Assembly (NCBI GenBank): GCA_022835495.1 | Contig: BQOK01000001.1 | Location: forward strand, 1,550,001 to 1,614,000 | DNA length: 64,000 bases | Source of the DNA: Oscillospiraceae bacterium | GTDB taxonomy: Bacteria > Bacillota > Clostridia > Oscillospirales > Ruminococcaceae | Reading direction: 5' to 3' | Part shown: positions 1 to 64,000 of the stretch, one piece after another | Layout: the number at the start of each line of letters is the position of its first letter | How positions within the stretch are numbered: position 1 is the stretch's first letter | Program-made: the position numbers and the translations under genes | The notes under the pieces: generated by a model | The model's database searches: none | Seen by the model: only the letters and a program-made list of their open reading frames with translations | Told to the model about the DNA's origin: nothing

Positions 1-179
1 GTGTACACGCCTTCTTCCTGTTTGTTGATGGGATAAGCAAGCCTGCGCTTGCCCCACTCGTCAACAGAATCGATGGTACCGTGGGCCTCGATCAGGGTTT
101 TGAACTTGCCCACCAGAGCGGTGGAAGCCTCCTCATCAAGAGCGGCACTGGTAACCAGCATGGTCTCGTACTTTGCCAT
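1..179 (-). CDS. rpsF: 30S ribosomal protein bS6 (partial, 3' end outside window)
   Basis: The minus strand reads MAKYETMLVTSAALDEEAST and continues with a WGKRRLAYPINK stretch, which is the N-terminal half of bS6. This protein binds the central domain of 16S rRNA together with bS18. The start ATG at 179 follows a strong AAAGGAGGTG site. Only 59 codons are inside the window; ssb and rpsR would normally follow beyond the left edge, which cannot be checked here. Confidence 0.95.
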   Translation of the reverse strand, partial: MAKYETMLVTSAALDEEASTALVGKFKTLIEAHGTIDSVDEWGKRRLAYPINKQEEGVY

Positions 180-207
180 TTCTGTAGCACCTCCTTTTGG
201 ACGTATG

Positions 208-221
208 GCCCCTTTCGGGGC
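208..221 (-). promoter_or_regulatory. Hairpin in the rpsF leader (possible S6:S18 autoregulatory site)
   Basis: The transcribed leader forms a five-base-pair stem, GCCCC-GAAA-GGGGC, between the promoter and the rpsF ribosome site. An outer ATGGC/GCCAT pairing is also possible. Many bacteria carry an S6:S18-binding leader here with a CCG element near a loop. The position fits, but I cannot confirm the consensus. Confidence 0.35.
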
Positions 222-253
222 AAGGATAGCCATGTGTTGCAACATAGCAATTA

Positions 254-283
254 ATTATACCAATTCGGGCCGGGGCTTGTCAA
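254..283 (-). promoter_or_regulatory. Strong sigma-A promoter for rpsF
   Basis: On the minus strand a perfect TTGACA and a perfect TATAAT are separated by 18 bases, about 75 bases upstream of the rpsF start. This is one of the clearest promoters in the window and fits a ribosomal protein operon. Confidence 0.85.
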
Positions 284-313
284 TCGTTATTTTGGCAATT
301 TGAGCGGGTTTTA

Positions 314-342
314 TTGCATTTTGGGGCTTGTTTCTTTATAAT
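314..342 (+). promoter_or_regulatory. Promoter for the GNAT acetyltransferase gene
   Basis: TTGCAT and a perfect TATAAT are spaced by 17 bases, ending 22 bases before the gene start. It is divergent from the rpsF promoter. Confidence 0.65.
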
Positions 343-364
343 AGAGCAAAAAGGGGGGAGCGGG

Positions 365-856
365 ATGGAACCGACACCAAAACTGTGCATGCGGCTGGCG
401 GAGCCCGCCGATCTGGACGAACTGGTGCGTGCGCGGCTGATGGTGCTGCGGGCGGCGAACGGCCTTGCGCCCCAGGCGCCCCTGCCGCAGGTGGAGGCGG
501 AGACCCGGCGCTATTTTGAAGAGGGGCTTGTGACCGGCAGCTTTGCCGCGGTGCTGGTGCTGGCGGGCGGGGAGCTGGCGGCCACCGGAGCGGTGAGCTT
601 TTATGAGGTGATGCCCACCTGCCACACGCCCACCGGGAAAAAGGCGTATATCATGAACATGTATACCGCCCCAGCCTGGCGCCGCAGGGGCCTGGCAACC
701 AGGGTGCTGGACCGGCTGGTGCGGGAATGCCGCGCGCGGGGCGTGGATACCATTACGCTGGAGGCCACGGCCATGGGGCGGCCGGTGTATGAGCGCTATG
801 GCTTTGTGCCCATGGAATGCGAGATGGAGCTGCCCGCCGGGCCCGATGAAAACTGA
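365..856 (+). CDS. GNAT family N-acetyltransferase
   Basis: This 163-residue protein has the GNAT fold. The acetyl-CoA-binding motif A is visible as MYTAPAWRRRGLATRVLD (about residues 99-116), and the end resembles motif B with YERYGFVPM. GNAT enzymes transfer an acetyl group from acetyl-CoA to an amine; the substrate cannot be read from the sequence. I chose the ATG at 365 because GGGGGGAG lies just upstream, although the frame is open to 314. It is a single-gene unit ending in a strong hairpin shared with galU. Confidence 0.85.
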   Translation: MEPTPKLCMRLAEPADLDELVRARLMVLRAANGLAPQAPLPQVEAETRRYFEEGLVTGSFAAVLVLAGGELAATGAVSFYEVMPTCHTPTGKKAYIMNMYTAPAWRRRGLATRVLDRLVRECRARGVDTITLEATAMGRPVYERYGFVPMECEMELPAGPDEN

Positions 857-858
857 AC

Positions 859-890
859 AACGCGCCGCGCCCGGCCGGGCGCGGCGCGTT
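859..890. terminator. Bidirectional terminator between GNAT gene and galU
   Basis: A perfect 16-base-pair palindrome (AACGCGCCGCGCCCGG and its complement) lies between two convergent genes. A T-rich tract follows on the plus side. Confidence 0.75.
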
Positions 891-903
891 TGGGTTTGGT
901 TTG

Positions 904-1779
904 TTACAGCTCTTTTGCCAGCTCCCGCAGGTAGGCGCGGAAGGCGGCGCCGATTTCCGGGTGCTTGAGGGCGGTCTCGACCTGGGCCTGCATGACGCCC
1001 AGCTTGTTGCCCATATCGTAGCGCTTGCCGGTAAAGTCCACCCCGGTGATGCCGCCCGCGCGGGCCATTTCGGCCATGGCGTCGGTGAGCTGGATCTCGC
1101 CCCCCGCGCCGGGGGCGGTGTGCTCCAGGATGGTGTAGATCTCGGGCGTGAGCAGGCAGCGGCCCAGAATGCTGAACAGGCTGAACTCCTGGCCGGGGGC
1201 CGGCTTTTCGATCATGTCGTCGATCAGGTAATGGTTGCCCTGGATGGGGGCCGTTTTCATGCTGGAATACTTCACAATGGCCTCGGGCGTTACTTCCTTC
1301 ATGCCCACCGCCGGGCGGCCGTACGCCTCGTAAGCGCGGATGAGCTGGGCGGCCACGGGGTCTTCGCCCAGGATCACGTCGTCGCCGTACATAACCACGA
1401 ACGGCTCGCTGCCGGTGAAGGGCCTGGCCATGAGCACCGCGTGGCCCAGGCCCAGGGTCTGTTTTTGCCGCACAAAGAAAATGTTGGCGAGATTTGCAAT
1501 GCCGAGGGATTCCTCCAGCAGGGCCTCTTTGCCCGGCTTTGCGAGGGCGGCTTCCAGCTCGGGGCTGCGGTCGAAGTGGTCTTCGATGATGCTTTTGTTG
1601 CGGCCGAGAATGATGAGGATCTCCTCGATGCCCGCGTTCACAGCCTCTTCCACGATATACTGGATGGCGGGCTTGTCCACAATGGGCAGCATCTCCTTGG
1701 GCATTGCTTTGGTGGCCGGCAGCACCCGTGTGCCAAGCCCTGCCGCGGGGATGATCGCCTTGCGTACTTTTTGTGCCAT
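904..1779 (-). CDS. galU: UTP--glucose-1-phosphate uridylyltransferase
   Basis: The protein of about 291 residues converts UTP and glucose-1-phosphate to UDP-glucose and pyrophosphate, feeding glycan and glycolipid synthesis in the cytoplasm. The nucleotide-binding signature is AIIPAAGLGTRVLPATKAM near the N-terminus. KEMLPIVDKPAIQYIVEEA, GLGHAVLMARPF, VMYGDDVIL and GKRYDMGNKLGVMQA follow in the order expected for GalU. The start is uncertain: ATG 1779 gives MAQKVRKA, the usual GalU N-terminus, with AAAGGA 12 bases upstream, while two more in-frame ATGs lie at 1791 and 1800. It is convergent with the GNAT gene. Confidence 0.93.
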   Translation of the reverse strand: MAQKVRKAIIPAAGLGTRVLPATKAMPKEMLPIVDKPAIQYIVEEAVNAGIEEILIILGRNKSIIEDHFDRSPELEAALAKPGKEALLEESLGIANLANIFFVRQKQTLGLGHAVLMARPFTGSEPFVVMYGDDVILGEDPVAAQLIRAYEAYGRPAVGMKEVTPEAIVKYSSMKTAPIQGNHYLIDDMIEKPAPGQEFSLFSILGRCLLTPEIYTILEHTAPGAGGEIQLTDAMAEMARAGGITGVDFTGKRYDMGNKLGVMQAQVETALKHPEIGAAFRAYLRELAKEL

Positions 1780-1843
1780 ATCCGTATCCATTCCTTTCAT
1801 TTTTCGTTCCGGGGAACGGTTTTCAAGCCAAAGGGAGCGCGCC

Positions 1844-2848
1844 TCACACCAAAGTGCCGGCCTGCCCCACCAGGGTGCCCAAAATGGGCCAGACGGCAAA
1901 CGCGATTGCAGCATACATAACGACAAACTCGAAAACGACGCCGAGGACCAGGGCCACTGTGCTGGTGCCGCCCGCTTTGGCCAGGGCCGGGCCGGAGGCG
2001 GGGCCGGCGCTGAGAGCGGCGCGGATGCGCTTGGCGGCGGTGTTTTTGTAGAGCCAGATCGCAAAGGAGCCGGAGAGGAATTTGAGAACCCAGTAGAGAA
2101 CCGAACCCGCCATGGAGAGGGCAGAGATCGCCTGCGCGCTGAGCCCGGTGACGAGGGGATTGCCGGCATAGATCATGAGATTTAAAAATACGGGCAGATA
2201 GCTCACCGCGTCCATGGCCAGGTAGGCCAGCGCGGGAACCCACATTTTGCGGTAGAAGAAATAGAGAGGGCCGAATAAAAAGGCCGAAAAGCAGAGCGAC
2301 ATTTTGCGGCCGGTGGCGCTGATGCGCTTGAAATTCAGTAGGTAATAGGCTGCGTTTTTGCCCAGATAGGCGGCCCAGTCGCGCGCGGGGATGCCGTCGA
2401 TTTCCTCGTCCGGCCGGACCCGGAATTCGGGGGGCACGGCGTCCATTTGGAACGGGTCGGCCGGGGGGGCGCTGGCCGGGCCGTAGGCGGCGGGGCTGCG
2501 CTCGGCCGAGGTGGGGTCGTAACGGGGGGCGCCCTTGTGCAGCGGAGCGCCGCAGGTTTCGCAGAACAGGCCGCCAACGGGGTTCATGGCCCCGCAGGCC
2601 GCACAGGCGATCTCGGGCGTATCCGGGGCGGCGCCGGGAGCCTGCGGGGCCTCGGCCGCCGGGCACTCGCCGGGGGCGGGCTTCCACTCGAAGCCGGGGG
2701 CGTGGCGGTCGGCAAACAGGCAGCCGGCGTTTTTTTGATAGCAGCTGCGGTGGTAGGGGGCGCCGCAGTCAGGGCATACCACGATATCGTCGCTTTCGGC
2801 AAAGGGCTGCTGGCACACCGGGCATTTGCAGCCTTGGTAATCAAACAT
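1844..2848 (-). CDS. RING-finger/zinc-ribbon membrane protein (DUF2628-like C-terminus)
   Basis: The 334-residue protein starts with a metal-binding RING-like region (CPVCQQPF, then CPDCGAPYHRSCY, residues about 7-40). A second zinc ribbon follows (CAACGAMNPVGGLFCETCGA, about 95-115), then a Pro/Ala-rich linker. The C-terminal half has several hydrophobic segments, such as FLFGPLYFFYRKMWVPALAY and the last roughly 30 residues. Prokaryotic RING proteins of this layout are common in gut Firmicutes with no known function. The start ATG at 2848 follows GGGAGGAG. It lies 64 bases upstream of galU on the same strand. Confidence 0.7.
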   Translation of the reverse strand: MFDYQGCKCPVCQQPFAESDDIVVCPDCGAPYHRSCYQKNAGCLFADRHAPGFEWKPAPGECPAAEAPQAPGAAPDTPEIACAACGAMNPVGGLFCETCGAPLHKGAPRYDPTSAERSPAAYGPASAPPADPFQMDAVPPEFRVRPDEEIDGIPARDWAAYLGKNAAYYLLNFKRISATGRKMSLCFSAFLFGPLYFFYRKMWVPALAYLAMDAVSYLPVFLNLMIYAGNPLVTGLSAQAISALSMAGSVLYWVLKFLSGSFAIWLYKNTAAKRIRAALSAGPASGPALAKAGGTSTVALVLGVVFEFVVMYAAIAFAVWPILGTLVGQAGTLV

Positions 2849-2924
2849 ATGCTTGCTCCTCCCATATAAGGGCATTATATTGGTTATTGTACCGCAAAGA
2901 GCCGCAAAATGCAAAACAATTCTC

Positions 2925-2953
2925 TTTACTTTAGAACGCTTTTCGGCTATACT
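2925..2953 (+). promoter_or_regulatory. Promoter for prfB
   Basis: TTTACT and TATACT are separated by 17 bases, ending 49 bases before the prfB ATG. Confidence 0.6.
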
Positions 2954-3002
2954 ACTATCGGATAATTTTTGAGCGCGATAACAAACAGAGAGGTTTGCGG
3001 AT

Positions 3003-4124
3003 ATGATCACCATTGACGAATTGAAGATGCAGCTGGGCGAGCACGAGCACGAGGTGCGCGAATTGGGCGACGCGCTGGCCATTACCGCCAGTGAAAAGCG
3101 CGTGGCGGAGCTGGAAAACAAAATGACCATGCCCGGCTTTTACGACGACACCGAGGCCAGCGCCCGGGTATTTGCCGAGATGAGCGCGCTCAAGGGCCGG
3201 CTGGAGCGCTATGCAAAGCTGAAAGCGCTGTACGACGATGCCGAGACCATGCTGCTGCTGTGCGAGGAAGAGAACGACCCGGAGCTCATCCCCGAGGGCG
3301 AGTCGGCGGTGGAGGCGGTGACCAAGGCGGTGGAGGAGCTGCAGCTCATTACCCTGCTGTCGGGCCAGTACGACAAAAACAACGCCATTTTGACCTTTCA
3401 CGCCGGGACCGGCGGCACCGAGGCACAGGATTGGGCGGACATGCTGTTCCGCATGTACAACCGCTGGGGCGCCGCCCACGGCTATAAGGTGAGCACCCTG
3501 GACTACCAGGACGGCGACGAGGCCGGGCTGAAGAGCGCTTCGATCCTGGTGGAGGGACCCAACGCGTACGGCATGCTGAAAAGCGAGAACGGGGTGCACC
3601 GCCTGGTGCGCGTTTCCCCCTTTGACTCGCAGAGCCGCCGCCAGACCAGCTTTGCCAGCCTGGAAGTGATGCCCGAGCTGGACGACAGCATCCAGGTGGA
3701 CATCCGGCCGGAGGACGTGGAGATGCAGGTGTTCCGCTCGTCCGGCGCGGGCGGCCAGCACATCAACAAGACCTCCAGCGCGGTGCGCCTGATCCACAAG
3801 CCCACCGGCATTGTGGTGAGCTGCCAGACCGAGCGCAGCCAGTTTCAAAACCGCGACACCGCCATGAAGATGCTGGCCTCCAAGCTGTACCAGATCAAGG
3901 AGCAGGAGCACCTGGACAAGATCGGCGACATCAAGGGCGTGCAGAAGGAGATCGCCTGGGGCCACCAGATCCGCAGCTATGTGTTCATGCCCTACACCCT
4001 GGTGAAGGATCACCGGACCGGTTACGAAAACGGCAACGTGCAGGCCGTGATGGACGGGGAGCTGGACGGATTTATCAACGCATACCTGAAGGCCGCCAGC
4101 AAGGGCGAATTGCAGGATACCTGA
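3003..4124 (+). CDS. prfB: Peptide chain release factor 2
   Basis: RF2 (373 residues) recognises UGA and UAA stop codons and triggers peptidyl-tRNA hydrolysis on the ribosome. The anticodon-mimicking loop reads VRVSPFDSQSRRQTSF (SPF motif) and the catalytic loop reads SSGAGGQHINKTSSAVRL (GGQ motif). Acidic coiled helices make up the first 100 residues, as in the family. The frame is continuous from ATG 3003, so the internal-UGA +1 frameshift near codon 25 that autoregulates RF2 in many bacteria is absent. AGAGAGG lies upstream of the start. It is monocistronic with its own promoter and terminator. Confidence 0.95.
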   Translation: MITIDELKMQLGEHEHEVRELGDALAITASEKRVAELENKMTMPGFYDDTEASARVFAEMSALKGRLERYAKLKALYDDAETMLLLCEEENDPELIPEGESAVEAVTKAVEELQLITLLSGQYDKNNAILTFHAGTGGTEAQDWADMLFRMYNRWGAAHGYKVSTLDYQDGDEAGLKSASILVEGPNAYGMLKSENGVHRLVRVSPFDSQSRRQTSFASLEVMPELDDSIQVDIRPEDVEMQVFRSSGAGGQHINKTSSAVRLIHKPTGIVVSCQTERSQFQNRDTAMKMLASKLYQIKEQEHLDKIGDIKGVQKEIAWGHQIRSYVFMPYTLVKDHRTGYENGNVQAVMDGELDGFINAYLKAASKGELQDT

Positions 4125-4143
4125 ACAACAATGAAAACCGCCA

Positions 4144-4180
4144 AAGGGGGCGGGCCGCTTTCAGCGGCCCGCCCCCTTTT
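4144..4180. terminator. Bidirectional terminator after prfB
   Basis: The stem AAAGGGGGCGGGCCGC closes with its complement over a five-base loop and ends in CCCCCTTTT. It serves prfB and the convergent gene at 4217-5083. Confidence 0.8.
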
Positions 4181-4216
4181 GATGTGTGTTGGAACAGCCG
4201 GGATGCGCAGGCGGGC

Positions 4217-5083
4217 TTACCCTTCCAGGGCAGCCAAACCGCTGCCGCCGGCCCCGCCGGCGGCGCGGGCGGCCTCGATCCGCTTTTCCAGCTCCTGATC
4301 CAGCTTTTCCAGGGCGGGTTCCCGGATGCGGCGCTCGGCGTCGTAGCCCACGCCCTTGAGCTGCTGGTCGTAGCGGGAGAAGGTGACAAGGGCTTTTTCA
4401 CCGTTTGCGCCCAGCACGTTCAGGGTGATGTCCGGATCGTTGCAGGAATACCCCTGGCAGTTGTAGGAAACGGCCTCCACCTGGCCGTGCACAAGATTTT
4501 TCTCGGCCGCGAGCTGCCGGGCAAGGTCGAGATATTCCTGCGGGTTTTCAGCCAGGGCGGCGTCCAGGCCGAGATCCAGCTCCACGCTCAGAATGCGGCT
4601 TTGGGCTGCGCCGAACCGCTCGCCGGTCACAGCGTCCAGAGAAAAGCTGAAGCCGGGATCCTGGGGAGTGCGGGAGGAGCCGAAGCGCACGTCGCCGGAC
4701 CAGAACGCCCGGGGAAAGGTCTCGGTGCCGCTGCAATAGCTCATGTACACGGTGGCACCGCCGAGGTCGGCGCCGAAGAGCTCCCAAAGGGCCTGGGCGC
4801 CCAGTTCGGCCGCCTCTTCCATGGGGATGGCCTGCGCGTCCGCCGCCTCGGAGGCGAGGGGATCGGCCGTTACGGCGTAGTCGGCCTTTTGGTAGCCGGC
4901 GGGCAGGGCGGCCCCGGCGGGGGTCGGCGCGTAGCTGGTGGGAACTGCCTGGGGCTTGCCCAGGTCGGCGGCCAGCACACTTTGGGAAAAATAGCCGAAG
5001 AGGAGGGCGCTGGTGGCGATCATGGCCAGCGCTGCCAGCGCGGCTTTGCCTGCGCCCTTTTTGTGGGGATAAGTGGTGTTCAT
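4217..5083 (-). CDS. Secreted or membrane-anchored protein of unknown function
   Basis: I do not recognise this 288-residue protein. Residues 1-38 form a signal anchor: a Lys-rich start (NTTYPHKKGAGK), then ALAALAMIATSALLFGYF and a possible SVLAAD cleavage site. The rest is predicted extracytoplasmic and acidic, with a Cys pair in YNCQGYSCND that could form a disulfide or bind metal. It ends in a charged helix and an Ala/Gly-rich tail. The start follows AAAGGAGC. It sits downstream of a two-component system on the same strand, so it might belong to that regulon. Confidence 0.55.
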   Translation of the reverse strand: MNTTYPHKKGAGKAALAALAMIATSALLFGYFSQSVLAADLGKPQAVPTSYAPTPAGAALPAGYQKADYAVTADPLASEAADAQAIPMEEAAELGAQALWELFGADLGGATVYMSYCSGTETFPRAFWSGDVRFGSSRTPQDPGFSFSLDAVTGERFGAAQSRILSVELDLGLDAALAENPQEYLDLARQLAAEKNLVHGQVEAVSYNCQGYSCNDPDITLNVLGANGEKALVTFSRYDQQLKGVGYDAERRIREPALEKLDQELEKRIEAARAAGGAGGSGLAALEG

Positions 5084-5219
5084 AAGTAATTGCTCCTTTT
5101 CCTTCGTTTTATTTTGCAGCGGCGGCAACACCGCCGCTGCAATAAGAAGGATAACCCGCTGGGGTCATGGAGTTGTAAGCCGGTTTTTAAAAAGTCGTAA
5201 AACTTTTGAAGGAAGGGGC

Positions 5220-6653
5220 TCAGCCTTTTGGGGCGGGCGGGCCAGCAAGCGGGGAAGAACCGGAGGGAAAGCGCAGGGTGACGGTGGTGCCCCGGCCGGG
5301 GGCTGAGGCGAACAGCAGCTCGGCCCCATGGGCGGCGGCGATCTGCTCGCAGAGGGCAAGGCCCAGGCCCGCCCCGCCGGCCGCCCGGCTGCGGGCTTTA
5401 TCGACCCGGTAGAAGGCCTCTTTTACCCGGGCCAGTTCCTCGCCGGTCATGCCGCGGCCATTGTCCTGCACGCGCAGAACGGCGCGGCCCCCCTCGGCGG
5501 CGGCCTCCACAAGGATCTGCGCATGCTGCGGGCAGGCGTTGAGGGCGTTGTCGGCCAGGTTGATGAGCAGACTTTCCAGCAGGTCCCGGTCGCCGTAAAG
5601 GGTGGGCAGCCCTGCGCGGAAGGTGAGCTGCGCGCCCATTTTTGCAGTCTTGGGCAGCAGGGTGTGGCGCACGGCCGCGAACAGGGCGGCGGTGTCGACC
5701 GGCAGCAGGGCGGCGCCATCGGCCCGGATCACAGCCGTTTCCAGCAATTGAGCCGCCATGTTTTGCAGGCGCCTGCACTCCGAGAGGATGTAGCCGGTGG
5801 CAGCCTGGCGGTCGGCCTCTGTGAGGGCCGCTTTTTGCAGATATTCAGCATAGCCGTAGATAGCGGTGAGGGGGGTGCGCAGCTCGTGGGCCAGATTGTC
5901 GGCAAACTGCTGCTTTTGGGCGGCGGCGTTGTTCAGGGCAGTCATCTGGGCCTCGATCTCGGCCGCCATGTGGTTGAAGCTGCGGGCGACCCCGGCCAGC
6001 TCGTCGCGCCCGCGCTGGGGCAGGCGCTTGCCGTATTCGCCGTTGGCAATGTCCTGCGAGGCGGCGTGAATCTGTTCCAGCGGGCGGAACAGACGGTTTA
6101 AGAGCAGCAGAAGGCAGAGCGCCAGGATCAGCGAGAACACCGCCCCCGCCAGATACAGGAGCCGGCACAGCTGCCCCCAGCCGCTGATGGTCTGCTGCAG
6201 GCTGGACTGATAGACCAGCACGTAGTCCTGAAAAGGGGCGCTGAGCCGCCCGGCCACACAGAGATAAAAGGGAGCGGTTTGCTGAATGGTGAGCACCCGG
6301 TCCTGGGTCTGGGCAAGGGAGGCGGGTGCAACGAGGGGGGCGGCGGGGTCGGAGATGCTGGAATAGAGGCATTCCTGCCCGCGGTAGACCAAAAATTCCC
6401 CGCTGCGCTTTGCATAAAATTGGCCGTAGGGGCGCATGAGCTGGGCAAGGGAAGCGGCAGGGTCGGAGCCGCGGCTGTGCAGGGCGCGCATATCCTGAAG
6501 CAGGGCGGAGGCAACCACATAGTGCTCGGCCAGGCGCTGCTCTTTTGCAGTGTCCAGGCTGCTTTTTAAAGAAAACACGGTCACCGCGCAGATGGCGCCG
6601 TTGAAAAACAGCAAAAACAGCAGGAGGGTGGTCAAAAAAGTGCGCGTTTTCAT
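5220..6653 (-). CDS. Sensor histidine kinase (HAMP, HisKA, HATPase)
   Basis: The 477-residue protein has an N-terminal membrane helix (TTLLLFLLFFNGAICAVTVF) and an extracytoplasmic sensor of about 150 residues. A second helix (AVFSLILALCLLLLL) and a HAMP linker (FRPLEQIHAAS to FNHM) follow. The phosphoacceptor H-box is FADNLAHELRTPLTAIYGYA. The ATPase domain shows the N box (INLADNALNA), DNGRGM and GGAGLGLALCEQI. It autophosphorylates on His and passes the phosphate to the regulator encoded just upstream, whose stop codon overlaps this ATG. The ligand is unknown. The 549-residue open frame includes upstream antisense-like sequence; ATG 6653 is the true start. Confidence 0.9.
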   Translation of the reverse strand: MKTRTFLTTLLLFLLFFNGAICAVTVFSLKSSLDTAKEQRLAEHYVVASALLQDMRALHSRGSDPAASLAQLMRPYGQFYAKRSGEFLVYRGQECLYSSISDPAAPLVAPASLAQTQDRVLTIQQTAPFYLCVAGRLSAPFQDYVLVYQSSLQQTISGWGQLCRLLYLAGAVFSLILALCLLLLLNRLFRPLEQIHAASQDIANGEYGKRLPQRGRDELAGVARSFNHMAAEIEAQMTALNNAAAQKQQFADNLAHELRTPLTAIYGYAEYLQKAALTEADRQAATGYILSECRRLQNMAAQLLETAVIRADGAALLPVDTAALFAAVRHTLLPKTAKMGAQLTFRAGLPTLYGDRDLLESLLINLADNALNACPQHAQILVEAAAEGGRAVLRVQDNGRGMTGEELARVKEAFYRVDKARSRAAGGAGLGLALCEQIAAAHGAELLFASAPGRGTTVTLRFPSGSSPLAGPPAPKG

Positions 6654-7303
6654 GGCGACGCCTCCAGCCGGTAGCCCAGCTTGTACACGGTCTTGATGCG
6701 GCCTTCCAATTCCAGCTTTCTGCGCAATTTCTGGATGTGCACGTCCACCGTGCGGGTATCGCCCTCGAAATCGTAGCCCCAGACCAGCTCCAGCAGCCGC
6801 TCGCGGGAAAGGGCGATGTTCCGGTTGTTCACCAGCGTTTCCAGCAGCGCGTATTCCTTGGGGGTGCAATCCACCGGGCAGCCGCGCAGGAAGATCTGGC
6901 GGCTGTCGAAGTCGATTTTCATTTCGTCCAGCTCAAAGGAGGCGCGGCTTTTCAGGGTGCGCCGCAGCACGGCTTCGACCCGGGCGAGCAGCTCCAGCAT
7001 TTCAAAGGGTTTGGAGATATAGTCGTCGGCCCCCATGGTGAGGCCGCGCACCCGGTCGGGCAGGCCGCTTTTGGCCGTGAGAAAAATGGTGGGGACCTGC
7101 TGCGCCTGCTGGTAGACGGCAAAGCCGTCCAGCCCAGGAAGCATCACGTCCAGCAGCATCAGGTCCACCGGTTCGCGGCTGAGCTGCTCCAGCGCGGCGG
7201 GCCCGTCGAACGCGCTGAAGCAGGTATGCCCCACCAGCTGCAGGTTGCGGCGGATCAGCTCGTTGATGGCGGTTTCGTCTTCCACGATCAGAATTTTTGC
7301 CAA
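6650..7303 (-). CDS. OmpR/PhoB-family response regulator
   Basis: The receiver domain (about residues 1-115) has the acidic pair VEDE, the phosphoacceptor Asp in LMLLDVMLPG and the conserved Lys in YISKPFE. The winged-helix DNA-binding domain follows, with CTPKEYALLETLV and TRTVDVHIQKLRRKL. TTG 7303 is the best start because GAGGTG lies eight bases upstream; a GTG at 7312 overlaps that ribosome site. The TGA stop overlaps the kinase ATG, so the two are translationally coupled. Confidence 0.9.
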   Translation of the reverse strand: MAKILIVEDETAINELIRRNLQLVGHTCFSAFDGPAALEQLSREPVDLMLLDVMLPGLDGFAVYQQAQQVPTIFLTAKSGLPDRVRGLTMGADDYISKPFEMLELLARVEAVLRRTLKSRASFELDEMKIDFDSRQIFLRGCPVDCTPKEYALLETLVNNRNIALSRERLLELVWGYDFEGDTRTVDVHIQKLRRKLELEGRIKTVYKLGYRLEASP

Positions 7304-7459
7304 TGTGAACACCTCGCTTTTTTGCGGCGGTTGTTTGCGATGCTGTGCCCGCCGCGGTGCTTTTGTTACTATATTACATGTTTATTATCGAGTTGTTAAG
7401 GGCAAAGGAAAAAAGAGGCGCCGGGGACGCGGGGGTCAGGGGCCGCGCGGAAAAAAGTC

Positions 7460-7489
7460 TTGACATAACAAATTGTGGTATGATATACT
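7460..7489 (+). promoter_or_regulatory. Promoter of the ArsR-like/MFS operon
   Basis: Perfect TTGACA and TATACT are spaced by 18 bases, ending 54 bases upstream of the regulator gene. Confidence 0.75.
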
Positions 7490-7500
7490 GCGAATCACAG

Positions 7501-7523
7501 ATCATAACAAAAAATGCTATGAT
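7501..7523. promoter_or_regulatory. Possible operator of the ArsR-like regulator
   Basis: The inverted repeat ATCATA-(11)-TATGAT lies just downstream of the -10 element. It is placed where a repressor encoded by the next gene would block transcription. The assignment is inference. Confidence 0.4.
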
Positions 7524-7543
7524 GGATTCAGGAGGGACGGACG

Positions 7544-8122
7544 ATGCAGATCACTGAAAAAAACGGCCGCAAGCAAATCTGGCTTCAAACCGAAAAGGAG
7601 CTGCGCGCTTATGTGCACCCGCTGCGCCAGCGCATTTTGCAGCTGCTTGCGCTTGCGCCGGCAGGCATGACCGCAAAGCAGCTGGCGGACCGGCTGGGGA
7701 TCGCGCCCTCCAGCGCGGGGCACCACCTGGCGGCGCTGGAAAAGATCGGGCTGGTGCGGCTGGCGCGCACCGAGCTGATCCACGGGCTTACTGCCAAGTA
7801 TTACGAGGCCGCCCCGGCGGACATCTGCCTGCGGGACACCGAACCCGCCGCGGCGGAGATGAAAAACGCGCTGATGCAGGATGCAGTGAACGGGATCTAC
7901 GCCCGGATGATGCGCGCCGCGCGGGAGATGGAGGAGCAGGGCAAAACCCCCGGCCCGGGCGACGGCGATACCATGACCGGCGTGCTGCACCTGACCAGGG
8001 CCGAGGCCGCCGAGCTGCACGAAACCCTGCTGGCGTTTTTTGCCGCCCACGACCGCCCCCGCGAGGGGACGGTGCCCTACGAATACGCGGTGGTCGCCTA
8101 TGCGGCGGGGGAAACGCAATGA
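7544..8122 (+). CDS. ArsR-like winged-helix transcriptional regulator
   Basis: The 192-residue protein has a helix-turn-helix near the N-terminus: LRQRILQLLALAPAGMTAKQLADRLG, then PSSAGHHLAALEKIGLV, the usual ArsR/HTH_20 layout. A C-terminal part of about 100 residues is helical and probably holds the ligand-sensing or dimer region. No metal-binding Cys cluster is visible, so a metal sensor is unlikely. GGAGGGACGG precedes the start. Its last four bases overlap the MFS start (ATGA), suggesting it controls that exporter. Confidence 0.8.
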   Translation: MQITEKNGRKQIWLQTEKELRAYVHPLRQRILQLLALAPAGMTAKQLADRLGIAPSSAGHHLAALEKIGLVRLARTELIHGLTAKYYEAAPADICLRDTEPAAAEMKNALMQDAVNGIYARMMRAAREMEEQGKTPGPGDGDTMTGVLHLTRAEAAELHETLLAFFAAHDRPREGTVPYEYAVVAYAAGETQ

Positions 8123-9324
8123 GGCCCGGCCGGGCGCTGGCCGCCGTTGGGCTGGACGCCCTTGCCCGGGGCATTCTGGTGCCGGTGATGAGCCTGCTGG
8201 CGCTGGAAAAAGGGCTGACCCTGGCCCAGCTGGCGGCGGGGCTGGCGCTGTATTCGGCCGCCGCCTTTTTGCTGGAGGTGCCCAGCGGCATTTTGGCGGA
8301 CCTTTTGGGCCGCAAGCGGGTGTTTTTGCTGGCACAGTGCAGCTATGGCTTTGCGCTGGCGCTGTTTTGGGCTGCGCGGGGGGCGCCGGCATTGTATGGG
8401 GCGCTGGTGCTGTATGGGATAGCGAAAGCGCTGGCCAGCGGCAGCATGGACGCCCTGTACATTGATAGCTGCCTGGCCCAGCACACGGCGGGGGGGCTGC
8501 CGCGGGCGGCCATGCGGCTGAACCTGTGGGGCACGGCCGGCTATGCCGTGGGCTCGCTGCTGGGCGGGGGGCTGAACTGGGCCGGGCAGACCCTTGCGGG
8601 GCAGGGGGGCGGCGCGGTGCTGCCCGCCGCCCTGCTGCTGGCCCTGGGCGTGGCGGCGGCGGGCCTTTTGACACAGGAGGCGCTGCCCGGCGGCCAAAGC
8701 GGCGCGGAACGCGGCCAAAAGCGGCGGCCCGCCGCCGCGCTGCGCAAGGCCTGCGCCGCCAGCCCCGCCCTGCCGGTGCTGCTGGGCTCGACCCTGTTTA
8801 CCGGTGTGGCGCTGGCGCTGATCGAGACCTTTTGGCAGCCGCGTTTTACAGCGCTGCTGCCCAGCCGGAGCCTTTCCTGGCTTTTGGGGGTGCTGGGCTT
8901 TGCCTACTTTGCCGTTTCGGCGCTGGGCAGCGTTCTGGCGGACCGGCTGCTGGCCGGGCATGGCCCGCGCGGGGTATACCTTGCCTTCGGCGGGCTGTTC
9001 GGCCTGGGGGTCGCGGCGCTGAGCTTTGCGGCTACGCCGTTGGCGTTTGGGCTTTTGTACCTTGCCCTGTATCTTGCGTTCGGCATTGCCACCACGGCCC
9101 AGAGCGTGGCGATCAATGCCGATTCGCCGCCCGAGGTGCGGGCCACGCTGCTGAGCGGCCAGGGCTTTGCACTGCAGATCGGCGGCTTTGCGGCCAGCCT
9201 GGGGGCAAGCCTTTTTGCCGACCGTTTGGGCGTGCCGGCGCTTTGGCAATGGGGTGCGGGACTGTTTTTGGCGGGAATGCTTGTTACCGGCATGCTGCTG
9301 CGCGGGGTGCGAAAAACAAAATAA
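8119..9324 (+). CDS. MFS transporter
   Basis: The 401-residue protein is mostly hydrophobic with about 12 membrane segments. The family motif between helices 2 and 3 reads GILADLLGRKRVF. A basic central loop (QSGAERGQKRRP) separates the halves. It is likely a drug or metabolite exporter; the substrate cannot be read. Its start overlaps the stop of the ArsR-like gene, and a terminator follows. Confidence 0.85.
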   Translation: MRPGRALAAVGLDALARGILVPVMSLLALEKGLTLAQLAAGLALYSAAAFLLEVPSGILADLLGRKRVFLLAQCSYGFALALFWAARGAPALYGALVLYGIAKALASGSMDALYIDSCLAQHTAGGLPRAAMRLNLWGTAGYAVGSLLGGGLNWAGQTLAGQGGGAVLPAALLLALGVAAAGLLTQEALPGGQSGAERGQKRRPAAALRKACAASPALPVLLGSTLFTGVALALIETFWQPRFTALLPSRSLSWLLGVLGFAYFAVSALGSVLADRLLAGHGPRGVYLAFGGLFGLGVAALSFAATPLAFGLLYLALYLAFGIATTAQSVAINADSPPEVRATLLSGQGFALQIGGFAASLGASLFADRLGVPALWQWGAGLFLAGMLVTGMLLRGVRKTK

Positions 9325-9330
9325 TGGCGG

Positions 9331-9366
9331 ACAGAGCGGATGCAAAGCGGCGTTCGCTCTGTTTTT
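9331..9366 (+). terminator. Terminator after MFS gene
   Basis: ACAGAGCG pairs with CGCTCTGT across a 15-base loop, followed by TTTTTAT. Confidence 0.6.
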
Positions 9367-9407
9367 ATGCGGGGCGGCATAAGGTTCATCCGGGGAACTT
9401 TGTGAGT

Positions 9408-9440
9408 TTGTCACAGTAAATAGTTATTATTATTGATAAC
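9408..9440 (+). promoter_or_regulatory. Putative promoter with a PerR/Fur-like box before the rubredoxin operon
   Basis: TTGTCA at 9408 is a possible -35. The expected -10 region lies within GTTATTATTATTGATAAC, an AT-rich inverted repeat (GTTAT/ATAAC) resembling peroxide-responsive PerR boxes. The downstream genes encode oxygen-defence-type proteins, which fits, but the match is approximate. Confidence 0.4.
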
Positions 9441-9497
9441 ATAGAGGCAAGTTTACGGGAAGCGGTACCACGATAACACAAAGGCGGTGAATTGAAT

Positions 9498-10136
9498 TTG
9501 AAAAAGTATGTTTGCTCCATCTGCGGTTATGTGTACGACGAAGCGGAGCAGGGCCCATGGGAGGCCTTGCCCGAGGATTGGACCTGCCCTCTGTGCCATG
9601 CGCCGAAGAGCGCGTTTCGGCAAGAGGGCGGCGCGCCTGCCCCGGCTGTGCCCGCCGGGGGCGCAGAGCAGCAGGCGGAGGAGCTGCGCCCCATGAGCGC
9701 GGCCGAGCTGCACGCGCTGTGCGTCAACCTGGCAAAGGGCTGCGAAAAGCAGTATAAGGCACGGGAAGCGGAGTTGTTCCGGGAGCTGGCAGGGTGGTAT
9801 GCCGCCCAGGCGCTGCCCGCGGCCGGGGGCAGCTTTGACGACCTGCTGGAGTTGGTGCAGCGGGATCTGGAAGGCGGTTACCCCGCGGCGAACGAGCGCG
9901 CTGCGGCGGCGGGGGACCGGGGCGCCAAGCGCGCGCTGGTGTGGAGCGAAAAGGTGACCCGCATGCTGGATTCGCTTTTGCAGCAGTACCGCACCCAGGG
10001 GGACGGCCTGACGCAGGGCACCAATGTGTATGTGTGCGAGATCTGCGGCTTTGTGTATGTGGGGGAACTGCCGCCCGCCATCTGCCCGGTGTGTAAAGTA
10101 CCCAGCTTTAAGCTGGCAAAGGTGGAAAGGAGCTGA
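9498..10136 (+). CDS. Rubredoxin-rubrerythrin-like protein with two rubredoxin-type iron sites
   Basis: The 212-residue protein opens with a rubredoxin domain ([12 protein letters not shown], then [11 protein letters not shown]). It ends with a second one ([22 protein letters not shown]). Each binds one iron by four cysteines. The middle of about 110 residues resembles the rubrerythrin helical bundle ([18 protein letters not shown], then WSEKV), but the ExxH ligands of the diiron site are not evident, so peroxidase activity is doubtful. TTG 9498 lies six bases after GGTGA; TTG 9492 is an alternative. An electron-transfer role in oxygen or peroxide defence is likely. It is co-transcribed with the ferredoxin at 10144. 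Confidence 0.75.
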
Positions 10137-10143
10137 AGGAAAG

Positions 10144-10626
10144 ATGCATGCTGTGCGTAACATCCGGCTGTGCACCAAGGATTGCCTGTGCTTATATGTG
10201 TGCCCTACCGGGGCCACGGATACGGAGAACGGCCAGATCGACTTTTCTAAGTGCGTGCGGGGCTGCCGGGCCTGTGTGGACGCCTGCCCCAGCGGCGCGA
10301 TCTCGCTGGTGCCCGAGACCTTTCCGGCGCAGCAGCCCAAAACGGACGGGGTGAAGGCAGGGCTGCGGGCGCTTGCGGCGGCAAAGGCGCGCCAGCAGAC
10401 GCTGGCCGAGGGCCTTGCCGCCCGCGCCGACGGGCCGGTGCAGCGGCAGTTTGCCGCGGCGCTGGCACAATCGAACCAGCTCATGGCGGAGGACCTGCTG
10501 CGGGAGGCGGGCTATATGCTGCCCCAAAGCGGCGAGACCAGGGCCTTTTTGGAAGGGCTTTTGGCCGGGCCGCAGCCCGAGGGCTTCCCGGCGGAGGCCG
10601 CCCGGCAGCTGCTGGCGCTGCTGTAG
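10144..10626 (+). CDS. 4Fe-4S ferredoxin-like protein
   Basis: The 160-residue protein carries Cys clusters for iron-sulfur centres: CTKDCLCLYVCPTGA and CVRGCRACVDACPSGAI. The first cluster is irregular. The C-terminal 100 residues are Ala-rich helices of unknown role. It starts seven bases after the rubredoxin gene, preceded by GAAGGA, and ends at a strong terminator. The two probably pass electrons together. Confidence 0.75.
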   Translation: MHAVRNIRLCTKDCLCLYVCPTGATDTENGQIDFSKCVRGCRACVDACPSGAISLVPETFPAQQPKTDGVKAGLRALAAAKARQQTLAEGLAARADGPVQRQFAAALAQSNQLMAEDLLREAGYMLPQSGETRAFLEGLLAGPQPEGFPAEAARQLLALL

Positions 10627-10650
10627 AGGCCTTTGCAACAAGCTGCATCC

Positions 10651-10689
10651 CACAGAGAGGGCGCGGAGGTGTTCCGCGCCCTCTCTGTG
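10651..10689 (+). terminator. Terminator after ferredoxin gene
   Basis: A 17-base-pair stem (CACAGAGAGGGCGCGGA and its complement) with a five-base loop is followed by TTTATG. Confidence 0.75.
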
Positions 10690-10746
10690 TTTATGTAACT
10701 TGAAGCAAAGTTGAAAAAATCTCTTTTCAGTTTGAATGAGGCTCCA

Positions 10747-10775
10747 TTGTGCGGGGGAAAAAAGAGTGGTATCAT
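10747..10775 (+). promoter_or_regulatory. Putative promoter of the interrupted XRE gene
   Basis: TTGTGC and TATCAT are spaced by 17 bases, ending 28 bases before the likely GTG start. Confidence 0.45.
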
Positions 10776-10802
10776 AAAAACAAAGGAAAGGCGGTGGAAC
10801 GC

Positions 10803-10937
10803 GTGGAACAGACAGTGGGCAGGACCGTGCAGAGGCTGCGCAAGGCAAAGGGGCTGACCCAGGAGCAGCTTGCGGGCCAGCTGGGGGTCAGCAGCGCGGC
10901 GGTGAGCAAGTGGGAGACAGGAGTTTCCCAAAGTTAA
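10803..10937 (+). pseudogene. XRE-family HTH regulator, 5' fragment (split by element 1)
   Basis: The fragment encodes a complete Cro/C1-type helix-turn-helix (LRKAKGLTQEQLAGQLGVSS, AAVSKWETG). It is then cut by element 1, which supplies the codons for VSQS and a TAA stop. Joining 10921 to 18377 restores one frame of 273 residues that continues with GALPDVALLCPLARALG, the normal sequel to KWETG. The start is GTG 10803 or 10794, with AAAGGAAAGGCGG upstream. As it stands, only a 44-residue HTH stub would be made. Confidence 0.85.
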
Positions 10938-10943
10938 AGATAC
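10922..10943 (+). repeat. Element 1 left terminal inverted repeat
   Basis: The end reads A-GTTTCCCAAAGTTAAAG-ATAC. It matches the right end of the same element and both ends of element 2 with one to three differences. Confidence 0.85.
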
Positions 10944-11535
10944 CACATCAATCCCACGCGGACTTTTGCTCAACCGATACAGCCGGAGGGCTGGATAACA
11001 AGAAAAGGCGGTATGCGCCCCGTGGAGGGGTAGCGTACCGCCTTTTCTTGTGGGGGTTTCCAAAGGGGGCAACGCCCCCATTTGGCACACGACTTTGCGA
11101 AGCAAAGTGTAGTGTGTTATACGCTCTGCCGGCGTTGCCGTGAAAATGCCGTTGCCGCCGGGGAGGGCAAGGGCATTTGAAGCGGCAGGAAAACAGGGCT
11201 GTGCTTGCGTGGCGTGGAGCCGCAAGCGCAGGTCTGGACTCATCAGCAGACAGGGCGTATATGAAAGCCCCAGTTCCTCGTCCTACGCTCCAACTTGTGG
11301 ACAAAGTGTCCCGAAGTTGTGGCCACACTCCCGGAAAAGTAGCAGGACAACGGGCAACCGTCAAGGCTGAAATGAACGGGTTTACACCCGGCCTTGACCT
11401 CCGCCCGCTGTCCCGCTGGATGGGTGGACAAGGCGGCCAATCCCTCAAAGTGCTTGGCCGCTCTCTTTCTGATTTTGAGGTATTCAGTTTTTCAAAATTG
11501 AATAATCAAAATAAATTTTTTCGATTGAAAAAATT
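10938..11535. other. Non-coding left end of element 1 holding oriT and hairpins
   Basis: No convincing gene is present in these 598 bases. A long hairpin (10999-11050, CAAGAAAAGGCGGTA and complement) is followed by a GGGGGC/GCCCCC stem and then by the oriT. At 11303 a TGTCCCGAAGTTG motif occurs that is repeated at 14189 upstream of the replication-type genes; it may be a protein-binding site. Confidence 0.5.
11084..11123 (+). other. Predicted MobV-type origin of transfer (oriT) of element 1
   Basis: The inverted repeat ACTTTGC-GAA-GCAAAGT (11092-11108) is followed by TAGTGTG-TTATAC. This is the layout and nick sequence of the pMV158/MobM oriT, where the cut falls between GTGTG and TTATAC (here 11116/11117). 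The element encodes a matching MobV (Mob_Pre) relaxase at 15398. The match is from memory of the family consensus. Confidence 0.75.
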
Positions 11536-12402
11536 TTATTTGTTATCATCTTCAATGCCATATTTTTTCTTTTGCCGAATCACATAATTACTGATTTTTT
11601 CATCATATAGTGGATACTGGTAATCCAACTGGCATGCCACTTCTGACGAAACCTCCCGGAACAATGCCATACATTGTTCAAAGGATTCCCACATATGGGG
11701 ATAGGAATCCATATTATAAGTGGACATAAGTCGTTCCCACAATTCCTCTGGGACATATTGCTTCATAAATTTATAGTTTTTTCCCAAACTGAAATGAAAT
11801 CCCTGTTTGATACCAATCAGCCAGGAAATCATGCGAAGCAATTCTTTTCGTACTATATCATTCATATGGTCAATAGCAAAAAGAATTTCTTTGCGGCATA
11901 AGCCCTTTACTACATATGTTGTAGTATTCCAAAATTCATTACAGCAATCGTCAAACATTCTTTGAGTAGGCTTCTGCAAGTGGTAGTCTATATCCGTTGG
12001 TATTGGCGGCTTTACGATACGGTTGTCTTTATCCAACAGTAACTTTACCAGTTTATCCCATGTAAAATACTCGTCTATCAGTTCCAGCGGCAGCAAAGTT
12101 AAATCTATCTTAACATCATCAGTAAACAGCATTAAATATGAAAATCCCTTTTCTACAGCTGGAAATAATTCCATATCTTCCGGCTTTTGCAGAATCAACC
12201 TTTCACCAAATATATCTAGCCATTTATCATCACTTGTGAAGCTGTCCATATCCGTAACAAAAAAAGTAATATCAAAATCCTGAAAATCATCAGGCGGAAT
12301 ATTTGTATTTGTTCTAGATCCTTCCAAAGTAACCATGCGAATGCGTTTGTCTGTTTTTGCAAAATTCAAAACAATATCATAAACTTCCTTTTCTGATCTC
12401 AT
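11536..12402 (-). CDS. Aminoglycoside 6-nucleotidyltransferase, ANT(6) family
   Basis: The 288-residue enzyme transfers AMP from ATP to the 6-hydroxyl of streptomycin, giving resistance. The nucleotidyltransferase signature is VTLEGSRTNTNIP followed by FQDFDITFFVTD, with a third acidic site in VKIDLTLLPLE. The remainder (WDKLVKLLLDKDNR, EFWNTTTYVVKGLCRKE, ending YVIRQKKKYG) matches the AadE/ANT(6)-Ib group. The start ATG 12402 follows GGAGGAGATAAAA; an ATG at 12417 would overlap that site. The coding sequence is AT-rich compared with the host, in keeping with transfer. The exact subclass needs comparison. Confidence 0.92.
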   Translation of the reverse strand: MRSEKEVYDIVLNFAKTDKRIRMVTLEGSRTNTNIPPDDFQDFDITFFVTDMDSFTSDDKWLDIFGERLILQKPEDMELFPAVEKGFSYLMLFTDDVKIDLTLLPLELIDEYFTWDKLVKLLLDKDNRIVKPPIPTDIDYHLQKPTQRMFDDCCNEFWNTTTYVVKGLCRKEILFAIDHMNDIVRKELLRMISWLIGIKQGFHFSLGKNYKFMKQYVPEELWERLMSTYNMDSYPHMWESFEQCMALFREVSSEVACQLDYQYPLYDEKISNYVIRQKKKYGIEDDNK

Positions 12403-12577
12403 TTTTATCTCCTCCAATTATTGAAATAGGTGTGAAGCCATTTTAGGGCTTTCCCGCCTTGATTACCCTTTAGCAAAGACGGGCGGGACTGTCAACGGCG
12501 GCGCATGAAATGCGCCGTTCATCTTGACCGTTGACTGGCTCGGCTGGCTTTGCTATCTTCCTGACAAATGGGAATGT

Positions 12578-13123
12578 CTAAGATAGTAAAGACGTCCCAC
12601 ATGCAACTCTTTCTTTTATTGCGGAAACCGTATCTTTAATTGTGAATGTAGTTGTGTCTATGACATTTGATTCATATACTCCCAAACCGGAAAATTGCTC
12701 CCACATTGTTTCCACTAATTCAATATTTGTTTTTCTATCTAATTTTGAGCGTTCCACAGCTCGCTTCATAGTTTCTTTTTTACTCGCTCTTAATACAATA
12801 TAGTGTACCTCGTAATCTTCTTGGGCAAGAGCTTTCCATGGCTCCAAAAACCATGGCCCGACAATCCCATCTACAATTACATCATATCCGCCACGAGCAT
12901 ATCGCTTTGCAGCTTCTAAAAAGGCTTCAATGACAACCAGATTTTGCTCGTTGGATTCTGGCAAATGTGGTGGTATTGCGCCTTTGCTTAAGTAATGAAA
13001 AAAGTCATCGGTGTGCATATGCACTGATTTATCCATATCTGATTCCTTTGCGACAATTGACGCAGTTGTTGTTTTTCCTGTCCCCGGTGAGCCTGTAATC
13101 ACAATAATTCTTCCTTGATTCAT
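12578..13123 (-). CDS. P-loop kinase-like protein (zeta-toxin/phosphotransferase-like)
   Basis: The 181-residue protein has a Walker A motif at the very N-terminus (IVITGSPGTGKTTTASIVA). A DDFF acidic site at about residue 40 and a YDVIVDGIVGPW strand resemble the Walker B region of zeta-toxin or chloramphenicol phosphotransferase-type kinases. ATP-dependent phosphorylation of a small molecule is plausible; the substrate is unknown. It lies just upstream of the ANT(6) gene on the same strand and may be a second modifying enzyme in a resistance cargo. A role as a toxin cannot be excluded, but no antitoxin is adjacent. Confidence 0.65.
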   Translation of the reverse strand: MNQGRIIVITGSPGTGKTTTASIVAKESDMDKSVHMHTDDFFHYLSKGAIPPHLPESNEQNLVVIEAFLEAAKRYARGGYDVIVDGIVGPWFLEPWKALAQEDYEVHYIVLRASKKETMKRAVERSKLDRKTNIELVETMWEQFSGLGVYESNVIDTTTFTIKDTVSAIKERVACGTSLLS

Positions 13124-13151
13124 CTGTATTTTCCCTCACAATTCAAATTTA

Positions 13152-13955
13152 TCACTTTGTTCCTGCCTGCTCAATCATCTTCTTCGCAAACTGCTGGAAC
13201 ATTTCAACAGTTTCTTTATCCATCGGTGTAAGCTGTCCGATCTGTCCAGCTATCATCGCCGTTACATCGTCAATGGAAAGTGGTTTTTGTTTCTGTTCCG
13301 CCAGTGCGTCCCGCATGGCTTGGAACATAGCGGCGGTCACAGCTTCTCCCGGCTGTTCCCCGTTGTCAATGTCTTTCTTAATGTCCCGCAGGATAGCCAG
13401 GAACACATTTTTGATTTTTTCAATCTCCGCTTCATGTTCCCCTATCTTTTGGGCGTTCAAAAGCTGTAAATCCTGCTTCGCTTCTGCCCGGTGTTCCGGG
13501 TGTTCTTTCATCAGGTCGGACAGGGAAGCCGTTGCCATCTCGATAAGCTGGTTTCTTGCTGTTATGCCCTTTGCCGCCGTATCCTGAAAATAAATCCGTA
13601 TCAAATCTATCAGCTTAGGAAAATTCCTGTGTTCCAACAGGCGGTTGAGGATTTGCACATCAACAGCACCCGTCACAAGCCCCCTCACGGCTCCCTCGGA
13701 CAAGCCTAATTCAGAAATATCGTAGCTTTTACGAACGCTCACGGTAGACAAGCCCAGTATGTAGTCTGTCGATACCTTAAATTCCTTTGCCACACCTATG
13801 AGAATATCACTGCTGACCGTTCTTGTTTCGCCGCTGACAATGCGGCTCAACTGGGAAGCGGAAACGCCTATCTTCTCCGCAAGTTCCTTTTGTGTGATGT
13901 GGTTCCCGTTGCATAAATCGGAAATCCGCTGTCCGGGCGTTCCGGGTAAAGCCAT
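13152..13955 (-). CDS. XRE-family regulator of element 1
   Basis: The 267-residue protein starts with a Cro/C1 HTH (ISDLCNGNHITQKELAEKIGVSASQLSRIVSG). A helical region of about 200 residues follows, including EHEAEIEKIKNVFLAILRDIKKDI, likely an oligomerisation domain. Start ATG 13955 follows GGAGGAGGTG. The promoter region just upstream holds TGCAATT inverted repeats, consistent with self-repression. It probably controls the replication and transfer genes transcribed divergently. Confidence 0.8.
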   Translation of the reverse strand: MALPGTPGQRISDLCNGNHITQKELAEKIGVSASQLSRIVSGETRTVSSDILIGVAKEFKVSTDYILGLSTVSVRKSYDISELGLSEGAVRGLVTGAVDVQILNRLLEHRNFPKLIDLIRIYFQDTAAKGITARNQLIEMATASLSDLMKEHPEHRAEAKQDLQLLNAQKIGEHEAEIEKIKNVFLAILRDIKKDIDNGEQPGEAVTAAMFQAMRDALAEQKQKPLSIDDVTAMIAGQIGQLTPMDKETVEMFQQFAKKMIEQAGTK

Positions 13956-14293
13956 AGATACGCACCTCCTCCGCATACTTCCATTATACAGAATGATTGC
14001 AAAAATGCAATTTCCAAAGTGTAAACTTCATCAAAATGCAATTCTCGCAATATTCCGGGAATTGCATTTTTTTCGTGTAGACTTAGGGTAGTTCATCGAT
14101 GGACGGCACCTTGAAAACAGAATGACCGTCCGAAAAGGAATACCCCGGCTGGGGAAGCACCGCAAGGAGTCGGACTTCGGGACAAAATGTCCCGAAGTTG
14201 CGAGGAGCGTGCCAACGCCGGAACACGCCGCAGGAATGGGGCAGGAAACCTTTTCGGGGAGAACGGCAACGGAAAGCAAAATGGAGGGAACGC
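13956..14293. other. Divergent regulatory region of element 1
   Basis: These 338 bases hold no gene. They contain two TGCAATT-type inverted repeats: ATTGCAAAAATGCAAT at 13997-14012, and AATGCAATTC paired with GAATTGCATT at 14035-14068. A CTTCGGGACA/TGTCCCGAAG hairpin lies at 14177-14199. The TGCAATT sites are candidate operators for the XRE protein. Confidence 0.5.
13983..14010 (-). promoter_or_regulatory. Promoter of the element 1 XRE regulator
   Basis: TTGCAT and TATAAT are spaced by 16 bases on the minus strand. The -35 is part of an ATTGCA/TGCAAT palindrome that may be an operator. Confidence 0.6.
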
Positions 14294-14707
14294 ATGAGAG
14301 ATAACCCCTATAAAGACTTGCCGCCGCTGGAACGCAGGCCGGACGGTTCCCTTTACCGCATGACCCCGGCGCAGAGAAAACAGGCGGCCAGCCTGATACG
14401 CCGGGAGTGCTGTTGCTGTGAGGACGGCAACTGCATTGTCCTTGACGATGGGGACACCTGCACCTGTCCGCAGACGATTTCTTTCTCGGTCTGCTGTAAG
14501 TGGTTCCGCTGGGCGGTCTTGCCGCTGGACGGGACGCTGGAAGCGGAGATTTTCCGGGATAAGGACTTGAAACGCTGTGAGGTCTGCGGCGGTGTGTTCG
14601 TCCCCAAATCCAACCGGGCAAAATACTGCCCCGGCTGTGCCGCCAGAGTTCACAGGCGGCAGAAAACAGAAAGTGAACGGAAAAGGAGGTCTGCTGTGGA
14701 CAGTTAG
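14294..14707 (+). CDS. Cysteine-rich VLP domain protein
   Basis: The 137-residue protein contains RRECCCCEDGNCIVLDDGD, then CTCPQTISFSVCCKWFRWAVLPLD, the Cys-rich VLP pattern seen in mobile elements of Clostridia. A C-terminal zinc finger CEVCGGVFVPKSNRAKYCPGC follows. It probably binds zinc and DNA, but its role is not established. ATG 14294 follows GGAGGGAACGC. Confidence 0.75.
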   Translation: MRDNPYKDLPPLERRPDGSLYRMTPAQRKQAASLIRRECCCCEDGNCIVLDDGDTCTCPQTISFSVCCKWFRWAVLPLDGTLEAEIFRDKDLKRCEVCGGVFVPKSNRAKYCPGCAARVHRRQKTESERKRRSAVDS

Positions 14708-14818
14708 GAGCGAAAAAAGCCTTGATTTATCAGGCTTCGCAAGCCCCAAACCGGGGCTGGTGGTATAAAGTATCGCCCGCCCCGGAAAACGGGCTTCTAA
14801 CCGTCCACAAAACGCACT

Positions 14819-15214
14819 ATGACAAATACCATCTATATCCATCAGCCGGAAAAGGCGTTCAGCTTCACCCGGCTCCCGAATTTCCTCTTTGAAGCCCCCA
14901 CATTCAAGCCCTTGTCCAACGAGGCAAAGGTTCTGTACGCCTTTATCCTGCGCCGGACAGAGTTATCCCGCAAGAATGGGTGGGCGGATGATTGCGGACG
15001 GATTTATCTGTACTATCCCATCTGCGAGGTGGTTGACCTGCTCCACTGTGGGCGGCAGAAAGCGGTAAACACCCTGCGGGAACTGCAATACGCCGGGCTG
15101 GTGGAGATCCAGAAGCAGGGCTGTGGAAAACCCAACCGCATTTTCCCAAAATCCTATGAAGCGGTTCCAAACACCGACTTCAAGAAATCCGGTTCTGGTA
15201 CGCCGGAGGGCTGA
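14819..15214 (+). CDS. Replication initiator A (RepA_N) domain protein, short or frameshifted
   Basis: The 131-residue protein matches the RepA_N replication initiator fold (FTRLPNFLFEAPTFKPLSNEAKVLYAFILRRTELS, with IYLYYPICEVVDLL following). It would support replication of the excised circle. It ends at TGA 15214. In the next frame the sequence continues with ENRTYEVRKSLPG, like the tails of longer family members, so a one-base shift may have shortened it. No strong ribosome site precedes ATG 14819. Confidence 0.65.
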   Translation: MTNTIYIHQPEKAFSFTRLPNFLFEAPTFKPLSNEAKVLYAFILRRTELSRKNGWADDCGRIYLYYPICEVVDLLHCGRQKAVNTLRELQYAGLVEIQKQGCGKPNRIFPKSYEAVPNTDFKKSGSGTPEG

Positions 15215-15397
15215 AAACCGTACTTATGAAGTGAGGAAATCACTCCCCGGAAGTACGAAAACCGGACGGTATATAGAAATACAAAGATTAAAAAGATTTA
15301 TTTATATTCTATCCATTCCAATCCTATCCGAGCTAATTTCTGCGGGATTTTCCCTGTGGAAAACCCCGGATAGGAAAGGAATGGGGAAAGGAGCAGA

Positions 15398-16342
15398 ATG
15401 GCACAACACGCAATTTTGCGGTTTGAGAAGCACAAGGGCAACCCGGCAAGGCCGCTGGAAGCCCATCACGAAAGACAGAAAGAACAATACGCCAGCAACC
15501 CCGACATTGACACAAGCCGGAGCAAGTACAACTTTCATATCGTCAAGCCAGAGGGCAGGTACTATCATTTCATTCAAAACCGCATTGAACAGGCCGGGTG
15601 CCGAACCCGCAAGGACAGCACACGGTTTGTCGATACGCTGGTAACTGCCAGCCCGGAGTTTTTCAAGGGGAAATCCCCAAAGGAGATACAGGCGTTTTTC
15701 CAGAGGGCGGCGGACTTCCTCATTGGCCGGGTAGGACGGGAAAATATCGTGTCGGCGGTGGTACACATGGACGAGAAAACGCCCCACCTGCATTTGACCT
15801 TTGTTCCGCTGACAAAGGACAACCGCCTGTGTGCAAAGGAGATTATCGGCAACCGGGCAAACCTGACGAAGTGGCAGGACGATTTTCACGCCTATATGGT
15901 GGAGAAATATCCTGACTTGGAGCGTGGGGAGAGCGCCAGCAGGACAGGCCGGAAGCATATCCCCACCCGGCTTTTCAAACAGGCGGTTTCCCTCTCCCGG
16001 CAGGCAAGAGCCATTGAAGCCACACTGGACGGCATTAACCCGCTGAACGCCGGAAAGAAAAAAGAGGAAGCCCTCTCCATGCTGAAAAAGTGGTTCCCGC
16101 AGATGGAGAATTTCTCCGGGCAGTTGAAAAAGTACAAGGTCACAATCAATGACCTGCTGGCGGAGAATGAGAAGTTGGAAGCAAGGGCAAAGGCCAGCGA
16201 AAAAGGAAAGATGAAAGATACGATGGAACGGGCAAAGCTGAAAAGCGAACTGGACAATTTACAGCGGCTGGTTGACCGTATCCCGCCGGATATACTGGCG
16301 GAACTGAAACGTCAGCAGCGGCACACGGTAAAGGAAAGGTGA
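15398..16342 (+). CDS. MobV-family relaxase (plasmid recombination protein, Mob_Pre)
   Basis: The 314-residue protein nicks oriT and leads the DNA strand into a recipient. The N-terminus carries AILRFEKHKGNPARPLEAHHER and NPDIDTSRSKYNFHIV. The metal-binding motif III is HMDEKTPHLHLTFVPLT. The C-terminal third is a coiled coil (LLAENEKLEARAKASEKGK). AAAGGAGCAG precedes the ATG. A matching oriT lies at 11084-11123. Confidence 0.9.
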   Translation: MAQHAILRFEKHKGNPARPLEAHHERQKEQYASNPDIDTSRSKYNFHIVKPEGRYYHFIQNRIEQAGCRTRKDSTRFVDTLVTASPEFFKGKSPKEIQAFFQRAADFLIGRVGRENIVSAVVHMDEKTPHLHLTFVPLTKDNRLCAKEIIGNRANLTKWQDDFHAYMVEKYPDLERGESASRTGRKHIPTRLFKQAVSLSRQARAIEATLDGINPLNAGKKKEEALSMLKKWFPQMENFSGQLKKYKVTINDLLAENEKLEARAKASEKGKMKDTMERAKLKSELDNLQRLVDRIPPDILAELKRQQRHTVKER

Positions 16343-16414
16343 TAGATATAAGCAGAAATTTTCGCCGCCTCTGTGCGGCATTGTACCTTGAAAACTGAAT
16401 ATGGAGGACACTGG

Positions 16415-16609
16415 ATGGCAAAAAGTGAAAGCGATATTTTTACACCCCGAACAGGGCAGGTTATACAAGCAGAGAACGGCACGCAGTATTTTGTATGTGG
16501 GAACAACCGTATAAAAATCTCCGAACACTTCGCCGCAGGCGGGAAGCCCCTCGGTGATCTGATTGTAGATGTGGTGCGGCATACCGCAGAAAAAGCCGCT
16601 TCAACCTGA
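16415..16609 (+). CDS. TnpW-like transposon protein
   Basis: This 64-residue protein has the pattern GTQYFVCGNNRIKISEHF and KPLGDLIVDVVRHTAE. It is closely related to the 61-residue protein at 24337-24522 in element 2. The family is named after TnpW of Tn4451; its role is unknown. It starts after GGAGGACACTGG and lies just upstream of the recombinase. Confidence 0.75.
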   Translation: MAKSESDIFTPRTGQVIQAENGTQYFVCGNNRIKISEHFAAGGKPLGDLIVDVVRHTAEKAAST

Positions 16610-16630
16610 TAGCCCATCATTGATAACACG

Positions 16631-16680
16631 CCCACGCTTATGATATAATTGCCATAGAGCAAAAGTATTGTAAGCGTGGG
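16631..16680 (+). promoter_or_regulatory. Inverted repeat around the recombinase promoter (element 1)
   Basis: CCCACGCTTA (16631) and TAAGCGTGGG (16671) flank a 30-base segment containing TATAAT. The same arms occur upstream of the recombinase in element 2. It is likely a control site for recombinase expression. Confidence 0.6.
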
Positions 16681-16708
16681 TTGTTTCTTTAGAAGGAGGA
16701 TTTTTACG

Positions 16709-18331
16709 GTGAAACAACCTTACAATACTACGATTTACAACACGGCGCTTTATATGAGATTGAGCCGGGACGATGAACTGCAAGGAGAAAGCGGGAGTAT
16801 TCAGACACAACGCATGATGCTCCGGCAATATGCCGCCGAGCATGGCCTGAATGTCATAGATGAATATATCGACGATGGATGGTCTGGAACGAACTTTGAC
16901 AGGCCGGATTTTCAGAGAATGATTGATGACATTGAGGACGGGAAAATCAACTGCGTTGTTACGAAGGATTTATCCCGCTTAGGCAGAAACTACATTCTGA
17001 CCGGCCAGTACACGGAAATCTACTTTCCCAGCAAAGGCGTCCGCTATATCGCTGTCAATGACAATGTGGACACCATCAACGGAGAGAATGAGCTTGCCCC
17101 ATTCCTCAACATTCTGAATGAAATGCACGCCCGCCAGACCAGCAAAAAGGTAAAGGCGGCCATGCGGACACGGTTCGCAAATGGCGCACACTATGGAGCC
17201 TATGCTCCGCTTGGCTATGTCAAAGACCCAGATAAGAAAGGCCATCTTCTGATTGACCCGGAAACAAGGTGGATTATCGAAAAGATTTTTGACCTTGCCG
17301 TTCATGGCCGGGGAGCCGCCAGCATTACACGGATTTTGGTCGAAGAAAAAGTACCTACTCCCGGCTGGCTGAATTTCCAGAGATACGGCACTTTCGCAAA
17401 TATCTATGCCGGAGCGCCGGAGGAAAAAGCCTATGCGTGGACGATAGCGCAGGTGAAAAGTATTCTGAAAGAGGAAACCTATATCGGACACAGCGTCCAC
17501 AATAAGCAGACCAACATTTCATTCAAAAACAAGAAGAAAGTACGCAAGCCAAAAGAGGAATGGTATCGTGTGGAGAACACCCACGAAGCGATTATTTCCG
17601 AAGATGTGTTCCGTCAAGTACAGGAGCAGATTTGCAACAGGCGCAGACGGCAGAAGAACGGCACAACACAGATATTTTCCGGGCTGGTAAAATGTGCGGA
17701 CTGCGGCTGGTCGCTGGCCTATGGTATGAACAGCCAGAACAAAAATCCCTATGCCCACTACCATTGTAGCAAGTACGGGCAAGGATTGCACCAGTGTTCC
17801 ATGCACTATATCCGCTATGATGTGCTTTACGCCTATGTCCTTTCCCGTCTGCAATACTGGTCTGTGCTGGCACAGCAGGATGGGGACAAACTTCTGAAAC
17901 GGCTACTTAACGCCAGCGACAAGGAACGCAATACTGCAAGGAAGCGGCAGACAGCCGAACTGAAAAAGGCGGAAAAGCGCAAAGCAGAAGTAGACACCCT
18001 GTTTGCAAAAATGTATGAGGACTGGTCTGCCGGACGCATTACAGAATACAATTTCAATATGCTGTCCGAAAAGTATCAGGGCGAACAGCGAGAATTGGAC
18101 GTAAAAATTGAACGGCTTCACGAAGCGATGGAGACCGCCGCCCAGACAGCGGTTGACGCTGAAAAGTGGATAGGTCTGATGAAACAGTATGTCAATCCCA
18201 CAGAATTGACGGCTGAACTTCTGAATACGCTGATTGAAAAAATCCTTGTCCATGAAGCGGTCAAAAGTGAGGACGGAAGCCGGGAACAGGAAGTGGAAAT
18301 CTTCTACCGCTTTATCGGCAAAATCGAATGA
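16709..18331 (+). CDS. Large serine recombinase (TnpX/TndX-like)
   Basis: The 540-residue enzyme excises and integrates the element. The catalytic domain has YMRLSRDDE with the nucleophile Ser19, and LSRLGRNYI. The recombinase domain follows, then a zinc ribbon (CADCGWSLAYG, later YHCSKYGQGLHQCSMHY). A coiled coil (AELKKAEKRKAEVDTLFAKM) is the usual synapsis arm. GTG 16709 follows AAGGAGG; the upstream ATG-like frame is untranslated. It ends 43 bases from the element end and is nearly identical to the 540-residue recombinase of element 2. Confidence 0.95.
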   Translation: MKQPYNTTIYNTALYMRLSRDDELQGESGSIQTQRMMLRQYAAEHGLNVIDEYIDDGWSGTNFDRPDFQRMIDDIEDGKINCVVTKDLSRLGRNYILTGQYTEIYFPSKGVRYIAVNDNVDTINGENELAPFLNILNEMHARQTSKKVKAAMRTRFANGAHYGAYAPLGYVKDPDKKGHLLIDPETRWIIEKIFDLAVHGRGAASITRILVEEKVPTPGWLNFQRYGTFANIYAGAPEEKAYAWTIAQVKSILKEETYIGHSVHNKQTNISFKNKKKVRKPKEEWYRVENTHEAIISEDVFRQVQEQICNRRRRQKNGTTQIFSGLVKCADCGWSLAYGMNSQNKNPYAHYHCSKYGQGLHQCSMHYIRYDVLYAYVLSRLQYWSVLAQQDGDKLLKRLLNASDKERNTARKRQTAELKKAEKRKAEVDTLFAKMYEDWSAGRITEYNFNMLSEKYQGEQRELDVKIERLHEAMETAAQTAVDAEKWIGLMKQYVNPTELTAELLNTLIEKILVHEAVKSEDGSREQEVEIFYRFIGKIE

Positions 18332-18352
18332 CACATCTTGAGATACCCAACA

Positions 18353-18374
18353 ATATCTTTAACTAAGGGAAACG
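18353..18374 (-). repeat. Element 1 right terminal inverted repeat
   Basis: Read on the minus strand it is C-GTTTCCCTTAGTTAAAG-ATAT, matching the left end. The following GG is the core shared with the left junction. Confidence 0.85.
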
Positions 18375-18376
18375 GG

Positions 18377-19079
18377 GGGCGCGCTGCCGGACGTGGCGCT
18401 GCTGTGCCCGCTGGCGCGGGCGCTGGGCTGCACCGCGAACGAGCTGCTGAACTTCCGGCCCGAGCTTACCGCCGAGGAGATCGACACCCTGTGCACGGCG
18501 GCCCGCCGCCAATTTGAGGCAGGGGAGAAAGAACAGGCGGCCGCGCTGTGCGAGGAACGGCTGCGCCAGTACCCCACCGACCTGAACCTCGCGTTCCGGG
18601 TGGGCTTTTTGTATGCCCGGTACGGGGGCGGGGAAGAGGCTCTTTTAAAGCGGGCGATTGTGCTGTTTCGGGAAGCTGCGGCCCTGCCGGATGAGGAGCA
18701 GCGCCGCAGCGCCTGGCAGATGCTGGCCCGGCTGTATGCCAGGCAGGGGCAGTATCAGCCGGCGATGGAGGCGCTTGGCCACCTGCCCAGCTGCAACCAG
18801 GAAGGGATGAGCCTGCGCGCGGCGGTGCTGCGGCAGATGGGGCGGCTGGAAGAGGCGGAGCAGTTGGAGCGCGGCGCCCTGGCAGCGCAGAGGAAAGCGC
18901 TGCAGGCCACCCTGCTGAGCTTGGCGGAAACGGCCCGCCGGCAGGGCCGCCCGGAGGAGGCGCAGCAGCTGCAGGACAGGGCGGAGGCCGTGGAGGCGCT
19001 GTTCGGGCAAATGCGGGAAGCGCCCGTGCATGCCTGCTGCCCGAAGCCGGCCGCGCCGGGGCAAAGCTGCAAAGTATAG
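18377..19079 (+). pseudogene. XRE-family regulator with TPR-like C-terminus, 3' fragment
   Basis: This is the rest of the regulator begun at 10803. It resumes with GALPDVALLCPLARALGCTANELL, the end of the HTH domain. A helical repeat region follows (RQFEAGEKEQAAALCEERLRQ, ALLKRAIVLFREAAALPDEE, LARLYARQGQYQPAMEALGHL) that looks like TPR repeats. Without the element, 10803-10921 plus 18377-19079 make a 273-residue frame. A fragment could still be made from an internal GTG at 18393, but it lacks the HTH. Confidence 0.85.
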
Positions 19080-19176
19080 AGCGGGCATCGGCAGAGAAAA
19101 CTAAACAGGGCGAGAGGCAGCCGTTTTTTGCACACACGGGACGGCGTGCAGGAAAACGGCCGAAAGAGGAGAGAGC

Positions 19177-21723
19177 ATGAAGCAAAAATTTGATGTGACC
19201 GGCATGAGCTGCGCCGCCTGCTCGGCGGCGGTGGAGCGGGCTGTGAACAAGCTGGAAGGCGTGCAGGCCGCCCAGGTGAACCTGCTGGCAAACTCGATGC
19301 AGGTGGAATACGACGGCGCGGCGGTGGACGAAAACGCCATCTGCCGGGCGGTGGAGGGCGCCGGCTACGGCGCAAAGCCCGTGGGGGCAAAAGCCGAAAA
19401 AGCGAAAGCCGAGGGAGCGGACCCGGTGGAGGCGGAGCTGAAAAGCATGAAGACCCGGCTGATCGTTTCGCTGGCGTTTTTGGCGCCGCTGATGTACGTT
19501 TCAATGGGGCACATGATGGGGCTGCCCGCGCCGCATTTCCTGCACGGGCGAGCGGGGGCGATCCCTTTTGCGCTCACACAGCTGCTTTTGGTGCTGCCCA
19601 TCCTTTATATGGACCGCAAGTTCTTTACGGTGGGCTTTAAAAGCCTTGCAAAGCGCAGCCCCAACATGGACAGCCTGATCGCCCTGGGCAGCGGGGCGGC
19701 GGTGGTGTACGGCATTTTTGCGCTTTACCGCATGGGCTGGGGCTTCGGCATCGGCGATATGGAGCTGGTGGACCGCTACCGGATGGACCTGTATTTTGAA
19801 TCGGCCGGCACTATTTTGACACTGATCACGGTGGGCAAATACCTGGAAGCGCGCGCCAAGGGCCGCACCGGCGCTGCCATTAAGTCGCTGATGGACCTGG
19901 CGCCCAAGACGGCGCTGGTGCGCCGGGGCGCCGCCGAAACGGAGGTGCCCGTGGAGGAGGTTGTGATCGGGGATACGGTGGTCATTAAGCCCGGCATGCG
20001 CATCCCGGTGGACGGCACGGTGCTGGAGGGAGTGTCCAGCGTGGACGAGGCGGCCATTACCGGCGAGAGCATCCCGGTGGAAAAAGGGCCCGGCGACCGG
20101 GTGATCGCCGCGGCGATCAACAAGGCGGGCAGCTTTACCTTCAGGGCCGAAAAGGTGGGGCAGGACACGACCCTGGCCCAGATCATTGCGCTGGTGCAGG
20201 ACGCCAGCGCCACCAAGGCGCCCATTGCAAAGCTTGCCGACAAGGTGAGCGGCGTGTTTGTGCCGGTGGTGATGGTGATCGCGGCGGCGGCGTTCCTGGT
20301 GTGGCTGCTGCTGGGGCAGACGCTGGAATTTGCGCTGGCCCGGGCCATTGCGGTGCTGGTCATCAGCTGCCCCTGCGCGCTGGGCCTGGCCACCCCGGTG
20401 GCGATCATGGTGGGCACCGGCAAGGGCGCAAAGCTGGGCATCCTGTATAAAAACGCCGAGGCGCTGGAAAACGCCCACAAGGTGGACACCATCGTGCTGG
20501 ACAAGACCGGCACCATCACCGAGGGGCGGCCGGTGCTGACCGACCTGATCCCGCTGGCCGGGCAGACCGAAGCAGAACTGCTTGCCCTGGCGGCGGCGCT
20601 GGAAAAGCCCAGCGAACACCCCCTAGCCGAAGCCATTCTGGCCGCGGCGGGGGAAGGGCCGCTGCCCGCGGTGGAGCGGTTCGAGGCGCTGCCGGGCCGG
20701 GGCCTGAAAGCGACCCTTTTGGGCAAGACCTATTATGCGGGCAATGCCCGCCTGATGGAGGAAAAGGGCATTTCACTGGAAGGGGTGGGCGAAGTGCCCC
20801 ACACCCTGGCCAGCCAGGGCAAAACGCCCCTTTATTTTGGCAGCGGGCGCACCCTGCTGGGGATTGTGGCCGCGGCCGACCCGGTGAAGCCCACCAGCGG
20901 CGCGGCCATCAAAGAGCTGCAGGGTATGGGCCTTACAGTGGTTATGCTCACCGGCGACAACGCCCGCACGGCGGCGGCCATTCAACGGCAGTTGGGCATT
21001 GGGCAGGTGGTGGCCGAGGTGCTGCCCCAGGACAAGGAAGCCCAGGTGCGGCAGCTTCAGAGCCAGGGGCACAAGGTGGCAATGGTGGGCGACGGCATCA
21101 ACGACGCCCCGGCGCTTGCCCGGGCGGACATCGGCATTGCCATTGGCGCGGGCACCGACGTGGCCATTGACAGCGCGGATGTGGTGCTGATGAAGAGCGA
21201 TCTGTGGGACCTGGTGAACGCGCTGCGGCTTTCGCAGGCGACCATACGGAACATCAAGGAAAACCTGTTCTGGGCGTTTTTCTATAATACGGTGGGCATT
21301 CCGGTGGCGGCGGGCGCGCTGTACGGCTTTGGCCTGGTGCTGAACCCCATGCTGGGCGCCGCCGCCATGAGCCTTTCCAGCGTGTGTGTGGTGAGCAACG
21401 CGCTGCGGCTGAATTTCTTCAAGGCAAAACAGGCGGGCGGCGCTGCCGCGCCGGCGCCTGTGCAAAATAAAAACGCGACCCCGGCCCAGGCGCCGGCGAA
21501 AGGAGAAACAAACATGCAAAAGACCATTCACATTGAGGGGATGTCCTGCGGGCACTGCACCGCCCGGGTGGAAAAGGCCCTGCGGGGCGTGCCCGGCGTG
21601 GCCGAGGTTACCGCCGATCTGGAAACGAAAAGCGCCGCCGTTACCCTGAATACCCCTGTGGACGACGAGGTGCTCAAGGCCACGGTGGAGGCGGAGGGCT
21701 ACCAGGTGACCGGAGTGCAGTAA
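19177..21723 (+). CDS. copA: Copper-exporting P-type ATPase fused to a C-terminal CopZ-like domain
   Basis: The 848-residue protein pumps Cu(I) out of the cytoplasm using ATP. It has an N-terminal metal-binding domain (GMSCAACSAAV), then membrane helices and the actuator loop TGES. The metal-transport motif is CPCALGLATPVA, the phosphorylation site is VLDKTGTITEG, and the hinge is GDGINDAPAL. After the last helix a linker leads to a second heavy-metal domain (GMSCGHCTARVEKAL, from about residue 780). A C-terminal domain of this kind is unusual. GAGGAGAGAGC precedes ATG 19177. A terminator follows. Confidence 0.95.
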   Translation: MKQKFDVTGMSCAACSAAVERAVNKLEGVQAAQVNLLANSMQVEYDGAAVDENAICRAVEGAGYGAKPVGAKAEKAKAEGADPVEAELKSMKTRLIVSLAFLAPLMYVSMGHMMGLPAPHFLHGRAGAIPFALTQLLLVLPILYMDRKFFTVGFKSLAKRSPNMDSLIALGSGAAVVYGIFALYRMGWGFGIGDMELVDRYRMDLYFESAGTILTLITVGKYLEARAKGRTGAAIKSLMDLAPKTALVRRGAAETEVPVEEVVIGDTVVIKPGMRIPVDGTVLEGVSSVDEAAITGESIPVEKGPGDRVIAAAINKAGSFTFRAEKVGQDTTLAQIIALVQDASATKAPIAKLADKVSGVFVPVVMVIAAAAFLVWLLLGQTLEFALARAIAVLVISCPCALGLATPVAIMVGTGKGAKLGILYKNAEALENAHKVDTIVLDKTGTITEGRPVLTDLIPLAGQTEAELLALAAALEKPSEHPLAEAILAAAGEGPLPAVERFEALPGRGLKATLLGKTYYAGNARLMEEKGISLEGVGEVPHTLASQGKTPLYFGSGRTLLGIVAAADPVKPTSGAAIKELQGMGLTVVMLTGDNARTAAAIQRQLGIGQVVAEVLPQDKEAQVRQLQSQGHKVAMVGDGINDAPALARADIGIAIGAGTDVAIDSADVVLMKSDLWDLVNALRLSQATIRNIKENLFWAFFYNTVGIPVAAGALYGFGLVLNPMLGAAAMSLSSVCVVSNALRLNFFKAKQAGGAAAPAPVQNKNATPAQAPAKGETNMQKTIHIEGMSCGHCTARVEKALRGVPGVAEVTADLETKSAAVTLNTPVDDEVLKATVEAEGYQVTGVQ
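21499..21723 (+). other. Internal ribosome site and start for a free CopZ-like chaperone
   Basis: Inside the copA frame AAAGGAG lies eight bases before ATG 21514, which would start MQKTIHIEGMSCGHCTARVE and end at the shared stop. A separate 69-residue copper chaperone could be made from the same mRNA. The site suggests that copA and copZ were once adjacent genes that became fused by loss of a stop. Confidence 0.55.
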
Positions 21724-21751
21724 CCCGAGAACACACACTTTGGAAATACGC

Positions 21752-21803
21752 AAAAATCAGCGCGCCCATTGGCTTAAAAGGCCAACGGGCGCGCTGATTT
21801 TTA
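21752..21803. terminator. Bidirectional terminator after copA
   Basis: AAAAATCAGCGCGCCC and its complement form a long stem with an inner TTGGC/GCCAA pairing and end in TTTTTA. It also serves the minus-strand XRE fragment. Confidence 0.8.
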
Positions 21804-21849
21804 TGGGATACTTTTGTTTGGCGTGGAGCGCGGACCTGTGCGCCCCGGC

Positions 21850-22561
21850 TCAAAAGCCCTTTCGGCGCCCCAGGGCGATCATTACATCCGCGCCGAAGCA
21901 GAGGGCGGCCAGCAGGAGGCAGGCGAACAGGTTCACCAGGATATTGTTGGTGGAAGTTTCGCCCGGAAGAAAATAGGGGATAAAGGCGTTGACCGCCATC
22001 GTGTGGGGAAACGCCAGCAGGGCCAGCACGCCCACGGCGGACCAGCGGTGGCCCCGCAGCCTGGAGAACAGGAGAAACCCAAGCCACAGATAGGCCAGCG
22101 AAACAGCCGAGACCGCGCTGCCAAGGCGGAACACCACCCTGCCGGGGGCGACCAGGCCGCTGAGAACGCCGAGATAGGGGAAGATCAGGACAGTGAGCGC
22201 CAGCAGGGACTTTTGAAAGCGCTTTTTGCCGGCGACCAGCAGGGGGGCCAGGATGCCCCAGCCCAAAACCAGCGAGGCGAACACGATCAGCGACCAAGTG
22301 AGGCTTTGGCTGATCGCAAACTCGCAGATAAAGCAGATCAGAGCCGCCAACACGCAGCTGAAGGTGAGCGCTACAAAACCGTACCAGCGCGCCCGGGCCC
22401 AGCGCTGCCCGGTTACCGAGGCGGAATAGGTAAGGGCGGTTTTTACCTGGGCCTCGGCCTCGGGTGCGGGCGGCTGGGCCTCGCCCGCAAGCAGCTCGGT
22501 CACGGTAACGCCCAGCACGCCCGCCAGAGGCGTGAGCAGCGAGATATCGGGGCAGCTGACC
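21850..22561 (-). pseudogene. XRE regulator with membrane domain, 3' fragment (split by element 2)
   Basis: This part resumes the HTH as GVSCPDISLLTPLAGVLGVTVTELL. It then has a linker and about six hydrophobic segments (for example YGFVALTFSCVLAALICFIC, LIVFASLVLGWGILAPLLV, LVNLFACLLLAALCFGADV). The missing 5' part lies at 36441-36562 beyond element 2. Joined, the gene is one frame of 277 residues. HTH proteins with such membrane tails are thought to sense envelope or ligand signals. Confidence 0.85.
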
Positions 22562-22563
22562 CC

Positions 22564-22585
22564 CGTTTCCCTTAATTAAAGATAT
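22564..22585 (+). repeat. Element 2 terminal inverted repeat (recombinase end)
   Basis: The end reads C-GTTTCCCTTAATTAAAG-ATAT, one base different from the recombinase end of element 1. Confidence 0.85.
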
Positions 22586-22606
22586 TGTTGGGTAAAAAAA
22601 GAAAGG

Positions 22607-24229
22607 TCAGTCGATTTTGCCGATGAAGCGGTAGTAGATTTCTACTTCCTGCTCACGGCTTCCATCCTCGCCCTTGACAGCTTCGTGGACGGTTATTTTT
22701 TCAATTAGAGTGTTCAGAAGTTCGGCGGTCAGCTCCACAGGGTTGACATACTGTTTCATTAGGGCAATCCACTTTTCAGCATCCGCTGCGGTCTGTACGG
22801 CGGCTTCCATCATTTCGTGAAGCTGTCTTATTTTTGTTTCAAGCTCCTTTTGCTCGTTCTGGTACTTCTCGGACAGCATATTGAAGTTATACTCGGTTAT
22901 GCGTCCGGCAGACCAGTCCTCATACATTTTAGCAAACAGCCCGTCAACCTCGGCTTTACGCTTCTCTGCCTTTTTCAGCTCCGCAGCCTGCTTTTTCTTC
23001 GCAGAGTTCCTTTCCCTGTCGCTGACATTGAGCAGCCGTTTCAGCAGCTTGTCCTCATCTTTCTGTGCCAGCATAGACCAGTATTGCAGTCTTGCAAGCA
23101 CATAGGCATACAGTACATCATAGCGGATATAGTGCATGGAACACTGGCGTAATCCCTGTCCGTTCTTGCTGCAATGGTAGTACCCGTATGGGTTTTTGTT
23201 CTGCTTGTTTTCCCCATAGGCTAAAGACCATCCGCAGTCTGCACATTTTATCAATCCTGCGAAAATCTGTGTCGTACCGTTTCTGCGTTTCCTGCGTCTG
23301 CTTGCAATCAGCTCTTGAACTTTTTGGAACACTTCTTCGGAAATGATGGCTTCGTGGGTATTTTCCACACGATACCATTCTTCCTGCGGCTTCCGCACCT
23401 TTTTCTTGTTCTTGAATGAAATGTTGCTCTGCTTGTTGTGAACGCTGTGACCGATGTAGGTTTCCTCTTTCAAAATGCTCTTGACCTGTGCAATCGTCCA
23501 CGCATAGGCTTTTTCTGCGGGCGCACCGGCGTAGATATTGGCGAAAGTCCCGTATCTTTCATAGTTCAGCCAGCCGGGGGTAGGTACTTTTTCCTCCACC
23601 AGAATCCGTGTAATGCTGGCGGCTCCACGCCCGTGTACAGCAAGGTCAAAAATCTTCTCTACAATCCAGCGTGTTTCCGGGTCGATCAGAAGATGACCTT
23701 TTTTGTCCGGGTCTTTTACATAGCCCAGCGGTGCATAGGCTCCATAGTGTGCGCCATTGGCAAATCTTGTGTGCATGGCAGCCTTGACCTTTTTGCTGGT
23801 CTGTCGGGCGTGCATTTCATTCAGGATGTTTAAGAACGGTGCAAGCTCGCTTTCTCCGTTGATGGTGTCCACATTGTCATTGATGGCAATGTAGCGTACT
23901 CCCTTGCTGGGGAAATAGATTTCCGTGTACTGACCGGTCAGGATATAGTTTCTTCCCAGACGGGATAAGTCCTTTGTGACAACGCAGTTGATTTTCCCGT
24001 CTTCGATGTCATCAATCATCCTTTGGAAACTTGGACGCTCGAAATTTGTCCCACTCCATCCGTCGTCAATGTACTCGTCTACAACGGTCAGCCCATGCTC
24101 TGCGGCATACTGTCTAAGCATCATGCGCTGGGTCTGGATACTGCCGCTTTCCCCCTGTAATTCATCGTCACGGCTCAATCTCAAATATAGTGCAGTGTTA
24201 TAAATCGTTGTATTGTATGGTTGTTTCAC
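22607..24229 (-). CDS. Large serine recombinase (TnpX/TndX-like) of element 2
   Basis: The 540-residue enzyme is co-linear with the one in element 1 over its whole length and mostly identical. The catalytic Ser is in YLRLSRDDE, with LSRLGRNYI following. The zinc ribbon is CADCGWSLAYGENKQ and YHCSKNGQGLRQCSMHY, and a coiled coil follows. GTG 24229 follows AAGGAGGATTTTTAACC. The similarity explains why both elements use the same kind of target. Confidence 0.95.
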   Translation of the reverse strand: MKQPYNTTIYNTALYLRLSRDDELQGESGSIQTQRMMLRQYAAEHGLTVVDEYIDDGWSGTNFERPSFQRMIDDIEDGKINCVVTKDLSRLGRNYILTGQYTEIYFPSKGVRYIAINDNVDTINGESELAPFLNILNEMHARQTSKKVKAAMHTRFANGAHYGAYAPLGYVKDPDKKGHLLIDPETRWIVEKIFDLAVHGRGAASITRILVEEKVPTPGWLNYERYGTFANIYAGAPAEKAYAWTIAQVKSILKEETYIGHSVHNKQSNISFKNKKKVRKPQEEWYRVENTHEAIISEEVFQKVQELIASRRRKRRNGTTQIFAGLIKCADCGWSLAYGENKQNKNPYGYYHCSKNGQGLRQCSMHYIRYDVLYAYVLARLQYWSMLAQKDEDKLLKRLLNVSDRERNSAKKKQAAELKKAEKRKAEVDGLFAKMYEDWSAGRITEYNFNMLSEKYQNEQKELETKIRQLHEMMEAAVQTAADAEKWIALMKQYVNPVELTAELLNTLIEKITVHEAVKGEDGSREQEVEIYYRFIGKID

Positions 24230-24259
24230 GGTTAAAAATCCTCCTTCTAAAAGAAACAA

Positions 24260-24307
24260 CCCACGCTTATACAATACTCGCTGGTACAAGTATATCATAA
24301 GCGTGGG
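24260..24307 (-). promoter_or_regulatory. Inverted repeat around the recombinase promoter (element 2)
   Basis: CCCACGCTTAT (24260) and ATAAGCGTGGG (24297) flank the promoter region with a TATACT-type box on the minus strand. The arms are the same as in element 1, but the inner sequence differs. Conservation of only the arms points to a protein-binding or hairpin function. Confidence 0.6.
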
Positions 24308-24336
24308 CTGATTGACAGTCGTTATTCCGTATTTTT

Positions 24337-24522
24337 TCAGGAAGCGGCGGCAGCGTGCTGGATCACATCTTCCAGCAGGCTGTCAAGCGGCTTCCCATCC
24401 TGTGCGAAATGCTCCGATACCTTGATACGGACTTTCCCCATGACAAAATACTGGGTGCCGTCTTTTTCGGTAAGCAGGGTGCCGCTGTTTTTGTTATTGC
24501 TCTCGTTTTTGCTTTTTGCCAT
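24337..24522 (-). CDS. TnpW-like transposon protein
   Basis: The 61-residue protein carries GTQYFVMGKVRIKVSEHF and KPLDSLLEDVIQHAA, closely matching the TnpW-like protein of element 1. It starts 30 bases upstream of the recombinase control repeat. Its function is unknown. Confidence 0.75.
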   Translation of the reverse strand: MAKSKNESNNKNSGTLLTEKDGTQYFVMGKVRIKVSEHFAQDGKPLDSLLEDVIQHAAAAS

Positions 24523-24598
24523 AGGCAGTTACCTCCATAAATGAAATATGCCCGACAAGGGAATGTCAGACAGGTGTACAGCCGCAGACTGTCTCCGT

Positions 24599-24873
24599 GT
24601 CAACCAAACCGTGTCAACCGGCAGAAAAGACTTTGAAAACAATCCATAGGCGCTCTATTATTACTTTTTACTTTTTCTTTGATTTCTTGGTTGACATGGT
24701 TGACAAAGGAGAGAAATGCCCCAAATATCAGGCTTTTCCCCGTCAACCGGCTGTCAACCAAAGCGTCAACCAAACTGTCAACCGGTGGCTTTTCAGAATG
24801 GAAGTTCCATTTGCCGGGCTTCTTCTTCCGTGATTTCCTGAAAACCGTCCCCCTCCGGCGGAGCTTGGTTGAC
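24599..24873. repeat. Cluster of nine GTCAAC/GTTGAC repeats (iteron-like)
   Basis: GTCAAC occurs at 24599, 24613, 24742, 24753, 24765 and 24777. GTTGAC occurs at 24690, 24699 and 24868. Most copies extend to GTCAACC(A/G). The cluster spans the end of the helicase gene and the gap behind it. Such clusters often bind a replication or partition protein. A 91-codon open frame across it (24600-24875, minus) is probably not a gene. Confidence 0.6.
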
Positions 24874-26190
24874 ACGCTCCCAGCCTTTTTGAGAACCGTA
24901 TTTCTTATACCGCTTCGGGCTTTTGTAGGCTACCCAGCCCTGTATGATGCCGCCCGCAATGCCGGTATTCATAATCTCGCAGATTGCCCGTGTCTCCCAG
25001 TCTGCCGGGGAATTTAAGTTCCCCAGCGCTTCCTCATAAAGCTGCTTGGAACATACCCTGTCGCCGGTGTAGTCCTCCAAATAGGCGTAGATCATGCCGG
25101 CCTGTGTGTCTTCCTGCATAAAGTCCTGCTGGTGGGCGTTCAGGTATCGGTTCATTTCCATGCTGAATGACAGCTTATACTTCCCACTGCGATAAACCGT
25201 CATGGCTTCCGCCCACATCTGTTCGATATACGCCCTCGCCGCCGCTTCATCGTCCAGTATGTGAACCTCCGCCCGTTCCGGGTACACCGTCACGGGGAGA
25301 AAGCGCCGGTTGCCGGTGCGGTCACGGGGCAAAAAGTCCTGCCGGTTGGTCGTCCCTCCAAATACACATTGCCGCAGCCGGTCTGCCGGATGTGTCTCAT
25401 ACGGCACTTTGTAGGTTTCTTTCTGGCGGCTTAAGAATGACTTGATTTCCTCAATACTCTTGGCGTTGGCTGTGGCAATCATCTCCGACATCTCGATAAT
25501 CCAATGCCCTTGCAGCTTGCGGTACACATTTTCATCGTCCAGCTTTTTCAAATCGTCTGAAAACCATTCGTCCCTGCCTGCCAGCAGCCGGAAAAAGGTA
25601 GATTTCCCGGCTCCCTGACCACCAACCAGACAGAGCATGACCTCAAACTTGCTCCCCGGTCTGAATACCCGCCGGATGGCTCCCATCAGGAACAGTTTCA
25701 AGGCTTCATAGGTGTATTCGTCCGTATCGGCTCCCAGAAAGTGATGCAGGGCGTAACGGATGCGCTCTGTGCCGTCCCATTGCAGGCTGTTCAGGTAATC
25801 CCTGACTGGATGGTAGCGGTTTTCATTGGCAACAATCTTGATGGCGCTCTGCACCTTTTTCTCGCTGGTAAGCCCGTAATTTTCTTCCAGATACAAAAGC
25901 AGGTAGTTCATGTCCATGTCGGTCAGCGTGGTACTGGTGCGCTCCCAGCCCAGCGGCTTCACAATGTCAATCTGCTCCGTCAAAAGGTTCAGGCGCAGCG
26001 CCCCGCGAAACAGAGGGTCACGCTGGAACACCGTCAGGCAGTTTCGGATGCTGTTCTTCACGCCGCCTTTCTGCGTCCCCTCTAATGTTTCCCGGATTTC
26101 TGCCGGTGTCTGCGCCGGTTCCATTGTGTCCATCGTCCTTTTGACCGCTTCCTGCGTTTCCGGCGGCAAGCTCTGAAATTCGCTGTTCAA
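24793..26190 (-). CDS. VirE-family ATPase/helicase (virulence-associated E domain)
   Basis: The 465-residue protein has a Walker A motif LVGGQGAGKSTFFRLLAGRD at about residue 195. The VirE-domain motifs KLQGHWIIEMSEMI and GTTNRQDFLPRDRTGNRRF follow. It probably acts as a replicative helicase for the element circle with the primase upstream. The TTG start at 26190 follows AAAGGAGGTG, which itself lies inside the primase frame; the two genes overlap by 173 bases in different frames. Confidence 0.85.
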   Translation of the reverse strand: MNSEFQSLPPETQEAVKRTMDTMEPAQTPAEIRETLEGTQKGGVKNSIRNCLTVFQRDPLFRGALRLNLLTEQIDIVKPLGWERTSTTLTDMDMNYLLLYLEENYGLTSEKKVQSAIKIVANENRYHPVRDYLNSLQWDGTERIRYALHHFLGADTDEYTYEALKLFLMGAIRRVFRPGSKFEVMLCLVGGQGAGKSTFFRLLAGRDEWFSDDLKKLDDENVYRKLQGHWIIEMSEMIATANAKSIEEIKSFLSRQKETYKVPYETHPADRLRQCVFGGTTNRQDFLPRDRTGNRRFLPVTVYPERAEVHILDDEAAARAYIEQMWAEAMTVYRSGKYKLSFSMEMNRYLNAHQQDFMQEDTQAGMIYAYLEDYTGDRVCSKQLYEEALGNLNSPADWETRAICEIMNTGIAGGIIQGWVAYKSPKRYKKYGSQKGWERVNQAPPEGDGFQEITEEEARQMELPF

Positions 26191-26758
26191 GCCGCAACAC
26201 CTCCTTTCCCTGTGCGGCGATCAATGCCGCTTTTTCTTCTATTTCTCCGTATAACAAAATATCCAAACGGTATTCTGTGTAGCTTATCCTCTGCAACGCT
26301 TCCACAAAAAGAGGATGCCAGATGGCATCCTGCGGCTGTGGGGCGTGTGCTGTTTTCCAATGCTCCAGCAGGCGCAGATAATCGCATAGCACCCGGAAAC
26401 AATACCGTTCCGTTTCCTGAAATCTCTGCTCCGCTGATTTTTGTCGGGGCTGTGACCTGTTGTGACGCTTCCTATCTGGCGGCGCATTGCCGGATTTCTC
26501 ATAGGAAACGCCGAAGTCCTCCGCAAGCCTGACCGCAGCTTCCCGTTTCCCCAATCCATGCAGCAAAGCGGCAAAGTCGATCACATCCCCGGAAGCCCCG
26601 CAGCCGAAGCAGTAAAAGCGGCTGTCCACTTTCATGCTGGGCGTGCGGTCATTGTGGAATGGACAGCAGACCATGCCGTTTCTCCCCACCCGGATTCCAT
26701 AGAATGAAGCAGCCTGCCGAGTGGTAACAGACTGTTTCACCGCTTCAAATACATTCAA
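26018..26758 (-). CDS. CHC2 zinc-finger DNA primase-like protein
   Basis: The 246-residue protein begins with a CHC2 zinc-binding domain: MVCCPFHNDRTPSMKVDSRF, then YCFGCGASGDVIDF (residues about 29-62). The rest is helical and lacks a full Toprim domain, so it may only bind and recruit. The TTG start at 26758 follows GGAGGGAGCAT. It overlaps the helicase gene and probably works with it in replication of the excised element. Confidence 0.85.
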   Translation of the reverse strand: MNVFEAVKQSVTTRQAASFYGIRVGRNGMVCCPFHNDRTPSMKVDSRFYCFGCGASGDVIDFAALLHGLGKREAAVRLAEDFGVSYEKSGNAPPDRKRHNRSQPRQKSAEQRFQETERYCFRVLCDYLRLLEHWKTAHAPQPQDAIWHPLFVEALQRISYTEYRLDILLYGEIEEKAALIAAQGKEVLRLEQRISELAAGNAGSGQKDDGHNGTGADTGRNPGNIRGDAERRREEQHPKLPDGVPA

Positions 26759-26805
26759 ATGCTCCCTCCATAAAAATACTGGTAGCGGTAAAGCTGCCGA
26801 TTATA

Positions 26806-27499
26806 TCATAGCTCCATCTCATGTTTCTTTCTCTGTACTGCCTGTGGCTGCTCCCTCCGGCGCAGTGCGGTATCTACGGCGTTCTGCACCTGCCGTAGCC
26901 GTATGACTTCCTCCCGGAGTGGCTTGTGCTGCGGAGACAGTTCGGCATACTCTGTTTTTAACTGTGCGTATTCCTGTTTCCATGCTTTCAGGGCAATGGG
27001 TTTTCCGTCCAGTTTTTCTTTCAAAATACGGCGGGCGGCATAAAACAGCCGTAACTCCGCATCGTGGGATGTTTCAAATTTCTCCCTCTGTTTCTTAAAC
27101 TTGATATTGTTCAATTCCGTATGAACAGGTTTTAGCCGCTGGTAATTCTCGCCCTCCCGTATCAATTCCTGCAATTCCTTTATCCGGGCAGATTTCTTTT
27201 TCATGGAGTCGCTTAACGCTTCAAATTCTTCGTTGACAGAGGAAAGACGCTCCTGCAAATCCTCTAATGTGAGCAGCTTGTTTTCCGTCAGATAATTGAC
27301 GGCTTCGGCAAACTGCTTTAAGTTTCCGGTTCTGGCTTTATTGCTCCATGCCCCTGCGTTGCGCTGGTTGTAATAAGCGATCAACAGGTCGGCAAGGCTC
27401 GGTGTCTGCGGTTTGGAAAGTTCTTCTTTTACCTCTGCCATCCAGACAAACAGGGCTTTGATCTTCTTCCTCACATCCTGCATGAGCCGGTTGGTGGCT
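26806..27499 (-). pseudogene. MobA/MobL relaxase, 3' fragment (split by IS3)
   Basis: The fragment encodes the coiled C-terminal part of the relaxase begun at 29612. It resumes with KATNRLMQDVRKKIKALF and includes SMKKKSARIKELQELIREGE. Removing the IS and one TTA copy joins it in frame to LNRWI of the other fragment, giving 490 residues in all. Confidence 0.85.
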
Positions 27500-27565
27500 T
27501 TATGCCCCCATACCCGATTTGCCGGACAGAAAAACAATCTGTATAATGGAAAGGGGTAATGAAAA

Positions 27566-27886
27566 ATGTCAACCAAAGAACGAAAGCACCCAGCGCCGCC
27601 GCGTTACGATGAGGCCTTCAAGGCGGGGGCAGTGCGGATGGTCACCGAGCAGGGGCGGCCCAGCCGGGAGGTGGCCGCGGAACTCGGCATCTGCATCGAC
27701 ACGCTGCGCAGCTGGCTGAAAGCGGCGGGCGCACCATCGCCGGGGCAAGCTGACCGCCAAAACCGCGACGCCAGACGCCTGCGCGAACTGGAGACGGAGA
27801 TTCGAGCACTGCGCAAGAAGCTTGAAGAGAAAGACGGGGTCATTGACATCCTAAAAAAATCCGTCGGCATACTTTCCAAACCATAG
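27566..27886 (+). CDS. IS3-family transposase OrfA
   Basis: The 106-residue protein has an N-terminal helix-turn-helix (YDEAFKAGAVRMVTEQ, then SREVAAELGICIDTLRSWLK). A leucine-zipper-like helix follows (LRELETEIRALRKKLEEKD). It binds the IS ends. A run of seven A bases near its end can send ribosomes into the orfB frame. Confidence 0.92.
   Translation: MSTKERKHPAPPRYDEAFKAGAVRMVTEQGRPSREVAAELGICIDTLRSWLKAAGAPSPGQADRQNRDARRLRELETEIRALRKKLEEKDGVIDILKKSVGILSKP
27853..27859 (+). promoter_or_regulatory. Predicted -1 programmed frameshift site (copy 1)
   Basis: The heptamer A-AAA-AAA near the end of orfA lies where the orfB frame is already open. Slipping back one base gives an OrfAB fusion that continues KKIRRHTFQTIEDKYRYIR, as in other IS3 elements. 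Confidence 0.7.
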
Positions 27887-27930
27887 AGGACAAGTACCGG
27901 TACATCCGTACGGCCCGCGCGGGGGCCTCT

Positions 27931-28755
27931 GTGGAACTTGTATGCCGACTGCTGGAGGTCTCCCGCAGCGGGTACTACGAATGGCTGGGCCGCAAACCCT
28001 CTTTGCGCCGGCAGAAGGATCAGGAACTGAAACGCCGGCTGCTGAGCCTGCACCAGCGTTATCCCGCCCTTGGGCTGGACAGCCTGTATCACCTGATCCG
28101 CCCGCAGCTTTCCTGCTCGCGCAAGCGCATCCACCGCCTGATGAACGAGATGAACATCTCCTCCACGCGCAGGCGTGCCTACAAAGCCACGACCAACTCA
28201 AGACACGCGCACCCCATCGCGCCCAATCTCCTTGCGCGCCGCTTCTCCTTTGACAAGCCAGACACCGCATGGGTCGGCGATATTACCTATATCCCCACCG
28301 GCGAGGGCTGGCTCTACTGCGCTGTTGTGAAAGACCTTTGCACAAAGCAGATCGTCGGCTACGCCTTCTCCGACCGCATCGACACAAATCTCACTCTCGC
28401 CGCCCTCGGCATGGCCGTCCGGCGCCGCAAGCCTCTGCCCGGCCTCATCTTCCACTCCGACCGCGGCGTCCAATACGCCGCCTACGCTTACCGTCAGCGT
28501 CTCGCCAGCCTCGGCATCCGGCAAAGCATGTCCCGCAAGGGCGATCCCTATGACAACGCCGTGGCCGAAAACTTCTTCAGCTGCCTCAAGTGCGAGTGCG
28601 TCCATCTGCGCCATTTCGCCTCAAGGGCACAAGCCATGGCAGACGTCTTCGCTTATATCGAGACCTTTTACAACCCAGTGCGCCCGCATTCCTCTATTGG
28701 CTGGCGTCCTCCGGATGCCTTTGCGCGTGCCTTGTCTGAGCATCCCGCCGCCTGA
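27931..28755 (+). CDS. IS3-family transposase OrfB (DDE integrase domain)
   Basis: The 274-residue part has the HTH_21 region (LLEVSRSGYYEWLGRK) and the rve integrase core. The catalytic residues are Asp in WVGDITYIP, Asp in FHSDRGVQYA and Glu in NAVAENFFSCLK. GTG 27931 is the first start in the frame, but the active enzyme is probably the OrfAB fusion made by frameshifting. Confidence 0.92.
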   Translation: MELVCRLLEVSRSGYYEWLGRKPSLRRQKDQELKRRLLSLHQRYPALGLDSLYHLIRPQLSCSRKRIHRLMNEMNISSTRRRAYKATTNSRHAHPIAPNLLARRFSFDKPDTAWVGDITYIPTGEGWLYCAVVKDLCTKQIVGYAFSDRIDTNLTLAALGMAVRRRKPLPGLIFHSDRGVQYAAYAYRQRLASLGIRQSMSRKGDPYDNAVAENFFSCLKCECVHLRHFASRAQAMADVFAYIETFYNPVRPHSSIGWRPPDAFARALSEHPAA

Positions 28756-28833
28756 GTGTGATACGACAAGATATCCTGCGTTTCTTTCTGTTTTTTCTTC
28801 ATTTTTACTGTCCACGAAACCGGGAAGGGCACA

Positions 28834-29612
28834 TTAATCCAGCGGTTCAGTTCCCCTTTCTCGGTGCGGATGCCCTTTGCTTCCATCTGCCGGACATTAG
28901 CTCCCTCGTGGACAGTAGGTATCAGGTCAAGCCCCTGCCGCACATAGGAACGGTGGTCGATACGCACATCCAGCCCTTTTTCCTCAAATTTTGTATTAAC
29001 GGCAGCCGCCCACTGCTCCCGCCAGTGTTCCAGCGTTTCCGGCTCATGCCAGTCTGTTGTATGGACAGCGTTAAACATATAATCGCCGTTTTTATCCCGG
29101 ATTCGGTTTCCATCTTCATCAAGAAGATATTCCCGACGCTGTTTTTGTCCCCATGTGCCATCCGGGTTCAAAGGGCGCATGGTTGTCATCACATGAAAAT
29201 GCGGGTTAGGGATGCCGCCGTCCTCTTTCTCCGGGCTGTGAAAAGCAAGGTCGGCAATCATGCCTTTTGTCACAAACTGCTCCTGTACGAACTTCCTCGC
29301 CAGCTCCATGTTTTCTTCCAGCGTCAATTCATTCTGCATGGCAATATCAAAGGAATAGGCAAGCTGTGCTTTTGGATGTTTCTCGCAGTTCTCCACAGCA
29401 TTCCAGAGGGTCGCCCGGTCAAGATATATTTCCGGCGCATGGGGCGGCAGCATGATTTCCGAAGCGATCACGCCGCCCTTTTTGGTGTAGTCGCTGACTT
29501 CTCCATAGTAGCTGCTGTAAAGACGCTCCCCGGCTCGATAGGCTGCGCTGGCAATGGCGCTCTGACCGGCGCTGCGCTTGATCTGTGCGATTGAAAAATG
29601 ATAAAGTGCTAT
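28834..29612 (-). pseudogene. MobA/MobL (MobQ-type) relaxase, 5' fragment, with an ATA at the expected start
   Basis: The frame reads ALYHFSIAQIKRSAGQSAIA, then SAAYRAGERLY and later PNPHFHVMTTMRPLNPDG. These are the relaxase motifs with the catalytic-domain N-terminus and the metal-binding histidines. The family start is MALYHFSI; here the first codon is ATA at 29612, and the next usable start (GTG 29471) would remove the catalytic region. The 3' side is cut by the IS at 28833. Mobilisation by this protein is therefore doubly impaired. Confidence 0.85.
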
Positions 29613-29614
29613 CC

Positions 29615-29932
29615 TTAGTCACCGCCTTTCTCCTGCCCGGAAATACGGGCGTGGTTCTCTGTGGCAGACCGGATGAAATGCTCCGCCTGCGGCAGATTCA
29701 AAATGCTTTCCATGAGGGAATAAAATTCCGCTTCGGATAGCTCCTTTGTCTGTGGTGCAATGCTCTCAATAGCTGCCCCACGGGTAATCAGCCGGTGCGT
29801 CCTCTGTTTCCGGGAACCGCTTTCCAGATACGCCTGCCGGTTTTTCAAACGCTGCATTTTCCGTTTTTCCTGTTCCAGCAGGACAGTGGTTTTTTCATAT
29901 TCCTGCTTCAACTGTTCCAAAGATTTTTCCAT
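29615..29932 (-). CDS. DUF3847-like small protein
   Basis: The 105-residue protein has a coiled coil (LKQEYEKTTVLLEQEKRKMQ), then KNRQAYLESGSRKQRTHRLITRG and a conserved C-terminal helix. This family commonly precedes MobA/MobL relaxases in Clostridia elements and may be an accessory transfer protein. ATG 29932 follows AAAGGATGTGAGAAC. Its stop lies two bases before the ATA codon of the relaxase. Confidence 0.7.
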   Translation of the reverse strand: MEKSLEQLKQEYEKTTVLLEQEKRKMQRLKNRQAYLESGSRKQRTHRLITRGAAIESIAPQTKELSEAEFYSLMESILNLPQAEHFIRSATENHARISGQEKGGD

Positions 29933-30175
29933 GTTCTCACATCCTTTGCTGATAAGATAAAGAAAGACCATCCGCAGACAGTCCGTGTGTCAGTGCTTCT
30001 ATAAAACCCGATGAAAAGGGAAAACCGCAGAGCGGATTTCTCTTTGCGGCGAGTACACAGGGGATAGCCGCTTTAGCGGCGCAAGGGGGTGTAGCCACCT
30101 TGTCGGAGCGAAGCGAACGCAGACCTCGGATTGCTGATTTTATCAGCGGCAGAGGTAAGCTCCGCAGGACGCACG

Positions 30176-30215
30176 ATACATGGTCTTTAGACTATGTATA
30201 GAAGTGCGCCCTTAG
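30176..30215 (+). other. Predicted MobQ-type origin of transfer (oriT) of element 2
   Basis: An almost perfect hairpin (ATACAT-G-GTCT-TT-AGAC-T-ATGTAT, 30176-30199) is followed by AAGTGCG-CCCTTA. This is the nick core shared by RSF1010 and pSK41/pIP501-type systems, where the cut falls between GCG and CCC (here 30208/30209). It lies just upstream of the DUF3847-relaxase genes. Confidence 0.75.
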
Positions 30216-30218
30216 TTC

Positions 30219-30422
30219 CTAAGGGATTTTGCCGTTTCCGGCAGTCTTGTCCTTTTTCTTGAAACGCTTGGAAAGATACTTCGGGCAGTCAACCACAACC
30301 GCCCGGAAGCTCTGTTTACATTCGTGCTGGCATTTCCGGCACAGTTCGTTGTAAGTGATACGGCTGCGGTCATTTAAGAAGAAAGACCATTCCAACCGCC
30401 GCTTGTTACTCATTCTTGCCAT
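30219..30422 (-). CDS. Small Cys-containing protein of element 2
   Basis: The 67-residue basic protein contains CRKCQHECKQSF and VVVDCPKYL, a possible zinc-binding pattern, and ends with a Lys-rich stretch. It lies between oriT and the excisionase. I do not know its function; a DNA-binding accessory role is plausible. Confidence 0.5.
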   Translation of the reverse strand: MARMSNKRRLEWSFFLNDRSRITYNELCRKCQHECKQSFRAVVVDCPKYLSKRFKKKDKTAGNGKIP

Positions 30423-30556
30423 AACCGGCTCCTTTCTCCGTTTCTATCTGATGTACGCAGATAGGCTGTTTTGGTGTAGCGTCTCGGTATCATTTTTAAG
30501 GTTTTTCCCTCTGTATGCCCCTTTGGAAAGTGCGGCAGTATTTGCATAACTCACGC

Positions 30557-30781
30557 TTATTTGTCGCTTCTCGGTACGGTTTCGGAGCCTTTTGCCATCC
30601 ATTCAAAGAAAGCAATTTTGCTGACCTTGATAAGTCTGCCCCTGCGGAACGCTGGAAAGCCGGGTGTGTGTACCAGCTCATAGGCGCTCGCTCTTGAAAT
30701 TCCCATAATCCGCTGAATGTCCGCCACATCCAGAACCAGCGGTAAATCCTCGTAGCTGTTCAATCTCTTTTTATCGTTCAT
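30557..30781 (-). CDS. Excisionase-like HTH protein
   Basis: The 74-residue protein has a MerR-type HTH (LVLDVADIQRIMGISRASAYELVHTPGFPAFRRGRLIKVS), as in excisionases of integrative elements. It probably bends DNA at the element ends or regulates transfer. ATG 30781 follows GGGAGGAACAG; the frame extends further upstream but lacks a ribosome site there. Confidence 0.8.
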   Translation of the reverse strand: MNDKKRLNSYEDLPLVLDVADIQRIMGISRASAYELVHTPGFPAFRRGRLIKVSKIAFFEWMAKGSETVPRSDK

Positions 30782-30996
30782 TCTGTTCCTCCCATAAATC
30801 AAATAGGTTAAAATGCTTCCTGTTGCCGTTCTCCCCAAAAGCCGTTTTCCTGCCCCATTCCTGCGGTGTTTCCCTGCATTGGTGCGCCGAATGCGTCACT
30901 TCTCCTGCCGGTCATATCCCTTTTGGACGGTCATTCACTTGTCAAGATACTGTGTGGCACGAAATTACCAACTGCAATCATCATAGCGTACTATCC

Positions 30997-31025
30997 TTGA
31001 CAAAACAATACTTCTGCGATACCAT
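30997..31025 (+). promoter_or_regulatory. Promoter of the DUF6076-like gene
   Basis: TTGACA and TACCAT are spaced by 17 bases within the 302-base gap between the excisionase and the divergent gene at 31084. Nothing else was recognised in that gap. Confidence 0.6.
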
Positions 31026-31083
31026 GAGTGTAACGGATATAACTAAATTATATAATTACCATAAACAAAGGCAGGGGATAGGG

Positions 31084-32124
31084 ATGGAGAATCAGTTTAT
31101 ACGGCATGAGCCATGTTTTGAGAGGATTTTGTTTGTCCTGACGCTGGACAGGAAGAAAATGAAAGAGCGGATTTTGATTGGGGAAGAACAGCAGATCCGC
31201 TTCCGTCTGAACGGGGGCCAAAACGCAGAGGTGCTTTGTGATATGACACGCCCACTGGGAACTTTTTTGATAAACTTTGAGCGTGACACGGACAGAGACT
31301 GGAACTTATACGGGCTTTCTCCGCTGCGGCAAGCTCTCCACTCCAACCGATGGAAACAGCCGGAGCTGGAGCAGGCGGCAAGCGAATTTCTTTGGGAGAA
31401 ATATCTTAGCAACGACCCTCTGAAAATGTATGTGGCGTTCCGTATCTGGAACAGCTATCTGCTTGCCAGAGAACCTCGTGACCGTAACGCTGCCTGTGAC
31501 CGCTTCATGGATAAAATGAGCAGCCTGACCGGGGTATTCCATAACGAAACCATGATCTTTGACAGAGAAACAGGAAAACCGAAACATTTTCAAACTGGCA
31601 GCCTTTATTTCAAAGGCGCACCGTCAGAAGATACCCGGCTTGACCTCTGGTTCCCGGACAACCGGCGCACAGAAGAATGTGTGTCTGCCTATGCGTCCAT
31701 CTACCCCTTGATTACCTATTATCTGAACAGGCTGAATGACTGGGGGCTTTGCTTCCGGCAGTGCAAGGTCTGCGGGAAATATTTTCTGGCAAAGAGCCAG
31801 CGGTATGAGCTGTGCAGCGACAAGTGCCGAAAAGTACAGGCGCTTCAAAACAAGCGGGAATTTGACGAGAGGGCAAGAGAAAACAACTATGACCTGCTTT
31901 ATAAAAATGAATGCCAGAACTGGCGCAACAAAATAAACCGAGTAAAGAATACCGCAGGCTTTCCGGCTGACCGTCTGGAAAAAATACAGGTTGCCTTTTC
32001 CGACTTTAAGAAAGAAGCCTTGCAGAGAAAAAAGGCTGTAAAAACAGGAACAGCCAGCCCGAAAGAATTTACGGACTGGCTGTATCTGCAAAGTAATGTA
32101 ATTGTGGAACTGACAGAATACTAA
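31084..32124 (+). CDS. DUF6076-like protein with a zinc ribbon
   Basis: The 346-residue protein has a C-terminal zinc ribbon (CKVCGKYFLAKSQRYELCSDKC) followed by a helical, Lys-rich tail. The N-terminal 230 residues are not recognised. Proteins of this layout occur in Clostridia mobile elements; the function is unknown. ATG 31084 follows GGGGATAGGG. Confidence 0.55.
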   Translation: MENQFIRHEPCFERILFVLTLDRKKMKERILIGEEQQIRFRLNGGQNAEVLCDMTRPLGTFLINFERDTDRDWNLYGLSPLRQALHSNRWKQPELEQAASEFLWEKYLSNDPLKMYVAFRIWNSYLLAREPRDRNAACDRFMDKMSSLTGVFHNETMIFDRETGKPKHFQTGSLYFKGAPSEDTRLDLWFPDNRRTEECVSAYASIYPLITYYLNRLNDWGLCFRQCKVCGKYFLAKSQRYELCSDKCRKVQALQNKREFDERARENNYDLLYKNECQNWRNKINRVKNTAGFPADRLEKIQVAFSDFKKEALQRKKAVKTGTASPKEFTDWLYLQSNVIVELTEY

Positions 32125-32263
32125 ATTTTTTTCTCGTTGTGAGGTTTCTGTGACATTTGCCTGATGGCAGTATCGAAATTGCAGTAATTACTCATGCAAA
32201 ATGCTTCTTCGTTTTATACACTATACCTATATGGTGGAGCACCAAATGAAAGGAGCAAAAAAT

Positions 32264-32947
32264 ATGTCTGAGATTCAAAATGCGATTGAAGTAAAGAACT
32301 TAAAAAAAGGTTTTGGTGGCAGAGTTTTGTTTGAGAATTTTAGCCTGAATGTAAAAGCAAATACAATCCATGCGATTATTGGCCCGAACGGTTCTGGAAA
32401 GACAACACTGCTACGCTTGATTACAGGGGTATACCAGCCAAATGCAGGGACAATCAACATTGCAGGGAAATATGCAATGGAGCTTGAAAATGACTATCTG
32501 TATGAAGAACAGACTGGTCTTGAAAATTTGAGAATTTTTGGGAAATACTTTGGATTTGAAATAAATGATCGTTCAGACAGTTATTGTACGCAATTAGGAT
32601 TGACCGAGCATTTAGGAAAGCGTGTTAGCACTTATTCTAAAGGAATGAAAAGAAAACTGTCCCTTTTGATTGTGATTATGATGGGACGGGATATTCTGCT
32701 CATGGATGAACCAACATCGGGTGTAGACCCCATATCCAGAGTAGAAATCCGTAGTTTGATAGAGGCTCTAAAAGCTGACGGAAAAACGGTTATTATCACT
32801 TCACATGACCTTAGCGAGATTGAAAAGTGCGCTGATGATGTATCTATGATTAAAAATGGCAGATTGCTGTTTGATAAGGGTATTCAAGAAATGCAAGGAC
32901 AATCATTGGAAGAAATCTTTATTAAGGAGGGCAATCGGCATGAGTAA
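32264..32947 (+). CDS. ABC transporter ATP-binding protein
   Basis: The 227-residue ATPase has Walker A (IIGPNGSGKTTLLRL), signature STYSKGMKRKLSL, Walker B (DILLMDEPTSGVDP) and the switch His in ITSHDL. It pairs with the two membrane proteins encoded downstream; this three-protein layout resembles LanFEG-type peptide exporters. AAAGGAGC precedes the ATG. The cargo from here to 36199 is more AT-rich than the element backbone, suggesting a separate origin. Confidence 0.9.
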   Translation: MSEIQNAIEVKNLKKGFGGRVLFENFSLNVKANTIHAIIGPNGSGKTTLLRLITGVYQPNAGTINIAGKYAMELENDYLYEEQTGLENLRIFGKYFGFEINDRSDSYCTQLGLTEHLGKRVSTYSKGMKRKLSLLIVIMMGRDILLMDEPTSGVDPISRVEIRSLIEALKADGKTVIITSHDLSEIEKCADDVSMIKNGRLLFDKGIQEMQGQSLEEIFIKEGNRHE

Positions 32948-33644
32948 CATGGGAAAAGGCGCAGGCTACTATCTTACCAGAAGTAAAAGCCTCCTAATTG
33001 ATACTGCGATTGTTGCCATTCTGGCGATTTTTATGAGCTTTGCAATGCAGATGGACGCCTTGCAGTCTAAGGGAGAAGATTATTTAGTCCTAATGCTCTA
33101 TGCGGTTATTTTTGGTCTTACCTCCCTGCAATCCGGTGCTATGATTGTAGATTTGACAGCAAAGGATAAGTTAAGCCGGAGAGTTGAATTTTTTGCAGCT
33201 TCTGGAATTGCGGTAAAAGAGATTATAAAACAGTATTCGATACAGATTTTCCGATTTTCTGGTATTATCCCGTTCTTTGTTTTTATGAGTTGCTATTACT
33301 TTACCGACTGGACAATGAGCTTTGGGCGGATCGTATGCGTTTATCTTAGTATTCTTGTACTTAGTTTTTGTGAGATTGTCGCTTTGAATATCATTGTACT
33401 GGATGTAAAACGAGTAAAACTGTTCAAAAATGTTCTGTTCTTTGGTAATTTTGCACTGGTTTATTTGATTGCGATGTCGGCAGAACAGATTACAGAGTTT
33501 GTGAATCAACATCATATAGGAATTGACTATTTGATTATTGTGGTTGATGTTGCACTTTGCATGATGTTTGCACTATTAAGTTTCTTTAAGGCTCGGCACA
33601 TGAGCAACGAAACAGTCATCAGGAGGGATGGCGAATGGGTTTGA
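32940..33644 (+). CDS. ABC-2-type membrane protein, first subunit
   Basis: The 234-residue protein has about six membrane segments (LIDTAIVAILAIFMSFAM, YLVLMLYAVIFGLTSLQ, IIPFFVFMSCYYF, ICVYLSILVLSFCEIVALNI). It overlaps the ATPase gene by eight bases and the next gene by ten. It probably forms the channel with the second subunit. The substrate is unknown. Confidence 0.75.
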   Translation: MSNMGKGAGYYLTRSKSLLIDTAIVAILAIFMSFAMQMDALQSKGEDYLVLMLYAVIFGLTSLQSGAMIVDLTAKDKLSRRVEFFAASGIAVKEIIKQYSIQIFRFSGIIPFFVFMSCYYFTDWTMSFGRIVCVYLSILVLSFCEIVALNIIVLDVKRVKLFKNVLFFGNFALVYLIAMSAEQITEFVNQHHIGIDYLIIVVDVALCMMFALLSFFKARHMSNETVIRRDGEWV

Positions 33645-34282
33645 TAACATTAAACCTTAAAAGGGCATTGAACTGGAATTTTATATTTATGAGTGCGGTA
33701 GCAGCTATCTTCGGCATGATCTCTCTGATGAACTTTGGGGATATTTCAGAGAACATTGTATTTGGTGTTGATATAAAGTATTTTATGCTTGATGGATACC
33801 TGTGCTTATTTATCTTTTTTGCCGGGGAAATAAGCAAGGATATGTTGCAGCAAGAAAAAATCACAAAGAGAATAGAATGGAAACTTGCTAATGGTATTAA
33901 AATCTCAAGTATTGTTAAGGAGAATCTGCTATCACTATGGATTGGAACGCTGATCCTTTTGTTTCCTCTACTTTTGATGATTTCCATTCGTCTGCCAAAC
34001 CTTATCTTGTTATTAAGCACCTATTTTCTGATCCTTAGCATATTGTATTCGGCATTTATAAATGTTTTGATTCTCTGGATTAGAAATATGAACTGGTTTA
34101 AGAGTATTCCTATCTTTGCAACACTGCTTCATATTTTGCTGGTTGTCTTAAAATGTGGGATATTTATGAAAACGAATAATGTGTGGGTGTTGCTACTATT
34201 TTCTCCAGTGAGTATAATAGTTTTGACTGCGTGTGGTTTATGTCTGATGACTAAAGAACGGATCGTATCATCATATTACTAA
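33635..34282 (+). CDS. ABC-2-type membrane protein, second subunit
   Basis: The 215-residue protein has about six hydrophobic segments (FIFMSAVAAIFGMISLM, YLCLFIFFAGEI, LWIGTLILLFPLLLMI, LLLSTYFLILSILYSAFINVLIL). Its ATG lies inside the end of the previous gene and follows GGAGGGATGGCGA. No peptide precursor gene was seen next to it, so an immunity or sensing role for an external peptide is as likely as export of an own product. Confidence 0.7.
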   Translation: MGLITLNLKRALNWNFIFMSAVAAIFGMISLMNFGDISENIVFGVDIKYFMLDGYLCLFIFFAGEISKDMLQQEKITKRIEWKLANGIKISSIVKENLLSLWIGTLILLFPLLLMISIRLPNLILLLSTYFLILSILYSAFINVLILWIRNMNWFKSIPIFATLLHILLVVLKCGIFMKTNNVWVLLLFSPVSIIVLTACGLCLMTKERIVSSYY

Positions 34283-34314
34283 CATAATGAATTTTAGCTG
34301 AAAGGAGGGGGGCT

Positions 34315-35619
34315 ATGCAGGATAAACGCTTCTATCCGTATCTGTTTCTTCATGCGGGTATTGTGACTTTATGGGTTATATTGGATAGAACACATAAAGG
34401 AATTGCGAATGACGGAGCCATCAACTTATTGTCGATTGCCGTCTTGCTTTGTTATTTCAATCTGCTCTATCTTCATGTAATGACATCACGGCGAAAGGCA
34501 ACAATATCTGAATGTGGCTGGAACCTGCTTTCTGTTTCCTTTATTGCGGCGCTGATGTATGATGGATTTTCCACCTTATACACGGGTGCATTTCTGGTTT
34601 TTGCATTGATTATCGGAATAATGCTGGTAAGAACTGACGCAAGCCGGGGAAAAATGGTTCGCTTGCTGTTTGGAATTGCGTCTATCATACTGTCGTTTTT
34701 CAATTTCCGAATTCTACCTGCGATAACTATGTTAATTGGAATGTTCGTGGGAATTTTCCTTGATTATAAATATATAAATTTGAAACAGGTTAATATTCTT
34801 CCGATTGCCCAGAGGAAAGCAAGATATGTCCTCGCTCTTATGATTCCCTTGTTTACAGTCGTACTTTATTGCTTTGATTTGTCCACCCTGCAAGTCAATG
34901 TGTTTTTTCAGCTTATAATGCTTTTATTTGAGGCCTTTGCTGTCATTCATCTTGGCGACATGGAGGCCCGTTACAAGGAGTTGACAAAGTATTATGAATT
35001 AACGAACTATATTGCAAATGAGAGGGAAGATTTCTCAAGACTGCTTCATAACGATGTGCTTCAAGACATTGGAGGTGCCAAAAATCTCCTGTCGCTTCGC
35101 TCACCAGATGTTGATGAAACAAAAAGGATATTGTCTGATTTGGAATTGCGGGTAAGAAATATGATGAATTTCTATTCCTCTAATATCTTTTCGGGGTATG
35201 CTTCATGGGAACATATCGGATATATGCTTGACGCGATTAAGAAGCTGTACCCAAAGAAGAATATACTTGTAGATTTCACGATTGACAGCGAAGCAAGGAT
35301 TGCTTTGAAAAAAGATAACAGTTTGGAACAGACTATGCAGATAATCAAAGAACTTGTCAACAATGTTTATAAACACGCTGCCGCTACTTTTATTCATTTG
35401 GAAATCGCGCTAAATGAAGAAAGTAGACTCGTAATTACCTGTCAAAATGATGGAGCGAAACCAAATGACATTGAAAATATTCTTTCTTCCAAAGGTGGTA
35501 TGCTGTTCTTGACGGTGTTGATAAATGGGAACGGTGGTAACATTCAGTATTTAGAGAAAGATGGTATTTTAACTGCAACGGCAGTTTTGGGGAGAAAAAA
35601 TGAAGATATTACTATTTGA
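34315..35619 (+). CDS. NarL-type sensor histidine kinase
   Basis: The 434-residue protein has six or seven membrane helices in the first 220 residues. The histidine domain is NEREDFSRLLHNDVLQDIGGAK, with the phosphoacceptor in LLHNDVLQD, typical of LuxR-paired kinases. The ATPase has IIKELVNNVYKHAAA; its C-terminal part is short (NDGAKPNDIENILSSKGGMLFL). AAGGAGGGGGGCT precedes ATG 34315. It overlaps the regulator gene by 20 bases. Confidence 0.85.
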   Translation: MQDKRFYPYLFLHAGIVTLWVILDRTHKGIANDGAINLLSIAVLLCYFNLLYLHVMTSRRKATISECGWNLLSVSFIAALMYDGFSTLYTGAFLVFALIIGIMLVRTDASRGKMVRLLFGIASIILSFFNFRILPAITMLIGMFVGIFLDYKYINLKQVNILPIAQRKARYVLALMIPLFTVVLYCFDLSTLQVNVFFQLIMLLFEAFAVIHLGDMEARYKELTKYYELTNYIANEREDFSRLLHNDVLQDIGGAKNLLSLRSPDVDETKRILSDLELRVRNMMNFYSSNIFSGYASWEHIGYMLDAIKKLYPKKNILVDFTIDSEARIALKKDNSLEQTMQIIKELVNNVYKHAAATFIHLEIALNEESRLVITCQNDGAKPNDIENILSSKGGMLFLTVLINGNGGNIQYLEKDGILTATAVLGRKNEDITI

Positions 35620-36199
35620 TGATCACAGGATATTTGGAGAGAGTTTAAGCAAACTTCTGGAAGATTGGGATGAAATCTCTATCTGTCGCTATGTAAGTAA
35701 TGAAACAGAGTTTTGGAATATTCTTTCCGTAGACGAATGGGACATTGTATTACTTGATGTCAACCTAAGAGAGCAGTCAAAAAGTTCTGGCATTGATCTG
35801 ATAGAAACGATATATAGTAAAAAGCCAAAAATAAAGGTGGTTATGCTATCCTCTTATGATATGCCAGTTTATAGACAGGAGGCACTTAAAAAAGGCGCCG
35901 TAAGTTATATTGATAAGTCTGCTTCTGCTGACGAGTTGGTAAAAAAACTCACAGCTATTAGTAAAGGTCACAAGTCCACTACGCCCCCTTTATTAGATCC
36001 CCTGACAGATCGTGAAGCGGAAATTATTAAGGCGATTGGAACAGGGAAAACAAAGCATGAAATAGCGCAAGAACTGTATATCAGTGAACGGACACTTTAC
36101 AACCATATCCAAAGCATCTATGATAAGCTGGGGGCTAAAAATGCTATCGAAGCCTATAACAAGGCTATTGCACTTGGATATATCACACCCTTAATATGA
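35600..36199 (+). CDS. LuxR/NarL-family response regulator
   Basis: The 199-residue protein has a receiver (LLFDDHRIFGES, phosphoacceptor Asp in IVLLDVNLRE, and Lys in YIDKSAS). A LuxR-type HTH follows (LTDREAEIIKAIGTGKTKHEIAQEL, then SERTLYNHIQSIYDKLG). It probably controls the ABC exporter genes upstream in response to the paired kinase. Confidence 0.9.
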   Translation: MKILLFDDHRIFGESLSKLLEDWDEISICRYVSNETEFWNILSVDEWDIVLLDVNLREQSKSSGIDLIETIYSKKPKIKVVMLSSYDMPVYRQEALKKGAVSYIDKSASADELVKKLTAISKGHKSTTPPLLDPLTDREAEIIKAIGTGKTKHEIAQELYISERTLYNHIQSIYDKLGAKNAIEAYNKAIALGYITPLI

Positions 36200-36311
36200 G
36201 TTTAGGCAATAAGAGGGACAGATATATCAGAACACAAGTGACAAGTATGCACATTATGTAAGCAGATAGCAAAAACAAGTATCATTGAACGACTTCATCA
36301 AAACAATAAAG

Positions 36312-36351
36312 AAAAGCTGGGAGCAAAATTAAGTCTGCTTCCAGCTTTTTT
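36312..36351 (+). terminator. Terminator of the ABC/two-component cargo
   Basis: AAAAGCTGGGAGCA pairs with TGCTTCCAGCTTTT (one bulge) around a ten-base loop, and a run of T bases follows. Confidence 0.7.
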
Positions 36352-36418
36352 GTATTTGTTATTGTATGTGGTTGACTAAGGAATATTGTTTAAGCGTGAG
36401 TTTGTGATATTGGGTGTG

Positions 36419-36440
36419 GTATCTTTAACTATGGGAAACT
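36419..36440 (-). repeat. Element 2 terminal inverted repeat (cargo end)
   Basis: On the minus strand the end reads A-GTTTCCCATAGTTAAAG-ATAC, one base different from the matching end of element 1. Confidence 0.85.
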
Positions 36441-36562
36441 CCGCGCTCCCATTTACTGACGGCCTTGTCGGTTACGCCCAAGGCCTCGGAGAGCTGCTTT
36501 TGCGTTAAGCCCTTTGCTTTGCGCGCTTCGCAAATGAACGCGCCGATCTTTTGGTTTTCCAT
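36425..36562 (-). pseudogene. XRE regulator, 5' fragment (split by element 2)
   Basis: The fragment encodes MENQKIGAFICEARKAKGL, then TQKQLSEALGVTDKAVSKWERG, after which element 2 supplies VSHS and TAA. The host part is 36441-36562. Joined to 21850-22561 it gives a 277-residue membrane-anchored HTH regulator. GGGAGGAAACAG precedes ATG 36562. Confidence 0.88.
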
Positions 36563-36670
36563 CTGTTTCCTCCCACATCCTGTTTGATGAGTTTCATTAT
36601 ACCGTGGAATGAGCCGGCGGGCAATCGAAGGTTTGGCGAACAGGCGGGTAAACCGTTGGTAGAACTGCCA

Positions 36671-36706
36671 AAAAGCGGGCTGTTCTTTCCAGAACAGCCC
36701 GCTTTT
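36671..36706 (-). terminator. Terminator after the MATE gene region
   Basis: AAAAGCGGGCTGTTCT and its complement form a 16-base-pair stem with a small loop, ending in a T-run on one strand and an A-run on the other. It lies nine bases beyond the MATE stop codon. Confidence 0.5.
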
Positions 36707-36714
36707 GAGGGGGA

Positions 36715-38085
36715 TCAGTTGAATTGCAGGGTATCGAGCTTTTGGATCTTGTTTTTGTAGGTGTGCCGGAAAAAGCCCAGCGCGAGCAGGATGCTGGTGG
36801 CCTCGGCAATAAAGAAGCTGAACCACACCGCGTCCAGGCTGCCGGTAAAGGAGAGCAGCCATGCCGCGGGCAGCAGCACCACCAGCTGGCGGAACACGCT
36901 CATGGCAAGGCTCAAAAGCCCCTCGCCCAAGGCCTGGAACAGGCTGCTGAACACGATGGCCACGCCCGCCAGCAAAAAGCTGAGGCTGATGATGCGCAGC
37001 GCGGGCTCGCCGATGCGGGCGAGATCGCCCCCGCTGCCGAACATGGACAGCAGCGCGCCGGGAAATACCTGAAAGATCAGGGTGCCCACCGCCATGATGA
37101 CCGTCATGATGACAAGGCTTACCTTGATGCTTTTTTTGATGCGCTCTTTGTTGCGTGCGCCGTAATTGTAGCCCACGATGGGCACGAGCGCGTTGGTGAG
37201 GCCGAAGCCGGGCATGAACACAAAGCTTTGCAGCTTGAAGTATACCCCCAGCACCGACACCGCGGTTTCGGAAAAGGTGATGAGGATTTTGTTCATGCCG
37301 AAGTTCATCACGCTGCCGATGCTCTGCATGATGATGCTGGGCAGGCCCACGTCGTAGATGCCGCGCACGCTGGGCCGGTCAAATTTCAGGCTGCGCCAGT
37401 GCAGCCGCACTTCGGTGTTGTATTTGAGGTTCAGCACAAAGCACACGATGCAGCCCAGGGTCTGCCCCAGCACGGTGGCCACGGCGGCCCCCAGCACGCC
37501 CATGCGGGGCGCGCCCAGCAGGCCGAAGATGAGGATGGGGTCCAGCACGATGTTGGCAACCGCGCCCGAGAGCTGGCTGAGCATCTGGAACACGGTGCGG
37601 CCGGTGACCTGGATCAGGCGTTCCAGGCAGATCTGCAAAAACATGCCCAGGCTGAACACCAGGCAGGTGCGCAGGTAGGCCGCGCCGTCCACCGCGATGG
37701 CCGGGTTATCGGTGAAAAAGCTGAAAAACAGCCCCGAGCCGAACAGGCCGAACACCGCGAACACGGCCCAGCTGACAAACATCAGCAGAATGCCGTTGTG
37801 GGCCACCTTTTCGGCGGCCGCGCGGTTGCCCTCGCCCAGGCGGCGGCTCAAGAGGGCGTTGACGCCCACGCTGGTGCCCACCGACACGGCGATGGTGAGC
37901 ATCTGCACCGGGTAGGCAAAGCTCACCGCGGTGAGGGCGGCGTCTGACAGGCGGGCGACAAAGATGCTGTCGACCACGTTGTAAAGGGCCTGCACCAGCA
38001 TGCTGATCATAATGGGGAAGGACATGCCCAGCAAAAGGGGCGTGATGGGCTTTGTGCCCATGATGTTTTGTTCGGAAATTTCCAT
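36715..38085 (-). CDS. MATE family efflux transporter
   Basis: The 456-residue protein has about 12 membrane helices in two repeats. The first repeat begins with ITPLLLGMSFPIMISMLVQA and LYNVVDSIFVARL; the second carries GLPSIIMQSIGSVMNFGMNK and GFGLTNALVPIVGYNYGA. It exports cationic drugs or metabolites using Na+ or H+. ATG 38085 follows AAAGGAATTAT; the longer frame start lacks a site. Confidence 0.9.
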   Translation of the reverse strand: MEISEQNIMGTKPITPLLLGMSFPIMISMLVQALYNVVDSIFVARLSDAALTAVSFAYPVQMLTIAVSVGTSVGVNALLSRRLGEGNRAAAEKVAHNGILLMFVSWAVFAVFGLFGSGLFFSFFTDNPAIAVDGAAYLRTCLVFSLGMFLQICLERLIQVTGRTVFQMLSQLSGAVANIVLDPILIFGLLGAPRMGVLGAAVATVLGQTLGCIVCFVLNLKYNTEVRLHWRSLKFDRPSVRGIYDVGLPSIIMQSIGSVMNFGMNKILITFSETAVSVLGVYFKLQSFVFMPGFGLTNALVPIVGYNYGARNKERIKKSIKVSLVIMTVIMAVGTLIFQVFPGALLSMFGSGGDLARIGEPALRIISLSFLLAGVAIVFSSLFQALGEGLLSLAMSVFRQLVVLLPAAWLLSFTGSLDAVWFSFFIAEATSILLALGFFRHTYKNKIQKLDTLQFN

Positions 38086-38110
38086 ATAATTCCTTTCTTT
38101 GCTCAAAACA

Positions 38111-38138
38111 AAAGAAACGCCGGGCGGCGTTTCTTTTT
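38111..38138 (-). terminator. Terminator of the DnaD-DnaI-like operon
   Basis: AAAGAAACGCC pairs with GGCGTTTCTTT around a short loop. It lies just past the stop of the ATPase gene on the minus strand, with an A/T run on each side. Confidence 0.65.
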
Positions 38139-38149
38139 ATGATGGCGCG

Positions 38150-39121
38150 TTACGGGTGGAGCAGGGGGCGGATGTCGTCGCCCAGAAAGAGCACCGGCTC
38201 GCAGCTGCCGGCCAGGCGGCTGGCGATCTTTTCGGTGTAGCGGGCCTCGAACTTCTGCCCGTCCACAATGTTGGAGGTGTAGATGGTGGGGCGGCGCTCC
38301 AGCATGCGGGTGTTCAGGATATCGTAAAAGCAGCTGAGCATATAGGGGTTCACGTGCTCGGTGCCGAGATCGTCCAGCACCAGCAGGTCGGCCTCGCGCA
38401 CCGCCTCCAGCAGGGAGCAATTGTCTGAAAAGCGCTCGCGCTCCAGCTGGCTGAAAAGGTTCTGCGCGCTGATATAAATGGCGTCCCACTGCTTTTTCAG
38501 CACCCGGTCCACAATGGAAAGGGAAGCGTGGGTCTTGCCCAGGCCCGCGTTGCCGGTGATGAGCAGGTTGGCGCTTTTGAGATCGAAGGCATCGGCGTAT
38601 TCCCCCAGGGCGGCCAGGGTCTCGCCCATGTATGCGCGGATGTTGACGCCCAGCTCGGGGTCCTGGCGGTCGGGGTAATAGCGCAGCTGCATGGTATCGA
38701 AGGTGCACAGGGCCAGGGGGGATTCGGCGTTGATTTCCTCGCGGCGCAGCTCGCGGGCCGCCCTGCCCACGCATTCACACAGCCGCCCTTTTGCAAGGCC
38801 GGTGTCCTGGCAAAAAGGGCAGGTGAATTTGGGCTCCAGGCTGCCCGGGCCGTAGCCATGGGCGGCCAGCAGGCGGTCCAGCTCGGCCTGGGCCAGCGCC
38901 CGGGTGGCCTGGGCGTCCGCCACCGCGCCCTCGCCGGCGCCCTGGGCGGCAAGCTGCACCGCCTTCAAGCCCAGCAGGCGGACCTGCTGCTCGGCGGCCT
39001 CCAGGCCGGGAATGGCTGCCAGCGCGGCCGCGCGGCGCGCAACGGCTTCGGTCACGGCCCGCTGGCGGCGGCTTTCGACCCGGCGTTTGGCCTCGCGGTA
39101 AAGTTCAGTCTTGGTGCGCAT
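38150..39121 (-). CDS. DnaC/DnaI-like helicase loader ATPase
   Basis: The 323-residue protein has an N-terminal Ala-rich helical region and a zinc site (CPFCQDTGLAKGRLCEC). The AAA+ domain has Walker A LLITGNAGLGKTHASLSIVD and Walker B DLLVLDDLGTE. It probably loads the replicative helicase, working with the DnaD-like protein encoded four bases upstream. GGGAGGAATAACGCC precedes the ATG. Confidence 0.85.
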   Translation of the reverse strand: MRTKTELYREAKRRVESRRQRAVTEAVARRAAALAAIPGLEAAEQQVRLLGLKAVQLAAQGAGEGAVADAQATRALAQAELDRLLAAHGYGPGSLEPKFTCPFCQDTGLAKGRLCECVGRAARELRREEINAESPLALCTFDTMQLRYYPDRQDPELGVNIRAYMGETLAALGEYADAFDLKSANLLITGNAGLGKTHASLSIVDRVLKKQWDAIYISAQNLFSQLERERFSDNCSLLEAVREADLLVLDDLGTEHVNPYMLSCFYDILNTRMLERRPTIYTSNIVDGQKFEARYTEKIASRLAGSCEPVLFLGDDIRPLLHP

Positions 39122-39125
39122 GGCG

Positions 39126-40034
39126 TTATTCCTCCCGTTTTAAGCGCAGGGGCCGGTTCACGGCGCGGCGCAGGATGTCGTTGCCGCTGGGGGCCGCGCG
39201 GTCCACACGGATGTTGCTGCCCTCCAGCTGGCCGGCGCCGCGCGCGTCGGCCGGGGTGCGCCAGCCCTTGGCGTGCCAGCTTTTTAAGATGCCGTTCACG
39301 TACTTTGCGTCCTTGTTTGCGCCCGCGTGCAGCACCGCTTCCTCCACCATGGCGTCGGTATAGCGGTACTCTTCGTACCAGCGGCGGATACAGCGCTTGT
39401 CCGCCATGGTCAGGTCGGCCGGGGCAACGCCCAAAAGGCCTGCCGCCGCCTTCTCGTGCTTTTCGCGCTGGGCCAGCAGCTGCAGGTACTGCTCGGCCTC
39501 CTGGCCGCCGGTGACCCCGGCCTCGGCCCAGCGGTCCAGCTCCCGTTCCAGCTGGCCCACCGAGTGGCGCCCCTGGGAGGCGATGTGCGCGGCGCAGAGC
39601 AAAATGACCTCGGGCTGGATGCTCTCGTTTACATACAGCGAAACAAGGCGCTGCACATCCTTCTGGCCCAGCGCCTTGCCCAGATAGTTCTGGGCCTCGG
39701 TGGCGAGCATACTTACCACGGGGTCGTGCATGGCGGCCAGCCGCAGCTCCTCGGCGGTGAGGGGGGCGGCTTTTTCCGGCTCGGGCGCCGGGCCGCGCAC
39801 CGGCTGCTCGGGCTCCAGAAGGCCTGCGCCGAACCAGAAGTCCAGCGCCTTTTGCGCGGCCTGCGCGTTTTTCAGGCCAAGAGCGTGGGCGATATCCTTG
39901 GCGTCGGTGCTGTGGGTGGCGAGGATATACAGGGCCACCCGCACCAGCTCGCCGCCCGCCCGGGGAAGGGCGGCGAACACCAGCTGAGGCACCGGCACGG
40001 TATCGCCGTTTTGGGGGATCAAACGATAGGTCAT
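39126..40034 (-). CDS. DnaD domain protein
   Basis: The 302-residue protein has an N-terminal winged-helix part and C-terminal DnaD-like helices ending with YVNGILKSWHAKGWRTPAD, the DnaB/DnaD signature of Firmicutes. It helps restart and initiate replication by bringing the loader and helicase to DNA. ATG 40034 has AAAGGAGC about 14 bases upstream; the longer frame to 40148 lacks a site. Confidence 0.85.
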   Translation of the reverse strand: MTYRLIPQNGDTVPVPQLVFAALPRAGGELVRVALYILATHSTDAKDIAHALGLKNAQAAQKALDFWFGAGLLEPEQPVRGPAPEPEKAAPLTAEELRLAAMHDPVVSMLATEAQNYLGKALGQKDVQRLVSLYVNESIQPEVILLCAAHIASQGRHSVGQLERELDRWAEAGVTGGQEAEQYLQLLAQREKHEKAAAGLLGVAPADLTMADKRCIRRWYEEYRYTDAMVEEAVLHAGANKDAKYVNGILKSWHAKGWRTPADARGAGQLEGSNIRVDRAAPSGNDILRRAVNRPLRLKREE

Positions 40035-40141
40035 GAAAAAAGCCGCGCTCCTTTGGCGCCGTTCAGCGCATAAAAATACAGCATAATTATAGCACAGGCA
40101 CCGGGGCAATGCCAGCGTTTTTTTGCGGACTAGCCCGGGGT

Positions 40142-40170
40142 TTGACAAACGCCGTTTCGGATGATACCAT
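40142..40170 (+). promoter_or_regulatory. Promoter of the DegV gene
   Basis: TTGACA and TACCAT are separated by 17 bases, 67 bases before the gene start. Confidence 0.65.
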
Positions 40171-40237
40171 TACTTTTTGAATAAACAGAGTATGGGCGCT
40201 GCGGCCGCCCGGGCAAGCAAAAGGGTGAAAAGAGAAG

Positions 40238-41089
40238 ATGAAAATCGCCGTCGTGACCGACAGCAACAGCGGTATTTTTGAAAAGCAGGCAAAACAGCTG
40301 GGGGTGTATACCCTTCCGATGCCGTTTTGCATCGACGGGGCCTGGCTCTATGAGGGCGTGGACCTGAGCGCCGCCGAGTTTTACGAAAAGCAGGCGGCCG
40401 GCGCCGAGATCACCACCAGCCAGCCCAGCCCGGCGGATGTGACCGGGCTGTGGGAGGAGCTGCTGAAGACCCACGACCAGATCGTGCACATCCCCATGAC
40501 CAGCGCCCTTTCCAGCGGGTGCGCCACCGCCCAAAGCCTGGCCCAGGAGTATGGCGGCCGGGTGCAGGTGGCGGACAACCGGCGCATTTCGCTCACGCAG
40601 CAGCAGGCGGTAAAGGATGCGGCGCTTTTGGCACGCCGCGGGCACACCGCGGCCGAGATCCGCCGGAGGCTGGAGGAGCACGCGCTGGACGCGAGCATTT
40701 ATGTGACGGCCGACACGCTGAAATATTTAAAAAAGGGCGGACGGGTCACGCCGGGCGCCGCCGCCATTGGAACCGTGCTGAACATCAAGCCGGTACTGCA
40801 GATCCAGGGCGGGCCGGTGGACGCCTGCGCCAAGGTGCGGGGCATGCGCCAGGCGACCGAAAAAATGCTGGACGCGCTGTGCGCGGACCTGACCGGGCGC
40901 TTTGAGGGCATGCCCATGCACCTGGGGGTGGCATGGTCTGGAAACGAAGAGCTGGGCCGGAAATGGCACCGGTACGTGCAGGCGCGGTTCCCGAAATGCA
41001 GGGTGCAGGCCGCGCCGCTGGCGCTGAGCATCGCCTGCCACACCGGGCCCGGCGCGTTGGGGGTCGGGTGCTTTTATTATGAGGAATAA
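40238..41089 (+). CDS. DegV family fatty-acid-binding protein
   Basis: The 283-residue protein starts with MKIAVVTDSNSGI and has TTSQPSPADV, IPMTSALSSGCATAQ and TLKYLKKGGRVTPGAAAIG, all DegV motifs. Family members bind fatty acids and can present them to a fatty acid kinase. It is transcribed alone and ends in a strong terminator. Confidence 0.92.
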   Translation: MKIAVVTDSNSGIFEKQAKQLGVYTLPMPFCIDGAWLYEGVDLSAAEFYEKQAAGAEITTSQPSPADVTGLWEELLKTHDQIVHIPMTSALSSGCATAQSLAQEYGGRVQVADNRRISLTQQQAVKDAALLARRGHTAAEIRRRLEEHALDASIYVTADTLKYLKKGGRVTPGAAAIGTVLNIKPVLQIQGGPVDACAKVRGMRQATEKMLDALCADLTGRFEGMPMHLGVAWSGNEELGRKWHRYVQARFPKCRVQAAPLALSIACHTGPGALGVGCFYYEE

Positions 41090-41140
41090 GGTAAAAGGCC
41101 CGGCGCTTTACGTGTGGGCGCATAAGGAAGTAAATGGAAT

Positions 41141-41183
41141 TTAAGAAGAACCGGCGTGGCTTTTGCCACGCCGGTTCTTCTTA
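41141..41183 (+). terminator. Terminator after the DegV gene
   Basis: TTAAGAAGAACCGGCGTGGC and its complement form a 20-base-pair stem with a short T-rich loop. Confidence 0.8.
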
Positions 41184-41257
41184 ACACACCGCTTTCCAAG
41201 GGAGGATGGGGTGGGGGCAGCCGGGCGGCGCGTTTTGTCTTAAAATGCCTGCCTCGA

Positions 41258-43267
41258 TTACTCATGCCGCTGCCTGGTGCAGCCGCGTTTCCACCAGAGA
41301 AGCAGGGCCGCACAGCCTGCGAGAGCCGCCAGCATTACCAGCAGCCAGGGCAGCGGGTTCGCCGTGTGGCCCTCCGGCGGGATGGTGGCCGAATGGATGG
41401 TGATGGCGACCGTGAAGGGCACGCCGCCCACGGTATAGGTGGCCGTGGCCTGGCCGGTTTTGAGGCCCTTGAAGGTGTAGGTATCGCCGCCCTGTGTCAT
41501 GGACAATAAATCCTTGTCATAGCTCCAGGTGCCGCCCGCGGGCGCGGGCGTCCAGCTCACGCTCTGGCCAACCAGCAGGGCATAGCTTCCAGGCAGGCCG
41601 GTGATGGCGGTTGTGCCGCCGGGCTGCACCGCCGCCGCAAAGGGCGACAGGCTGGAAAACGTGCTCTTGGCAACGCCGCCGCTCACGGTGACGGTGCGGC
41701 TCTCCAGCACCTTGTCCTTGCAATGGATGATCAATACCTCCTGCCCGTTGTACTTGGCCTCCACTGGGATCTCCACATCGAGGTCGCCGGTATAGCTGCC
41801 GGATTTCAGGCCGATGTCAAAGAGCACAATCAGCTCGCCCTTCTCCTGCCTCTCGCGGATGCCGTCGCACACGTCGCAGTCACCCGCCTGATGCAGCAGC
41901 CGGTCTTTGACCTCCAGCTCCGCGCCGCTGGTGAAAGAACCGCTCACCTTTACGCCAGTGTCCGGATCCGTGAGCGTGCGGTAGGAATAGGAGGGGCCGG
42001 GGTCAGGGTCTTGGCCGCCGCCTGTGGCGGGGATGGCTTCGGTCTGCATCACATAGGCGCAGACGGTACATTCTTTGTGCCGGCTGCCCGCTTCGGTTTC
42101 GGTGGCGGCTTGGTCGATGATCCACTCGCTTGCGATGTGGGCAGCTTCGTTCGATATGGCCCCGTCATCCGCCGTACACGCATGCCAGTGGTTCGTTTCG
42201 TCAAACTTCCAGTTCGTGCCGAAGGTATGGATGTGGCCGGGCGTCGGCGAGGTTACGGTAAAACTGATCTGGAAGGTGGCTGGGATACTGTTTGCGCCGC
42301 TCACCATAACGGTATCGCTGTATGTGCCCGGCGCAAGGCCGGTATTGGGCGCAACGGTGAATATGGCGCTGTCGCCTATGGCGATGTCCGCAATGGCGGC
42401 CGTTGAGAGCGTAAAGCTGCCGCTGTCCATGCCGGAGAGCTCCACGGCAAGTGGGCCGGTGGCCCGGTTTCCCTCGTTTGTCACCGCGACGGCGAGCGGC
42501 GTTTGCGCGCCGTAGCCCGCCATAGCCTGCGGGAAGAGGTGCGTCCCGCTCACGTCAAGGCTGACACCATACACCGGTTCCGATGGCGTGGCTGTGAGGG
42601 TGGCCTCCGCCCCCGCGCCCACGCTGTTCACCGCCCGCACCTGGAAGGTATATGCGGTGCCGTTGGTAAGGCCGGTCACGGTGTGGCTGGCTATAGTGTT
42701 TGCGTTATTCCAGCTTATTCCGCCGTCACTGGAAACCTCGTATTTGGTGATGGTCGCGCTGCCGATGTCGGCCAGGGCCGTCCAGGAAAGGGATATCTCC
42801 CCAGTGCCGCCGGGAACGGCTGCGAAATTCCGCAGCATATCGGGGACAGTGGGGTCCGTTGTGACTGCGCCGTAAGCAATGGTGATGCTGGCTGTTGCTG
42901 CTGTTGGGCCGGCGCTGTCCGTCGCCGTAATGGTGAAGCTGCCCGCGTCGCTCAGCTTGGGTGTGCCCTCAATTATACCATTGTTCACGGCGAGGCCGGC
43001 AGGCAGGGCGCCGCCGGTGACGGCGAAGCTATATGGCGGCGTACCGCCGCTCACCCAGGGCGACACATTGATAGATATGGTCGTGCCCACCGTGGACGCC
43101 GGGATGTCGTAGCTATCAAAGGTCAAAGCCGCGGGGGCTGCCGTGCTCTCCGCCATCGCGCTCACCGGCGGCATTACGCTCAAAAGCATCGCCGTGGACA
43201 GCAGCAGCGCAAGGATTCGCTCTTTGGCCTTCATGCTGACGGCCGCCTTTCTCATTGTTTTTCTCAT
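41258..43267 (-). CDS. Large surface protein with Ig-like and fibronectin type III domains
   Basis: The 669-residue protein has a signal peptide (ILALLLSTAMLLSVMPPVSA). A putative Ig domain follows (GGTPPYSFAVTGGALPAGLA, then SDAGSFTITATDSAG) and a fibronectin type III domain (EISLSWTALADIG to TAYTFQVRAVNS). Next comes a His/Cys-rich repeat (HTFGTNWKFDETNHWHACT). The C-terminus is a membrane anchor (PLPWLLVMLAALAGCAALLLWW) with a short basic tail. It may bind host or bacterial surfaces. The ATG follows AGGAGGAATCACGAAC and overlaps the stop of the shifted upstream frame. Confidence 0.75.
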   Translation of the reverse strand: MRKTMRKAAVSMKAKERILALLLSTAMLLSVMPPVSAMAESTAAPAALTFDSYDIPASTVGTTISINVSPWVSGGTPPYSFAVTGGALPAGLAVNNGIIEGTPKLSDAGSFTITATDSAGPTAATASITIAYGAVTTDPTVPDMLRNFAAVPGGTGEISLSWTALADIGSATITKYEVSSDGGISWNNANTIASHTVTGLTNGTAYTFQVRAVNSVGAGAEATLTATPSEPVYGVSLDVSGTHLFPQAMAGYGAQTPLAVAVTNEGNRATGPLAVELSGMDSGSFTLSTAAIADIAIGDSAIFTVAPNTGLAPGTYSDTVMVSGANSIPATFQISFTVTSPTPGHIHTFGTNWKFDETNHWHACTADDGAISNEAAHIASEWIIDQAATETEAGSRHKECTVCAYVMQTEAIPATGGGQDPDPGPSYSYRTLTDPDTGVKVSGSFTSGAELEVKDRLLHQAGDCDVCDGIRERQEKGELIVLFDIGLKSGSYTGDLDVEIPVEAKYNGQEVLIIHCKDKVLESRTVTVSGGVAKSTFSSLSPFAAAVQPGGTTAITGLPGSYALLVGQSVSWTPAPAGGTWSYDKDLLSMTQGGDTYTFKGLKTGQATATYTVGGVPFTVAITIHSATIPPEGHTANPLPWLLVMLAALAGCAALLLWWKRGCTRQRHE

Positions 43268-43532
43268 GTTCGTGATTCCTCCTGTTCGTTTTCCTCGCGG
43301 GCCGTGTCCAGCACGTCCTTTACCGCCTGTTCCAGCTCCCGCTGGCCCCGAAGGGCCATCTGTAAAAAGGCCCGTCTTCTTCCTCGCTCCGCACCTGCTC
43401 CAACCACTGGAGGGCCAGCCCCAGGGTTGTCACCGGCGTTTTCAGCCGGTCGGAGGCCGTGCGCAGAAACGACGCCCGCATGGCGGTCAGATCGTCGGGT
43501 TCGTTGGTGTGTTGCCTGGCTATTAGTTGCAT
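43264..43532 (-). CDS. Stand-alone histidine-kinase DHp-like protein lacking the His, frameshifted in a T5 run
   Basis: The start ATG 43532 follows AAAGGAGGGGATATCCAC. It encodes LTAMRASFLRTASDRLKTPV and TTLGLALQWLEQVRSEEEDG, which aligns to the DHp helix of the neighbouring kinase (MKTEFLSQASHDLKTPVAAM). The phosphoacceptor His is replaced by Asp. The first frame stops at 43320. A -1 shift at the five T bases (43364-43368) continues as LQMALRGQRELEQAVKDVLD and ends at 43264, overlapping the surface-protein ATG. There is no ATPase domain. It could be a decoy partner or a decaying gene. Confidence 0.6.
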
Positions 43533-43574
43533 GTGGATATCCCCTCCTTTTGGTTCGGGCGGTCAAGCAGGATT

Positions 43575-43624
43575 GCAGCGCATAGCGAAAGCTATGCGCT
43601 GCAAAGGGGGGTACCCCCCTTTGC
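43575..43624. repeat. Two adjacent perfect palindromes upstream of the DHp-like gene
   Basis: GCAGCGCATAGC-GAAA-GCTATGCGCTGC (43575-43602) is followed at once by a 24-base perfect palindrome centred on GGGGGGTACCCCCC (43601-43624). In RNA both would form stable hairpins. They may end transcription or stabilise the mRNA of the surface-protein genes. Confidence 0.6.
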
Positions 43625-43693
43625 AATAAACCTTATCTGCTCCGCCTTGTTTCAGGCTCCGGCTTCAATTCTGACAAAAAATCATCAGAATTG

Positions 43694-43729
43694 AAAAACC
43701 GCGCTCCCCCGAATGGGGGAACGCGGTTT
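43694..43729 (-). terminator. Terminator after the 7TM-type kinase gene
   Basis: AAAACCGCG and CGCGGTTT pair around an inner CCCCC-GAAT-GGGGG stem. On the minus strand it lies about 100 bases past the kinase stop. Confidence 0.65.
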
Positions 43730-43831
43730 GAAATCTGTTTTTATGAAGTTGGCCGGTGCTTCGTTTTTTCATAAAGACCACTCCTACACAACCACTATAG
43801 CAAAGGAGAAGGCAAATTGCAAGGCGTTTTG

Positions 43832-45736
43832 TCAAAATTCCTCTCTGCCTGCGCAGGGGAACGAGAGGGTAAAGGACAGGCCGCCGGAATGTGCGTTTTG
43901 AACCCGCACAAAGCCGCCCATGCCCTCCATCGCGGTTTTTACGATGTACAGGCCCATCCCCGTGCCGCCCTTGCCGCCGGCCATGTACCCGCGCTCGAAA
44001 ATATGCGGCAGGTGTTCGGGCGGAACACCGGGGCCGGTGTCGGAGATCGTGAGGGTGACATACCGGCCGTCCCCGCCCGCCTTCACCCGGATGGCCCCGC
44101 CCTTCGGCGTGTAGCGCAGGGCGTTGTAGACAAGATTATCTAGCACGCTCCAAAGCATATTTTCGTCGCACAGGATGCCCTGCTGTGTGTCGGCGCTCAC
44201 GTCCAATTCCACACCCGCCAGCTCCAGCACATCCTCGTATTTGTCCTGGATTTTTACCAGAAGGCCCTCCACCGGCAGCGGCGCGATATGGTACTGCTGG
44301 CTGCCGGCGTCCAGCCGGGCCACCGAGAGCAGATTGCCCACCAGCCGGGCCATATCCCCCTGGCTGCGCCGGGCGGCGGCCAGGAAACAGCCCCGCCGCG
44401 CTTCGTCCTTTACATCCTCCAGCCGCTCCAGCGCCAGGCCCATCGCCGCCACCGGCGTTTTCAGGTCGTGGGACGCCTGGCTTAAAAATTCCGTTTTCAT
44501 GCGATCCAGCTCGGTCATTTCGGAAAGCTCGCGCTCGGTGCGGGCATAGCGCACCGCCAGGGCCACCATGTTTGCAAAGATGAACACCAGCATGGCCGGC
44601 TGGTCGAGGCCGGAAACGCCCGTGTGAACCGCCCGGCTGTGCAGGTAAGCCTCCGCCAGAATCGCCGCCAGAAACGCACAGCCGCCCGCCAGGATCAGCA
44701 GGTTTTCCGGATCCCGGCTGCGGCGCATCCGCATCAGCAGCCGCGCGATGATATACAGGCCGTAGGGCACGCTTACCGCCTGAAAGGCCAGCAGCCCCCA
44801 GGAGTAAACCGCGGGCTGTGTTGCCAGCACCACCAGGAGGAAGGCAGCGGAAAAGGCCATGTACCCGGCCAGACCTTTTCTGTGCAGCAGCCCGGGGAAC
44901 ATGCCGGCAATGTAGAGGATAAAAGCGGCGATCATCACAATCAGGGCGATGTATTCCAGCTTCATTGCCGCGTACCAGCCAAGGGACGGCAGCAGCCGGG
45001 TCAAAAATTTCTGGCCCACCAGCAGGCCGTGCAGCGCGATGGCAAAACAGCTTACCGCGAAAGCCAGGAAGTAGGGCCGCCGCTGGAAAAAGAGCCACAG
45101 GCCCAAATAGAACACAAAGATGGCGAGCATACAGCCGGCGACCATACAAGCCCGGAACAGCAGGCTTTGCTCCATGCGGATGATGTTGCCGTATTCCGAG
45201 ATATACAGCGGGTAGGCTTCGCCGCCGCCCCGGTAAACAAAGTTGGCGTACTGCAGGACGATCTCCGTTTCCCCGCTGTGCGGGGTGAACACACACAGCA
45301 CCGTGCGGGCAGCGGGAGAGGTGGAGGCGGCGCCCTTGCCGGGCCAGCCCACCGCCTCCTGCTCCGCGCCGTTAATCCACAGCCGCTGCGCAAAGTTGAC
45401 CGCCATTGCGCGCAGGGCATAGGTCCTGCCGGCCTCCAGCCGGAGCGTGATATGGTAGGTGCCGAACTGCACCCGGGATTTGTCGGCGTTGGTGAAGGAG
45501 CGGGGCGCAGGGGCGTTTTCAAATTCACCGGGAGCAAGGTACAGGCCCGGGTAATAATCCATCCCGTCCGGCTGTACCGCCGCGATCTGCGTGTGCAGGT
45601 CAAGGCCGGTCAAATCCGCCGAGCCGCCGGACGAAGGAATGGCCACGGCGCCGCTGCCGGTGAACCACATCAGGGACGCGGCCACCAGCACCACGACGGA
45701 GAAAAACAGGCCCATGCCCAGGGCGTTCCGTTTCAT
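43832..45736 (-). CDS. Sensor histidine kinase with 7TM-DISM-type sensor
   Basis: The 634-residue protein has an N-terminal membrane helix and a 150-residue extracytoplasmic domain that looks carbohydrate-binding-like. Seven hydrophobic segments follow (about residues 195-400), the 7TMR-DISM layout. The H-box is FLSQASHDLKTPVAAMGLAL, the N box is LDNLVYNALRYT, and the G boxes are SDTGPGV and GTGMGLYIV. The start overlaps the stop of the regulator gene (45733-45736). It may sense a sugar or surface cue and control the surface protein downstream. Confidence 0.88.
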   Translation of the reverse strand: MKRNALGMGLFFSVVVLVAASLMWFTGSGAVAIPSSGGSADLTGLDLHTQIAAVQPDGMDYYPGLYLAPGEFENAPAPRSFTNADKSRVQFGTYHITLRLEAGRTYALRAMAVNFAQRLWINGAEQEAVGWPGKGAASTSPAARTVLCVFTPHSGETEIVLQYANFVYRGGGEAYPLYISEYGNIIRMEQSLLFRACMVAGCMLAIFVFYLGLWLFFQRRPYFLAFAVSCFAIALHGLLVGQKFLTRLLPSLGWYAAMKLEYIALIVMIAAFILYIAGMFPGLLHRKGLAGYMAFSAAFLLVVLATQPAVYSWGLLAFQAVSVPYGLYIIARLLMRMRRSRDPENLLILAGGCAFLAAILAEAYLHSRAVHTGVSGLDQPAMLVFIFANMVALAVRYARTERELSEMTELDRMKTEFLSQASHDLKTPVAAMGLALERLEDVKDEARRGCFLAAARRSQGDMARLVGNLLSVARLDAGSQQYHIAPLPVEGLLVKIQDKYEDVLELAGVELDVSADTQQGILCDENMLWSVLDNLVYNALRYTPKGGAIRVKAGGDGRYVTLTISDTGPGVPPEHLPHIFERGYMAGGKGGTGMGLYIVKTAMEGMGGFVRVQNAHSGGLSFTLSFPCAGREEF

Positions 45737-46410
45737 CCGTCTCCTCCTTCCACGGTGTCCAGCCGGTAGCCCAGGCCGTAAACGCTGGTGATGCGGCCAA
45801 TGCGCGAACAGGCAAACTCCGTTTTGCGCCGCAGGTTGCGCACCAGGCTTTGCAGCCGGTTTTCATCGGCGGCTTCCCCCGGCCACAGGGCGGCGCAGAG
45901 GCTTTCTTTGGAAAGCGTTTTGCCCGGCTGGGACAGCAGCAGGGAGAGCAGGGCCATCTCCTTTTTTGAGAGGATGGCGCTGTGCTGCCGAAGCCGCACG
46001 ATGCGCCGCTCCCGGCCAATGGCAAAATCCGGGGCGGGGGCGGCCTCTTTCTCCCCGCGCCGGATGCAGGCAGCCACCTGGGCGTGCAGCTCCCGCAGGT
46101 CGTAGGGCTTCACCATATAGGCATCGCCGCCCAGCATCAGGCCCCGGACCTTGTCGTCCGGCTGGTCGAGGCAGGAGAGGAAGATCACCGGTGTGCCGGT
46201 CTTTTCCCGGATGGCCTTGCAGACCGCATAGCCGTCCATGCCGGGCATCATCACATCCAGCACAATGCAGTCAAAGGTGTGTGTCTGCAGCAGCGCCACC
46301 GCCGCCTCGCCGCTGATGCAGGCCGTGGCGTGAAAGCCCTGGTCCTCGAAGTAGGAGCGGTTGGCCTCCAGAATATCCGGGTTGTCGTCGATAAAAAGAA
46401 GGTCACTCAT
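45733..46410 (-). CDS. OmpR-family response regulator
   Basis: The 225-residue protein has a receiver (LFIDDNPDILEANR, phosphoacceptor in DCIVLDVMMPGMDGY, Lys in MVKPYDL). A winged helix follows (LSKKEMALLSLLLSQPG, SLVRNLRRKTEF). ATG 46410 follows GGAGACACACC and lies inside the end of a small upstream frame. It pairs with the kinase downstream. Confidence 0.88.
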   Translation of the reverse strand: MSDLLFIDDNPDILEANRSYFEDQGFHATACISGEAAVALLQTHTFDCIVLDVMMPGMDGYAVCKAIREKTGTPVIFLSCLDQPDDKVRGLMLGGDAYMVKPYDLRELHAQVAACIRRGEKEAAPAPDFAIGRERRIVRLRQHSAILSKKEMALLSLLLSQPGKTLSKESLCAALWPGEAADENRLQSLVRNLRRKTEFACSRIGRITSVYGLGYRLDTVEGGDG

Positions 46411-46513
46411 GGTGTGTCTCCGGAATATCCCCAATAACGCAGTGCAGCGCCCCGCAGCTGTTCACCAATGTTTGCAGCGATACCATTAGCTTTTTATAGC
46501 TGACTGTCGCCAT
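46403..46513 (-). CDS. Small ORF (36 residues) at the head of the two-component operon
   Basis: The frame begins MATVSYKKLMVSLQTLVNS and ends GDIPETHHE. A good ribosome site (GGGAGGG, seven bases before the ATG) precedes it, and its stop overlaps the regulator start region. It contains two cysteines. I do not recognise it. It could be a regulatory peptide or only a coupling leader. Confidence 0.45.
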   Translation of the reverse strand: MATVSYKKLMVSLQTLVNSCGALHCVIGDIPETHHE

Positions 46514-46620
46514 ACTTTATCCCTCCCCGGTTATTTTCCCTATGATACCACAAAACAGTTTTTTCTTCCTGCTTTTGTAGGGCGCACTGCCATTCTGCGC
46601 CGGGCCTTTTTGCTGCTGAA

Positions 46621-47847
46621 TTATTTGTAAAGAAGGGGGAAGGCCCGGCGGTCTGCCCGGCGCAGCAGGGCGTACCCGGCGGCCACTGCGGCGGCCACCG
46701 CCACCACCAGGCCCCACACAAGGAGCAGGGGCGTGTGGTCGGCCAGGGCCCCCACCACCTTGAGCGCCACCCCCTGGCACAGCATGCCGCCCACCAGGGT
46801 GATGGAGGTGAGCCGGCCCCGGTGCGAGGCGGGGATACGCCGGGTGAGATAGGGCTGCCGCCCCAAGGTGGTGAAGATCTCGCCCAGGGTGAACACCACC
46901 ATTGCGACAAAGTACAGGGGGATAAAGCCCTGCACAAAAATATAAAAGCCAAACCCCAGCGCGATGAACACCTCGCCCGCGAGAAGCTTGGCGGTATCGC
47001 GCAGGCGGCCGAAGCGGGCGGTGAGCAGCGGGGTGCACAGGATCACCACCGTGGCGTTCACGCTGGTGAGCATGCCAAACCACACCGCGCCCTGCTGGCC
47101 GTAAAGCTGTTCCATGTTGAGGGGCAGCAAAAAGTTGAACTGGCTGTACACCGCCTCGCCCACGGCGCTGCAGATCAAAAACAGCCAGAGCACCTTGCCG
47201 CGGCGCAGCACCTGCCAGGTGCTGCCCTGGTGGCCGGCCTCGTAATGGCTCACGGGCGAAGCATCCTGCGTGGGGCGGGTATCGCGGATGAAAAAGAAGA
47301 TAAGCACAGTGGAGCAGAAGGTGGAAACCGCGTTGATGAGAAACGCCAGGCTCAGGTGCTGGGCGAAGAGCAGCCCGCCCAAGGTGGGCGCCAGCACCAG
47401 CCCCAGGTTCGCGCCCAGGTAGTTCAGGCTGTAAGCGCGCTCGCGGTCGGCGCTGCTGCTCATATCGGCCACGAGGGCGTCGTAGCTGGGCCATTCCATC
47501 TGGGCAAAAATGCCCGCCACAAAAAACAGGGCGACAAACAGATACGAAATGGGCAGCAAAGAGCACACAAGGTAGCAGCCCACAGTGACCAGATCGCACA
47601 CGATGATGATGCTGCGCTTGGAAAAGCGGTCGGCAAGCTTGCCGCCGATCATGGTGCAGGGAAGCTGCAGCACCCCCAAGAGCAGAAGTAGATTTGCGCT
47701 GTCGGAGGCGGAGAGGCCCATCTTGCTTTTTAAAATAAGGGTGAGCATGGGCCAGATGAGCGCGCCCATGTTGGTGACCACCCGGCCAAAAAAGATGATG
47801 TACATTTCCCGGCGCAGCCCTGCATACTGGCCAAAGAGCTTTTTCAA
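46621..47847 (-). CDS. MFS transporter
   Basis: The 408-residue protein has 12 predicted membrane helices and the MFS loop motif GGKLADRFSKRSIII. The fifth-helix region reads YLGANLGLVLAPTLGGLL, typical of drug exporters. The TTG start at 47847 follows GGGAGGGATCGTTT. The substrate is unknown. Confidence 0.85.
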   Translation of the reverse strand: MKKLFGQYAGLRREMYIIFFGRVVTNMGALIWPMLTLILKSKMGLSASDSANLLLLLGVLQLPCTMIGGKLADRFSKRSIIIVCDLVTVGCYLVCSLLPISYLFVALFFVAGIFAQMEWPSYDALVADMSSSADRERAYSLNYLGANLGLVLAPTLGGLLFAQHLSLAFLINAVSTFCSTVLIFFFIRDTRPTQDASPVSHYEAGHQGSTWQVLRRGKVLWLFLICSAVGEAVYSQFNFLLPLNMEQLYGQQGAVWFGMLTSVNATVVILCTPLLTARFGRLRDTAKLLAGEVFIALGFGFYIFVQGFIPLYFVAMVVFTLGEIFTTLGRQPYLTRRIPASHRGRLTSITLVGGMLCQGVALKVVGALADHTPLLLVWGLVVAVAAAVAAGYALLRRADRRAFPLLYK

Positions 47848-47896
47848 AAACGATCCCTCCCTCAGGATGCTGGGGATTGGCGCTGTTTTGCAATAA

Positions 47897-47930
47897 AAAG
47901 CGCCCGGGACCCGCAGGGGCCCGGGCGCTT
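47897..47930 (-). terminator. Terminator between bactofilin and MFS genes
   Basis: AAGCGCCCGGGACCC pairs with GGGCCCGGGCGCTT with a small bulge. It lies between two genes transcribed on the minus strand. Confidence 0.65.
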
Positions 47931-47950
47931 GGGTGTGAAAAAGGCAAGCG

Positions 47951-48577
47951 TTACTCCAGATCGCTGAAGATCTGGCTGGCGCTTTCGTCGCTGTGGGTGG
48001 AAATACGGCCGTTCAGGCAGGCGCCCTGCTGGATGGCGAGACCGCCGACCTCGAGATCGCCCAGCAGATAAGCGGAGCTGCGCACATCGGCCTGGCCGCG
48101 CACGGTCACGTCGCCCTTGATCTTGCCGCCGAGGATGAGATTTTCGCTTTCCACATCGCCCACGATCATGCTGCCCTCGTCCATGGTCATAAAGCCGTTG
48201 CACACGGTGTTGCCCCGGATGCGGGCGCCGCACAGCTCCACCTGCGCCGCCACCACATTGCCGAAAATATAGCCCCGCACGGTGAGCTTGCCGTCGCACT
48301 TTACGTTGCCTTTGATGGAGCCGGAAAAGAGCATATCGTGCCCGCAGCTGAGGGAGCCGTCGATGGTGACGTCCTCGTTGATGATGGTGGGCGCGACCTG
48401 GCTTACGGCAACGGGCACACCGGTATCCATATCACGGGCTTCCACCTGCGGGATGGGGTCCGGATCGGGTTGGGGCGCGGCCTGAGGGGCGCCCTGCGGG
48501 GCGGCTTGTTCCTCCCCGATGGGCTGGTTGCCCATCAGTTCGTTCAGGGCGCTCATAAACGGGCTTTTCTTTTCCAT
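47951..48577 (-). CDS. Bactofilin (polymer-forming cytoskeletal protein)
   Basis: The 208-residue protein has a disordered Pro/Gln-rich N-terminal part. A beta-helix with repeated steps follows (IINEDVTIDGSLSCGHDMLF, SGSIKGNVKCDGKLTVRGYI, GDVESENLILGGKIKGDVTV). It assembles into filaments at the membrane and helps place cell-wall enzymes. A polysaccharide deacetylase is encoded upstream on the same strand, which fits envelope work. ATG 48577 has AAGGAGTGTTCCCAC upstream. Confidence 0.9.
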   Translation of the reverse strand: MEKKSPFMSALNELMGNQPIGEEQAAPQGAPQAAPQPDPDPIPQVEARDMDTGVPVAVSQVAPTIINEDVTIDGSLSCGHDMLFSGSIKGNVKCDGKLTVRGYIFGNVVAAQVELCGARIRGNTVCNGFMTMDEGSMIVGDVESENLILGGKIKGDVTVRGQADVRSSAYLLGDLEVGGLAIQQGACLNGRISTHSDESASQIFSDLE

Positions 48578-48613
48578 GTGGGAACACTCCTTGTTCTTTG
48601 GCGTTTTAGCTGG

Positions 48614-49570
48614 TCATTTATATGAAAAAATGATAGGGGATACAGAGGGATCGAGCGGGGCGAAGGTGTAGCCCAGTTCCAGCAGCTGGGGGATCAGCCG
48701 GTCCACCGCTTTTACGCTGGTCTCGCGCAGGGAGGTGTCGTGCAGCAGAACGATGGAGTAGCGGTGACGCGGAACCGCCGTGACCACCGCATTTGCAATG
48801 TCTGCCACGCTTTTGTTCTGGGAGGTGGCGTCCTGCGCGGAAACGTTCCAATCGAAATAAGCGTAACCGCGGCGCAGCATTTCGGAGATAAGCTCTTGGT
48901 AAATATCCCGGTTGTAGCCGTTCACGCTGCCGCCGGGAAACCGCAGGATGGAAGGCGACTGGCCGGTAACCTCCTGAATGCGGGCGCGCAGCAGGTCGAA
49001 ATCCTGCAGGCAGGCATCCACCGAGGCGTAGATATCGTTGTATTTGTGGGAATTGCTGTGCATGCCCACCGTGTGGCCGCGGGCCGCGATCTCGCGCAGG
49101 ATATCCTCGCGGCCGGGAATCTGGCTGCCAACCACAAAAAAAGTGGCCTTTACGCTGTATTTATCCAAAACGTCGAGCAGGGCCAGCGTGTTGCCGGACG
49201 GGCCGTCGTCGAAGGTGAGGTAGACCATTTTATCCGCGGGGGAAACGCTTTTGGCGGGCTCCACCGAGAGTTCGGGGTAAAGCTGCTGGTATTCAAGCGC
49301 CTCGGGCGGGGCGGATTCCGGCGTGCTTTGAGTGGCCGCCAGAAGCTGATCTTCCAGCTGCCGCCGCTGCTCGGCAGCCTGCTGAAGCTGCCCGGCCTGC
49401 GCTTCCAATTCGGCCGTATAAGCTGCGGCCTGGCGCCGCTGCTGAAAGCACTGGATGCCCAGATACACCGAAACTGTGAGAAGAAGCGGGGGAAGCACCA
49501 ATAGGGCAATGATGATCCGGCGCTTTGCACGCCGCACTTTTTGGGCGAATTGTAGGTTTTCCTGTTCCAA
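48614..49570 (-). CDS. Membrane-anchored polysaccharide deacetylase (NodB domain)
   Basis: The 318-residue protein has one N-terminal helix (IIIALLVLPPLLLTVSVYLG), a Gln-rich coiled coil and a NodB domain. The NodB motifs are VYLTFDDGPSGNT (catalytic Asp and metal Asp), GMHSNSHKYNDI (metal His), LRFPGGSVN and SIVLLHD. It removes acetyl groups from peptidoglycan or exopolysaccharide outside the cell. TTG 49570 has AGGTG at the right distance; ATG 49609 is an alternative without a ribosome site. Confidence 0.85.
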   Translation of the reverse strand: MEQENLQFAQKVRRAKRRIIIALLVLPPLLLTVSVYLGIQCFQQRRQAAAYTAELEAQAGQLQQAAEQRRQLEDQLLAATQSTPESAPPEALEYQQLYPELSVEPAKSVSPADKMVYLTFDDGPSGNTLALLDVLDKYSVKATFFVVGSQIPGREDILREIAARGHTVGMHSNSHKYNDIYASVDACLQDFDLLRARIQEVTGQSPSILRFPGGSVNGYNRDIYQELISEMLRRGYAYFDWNVSAQDATSQNKSVADIANAVVTAVPRHRYSIVLLHDTSLRETSVKAVDRLIPQLLELGYTFAPLDPSVSPIIFSYK

Positions 49571-49705
49571 AAATACACCTGCCGAAAACGGGCGCCGCAA
49601 GGCGAACATCCGCAAGAAAGTTAATAGTTACCATCATTATAATACAGTTTTATCATAATTGCGAGGGCTTTTTGCTAAAAAAGCAAAGAATGTGGGTTGT
49701 AATAT

Positions 49706-49768
49706 TAAATGCGAAAGGACAAGCCCCCTATTTTCGGGGAGCTTCGAGCCTTCCGCATTTATTTTTTT
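49706..49768 (+). terminator. Complex hairpin at the prophage left border
   Basis: TAAATGCG and CGCATTTA close a hairpin with inner AAGG/CCTT and CCCC/GGGG pairings, followed by ATTTTTTTAT. It may end transcription between host and prophage. The exact att site cannot be set from one end. Confidence 0.5.
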
Positions 49769-49812
49769 ATACCACAAACCACGATAAACCGCAATAGAAA
49801 CGGGGTGAAGAC

Positions 49813-50064
49813 ATGGCGGGAAATTATAGGTATCTGGATTTTGAGGATCGAAAGAAGATCGAGGCGTGGCACGCCCGCGGGGATCGCCCGCTTGAAATCG
49901 CCGCGCGACTTGGCGTGCATACCGCGACGATCTACCACGAATTGCAACGAGGCTATACCGGAGAAGTGGACGCGGCGCAACGCGAGGTTTACAGCGCGGA
50001 GCGGGCGCAAGCGGTGGTTCGGGAAAACTTCAAGCGCAGAGGCCGCCGTGCGGTGACAGAATAG
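49813..50064 (+). CDS. Phage HTH protein (HTH_38/IS30-like)
   Basis: The 83-residue basic protein carries YLDFEDRKKIEAWHARGDRP then LEIAARLGVHTATIYHELQRG, a helix-turn-helix like the N-terminal part of IS30 transposases. It may regulate the early genes. It is the first gene of the prophage. Confidence 0.7.
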   Translation: MAGNYRYLDFEDRKKIEAWHARGDRPLEIAARLGVHTATIYHELQRGYTGEVDAAQREVYSAERAQAVVRENFKRRGRRAVTE

Positions 50065-50088
50065 AGCGAAAGGAAAGGTTGTTCAGTA

Positions 50089-50445
50089 ATGAAAAAATAT
50101 CAGTTGGGCGCGCTGACCGTAAGCGACAAGGGCTTACAGGACACGAAAGAAGAAATCGTTATCGAGTTAATCGACCGTATGCAAAAGTATGTTGCAGAGG
50201 GTAAAGCGGCATACGAAAACGGGGATTACACCGAAGAACAAAACTTGAACACCATTACAAACCTTTGCGGGCGGTTTTGCGGGCTTGCCGAATTCCTGCA
50301 AATAACAATGGGCATTGATGTTCGGAGAGCGGACGGGCTTCTTTACACGCAAGAAATGTATAACCATTTCCATTATTGGAAGATGAACCTTGAAATTGAG
50401 ATAGGGAGAGAACGAGAAACGGCGGGAGGTTTTGGCGGTGACTAA
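50089..50445 (+). CDS. Phage protein of unknown function
   Basis: The 118-residue acidic protein (KKYQLGALTVSDKGLQDTKE at the start) is not recognised. Its start has GAAAGG then TTGTTCAGTA, part of the shared start-site family of this prophage. Confidence 0.6.
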   Translation: MKKYQLGALTVSDKGLQDTKEEIVIELIDRMQKYVAEGKAAYENGDYTEEQNLNTITNLCGRFCGLAEFLQITMGIDVRRADGLLYTQEMYNHFHYWKMNLEIEIGRERETAGGFGGD

Positions 50446-50635
50446 TTTTGAAAAGCTGACGCAATCCCCCGCGGAGTTTGGGGCATTCCTTCGGGGATTG
50501 CCGATTTTAGAAGGGCCGTGGGACGACGAATTTCACAAACGATATTGCCGTAAGTGCTCTTCTACGGATTGCACATATTGTCCGCATGAGAAGTTCCGGA
50601 ATAATCCGGAATGGTGGCTAAACCTGAAAGCGTGA
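50438..50635 (+). CDS. Small Cys-rich phage protein
   Basis: The 65-residue protein contains YCRKCSSTDCTYCPHEKF, a likely zinc site. GTG 50438 follows GGGAGG and overlaps the previous gene. Its function is unknown. Confidence 0.55.
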   Translation: MTNFEKLTQSPAEFGAFLRGLPILEGPWDDEFHKRYCRKCSSTDCTYCPHEKFRNNPEWWLNLKA

Positions 50636-50661
50636 TAGGCGCGAAAGGAGCTATTCAAACT

Positions 50662-51102
50662 ATGAAAAAGAAACAAAAGACAACCGCCGAAGTGCAAGCG
50701 GCGATTTTTAGGCGGGAACACCGAAAAAGCCCGTTGCGCGGTGGCGTGAAGCTGACCTTGAAGAAGGCGCGGGAATTGGCTTTGCAGGAATTCGGAACAG
50801 CGAAGGGCATTCAGCAGGAAGAAAACACATTGCCGGACTACTACATAATGCGGCTTGGCAATATGCGCGTGCGGATCGCGCCGGACACCTACGGCGGGAC
50901 GGGGTGCATTCTGATTGAAGTTCGCTTGAGCGGATACGGGCGCGCCTTTCAGCTTCACGATCCGGAAACCCTGCAAGAAGACTTCGAGGCAGAAGAACAG
51001 AGGTTGCGAAAAGAACGGCGCGAAGCCCTGCAAGATTGGGTTGGAACAAACGGGGTTGAAGCGTGCCGCGCAGAGGTCGAAAAGATATGGAACGGGGCGT
51101 GA
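50662..51102 (+). CDS. Phage protein of unknown function
   Basis: The 146-residue charged protein contains RIAPDTYGGTGCILIEVRL and a helical tail. ATG 50662 follows the repeated GAAAGGAGCTATTCAAAC site. It is not recognised. Confidence 0.6.
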   Translation: MKKKQKTTAEVQAAIFRREHRKSPLRGGVKLTLKKARELALQEFGTAKGIQQEENTLPDYYIMRLGNMRVRIAPDTYGGTGCILIEVRLSGYGRAFQLHDPETLQEDFEAEEQRLRKERREALQDWVGTNGVEACRAEVEKIWNGA

Positions 51103-51719
51103 AACACAGGCCGCGCCGCCGTTCGCCTCTTCCCTTCCTACTTCTGGCCGTGGCGGTTGTCGGGTGCGCCTTCGCCGTAGCGGTTGCGGCAGTGGTTCCG
51201 ATGGAGGCCGACAGCCCCGGCGGGCAGGATCAAGCGTTGCCAACGCCTACGCTTGAAGAGGCCGAGCGGGACAAGCTGGACGCGCCCGCGGCGGCAACGC
51301 CGACACCTACGCCCGCCCCATACATACCGGACGAAGCGGAAGTTGAAATGCTGGCGCGCCTGATATGGGGCGAAGCCCGCGGCATTCCTTCGGATATGCA
51401 CAAAGCGGCGGTTGTGTGGTGCGCCCTGAACCGCGTTGACGCGGAAGGCTGGCCGGACACCGTGGCCGAAGTGGTAACACAGCCGCACCAATTCGCCGGA
51501 TATTCGCCGGACTATCCGGCAACAGAGGAATTCAAGGCGATTGCCGCCGATGTGCTGATACGGTGGGAGCGGGAAAAACGGGAAGGCGGCGAGGTTGGCC
51601 GCGTCCTTCCCGCTGAATATGTCTTCTTCACGGGTGACGGAGAAGTAAACCATTTCCGGACGGAATACGAAGGCGGCATGTTTTGGGATTGGAGCTTGAA
51701 AAATCCGTACAGCAGTTAA
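51087..51719 (+). CDS. Cell wall hydrolase (SleB domain), membrane-anchored
   Basis: The 210-residue protein has a basic start and one membrane helix (LPFLLLAVAVVGCAFAVAVAA). A Pro/Thr-rich linker (TPTPTPAP) leads to a SleB/Hydrolase_2 domain (EVEMLARLIWGEARGI, AAVVWCALNRVD, VVTQPHQFAGY). The family cleaves peptidoglycan glycan strands. In the early region and with an anchor, it is more likely a wall-modifying than a lysis enzyme. ATG 51087 overlaps the previous gene. Confidence 0.8.
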   Translation: MERGVKHRPRRRSPLPFLLLAVAVVGCAFAVAVAAVVPMEADSPGGQDQALPTPTLEEAERDKLDAPAAATPTPTPAPYIPDEAEVEMLARLIWGEARGIPSDMHKAAVVWCALNRVDAEGWPDTVAEVVTQPHQFAGYSPDYPATEEFKAIAADVLIRWEREKREGGEVGRVLPAEYVFFTGDGEVNHFRTEYEGGMFWDWSLKNPYSS

Positions 51720-51740
51720 GTGAAAGGAGCCATTCAAACT

Positions 51741-52061
51741 ATGTCGAAGCAGAAGCAGGACAAGCAGGGCGGCGGCTGGCAGTTCCCCCGCCCGCTCGAA
51801 ATTATCAAGTGCAAAGAGGGCAACAAAGAATACATGAAGGAACGCCCCGCACGCAAGCCTTACGGAAGGATCGTCAAGGTGTGCGAATTCAGCCTTGAAG
51901 TCGTCGCAGAGTTTGGCGACGACGACGCGCGGACAGTGTGGAGGCTGGCAAAGCGGGCGGCGCGCGACTTCTTGCGGGTATCGTGGATAAATACGGCCAT
52001 TGTAACCGCCGCGAAAACCGATCGCCCTTATATGGCCGTGATTGTTTACGGCAAATATTAA
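51741..52061 (+). CDS. Phage protein of unknown function
   Basis: The 106-residue basic protein (GRIVKVCEFSLEVVAEFGDD) is not recognised. Its start uses the GAAAGGAGCCATTCAAAC site. Confidence 0.6.
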   Translation: MSKQKQDKQGGGWQFPRPLEIIKCKEGNKEYMKERPARKPYGRIVKVCEFSLEVVAEFGDDDARTVWRLAKRAARDFLRVSWINTAIVTAAKTDRPYMAVIVYGKY

Positions 52062-52074
52062 GGGGGCGGCGGGA

Positions 52075-52617
52075 ATGTCAAACAAAGCGGAGCTTTTGAA
52101 GAAAATAAAAGCCCTTGCCGATCGGGGCGTTGACGGAGAGCGCGAGAGCGCACAAACCCTTCTTGCCCGCCTGATGGAGCAATACGGGATCAGCGAAACC
52201 GATCTTGAAGAGGAACGCCGCGAAACGGCGTGGTTCCGGTACAGTCAAGAAACCGAACGCCGCTTGCTGAACCAGATTATTTACATGGTAACGGGAAGAT
52301 CGGGCTTCGGTTGCGTAGGATCGTATAGCGGGCGCAAGCGGAAGGAAACGGGCGTGAATTGCACAGCCGCGGAACGGTTGGAGATCGAAGCAAATTACAA
52401 ATTCTTCAAGGTTGCTATGGAAGCGGAGCTTGAAATATTCTATACGGCATTTTCAAGCAAAAACCACCTTTTCCCCTCCGAAGACAAAGTGAAGCCGAAG
52501 AGCATTAAAGACCTTACGCCGGAAGAACGAGAAAAGGTTTTGAAAGCTGGCTTGATGATGGAGGGAATGGAGCGGCACACATTACGCAAGGCCATTGCCG
52601 CGGGCGAAACCGAGTAA
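52075..52617 (+). CDS. DUF2786-like phage protein
   Basis: The 180-residue protein begins with LLKKIKALADRGVDGERESA and TLLARLMEQYGISETDLEEE, the DUF2786 pattern. The rest is helical. DUF2786 proteins occur widely in phages with no known role. GGGGGCGGCGGGA precedes the ATG. Confidence 0.65.
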   Translation: MSNKAELLKKIKALADRGVDGERESAQTLLARLMEQYGISETDLEEERRETAWFRYSQETERRLLNQIIYMVTGRSGFGCVGSYSGRKRKETGVNCTAAERLEIEANYKFFKVAMEAELEIFYTAFSSKNHLFPSEDKVKPKSIKDLTPEEREKVLKAGLMMEGMERHTLRKAIAAGETE

Positions 52618-52630
52618 AGGAGGATCACAC

Positions 52631-52927
52631 ATGCAAAGAGCTATTCAAAACACACAGGCGGCCACGCGCCGCCGTTCCCGCCCTCTTCGGGTAGCGGGAA
52701 GCACATTGACGGCGAATGTTGCCTTTGCCGTCCTGAAATACGCCGCCCTTACCGCGGCGGGCGTTCTTCTCTTCCGTTGGGGGCAGGGGTACGCCCTTGC
52801 CGAACGCGGATACAAGGCGATCGGCGGTGAAGCGTTGCTTTTAGGGTTGCCGCTGTTCTGGTATCTGACGGAAACCACGATCCGCGATACCGTGCGGGAC
52901 TTCCGGAAGGGAGGCCGCCGCAAATGA
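52631..52927 (+). CDS. Small phage membrane protein
   Basis: The 98-residue protein has two hydrophobic helices (VAFAVLKYAALTAAGVLLF and ALLLGLPLFWYLTETTI) between basic ends. AAAGGAGGATCACAC precedes the ATG. It overlaps the next gene by four bases. Confidence 0.6.
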   Translation: MQRAIQNTQAATRRRSRPLRVAGSTLTANVAFAVLKYAALTAAGVLLFRWGQGYALAERGYKAIGGEALLLGLPLFWYLTETTIRDTVRDFRKGGRRK

Positions 52928-53586
52928 AGATAAAGAGCATTGCCGCGATATGCAAGAAAAACAAACAGGTTGTTTTGTTCAACCGATACAGCGATAGCGG
53001 CACATTATCGCAGTACATAGGCGACGGAAACGCGGTTTACCCTATTTCCGGCCTTCCGGAGCTGGACGAAGAAAGCATTTTAACGATCTTCGATGTGCCG
53101 GAGAAACAGCGCGAAGACTGGCTTGTGCGGTATCGTGACATTCCGGAGGGGATCAGCTTCGAGGACACCGACGCAACCGAAAAGATCATTGAACAAGGCA
53201 ACCTTTCGATTGTGTATAGCGGAAAGACCTTGAAACCATTGCAGACGCGCCGCGGGCTGGTTTTCATCGAAAGCCGCTATTTGTCGCCCGTTTCAGATGT
53301 GCTTGATGTATTGGAGCTTTACGAGCGGGTAACGCCTTTCGGTGCGCCGTATATCGTAGCAAAAGCGGGCTTCCTGCTTCAAGCGGTAATTATGCCGTGT
53401 GATGTTATAAGCGCGCAATTCGTCCAACGCCTGCAAGAGCTGACACGGCAATGCGCCGTTTCTCTTGACCTTCGGGAACAGGAGCGGGAGCGGCAGGCCG
53501 CCGCAGAGAGCGCGGGGCAATTCAAGGTTGATCCGGAAACGGGGGCAATCATTGAACCGGAAAGCGAGGCGGGCGACGATGATTAG
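52924..53586 (+). CDS. Phage protein of unknown function
   Basis: The 220-residue acidic protein starts MKIKSIAAICKKNKQVVLF and has a Glu/Arg-rich coiled tail (SLDLREQERERQAAAESAG). It is not recognised. It overlaps both neighbours. Confidence 0.6.
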   Translation: MKIKSIAAICKKNKQVVLFNRYSDSGTLSQYIGDGNAVYPISGLPELDEESILTIFDVPEKQREDWLVRYRDIPEGISFEDTDATEKIIEQGNLSIVYSGKTLKPLQTRRGLVFIESRYLSPVSDVLDVLELYERVTPFGAPYIVAKAGFLLQAVIMPCDVISAQFVQRLQELTRQCAVSLDLREQERERQAAAESAGQFKVDPETGAIIEPESEAGDDD

Positions 53587-53869
53587 GACGCAGAGGCATT
53601 CCCGCTTTGTGCTGATGTCGCTTGATGAAATCCGCGCCACGCGGGACATTGTATTGCAGACGGAGGAAACGAAAAGCAATTTTTCCGGATCGGGCAAAAC
53701 GGTTTATATTTGCGAAGTTGTGCGCCCTTGCGATTATCAAAAGGAAACGGACACCGCCGCGGACAAGCTGGCCGCAGAGATCGAGCGGGTAAACGCTGAC
53801 AACCGCGCCTTGCGCCGGAAGATCGAACGCCTTGAACGGGAATTGCAGAAAGCGAGGGCGGGCGAATGA
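53579..53869 (+). CDS. Phage protein with C-terminal coiled coil
   Basis: The 96-residue protein ends in a strong coiled coil (AAEIERVNADNRALRRKIER). Its start and stop overlap the neighbouring genes. Function unknown. Confidence 0.55.
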   Translation: MIRTQRHSRFVLMSLDEIRATRDIVLQTEETKSNFSGSGKTVYICEVVRPCDYQKETDTAADKLAAEIERVNADNRALRRKIERLERELQKARAGE

Positions 53870-54320
53870 ACAAGGCTTTGTTATCCTCTAAAAATATGTG
53901 CTGGTGTACGCCGCAAGACTTCTTCGACAAGCTGAACGAAGAATTTTCCTTCACGCTGGACGCGGCGGCCACAGACAAAACGGCAAAATGCCCGCTATAT
54001 TTCACGCCGGAAACGGACGGGCTTAAATCCTCTTGGAAGGTTGCGGGGGGGGTACGGTATTTTGCAATCCCCCGTATGGGCGCGAAATCGGAAAGTGGGT
54101 TCAAAAGGCATACGAAGAGGCGCAGGCCGGAACGCCGATTGTTCTCCTTATTCCAGCGCGTACCGATACAAGCTATTTCCACAATTTTATATACCACAAA
54201 GCGGAAATTCGCTTTATTCGTGGGCGGCTTCGGTTTACGGACGACGACGGCAACGCCGCCGATCCCGCGCCCTTCCCCTCTATGCTGGTGATTTATAACG
54301 GAAAGGCGGTGAAATCGTGA
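53866..54320 (+). pseudogene. Phage DNA N6-adenine methyltransferase (Dam-type), frameshifted at a G8 run
   Basis: The first frame encodes NMCWCTPQDFFDKLNEEFSF and TLDAAATDKTAKCPLYFTPE. A different frame then gives VFCNPPYGREIGKWVQKAYE with the catalytic NPPY. The break lies in eight G bases (54045-54052). Nine G bases, or a -1 slip, would join the parts into a protein of about 150 residues ending at 54320. It may be a phase-variable gene, a mutant or a read error. Confidence 0.75.
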
Positions 54321-54484
54321 AATACAAGGTTTGCGATCGGTGCGGAAGTCACCTTGACTATGGCGAAACATGCGAATGCGTGAAAGAGGCCGAACAGGAA
54401 GAGAGGGTGCGCAATGCTGAAAATCAGAAGGATCAAAACAGACAAGTTCAAAACCGCGGCGTTTTGGATCGAAAAGCGGGATAA
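54317..54484 (+). CDS. Small zinc-ribbon phage protein
   Basis: GTG 54317 follows AAAGGCGGTGAAATC and encodes 55 residues beginning MKYKVCDRCGSHLDYGETCE and followed by a Cys, a probable zinc site. It overlaps the methyltransferase stop and the next gene. Confidence 0.55.
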   Translation: MKYKVCDRCGSHLDYGETCECVKEAEQEERVRNAENQKDQNRQVQNRGVLDRKAG

Positions 54485-54599
54485 CGAATACATAGCGTGC
54501 CGAACGCTTGTAAACGCCATTTTGGGTATTGCTTCCCCTTCTATTATGAGCAGAGGGCAAGAGGCGTTGAAAAAGGCGTATGAAACGCGCCGAATTTGA
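54414..54599 (+). CDS. Small basic phage protein
   Basis: The 61-residue protein (MLKIRRIKTDKFKTAAFWIE at the start) is not recognised. GAGAGGGTGCGCA precedes the ATG. It overlaps the previous frame by 71 bases; one of the two may not be real. Confidence 0.45.
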   Translation: MLKIRRIKTDKFKTAAFWIEKRDNEYIACRTLVNAILGIASPSIMSRGQEALKKAYETRRI

Positions 54600-54616
54600 A
54601 AGGAGCAGTTCAGACG

Positions 54617-55000
54617 ATGGAAAAACAGGGATTGAACGAGCTTGCCGCGGCGGTACATGAAAATGCCGTTGCGCATGGCTGGTGGGAGCAGGAACGGGAA
54701 TTGCCTGAAATCCTTATGCTTTGCGTTTCGGAGCTTGCGGAGGCTTTGGAAGAGTACCGCGCCGGAAAGCCGAACATTTATTACAATGTCGAAGGCGAAG
54801 AAATACTTTATGCGGACGGGGAGGCGTGCGAAAAGTACGAGCGGCGCAAGCCGGAAGGCGTGGCGGTGGAATTGGCCGATTGCATGATCCGCATTCTGGA
54901 CTATTGCGGGCGCGCCGGAATTGATATTGAAGAGGCAATACGGATCAAGCACGAATACAACAAAACCCGCCCATATCGTCACGGCGGGAAGAAATGTTAA
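54617..55000 (+). CDS. MazG-like nucleotide pyrophosphohydrolase
   Basis: The 127-residue protein has the helical MazG pattern: LMLCVSELAEALEEYRAGKP and VAVELADCMIRILDYCGRAG, with metal-binding Glu and Asp residues, then IEEAIRIKHEYNKTRPYRHG. Such phage enzymes cleave nucleoside triphosphates or alarmones. The start has GAAAGGAGCAGTTCAGAC, one of the repeated sites. Confidence 0.8.
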   Translation: MEKQGLNELAAAVHENAVAHGWWEQERELPEILMLCVSELAEALEEYRAGKPNIYYNVEGEEILYADGEACEKYERRKPEGVAVELADCMIRILDYCGRAGIDIEEAIRIKHEYNKTRPYRHGGKKC

Positions 55001-55797
55001 AGCGGCCGCCCGCCGATGTAAAACCCGTATTGAAATATGCTGGTGCAAAATGGAGAATTGCGGATTGGATCAGCGGGTTTTTCCCACCACATGAAATATA
55101 CCTTGAACCGTTCTTTGGTTCGGGTGCGGTTTTCTTCCGAAAAGCCCCCGCGCGGCTGGAAACAATAAACGACATTGACGGAAATGTTGTAAATCTCTTC
55201 CGCGTATTACGGGAACAGCCGGAACAGCTGGCGGCCTTGATTGAGTTAACACCGTGGGCGCGGGACGAATACTATTCTTCCTATGAAAAAACAGGGGAGC
55301 CGGTGGAAGACGCACGACGCTTTCTTGTTCGGTGCTGGCAGGCATTCGGGACAATGACGGCGGCGCGGACGGGTTGGCGGCATAGCGCAACAGGGCGTTC
55401 GCCTGTTATGCCGCAACAGTGGAACAGGCTTCCGGATAAACTGGAAGCGGCGGCAACCAGATTAAAGGACGCGCAAATAGAAAACATGGACGCGGTACAG
55501 CTGATAAAGAAATATAACGATCCGCGTTGCCTTATTTACGCCGATCCACCATACACGCCGGAAACGCGCCGCAAAAATATATATGCGCAGGAAATGACGA
55601 CAGAACAACACATACAGCTGTTAGAGGCATTAAGGGCGCATAGTGGTTCGGTGGTATTGAGCGGGTATGCAAACGAGATTTACGACAACATGTTGCACGA
55701 TTGGAAGCGGATAGAAAAACGCGCGCTTGCGGAGCGTGGGCAAACAAGAACCGAAATTCTATGGATCAAAAACGCGAAAGGCGGCGAAGAACCATGA
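54994..55797 (+). CDS. D12-class DNA adenine methyltransferase
   Basis: The 267-residue protein has the cofactor motif VLKYAGAKWRIADWI then EPFFGSGAVFF and the catalytic motif IYADPPYTPETRR. It methylates adenine in DNA, probably to shield the phage from host restriction. It overlaps the MazG-like gene by seven bases. Confidence 0.9.
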   Translation: MLKRPPADVKPVLKYAGAKWRIADWISGFFPPHEIYLEPFFGSGAVFFRKAPARLETINDIDGNVVNLFRVLREQPEQLAALIELTPWARDEYYSSYEKTGEPVEDARRFLVRCWQAFGTMTAARTGWRHSATGRSPVMPQQWNRLPDKLEAAATRLKDAQIENMDAVQLIKKYNDPRCLIYADPPYTPETRRKNIYAQEMTTEQHIQLLEALRAHSGSVVLSGYANEIYDNMLHDWKRIEKRALAERGQTRTEILWIKNAKGGEEP

Positions 55798-55985
55798 TGA
55801 ACGAGCAGGAAAAGCCGCATATTCCGGAATTGAAGCCGTGCCGCTATTGCGGCGGCAATGCAGAGATTTTGAAGCGGCGTTTTTCCTATTTTGAGCCGCG
55901 CCCCCTTATTCGGTGCGCGTCGTGCGGGATTGCAACAAGGGAGTTTGAAACGGTGGAACAGGCCGTTGAATACTGGAACAAATGA
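55794..55985 (+). CDS. Lar-like restriction alleviation protein
   Basis: The 63-residue protein has ELKPCRYCGGNAEIL and IRCASCGIATREFETVEQAV, the Lar/zinc-ribbon pattern with the EYWN ending. Lar-type proteins are linked to protection from type I restriction. It overlaps the methyltransferase stop. Confidence 0.75.
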   Translation: MMNEQEKPHIPELKPCRYCGGNAEILKRRFSYFEPRPLIRCASCGIATREFETVEQAVEYWNK

Positions 55986-55999
55986 AAGGAGCTATTCAA

Positions 56000-56917
56000 A
56001 TGGAAAAGACTTTGAAAACCGGAAAGATCGGACAGTTTGGCGCAGAAAGCCGCGTTACATACGGCGGCGTGAAGTGGGTTGTGCTGGACGCACGCCCGAA
56101 TATGTCGCTTTGCCTTGCGGAAGATGTATTGAAGGACGAAAACGGCGAAGTTCGGTACATGGCTTTCGACACGGACAACAAGAACGATTTTGCCGCCTCT
56201 TCCGTCCGCGCTTTCCTGAACGGTGATTTTCTGGAAGAGCTGGCCGCCGCGGGTGCGGACAAAGAAGCATTTGTGCCGATCGTCCTTGACCTGACTTCCG
56301 ACGACGGTTTAGACGACTACGGCACAGACAGCGCAAAGATCGGGCTTATCACGGATCAGATGTACCGCGCGTTCCGCAAAATCATTCCGAAAGCGTCGGA
56401 AGACTATTGGACTTGTACCCCGTTTTCAACCGAGCGGAACGGCTATAAAAGTTTTGTGCGCCTTGTCGACACTTCGGGGGCGTTGAACTACTACAGCGCG
56501 TACTGCGGCCTCCGGGGCGTGCGTCCGCTTTGCGCTCTGAAATCTGATATTTTGGTATCCTATGACGAAGACGAAGTGAACGAGCGCAAGCCGTCGTTCG
56601 GTGAAATGATCGGGAAAGCCCTTGCGGAAGGGCTGAACAAGGCCATTTTCGGGGAAGGTGAAGAGCCGAAGGGCATTCTTGCCGAAGTGGAGGCGCAGGC
56701 CGCCCGCGAAAAGGAACAGAAAGACGAAGAGCAGAAGCGCGCGGACGCGGTGGACATGATGAAGCACATTGCCGCCGCCTTCGATATTCCGGCCACAATC
56801 GGAGAAGGAAAACAGGAAGAGCAGGAAAAAGAAGCAAAACAGCTTTTCGGCTGGTATTCGGAGCTGAAAAAGGCCGGATTTACCGACGCGCAGGCGTTCG
56901 AGCTTATCAAGGGATAA
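56000..56917 (+). CDS. DUF6273-like phage protein
   Basis: The 305-residue protein has YGGVKWVVLDARPNMSLCL, SSVRAFLNGDFLEEL and GLRGVRPLCALKSDI, as in DUF6273 proteins with a C-type-lectin-like or sulfatase-modifying-enzyme-like fold. A charged C-terminal part follows. GAAAGGAGCTATTCAA precedes the ATG. Function unknown. Confidence 0.6.
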   Translation: MEKTLKTGKIGQFGAESRVTYGGVKWVVLDARPNMSLCLAEDVLKDENGEVRYMAFDTDNKNDFAASSVRAFLNGDFLEELAAAGADKEAFVPIVLDLTSDDGLDDYGTDSAKIGLITDQMYRAFRKIIPKASEDYWTCTPFSTERNGYKSFVRLVDTSGALNYYSAYCGLRGVRPLCALKSDILVSYDEDEVNERKPSFGEMIGKALAEGLNKAIFGEGEEPKGILAEVEAQAAREKEQKDEEQKRADAVDMMKHIAAAFDIPATIGEGKQEEQEKEAKQLFGWYSELKKAGFTDAQAFELIKG

Positions 56918-56988
56918 CAGAAAAGGCCGCCCCGCACGATGGGGCGGCCTATCCCCTATACATTATATATAGAAAGGACGGGTTCAAA

Positions 56989-57132
56989 ATGACGGCGTTT
57001 GAATTTATGGTTGCCGCCTTTTATGCGCTTGTCGGCGTGGTTTGCCTTTCCGTGGCGGTTGTGATCGCGTATGCCGTTGTGGTAGGCATTTACAGAGGAT
57101 TGAAGGGCGGTGGACACCGTGGAAGAAAATAA
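56989..57132 (+). CDS. Very small phage membrane protein
   Basis: ATG 56989 follows AAAGGACGGGTTCAAA and encodes 47 residues, mostly one long hydrophobic helix (AAFYALVGVVCLSVAVVIAY), with a basic tail (GGGHRGRK). Confidence 0.6.
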   Translation: MTAFEFMVAAFYALVGVVCLSVAVVIAYAVVVGIYRGLKGGGHRGRK

Positions 57133-57529
57133 AACCTTCAACGAAGAAGTCATTATTGAAATGGCGCACACGATGGGTTTTGACCTTGCGCACGCGTGCG
57201 CGGCGGCGGCTGACGCATTCGCCCGCGGCGTGGCCGATGGCTTCGCCGCCTATGCGCAAGAGCTGGCCGCCGAAAACGGAGGCGTTGAGCTGGTACACGA
57301 TGAAGAAGACGAAGAACCGGAGTTGAAAACGGATATTCAGGATTGCCGCCGTTGCTGGTGCGACACATGCGGCAGACTGGAAGAATGCGAAAAGCACCGC
57401 GACGGCACACAGCCGGACGGCTTGCGCCCGCTTCCGTGTATCGGGTGCGTGAATGGCCTTCGGTTCAAGCCGAAGGAAGAAGAGCCTTGCGAAGAGTACA
57501 CGGAGGCCGCGGGCTTCAATAACGGATAG
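57119..57529 (+). CDS. Cys-rich phage protein
   Basis: The 136-residue acidic protein ends with a Cys pattern (DCRRCWCDTCGRLEECEKH, then LPCIGCVNGLRF), a likely zinc-binding region. GTG 57119 or GTG 57110 may be the start. A terminator follows. Confidence 0.6.
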   Translation: MEENKTFNEEVIIEMAHTMGFDLAHACAAAADAFARGVADGFAAYAQELAAENGGVELVHDEEDEEPELKTDIQDCRRCWCDTCGRLEECEKHRDGTQPDGLRPLPCIGCVNGLRFKPKEEEPCEEYTEAAGFNNG

Positions 57530-57536
57530 AAAAGAA

Positions 57537-57572
57537 GAAGGCGGCTTGCGTTGCCTGCAAGCCGCCTTTCCC
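57537..57572 (+). terminator. Terminator of the early phage genes
   Basis: AAGGCGGCTTGC pairs with GCAAGCCGCCTT around a short loop and is followed by TTCCCCC. Confidence 0.65.
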
Positions 57573-57606
57573 CCTTCGCGTCGCCGCGAAAAGAGCTATT
57601 CAAACT

Positions 57607-57720
57607 AACGACAGTATAACACCGCGGCGGCAGAATGTCAAGAAACGCCGGAACACGGCGTATTACGGGCTTGTAATGGGTATTAACACATGGACGGAAA
57701 AGCAGAATTCCGGAAGTGCT
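57607..57720 (+). other. Non-coding stretch before the long hairpin
   Basis: No gene is seen here. It holds a small CGCCG/CGGCG hairpin near 57643 and AT-rich stretches that could include a promoter, but no clear -35/-10 pair. Confidence 0.4.
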
Positions 57721-57872
57721 GGTTTGTATTCAATTCCCCGTCGCCTGCTTTATCAGGATCACGGAGGCGGCAAGCTGTCAAGGGTGCGACAGCACCGCGA
57801 AAGCGGCTTGCCCTTGATGGGTTGTTGCCGGAGTGATAGAAGCAGGAAAGGCGGCGGGGATAAATACAAACC
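57721..57872 (+). ncRNA. Long structured hairpin, candidate RNA or replication origin
   Basis: The 152 bases fold into one long stem. GGTTTGTATT pairs with AATACAAACC, TCCCCGTCGCC with GGCGGCGGGGA, TGCTT with AAGCA and TATCA with TGATA. Then GGCGGCAA pairs with TTGTTGCC, TCAAGGG with CCCTTGA, and CCGC-GAAA-GCGG caps it with a GNRA loop. About 50 base pairs are formed with small internal loops. It lies directly upstream of an HUH Rep gene. No open frame explains it. Confidence 0.55.
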
Positions 57873-57967
57873 TTCCGGCCTTGCGTGTTCAATTCCTTTG
57901 AGCCTGCTTCCCCCTTTAGGGGGACGGGAGGGGGTGAAACCTTTACCACGAGCAGGGAGGAAACAAC

Positions 57968-58882
57968 ATGCCGTACAACAGCGCAAAATATGAATTCCTC
58001 TTTGACCTTTCCGGAGAGAACACCGAAAGGGCGTTTGATCGGTTTCGGCACAGGAATGTTTTTCGTTATCGTACCCGCACGATCAAGGCGGGAAATGTGC
58101 TTGAAGTTGAGATATTCCCGATATGGAACACGCAAAACGAGGTTCGAGAGGCAAAGAAGCACACAACACGGGAAGCACAAAAGAACCTGAATGATAAAAA
58201 CGCAAAAAAGAAGTTCATTCGGAAGATCAATGCGAATTTCACGGAAGAAGACCTTTGCGTAACGCTGACATATTCAAACGGCTTTGTTCCGGACGAAGAA
58301 CAGGCGCGCCGCGATATTCGGAATTACCTTCGCAGGGTGCGGGAGTATCGCCGGAAGAATGGCCTTCCAGAATTGAAATACGCCTATGTGATTGAGTTCG
58401 GCGGGAAAGATGGGCGGCGCAAGCGTGTTCACCATCATGTCATAATGTCCGGCATGGATCGGGACAAAGCCGAAGCCCTTTGGAATGGCCGCGGGTACGC
58501 AAACGCCCGCCGCCTGCAACCGGACGATTACGGATTAGAAGCCCTTGCGCGCTATATGACGAAGGAGCCAAACGGCGGCAAACGGTGGGCGGCAAGCAAA
58601 AACCTTGTTGATCCGAAAATCACGGAGGCCGACACCAAAATAAGCCGCCGCAAGGTGGAACAGATGGCCGAAGACTTCGAGGCGAAACCCGCCGCGATCT
58701 TCGCCGCGCTTTTCCCTGAATACAGCTTCAACGAATGCGCCGTGCGGCATTCGGATTTTGTGGCGGGCGCGTACATATACGCAAAATTGCACCGGAAGGC
58801 CGCGCCGCCGCAGAAGCAGAAAAAGAAACGGAGGGTACGCAATGAACACAACGGAAATGATGGTAATTTGCCGCGAAGTTGA
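57968..58882 (+). CDS. HUH-type replication protein
   Basis: The 304-residue protein has EEDLCVTLTYSNGF, the metal-binding histidines in RVHHHVIMSG and a candidate catalytic Tyr in LARYMTKEP. This is the layout of rolling-circle Rep proteins related to filamentous phage G2P and plasmid Rep. It would nick an origin, perhaps in the structured region upstream. ATG 57968 follows GGGAGGAAACAAC. Its last bases overlap the next gene. Confidence 0.8.
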   Translation: MPYNSAKYEFLFDLSGENTERAFDRFRHRNVFRYRTRTIKAGNVLEVEIFPIWNTQNEVREAKKHTTREAQKNLNDKNAKKKFIRKINANFTEEDLCVTLTYSNGFVPDEEQARRDIRNYLRRVREYRRKNGLPELKYAYVIEFGGKDGRRKRVHHHVIMSGMDRDKAEALWNGRGYANARRLQPDDYGLEALARYMTKEPNGGKRWAASKNLVDPKITEADTKISRRKVEQMAEDFEAKPAAIFAALFPEYSFNECAVRHSDFVAGAYIYAKLHRKAAPPQKQKKKRRVRNEHNGNDGNLPRS

Positions 58883-59105
58883 CCGAACAACGGGCGAAAT
58901 AGCGGTTTACCGGATTGAAACCGAAGTAACCGAAAGTCTGATTTTCAAATTGAGGCTTCGCGCGCGCCTGAACCCCGAATTGCAATACTTTGTCACGACA
59001 AAAGCGCATTATGAAGGCTTCGGGAATACGATCACGGCGGTTTTGAAGCGAAGAACCGTAACGCCCGCGGCCATTGCACGCGTTGGCGGGATCGTCCAGC
59101 TTTGA
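58842..59105 (+). CDS. Phage protein of unknown function
   Basis: The 87-residue protein (MMVICREVDRTTGEIAVYRI near its start) is not recognised. GGAGGGTACGCA precedes the ATG. It overlaps the Rep gene end. Confidence 0.55.
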   Translation: MNTTEMMVICREVDRTTGEIAVYRIETEVTESLIFKLRLRARLNPELQYFVTTKAHYEGFGNTITAVLKRRTVTPAAIARVGGIVQL

Positions 59106-59118
59106 GGGGGTGCGCGCG

Positions 59119-59397
59119 GTGGTAGAAAATCCGGAGATTGGCGGGCAATATTGGTTTGTTACGGACATTTGGGAACGCTTCTGCCCTGTCCCCGTGACAA
59201 TCGTTGCCGTGAACGAAGAATACGGCGCATTCCTTGTCCGTTGGGATATTGGCGAAAGCGAATACTTCGAGCAATACGAAGGCGTGTGGCCGAACGAGCT
59301 ATACGAAACACGGGCAGGCGCGGCGGCAGAATGTCGAAGAAGAAACGCCTTGCCGTGTGGATATGTGGAAAAGGCGGTGAATTATCTTGAAGAATAA
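59119..59397 (+). CDS. Phage protein of unknown function
   Basis: The 92-residue protein contains PVTIVAVNEEYGAFLVRWDI. GTG 59119 follows GAGGGGG. It overlaps the next gene by 11 bases. Confidence 0.5.
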   Translation: MVENPEIGGQYWFVTDIWERFCPVPVTIVAVNEEYGAFLVRWDIGESEYFEQYEGVWPNELYETRAGAAAECRRRNALPCGYVEKAVNYLEE

Positions 59398-59785
59398 CGC
59401 CCCTTCCCTTCCGGTTCCAACGGAGAGCGTGGAACAACAATGCCTTTTCAGGTGGGCGGCATTTCAAAGCGGGCGTTTCCCTGAATTGGCGTTGCTTTAC
59501 CATGTGCCGAACGGCGGGAGCCGGAAGAAAGCAGAGGCCGGACGCTTCCGCGCCGAAGGCGTGAAGGCGGGTGTGCCGGATTTGTGCTTGCCCGTCGCCC
59601 GCGGCGGTTTTCACGGCCTTTACATAGAGCTAAAGCGGCAGAAAGGCAGTAAAACAAGCGACGATCAAAAAGCGTGGTTGTCAAACCTTGAAAAACAAGG
59701 CTATTTTGTGGCCTTGTGCAAAGGGTGGGAGGCCGCCGCAAAGGTAATTACAGAGTATTTGACAATGGGAGGCGAAGAAGGTTGA
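59387..59785 (+). CDS. VRR-NUC domain nuclease
   Basis: The 132-residue protein has the VRR-NUC pattern LLYHVPNGGSRKKAEAGRF, GVKAGVPDLCLPVARGG and LYIELKRQKG, with the catalytic Asp and ELK residues. These nucleases act on branched DNA in phage replication. TTG 59387 follows AAGGCGGTGAATTATC. Confidence 0.88.
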   Translation: MKNNAPSLPVPTESVEQQCLFRWAAFQSGRFPELALLYHVPNGGSRKKAEAGRFRAEGVKAGVPDLCLPVARGGFHGLYIELKRQKGSKTSDDQKAWLSNLEKQGYFVALCKGWEAAAKVITEYLTMGGEEG

Positions 59786-60222
59786 AAAAGAAGCGGTTTT
59801 TGAAGCTGGTTATGTCTTACGGTATCCAGCGGGACAAAGCGGCGCGCATGGCCGCCCGCGTTGGCAAATTCGGATTGTATGAAGCCCTGTTTTTGTCTTT
59901 GCGCCCGTCGCTGGCATTCTGGCAGATGGGCGCGGCGGTGCGCAAGGCTGGCCGGACGATCCGGCAGGCCGCCCGCGCTTTTGACGATATGTTCGCCGCA
60001 ATGGGGACAGCCCTTGCCGCCTGCTTCTCCCCTGCTTTGCGCGGGTATGTTGACGACGCGAAGGAGCGGGAACAGAAACAAGCGGATTTTTCGGCGGCGG
60101 GAAATATGTTCTTGCCGTCAACGCATGAAATCATAGCGGGCGCACAGCCCGAAGAGGAAAACACCGCGGCGCGCTGGTGGGTAAAGACACCAAACCCGAA
60201 TTACGGCAAGCCGCAGGCATAA
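59782..60222 (+). CDS. Phage protein of unknown function
   Basis: The 146-residue basic protein (KKKRFLKLVMSYGIQRDKAA) is helical and not recognised. TTG 59782 overlaps the previous stop and follows GGGAGGCGAAGAAGG. Confidence 0.55.
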   Translation: MKKKRFLKLVMSYGIQRDKAARMAARVGKFGLYEALFLSLRPSLAFWQMGAAVRKAGRTIRQAARAFDDMFAAMGTALAACFSPALRGYVDDAKEREQKQADFSAAGNMFLPSTHEIIAGAQPEEENTAARWWVKTPNPNYGKPQA

Positions 60223-60239
60223 GAAAGGCAGGGTTAAAC

Positions 60240-60470
60240 ATGGCGAAAATGTCTATGCGTGTGATTTTGAAGAGCGGCGCGGAATTTACGGTGAAATGCG
60301 ATAAATTCACGCTGAAAAGGAACGGGCTTGAACAGGTAACGGGATACAATATCAGCGGGATCACCGAAAACAAGCCCGTGTATCTGGATTTTGACGAAGT
60401 GGCCGCGATCGTCCGTGTATTTTCGGACGAAGCGGACGCGCCGCCCGAAGATGGCGGCAACGAAGAGTAA
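60240..60470 (+). CDS. Small phage protein
   Basis: The 76-residue protein (MRVILKSGAEFTVKCDKFTL) looks like a small beta-rich domain with an acidic tail. AAAGGCAGGGTTAAAC precedes the ATG, a variant of the shared start site. Confidence 0.55.
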   Translation: MAKMSMRVILKSGAEFTVKCDKFTLKRNGLEQVTGYNISGITENKPVYLDFDEVAAIVRVFSDEADAPPEDGGNEE

Positions 60471-60491
60471 ACGGAAAGCGAGGGTTCAGAC

Positions 60492-61118
60492 ATGGGCAAG
60501 AAAAAAACGGGCTTGATTACTGACGAAGTGCGGGAGCTGATAAACGAGGTCGCGCGGGAAACTGCTTCTATGGCCTATATTGACGGCATGGGCGGCGAAG
60601 TAAATTATTTCCGCGCAATGGAAAGTTTGCTTTTTAATTATAAAAAGCTGGCCGCGCTGGTGGCCGATTATGAAGCCTATACACATGTGGAGCTTCAAGG
60701 CCGAAGCGCGAGTATTTCAAGCTATTCCCCTTCGAGCGGGTACACATACCGCACGGAGGAAGATATACTTGACGAAATGAAGCGGGATAAAATCATATCT
60801 TACCACAGGACGCGGGCGCGCTTTGAAGAGATTGACCGCGTTGTAAAGCTGTTTGCAGAGCGAAAAGAATTCCATGTGATCCGCATGTATTACTTCGGAG
60901 AGGACGCGCAGGGCAACGAGCGTCCGACAGGCGCGGAGCCGTACACATGGGAAGCCATAGCCGCAGAGCTGGAGGGAATGGGGTTGATCCGTGACGCGAA
61001 GAGTGCGCGCAGATGGCGAAACAAAATCGTTAATGACATGGCCGTGTGCATGTTCGGGAAACCCGCGGCGGTTGGCGTGGGTACATACCGGAAGGAGCGG
61101 GACAAAGCAACGGATTAA
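60492..61118 (+). CDS. Sigma-like/ArpU-like late regulator
   Basis: The 208-residue protein has ETASMAYIDGMGGEVNYFRA and a C-terminal helix-turn-helix like sigma region 4 (YTWEAIAAELEGMGLIRDAK, then SARRWRNKIVNDMAVCMFG). Proteins in this position usually turn on late genes. The terminase region begins 170 bases on. Confidence 0.65.
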   Translation: MGKKKTGLITDEVRELINEVARETASMAYIDGMGGEVNYFRAMESLLFNYKKLAALVADYEAYTHVELQGRSASISSYSPSSGYTYRTEEDILDEMKRDKIISYHRTRARFEEIDRVVKLFAERKEFHVIRMYYFGEDAQGNERPTGAEPYTWEAIAAELEGMGLIRDAKSARRWRNKIVNDMAVCMFGKPAAVGVGTYRKERDKATD

Positions 61119-61228
61119 AACAGGCCGAAAAATGCCCGTTTCGCGCCCGTTTCGCGCCCTTGTGTGTACCGTCCATATATGCTATAATTATTACGCTGAT
61201 TAAATGCAAATAAACAGCACACTTCACA

Positions 61229-61262
61229 AGCCTTCGCGGGTTCGCCCGTGAGGGCTTTTTTT
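61229..61262 (+). terminator. Terminator before the late genes
   Basis: AGCCTTCGCGGG pairs with CCCGTGAGGGCT around a short loop and is followed by TTTTTTTATT. Confidence 0.75.
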
Positions 61263-61286
61263 ATTGTCCGAAAGGAGGCGGCAGGC

Positions 61287-61604
61287 GTGAAGGCATGGGC
61301 TGAACAGTTCTATAATTCGGACGCGTGGCGCGCGTGTCGCGAAGGCTTCTTGCAATCGAAAGGTTATCTTTGCGAACGATGTTCCACGCCCGACAATCCG
61401 GTTGTTGCGAAGATTGCACACCACAAAATCTATTTGACGAAGGAGAATATAAACAATCCGTACATTGCGCTTTCATGGGATAACTTGGAGGCACTTTGTC
61501 AAGATTGCCACAACAAGGAACACCACAGAGGCGAACGGAAGAAGCGTTATTCTTTCGACGCAAACGGAAATCTTGTATATCCCCCCCATTCGCCGCCGAA
61601 TTAG
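61287..61604 (+). CDS. HNH endonuclease
   Basis: The 105-residue protein has CERCSTPDNPVVAKIAHHKI, a DNLEALCQDCHNKEHH motif and a zinc ribbon, the phage HNH layout that assists the terminase. GTG 61287 follows AAAGGAGGCGGCAGGC. Confidence 0.9.
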   Translation: MKAWAEQFYNSDAWRACREGFLQSKGYLCERCSTPDNPVVAKIAHHKIYLTKENINNPYIALSWDNLEALCQDCHNKEHHRGERKKRYSFDANGNLVYPPHSPPN

Positions 61605-61712
61605 GGAGGGCGAAACACCGAGGGCGGGAGGTTAAAAAAACTCCGCAGGCGCGCGCATAACGGGTGTACCCGTGGGGGGTGTGGTTGACGGTGCAGAAAG
61701 GGGGCGTTTTTT

Positions 61713-61779
61713 GTGGCGACAAAGAAGGAGCTTACGAAAGAACAGAAGATCAAAAAAGAGATTGCCCGATTAAAGCGGG
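61713..61779 (+). pseudogene. Terminase small subunit, 5' fragment (split by IS3)
   Basis: GTG 61713 starts MATKKELTKEQKIKKEIARL-KR and is cut by the second IS3 copy. Removing the IS and one CGGG copy joins it in frame to 63115, giving 117 residues. Confidence 0.82.
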
Positions 61780-61857
61780 TGTGCCCTTCCCGGTTTCGTG
61801 GACAGTAAAAATGAAGAAAAAACAGAAAGAAACGCAGGATATCTTGTCGTATCACAC

Positions 61858-62682
61858 TCAGGCGGCGGGATGCTCAGACAAGGCACGCGCAAAGGCATCC
61901 GGAGGACGCCAGCCAATAGAGGAATGCGGGCGCACTGGGTTGTAAAAGGTCTCGATATAAGCGAAGACGTCTGCCATGGCTTGTGCCCTTGAGGCGAAAT
62001 GGCGCAGATGGACGCACTCGCACTTGAGGCAGCTGAAGAAGTTTTCGGCCACGGCGTTGTCATAGGGATCGCCCTTGCGGGACATGCTTTGCCGGATGCC
62101 GAGGCTGGCGAGACGCTGACGGTAAGCGTAGGCGGCGTATTGGACGCCGCGGTCGGAGTGGAAGATGAGGCCGGGCAGAGGCTTGCGGCGCCGGACGGCC
62201 ATGCCGAGGGCGGCGAGAGTGAGATTTGTGTCGATGCGGTCGGAGAAGGCGTAGCCGACGATCTGCTTTGTGCAAAGGTCTTTCACAACAGCGCAGTAGA
62301 GCCAGCCCTCGCCGGTGGGGATATAGGTAATATCGCCGACCCATGCGGTGTCTGGCTTGTCAAAGGAGAAGCGGCGCGCAAGGAGATTGGGCGCGATGGG
62401 GTGCGCGTGTCTTGAGTTGGTCGTGGCTTTGTAGGCACGCCTGCGCGTGGAGGAGATGTTCATCTCGTTCATCAGGCGGTGGATGCGCTTGCGCGAGCAG
62501 GAAAGCTGCGGGCGGATCAGGTGATACAGGCTGTCCAGCCCAAGGGCGGGATAACGCTGGTGCAGGCTCAGCAGCCGGCGTTTCAGTTCCTGATCCTTCT
62601 GCCGGCGCAAAGAGGGTTTGCGGCCCAGCCATTCGTAGTACCCGCTGCGGGAGACCTCCAGCAGTCGGCATACAAGTTCCAC
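61858..62682 (-). CDS. IS3-family transposase OrfB (copy 2)
   Basis: The 274-residue sequence is the same as that of copy 1, with catalytic residues in WVGDITYIP, FHSDRGVQYA and NAVAENFFSC. It is probably made as an OrfAB fusion. Confidence 0.92.
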   Translation of the reverse strand: MELVCRLLEVSRSGYYEWLGRKPSLRRQKDQELKRRLLSLHQRYPALGLDSLYHLIRPQLSCSRKRIHRLMNEMNISSTRRRAYKATTNSRHAHPIAPNLLARRFSFDKPDTAWVGDITYIPTGEGWLYCAVVKDLCTKQIVGYAFSDRIDTNLTLAALGMAVRRRKPLPGLIFHSDRGVQYAAYAYRQRLASLGIRQSMSRKGDPYDNAVAENFFSCLKCECVHLRHFASRAQAMADVFAYIETFYNPVRPHSSIGWRPPDAFARALSEHPAA

Positions 62683-62726
62683 AGAGGCCCCCGCGCGGGC
62701 CGTACGGATGTACCGGTACTTGTCCT

Positions 62727-63047
62727 CTATGGTTTGGAAAGTATGCCGACGGATTTTTTTAGGATGTCAATGACCCCGTCTTTCTCTTCAAGCTTCTTGC
62801 GCAGTGCTCGAATCTCCGTCTCCAGTTCGCGCAGGCGTCTGGCGTCGCGGTTTTGGCGGTCAGCTTGCCCCGGCGATGGTGCGCCCGCCGCTTTCAGCCA
62901 GCTGCGCAGCGTGTCGATGCAGATGCCGAGTTCCGCGGCCACCTCCCGGCTGGGCCGCCCCTGCTCGGTGACCATCCGCACTGCCCCCGCCTTGAAGGCC
63001 TCATCGTAACGCGGCGGCGCTGGGTGCTTTCGTTCTTTGGTTGACAT
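62727..63047 (-). CDS. IS3-family transposase OrfA (copy 2)
   Basis: The 106-residue sequence is the same as that of copy 1 (SREVAAELGICIDTLRSWLK). The seven-A slip site lies near its end on the minus strand. Confidence 0.92.
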   Translation of the reverse strand: MSTKERKHPAPPRYDEAFKAGAVRMVTEQGRPSREVAAELGICIDTLRSWLKAAGAPSPGQADRQNRDARRLRELETEIRALRKKLEEKDGVIDILKKSVGILSKP

Positions 63048-63114
63048 TTTTCATTACCCCTTTCCATTATACAGATTGTTTTTCTGTCCGGCAAATCGGG
63101 TATGGGGGCACGGG

Positions 63115-63401
63115 TTTTCAAAGACCTTGACAAAAACAAGTTGCAGACCGTGGAAAGCCTGATAAAAAACGCCGCGTTCATGGCCGTTTCGCTGGAAGAG
63201 CTACAAGAAATCATCAACGCCGAAGGCTATGTTGTGGAGTACCAGAACGGCGAAAACCAGAAAGGCACGAAGCAGAGCGACGCGGTGAAAACCCATATAG
63301 CAATGACGAAAAACCATGCCGCAATCATTAAGCAGTTGACCGATCTTGTGCCGCCTGAAAAGAAAAAAGAAAGTAAATTGCAGGCGTTGAGGGACGAATA
63401 A
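63115..63401 (+). pseudogene. Terminase small subunit (P27-like), 3' fragment
   Basis: The fragment contains FKDLDKNKLQTVESLIKNAA, FMAVSLEELQEIINAEGYVV and a KQLTDLVPPEKKKESKLQ tail, the P27-type small terminase pattern. Without the IS it follows EIARLKRV in frame. It overlaps the large terminase start by one base. Confidence 0.85.
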
Positions 63402-64000
63402 TGCCCTTTGCGAATTACATTTACGAATATTTTTCAGGTATTCAGAGCGGGAAATATACGGTTGGCAAATGGGTTCGGCTGATTTATGAAATCATCATAG
63501 CGGGGCTTGAACGGGGCGAATATTTCTTCAATGCGAAGAAGGCCAACAAAGCGATCAAGTTTATAGAAAACTTCTGTCACCATTGCGAAGGCCGCGAAGA
63601 CCTTTTGAAGCTGGAAGTATGGCAGAAGGCTTGTGTTTCCGTTATCTTCGGGATCGTGGACGCGGACGGCTTGCGCGTCTTCCGTGAAGTGTTTATTGTC
63701 ATAGGCCGGAAGAACGGCAAGACACTTTTTGCGTCGGCCATTATCGCATATATGGCGTATCTTGATGGAGAATACGGCGCGAAAATATATTGCCTTGCGC
63801 CGAAACTGGATCAAGCGGCCATTGTTTACGATAACTTTTACCAGATGTTGAAGAAAGAACCGGAGCTTGCGGAGCTGGCGAAAAAGCGGCGTTCCGATAT
63901 TTACATAGAGGACACGAACACGGTTGTTAAGCCGCTGGCGTTCAATGCAAAGAAAAGCGACGGCTTCAACCCGCATTTGGTCGTCAATGATGAGGTTGCA
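63401..64000 (+). CDS. Terminase large subunit (partial, runs off the edge)
   Basis: The first 200 residues include the ATPase motif EVFIVIGRKNGKTLFASAII (Walker A-like GRKNGKT) and YGAKIYCLAPKLDQAAIVYD, typical of phage packaging motors. The frame starts at ATG 63401 overlapping the small-subunit stop (TAATG) and continues past 64000. Confidence 0.92.
   Translation, partial: MPFANYIYEYFSGIQSGKYTVGKWVRLIYEIIIAGLERGEYFFNAKKANKAIKFIENFCHHCEGREDLLKLEVWQKACVSVIFGIVDADGLRVFREVFIVIGRKNGKTLFASAIIAYMAYLDGEYGAKIYCLAPKLDQAAIVYDNFYQMLKKEPELAELAKKRRSDIYIEDTNTVVKPLAFNAKKSDGFNPHLVVNDEVA

What the first reader, a model, noticed from the sequence alone, without database searches (positions are those of the whole stretch)
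57721..57872. A 152-base, nearly continuous hairpin upstream of an HUH Rep gene in the prophage
Six successive stems (10, 11, 5+5, 8, 7 and 4 base pairs) with small internal loops and a GAAA cap are formed by one stretch. Wobble pairs inside the stems fit an RNA. It lies after a terminator and directly before a Rep protein with HUH and Tyr motifs. It may be a structured RNA of a new class, a rolling-circle origin recognised as a hairpin, or a decayed mobile element.
Basis: seen in the sequence. Interest (0 to 1): 0.75.

Follow-up and report, generated by a model that had tools for sequence, protein, structure and literature searches.

The report
Likely portable second-strand DNA start hairpin
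The hairpin is real and is capped by a Y-shaped single-stranded-DNA fold that recurs in rolling-circle phages, filamentous phages, small plasmids and conjugative elements, so it is most likely a place where the host starts copying the second DNA strand rather than an RNA gene.

Summary
The hairpin at 57721-57872 is real (RNA z -6.1, DNA z -6.7; 10 of 56 pairs change on both sides in 8 relatives). Its top is not one GAAA loop but a three-way junction: stem GTCAAGGN/NCCTTGAC, two abutting mini-hairpins, unpaired CTTG. That Y recurs with different outer stems in tailed phages, inoviruses with Zot, small rolling-circle and mobilizable plasmids (pBBR1, pZMO1A) and ICE/IME-like elements, beside PF23343, Rep_1, Rep_OBD, Rep_trans or MobA/MobL proteins. 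With one 49-nt query, all 33 E. coli places lie on plasmids. The mini-hairpin loops are mostly C-GNA-G or C-GNNA-G, known to make DNA hairpins extra stable. A phiX174-like nick motif (CTTG^TAATGGGTATTA, 57670) lies 48 nt before the hairpin on the same strand and in 26 of 26 Rep relatives; the hairpin is in only 9 of 26. Two of those without it carry a DnaA-box hairpin in the slot. Best explanation: a single-strand origin (second-strand priming site) of rolling-circle replication, read by host enzymes, independent of Rep. Function and host factor are inferred. Against it: 9 of 16 Y-bearing viral contigs showed no Rep, relaxase or Zot, and phiX174, Pf1, pUB110 and pTA1060 have no Y. I found no description in the open-access library searched.

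The parts
57721..57872 (+). whole hairpin; predicted single-strand origin
57721..57730 (+). outer stem 5' arm, pairs with 57863-57872; varies with compensation between relatives
   Evidence: helix 1
57736..57745 (+). CCCCGTCGCC, pairs with 57850-57859; invariant in the 8 aligned relatives, CCCCGTCGCC also in the 6 IME-type hairpins
57777..57818 (+). Y-shaped apex (three-way junction) shared with inoviruses, plasmids and ICE/IME-like elements
57785..57794 (+). mini-hairpin 1, TGC-GACA-GCA (GNNA loop)
57795..57806 (+). mini-hairpin 2, CCGC-GAAA-GCGG (GNNA loop)
57807..57810 (+). unpaired junction CTTG
   Evidence: 24 of the 28 Y motifs kept have CTTG
57814..57842 (+). TTGATG - 17 nt - TAGAAG preceded by TGA; weak match to a -35/extended -10 inside the hairpin duplex (inference)
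57670..57685 (+). CTTG^TAATGGGTATTA, predicted double-strand origin / Rep nick site (nick after 57673 inferred by likeness to phiX174 ACTTG^ATATT)
57645..57661 (+). small stem-loop ACGCCG-GAACA-CGGCGT just before the nick-site motif; part of the dso region (inference)
   Evidence: by eye; contexts of relatives
57968..58882 (+). HUH-type Rep, PF23343 REP_ORF2-G2P, phrog_3584 replication initiation protein
57888..57896 (+). TTCAATTCC, direct repeat of 57729-57737; role unknown
   Evidence: by eye

Best explanation
The hairpin is a single-strand origin (sso/ssi): the start site of complementary-strand synthesis for a temperate phage that replicates by rolling circle. Rep nicks the + strand at 57673/57674, the + strand is displaced, and the hairpin, 48 nt from its 5' end, folds in that single strand. 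Its Y-shaped DNA apex is then recognised by a conserved host priming system (RNA polymerase, primase or a primosome loader), which lays the primer for the second strand. Shown: fold, conservation, covariation, nick-site motif, same-strand arrangement, recurrence of the apex in elements with a single-strand stage. Inferred: nicking position, priming function, host factor.
For: (1) Fold beyond chance and compensatory changes. (2) The Y apex recurs in tailed phages, inoviruses with Zot, Rep_1 plasmids, MobV, MOBF and MOBP plasmids and ICE/IME-like elements with ArdA; a 49-nt Y query found 33 places in 33 of 5426 E. coli genomes, all on plasmids, none on chromosomes. (3) Different initiators beside it: PF23343, Rep_OBD, Rep_trans, Rep_1, MobA/MobL, so the ligand is not one Rep. 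(4) Loops are C-GNA-G or C-GNNA-G in 45 of 56 mini-hairpins of 28 Y motifs; after removing repeated loop pairs, GNA/GNNA with any closing pair in 37 of 46. Background 4-bp hairpins in the same loci: 359 of 3553 with C-G closing, 821 of 11459 with any. Such loops make DNA mini-hairpins extra stable (PMC4686876, passages). (5) A control pattern with one stem pair swapped gave 28 matches, none scoring 5; the true pattern gave 49, of which 15 scored 5 or more. (6) Order dso-hairpin-rep in the window and rep-dso-hairpin-methylase in L032/L033: the hairpin goes with the dso, not with a gene. (7) Hairpin strand equals Rep strand in the 13 of 13 loci with a rolling-circle Rep that I compared (section 7). 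(8) Two relatives without it have a DnaA-box hairpin in the same slot. (9) sso1 of ICEBs1 also lies downstream of oriT and is orientation-specific (PMC4595007, passages).
Against: No functional data. 17 of 26 Rep relatives lack the hairpin, including one with 78% identical Rep (L004). 9 of 16 Y-bearing viral contigs showed no Rep, relaxase or Zot in the ORFs scanned, one of them (L039) carrying ordinary tailed-phage structural genes by eye. phiX174, Pf1, pUB110 and pTA1060 have no Y. Y orientation is not constant relative to relaxases (opposite to MobA/MobL in L098 and to MobV in L136 and L137, same in L139) or to the single gene of pRGI01809 (L056). Most loci were found by a pattern that fixes GTCAAGG and CCTTGA, so their invariance is partly a selection effect.
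Confidence: 0.58

Rival explanations
1. A structured RNA (leader or small RNA) transcribed from the + strand.
For: Stable on the + strand with G-U pairs, covarying; lies upstream of rep in the window, of a methylase in L032, and of ardA in L079 and L104.
Against: No Rfam family at gathering score, and only weak sub-threshold matches off the hairpin's strand or place; no + strand promoter-like site in 57560-57980; downstream genes differ; loops are the DNA-stabilising GNA/GNNA type; recurs in inoviruses and rolling-circle plasmids, and with one query not on E. coli chromosomes.
Confidence: 0.13
2. An ssDNA promoter of the Frpo kind, whose first task is early gene expression from the incoming or displaced strand, with priming as by-product.
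For: TTGA lies on the 3' arm of all 35 members examined (partly fixed by the search pattern); window-type hairpins have TGA-TA(A/G)AAG 17-19 nt on; mean -10 match 2.9 against 2.1 in shuffles. ArdA and methylase genes beside some members recall leading regions (PMC11541004, passages).
Against: Transcription from the folded + strand would run towards the dso, away from rep, the methylase and ardA, which are all on the same strand as the hairpin; many members have no -10-like hexamer.
Confidence: 0.13
3. Part of the Rep recognition site or terminator of leading-strand replication.
For: Close to the nick-site motif and to rep.
Against: 17 of 26 Rep relatives have the nick motif without the hairpin; same apex next to unrelated initiators.
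Confidence: 0.06
4. A protective or structural ssDNA element: packaging/export signal, exonuclease block, or folded recombination site.
For: GNA mini-hairpins are nuclease resistant (PMC4686876, passages); present in inoviruses.
Against: Also in plasmids and ICE/IME-like elements, so no single packaging system. Recombination-site likeness was not searched for.
Confidence: 0.1

Closest known systems
Single-strand origins of Gram-positive rolling-circle plasmids and ICEBs1 sso1
   Same: ssDNA hairpins, orientation tied to the displaced strand; sso1 lies downstream of oriT (PMC4595007, passages) as here downstream of the dso
   Different: no Y apex in pTA1060 (one of the sso sequences compared in that paper) or pUB110; the Y sequence spans distant hosts
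Frpo / ssi sequences of F-like plasmids
   Same: folded ssDNA in transferred strands, primer or promoter role
   Different: the new Frpo candidates of PMC11541004 (passages) were sought by -35/-10 and UP elements; many Y members lack a recognisable -10
phiX174 PAS, G4-type and R6K ABC-type ssi (recalled)
   Same: host primosome or primase recruitment by a hairpin; the slot in L012/L016 holds a DnaA-box hairpin resembling the ABC type
   Different: phiX174 has no Y; G4 and R6K were not scanned

Membership tests
single-strand origin (functional class) | folds in the displaced/viral strand, orientation-specific | tested here: met
   GNA loops and G-U pairs on the + strand; hairpin strand equals rolling-circle Rep strand in 13 of 13 loci compared, not independent; that this is the displaced strand is inferred
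single-strand origin (functional class) | found in elements with an ssDNA stage | tested here: inconclusive
   met in inoviruses, Rep_1 and Mob plasmids and, in E. coli, only plasmids; not seen in 9 of 16 viral contigs, many of them fragments
single-strand origin (functional class) | lowers ssDNA and stabilises a replicon | not testable with these tools
   bench assay needed
known sso types of pTA1060 / pUB110 | shares the Y apex | tested here: not met
   no Y in L145 (8000 of 8737 bp) or L146 by descriptor or lenient pattern
Frpo-type ssDNA promoter | -35 and -10 elements in the folded duplex | tested here: inconclusive
structured RNA family in Rfam 15 | covariance model match | tested here: not met
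ABC-type (DnaA-box) ssi | DnaA box in the hairpin | tested here: not met
   no DnaA-box-like word in the 330 nt before Rep in L001, L005, L022, L023; present in L012 and L016; the window itself was not counted in that call

The most novel reading that the evidence does not exclude
A single, previously undescribed DNA three-way-junction motif (GTCAAGGN - mini-hairpin - mini-hairpin - CTTG - NCCTTGAC with GNA/GNNA loops) is a portable second-strand start signal used in Bacillota, Pseudomonadota and probably Actinomycetota by filamentous phages, rolling-circle tailed phages, small plasmids and conjugative elements, read by a conserved host factor in DNA, not RNA, form.
Probability: 0.5. Interest if true: 0.88.

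Novelty: new variant of a known kind. Interest (0 to 1): 0.74.

Why it matters
Second-strand origins are known for rather few model plasmids and phages and are hard to find by sequence. A recognisable ssDNA motif shared by many ssDNA-stage elements would allow them to be annotated at scale, would mark which strand is displaced, and would make the host priming factor and host range directly testable. pBBR1, parent of widely used laboratory vectors (recalled), carries it.

Tried and rejected
Rfam searches of the window and of relatives gave no family; the few listed matches were below the family cut-off and not on the hairpin, or tRNAs. In the first distant plasmid search (11 records) H3 and H5 proved to carry a Y; H6 was opened and lies among chromosome-like genes; the other eight were not opened and look like chance. 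L049-L051 (coding-like matches) and L052 (a simple inverted repeat) match a pattern but have no Y. Of the 49 hits, 30 were not accepted: simple inverted repeats (such as L069, L073) or, mostly, matches inside reading frames. XerCD/attC-like recombination was considered and not pursued. Likeness of some loops to TAGCG (recalled as CS-6 of ssoA) was noticed and not counted. A -10 element was sought and found only in part of the family. Whether the hairpin is an insertion between TTCAATTCC repeats was considered: L004 has one copy and no hairpin, but the cause is open. Searching papers for the apex letters found 9 papers, unrelated by title (listing only); pBBR1 plus single-strand origin found nothing on point by title (listing only). 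Papers: PMC4595007, PMC5714925, PMC11541004 and PMC4686876 seen as passages only; all others as listings. One paper asked for, the 224-motif RNA survey, is not held; most subscription literature is not in the library.

Rows dropped: one search printed 30 distinct hits with a C(T/G)(T/C)G junction; two (L106, and the minus-strand hit of L140) were left out because their stem was unrelated. In one search, L065 (score 5) was discounted, and L083, L090, L039, L044 and L085 (scores 3 to -1, below the control's best of 4) were accepted by eye for their tandem G-A pairs or loops. The descriptor misses some motifs accepted by eye (L039, L047, L066, L083, L085, L090), so absence was rechecked with a lenient pattern that finds 23 of 23 known members. 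The background includes the Y loci themselves.

Full report
1. The observation. The window lies in a genome probably near Pseudoflavonifractor (inference: a scaffold of that genus encodes a Rep 100% identical over 304 aa). The stretch folds far better than shuffled sequence, as RNA (z -6.1) and as DNA (z -6.7), and better on the + than on the - strand. The apex is a three-way junction, not a single GAAA-capped stem.

2. Close relatives. A protein search with the Rep found 16 loci in viral contigs and 10 in genome contigs. A hairpin of the same build stands upstream of Rep in 9 of these 26 (L001, L002, L003, L005, L006, L022, L023, L024, L025). Seventeen lack it: 330 nt upstream were inspected, and the whole loci scanned by a descriptor and by a lenient pattern that finds 23 of 23 known members; the pattern has weak matches in 6 of the 17, none with two mini-hairpins by eye. 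A distant DNA search of phage records hit the hairpin part in two records, MT839055 and OR777946, where it lies behind a different Rep-like gene (weak PF23343, E 1.7e-4, below the curated cut-off) and before an N6/N4 DNA methylase. OR777946 is classed Caudoviricetes. L037 and L041 have the same dso-hairpin-methylase start. Eight aligned hairpins give 56 pairs, of which 10 have changes on both sides; 96.6% of cells pair; none of 500 shuffles reaches these values, and sliding the partner by 1-3 columns leaves at most 3 such pairs. The eight are related, so these counts are not independent.

3. The dso. A motif C(T/C)(T/C/G)GTA(A/T)N(A/G)(G/A)GTATTA occurs once, on the Rep strand, 52-611 nt before the aligned start of Rep, in 26 of 26 relatives and in the window at 57670, with no match on the other strand. 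I drew the motif up from these same loci by eye, so this shows conservation, not prediction. It resembles the phiX174 origin, where the sequence reads ACTTG|ATATT at the annotated position 4306. If the nick falls after CTTG, the displaced + strand begins at 57674 and the hairpin starts 48 nt later. In L032 a similar CTTGTAAATGTGTAAAG lies after its Rep gene and before the hairpin. So order differs with respect to Rep but is constant with respect to the dso.

4. The Y apex elsewhere. The pattern GTCAAGGN(6-36)GCTTGNCCTTGAC gave 49 stretches in viral contigs. With a two-hairpin score, 15 of 49 reached 5 or more; I discount one (L065) and accept five more by eye that score lower, so I count 19 of 49 as Y motifs. 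Swapping one stem pair of the pattern gave 28 stretches, none reaching 5 (best 4, inside a 492-residue frame). Zot proteins are in L058, L076, L083, L092 and L103, with relatives by tblastn in L097, L100 and, weakly, L101. Beside the Y stand PF23343 (L058, L092), Rep_OBD (L076), Rep_trans (L101; weak in L083, below cut-off) and MobA/MobL (L098). I scanned ORFs within 3.5 kb for 16 of the 19 Y contigs (70 ORFs; L044, L097, L100 left out as near copies) and 16 of the 30 others (77 ORFs). Only the 25 commonest of 50 and 51 families are shown. Among those, Zot matched 5 Y ORFs and is not listed for controls; PF23343, Rep_trans and MobA/MobL together matched 4 Y ORFs, Rep_trans 1 control ORF; ArdA matched 2 Y ORFs and is not listed for controls. 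Seven of 16 Y contigs thus show Rep, relaxase or Zot (L058, L076, L083, L092, L098, L101, L103); nine (L035, L039, L062, L066, L068, L074, L079, L085, L090) do not in what was scanned, nor by tblastn with eight Rep, Zot and Mob queries. Of these nine, L074 and L079 carry ArdA and L085 a serine recombinase.

5. Plasmids and E. coli. A 49-nt Y from L092 matched 52 of 72,556 plasmid records at E up to 1 (40 listed). I opened 12, chosen for variety; all 12 have the Y, 10 of the cores being distinct: pBBR1, pZMO1A and pYQ39 (both Rep_1), pA29J1, pAK51, small MobV plasmids, a MOBF conjugative plasmid, a Phaeobacter plasmid near ssb, and Bradyrhizobium, Salmonella and Mycobacterium plasmids. The last two are weak by BLAST (E 6e-3 and 0.2) but fit the descriptor. 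The Phaeobacter copy has GTCAACAC/GTGTTGAC, a compensated change of two stem pairs, with CTTG kept. In 5426 E. coli genomes there are 33 places with this query, all on plasmids. In phage records it gave nothing significant. ICE/IME-like members with the long outer hairpin are L035, L045, L047, L074, L079 and plasmid record OY725853. L079 and OY725853 (L104) have a ParB-domain gene before and ardA after the hairpin; L074 has a shorter ArdA match.

6. DNA rather than RNA. The descriptor fixes neither stem nor loop nor junction letters, though the loci it ran on were mostly collected by stem letters. Of 28 Y motifs it found, mini-hairpin 1 has a C-GNA-G or C-GNNA-G loop in 23 and mini-hairpin 2 in 22. 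All four GNA loops and six GNNA loops occur. After removing repeated loop pairs, 37 of 46 loops are GNA/GNNA, against 359 of 3553 C-G-closed (821 of 11459 any) loops of 4-bp stems in the same loci (nominal p 6e-29, overstated because members are related). A paper describes GNA and GNNA loops with at least two G-C pairs as extraordinarily stable DNA mini-hairpins (PMC4686876, passages). On the other strand these loops would read TNC/TNNC, so the loops also name the folded strand: the + strand here. The IME-type hairpins fit less well (L104, L074 and L079 account for 6 of the 11 exceptions).

7. Strand relation. Hairpin and rolling-circle Rep are on the same strand in 13 of 13 loci compared: window, L032, L058, L092, L097, L100, L103, L076, L083, L101, L134, L135, L138. 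I judge these about eight independent families. Relaxase genes do not agree consistently (L098, L136 and L137 opposite, L139 same), nor does the only gene of pRGI01809.

8. Slot replacement. Two relatives without the hairpin (L012, L016; Rep 46% and 48% identical) have in the dso-Rep gap a different long hairpin with DnaA-box-like words (TGTGGATAA...TTATCCACA; TTTTCCACA), the only such words in those loci; none of the other 24 relatives has one in the 330 nt before Rep. A DnaA-box hairpin is the recalled signature of the ABC-primosome ssi of R6K. That the slot can hold either fits a second-strand start function.

9. Mechanism. Most likely the hairpin is the single-strand origin of a rolling-circle tailed phage. 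ICEBs1 sso1 offers the nearest tested parallel: downstream of oriT, orientation-specific, lowering ssDNA (PMC4595007, passages). Which host factor reads the Y is open. All 35 members examined carry TTGA on the 3' arm (partly fixed by the search; L055, not among the 35, reads TTTA), and window-type hairpins add TGA-TA(A/G)AAG at 17-19 nt, as an RNA-polymerase site might; but the -10 part is missing in many (mean 2.9 of 6 against 2.1 in shuffles). Primase or primosome recruitment is equally open.

10. Novelty. I found no Rfam family and no paper describing it (listings); most subscription literature could not be searched, so an old description for one plasmid is possible. As a kind it belongs with single-strand origins; as a sequence family with this breadth it appears new.

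Noticed in passing
window 57641-57613 (minus strand), terminator-like stem 57538-57568: A strong sigma-70-like promoter (TTGACA-17-TATACT, TG before it) points leftward from beside the dso into a terminator-like stem, predicting a roughly 70-nt small RNA; a like promoter with 17-nt spacer and TG, 33-38 nt from the nick, is in 13 of 26 Rep relatives. Role unknown; copy control or priming possible.
   Followed up: partly
window 49688-63112: This prophage segment occurs a second time in the genome at 100% identity; a 1331-bp stretch in it (about 61780-63110, IS3-like by eye) has an identical copy, reversed, at 27503-28833 and another in L021.
   Followed up: partly
window 57729-57737 and 57888-57896: TTCAATTCC stands on both sides of the hairpin; in relatives the two copies change together (TTTAATTCC, TTTATTCC); L004 has one copy and no hairpin (by eye).
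   Followed up: partly
L012:2912-2940 and L016:2929-2937: Hairpins with DnaA-box-like words between dso and Rep, a likely different second-strand start site.
   Followed up: partly
L007 and L026: Sequence without the hairpin fills a 533-611 nt gap between dso motif and Rep.
   Followed up: no
L079, L104: The long-hairpin version lies between a ParB-domain gene and ardA in ICE-like regions, L079 also with a DNA methylase, recalling conjugative leading regions.
   Followed up: partly
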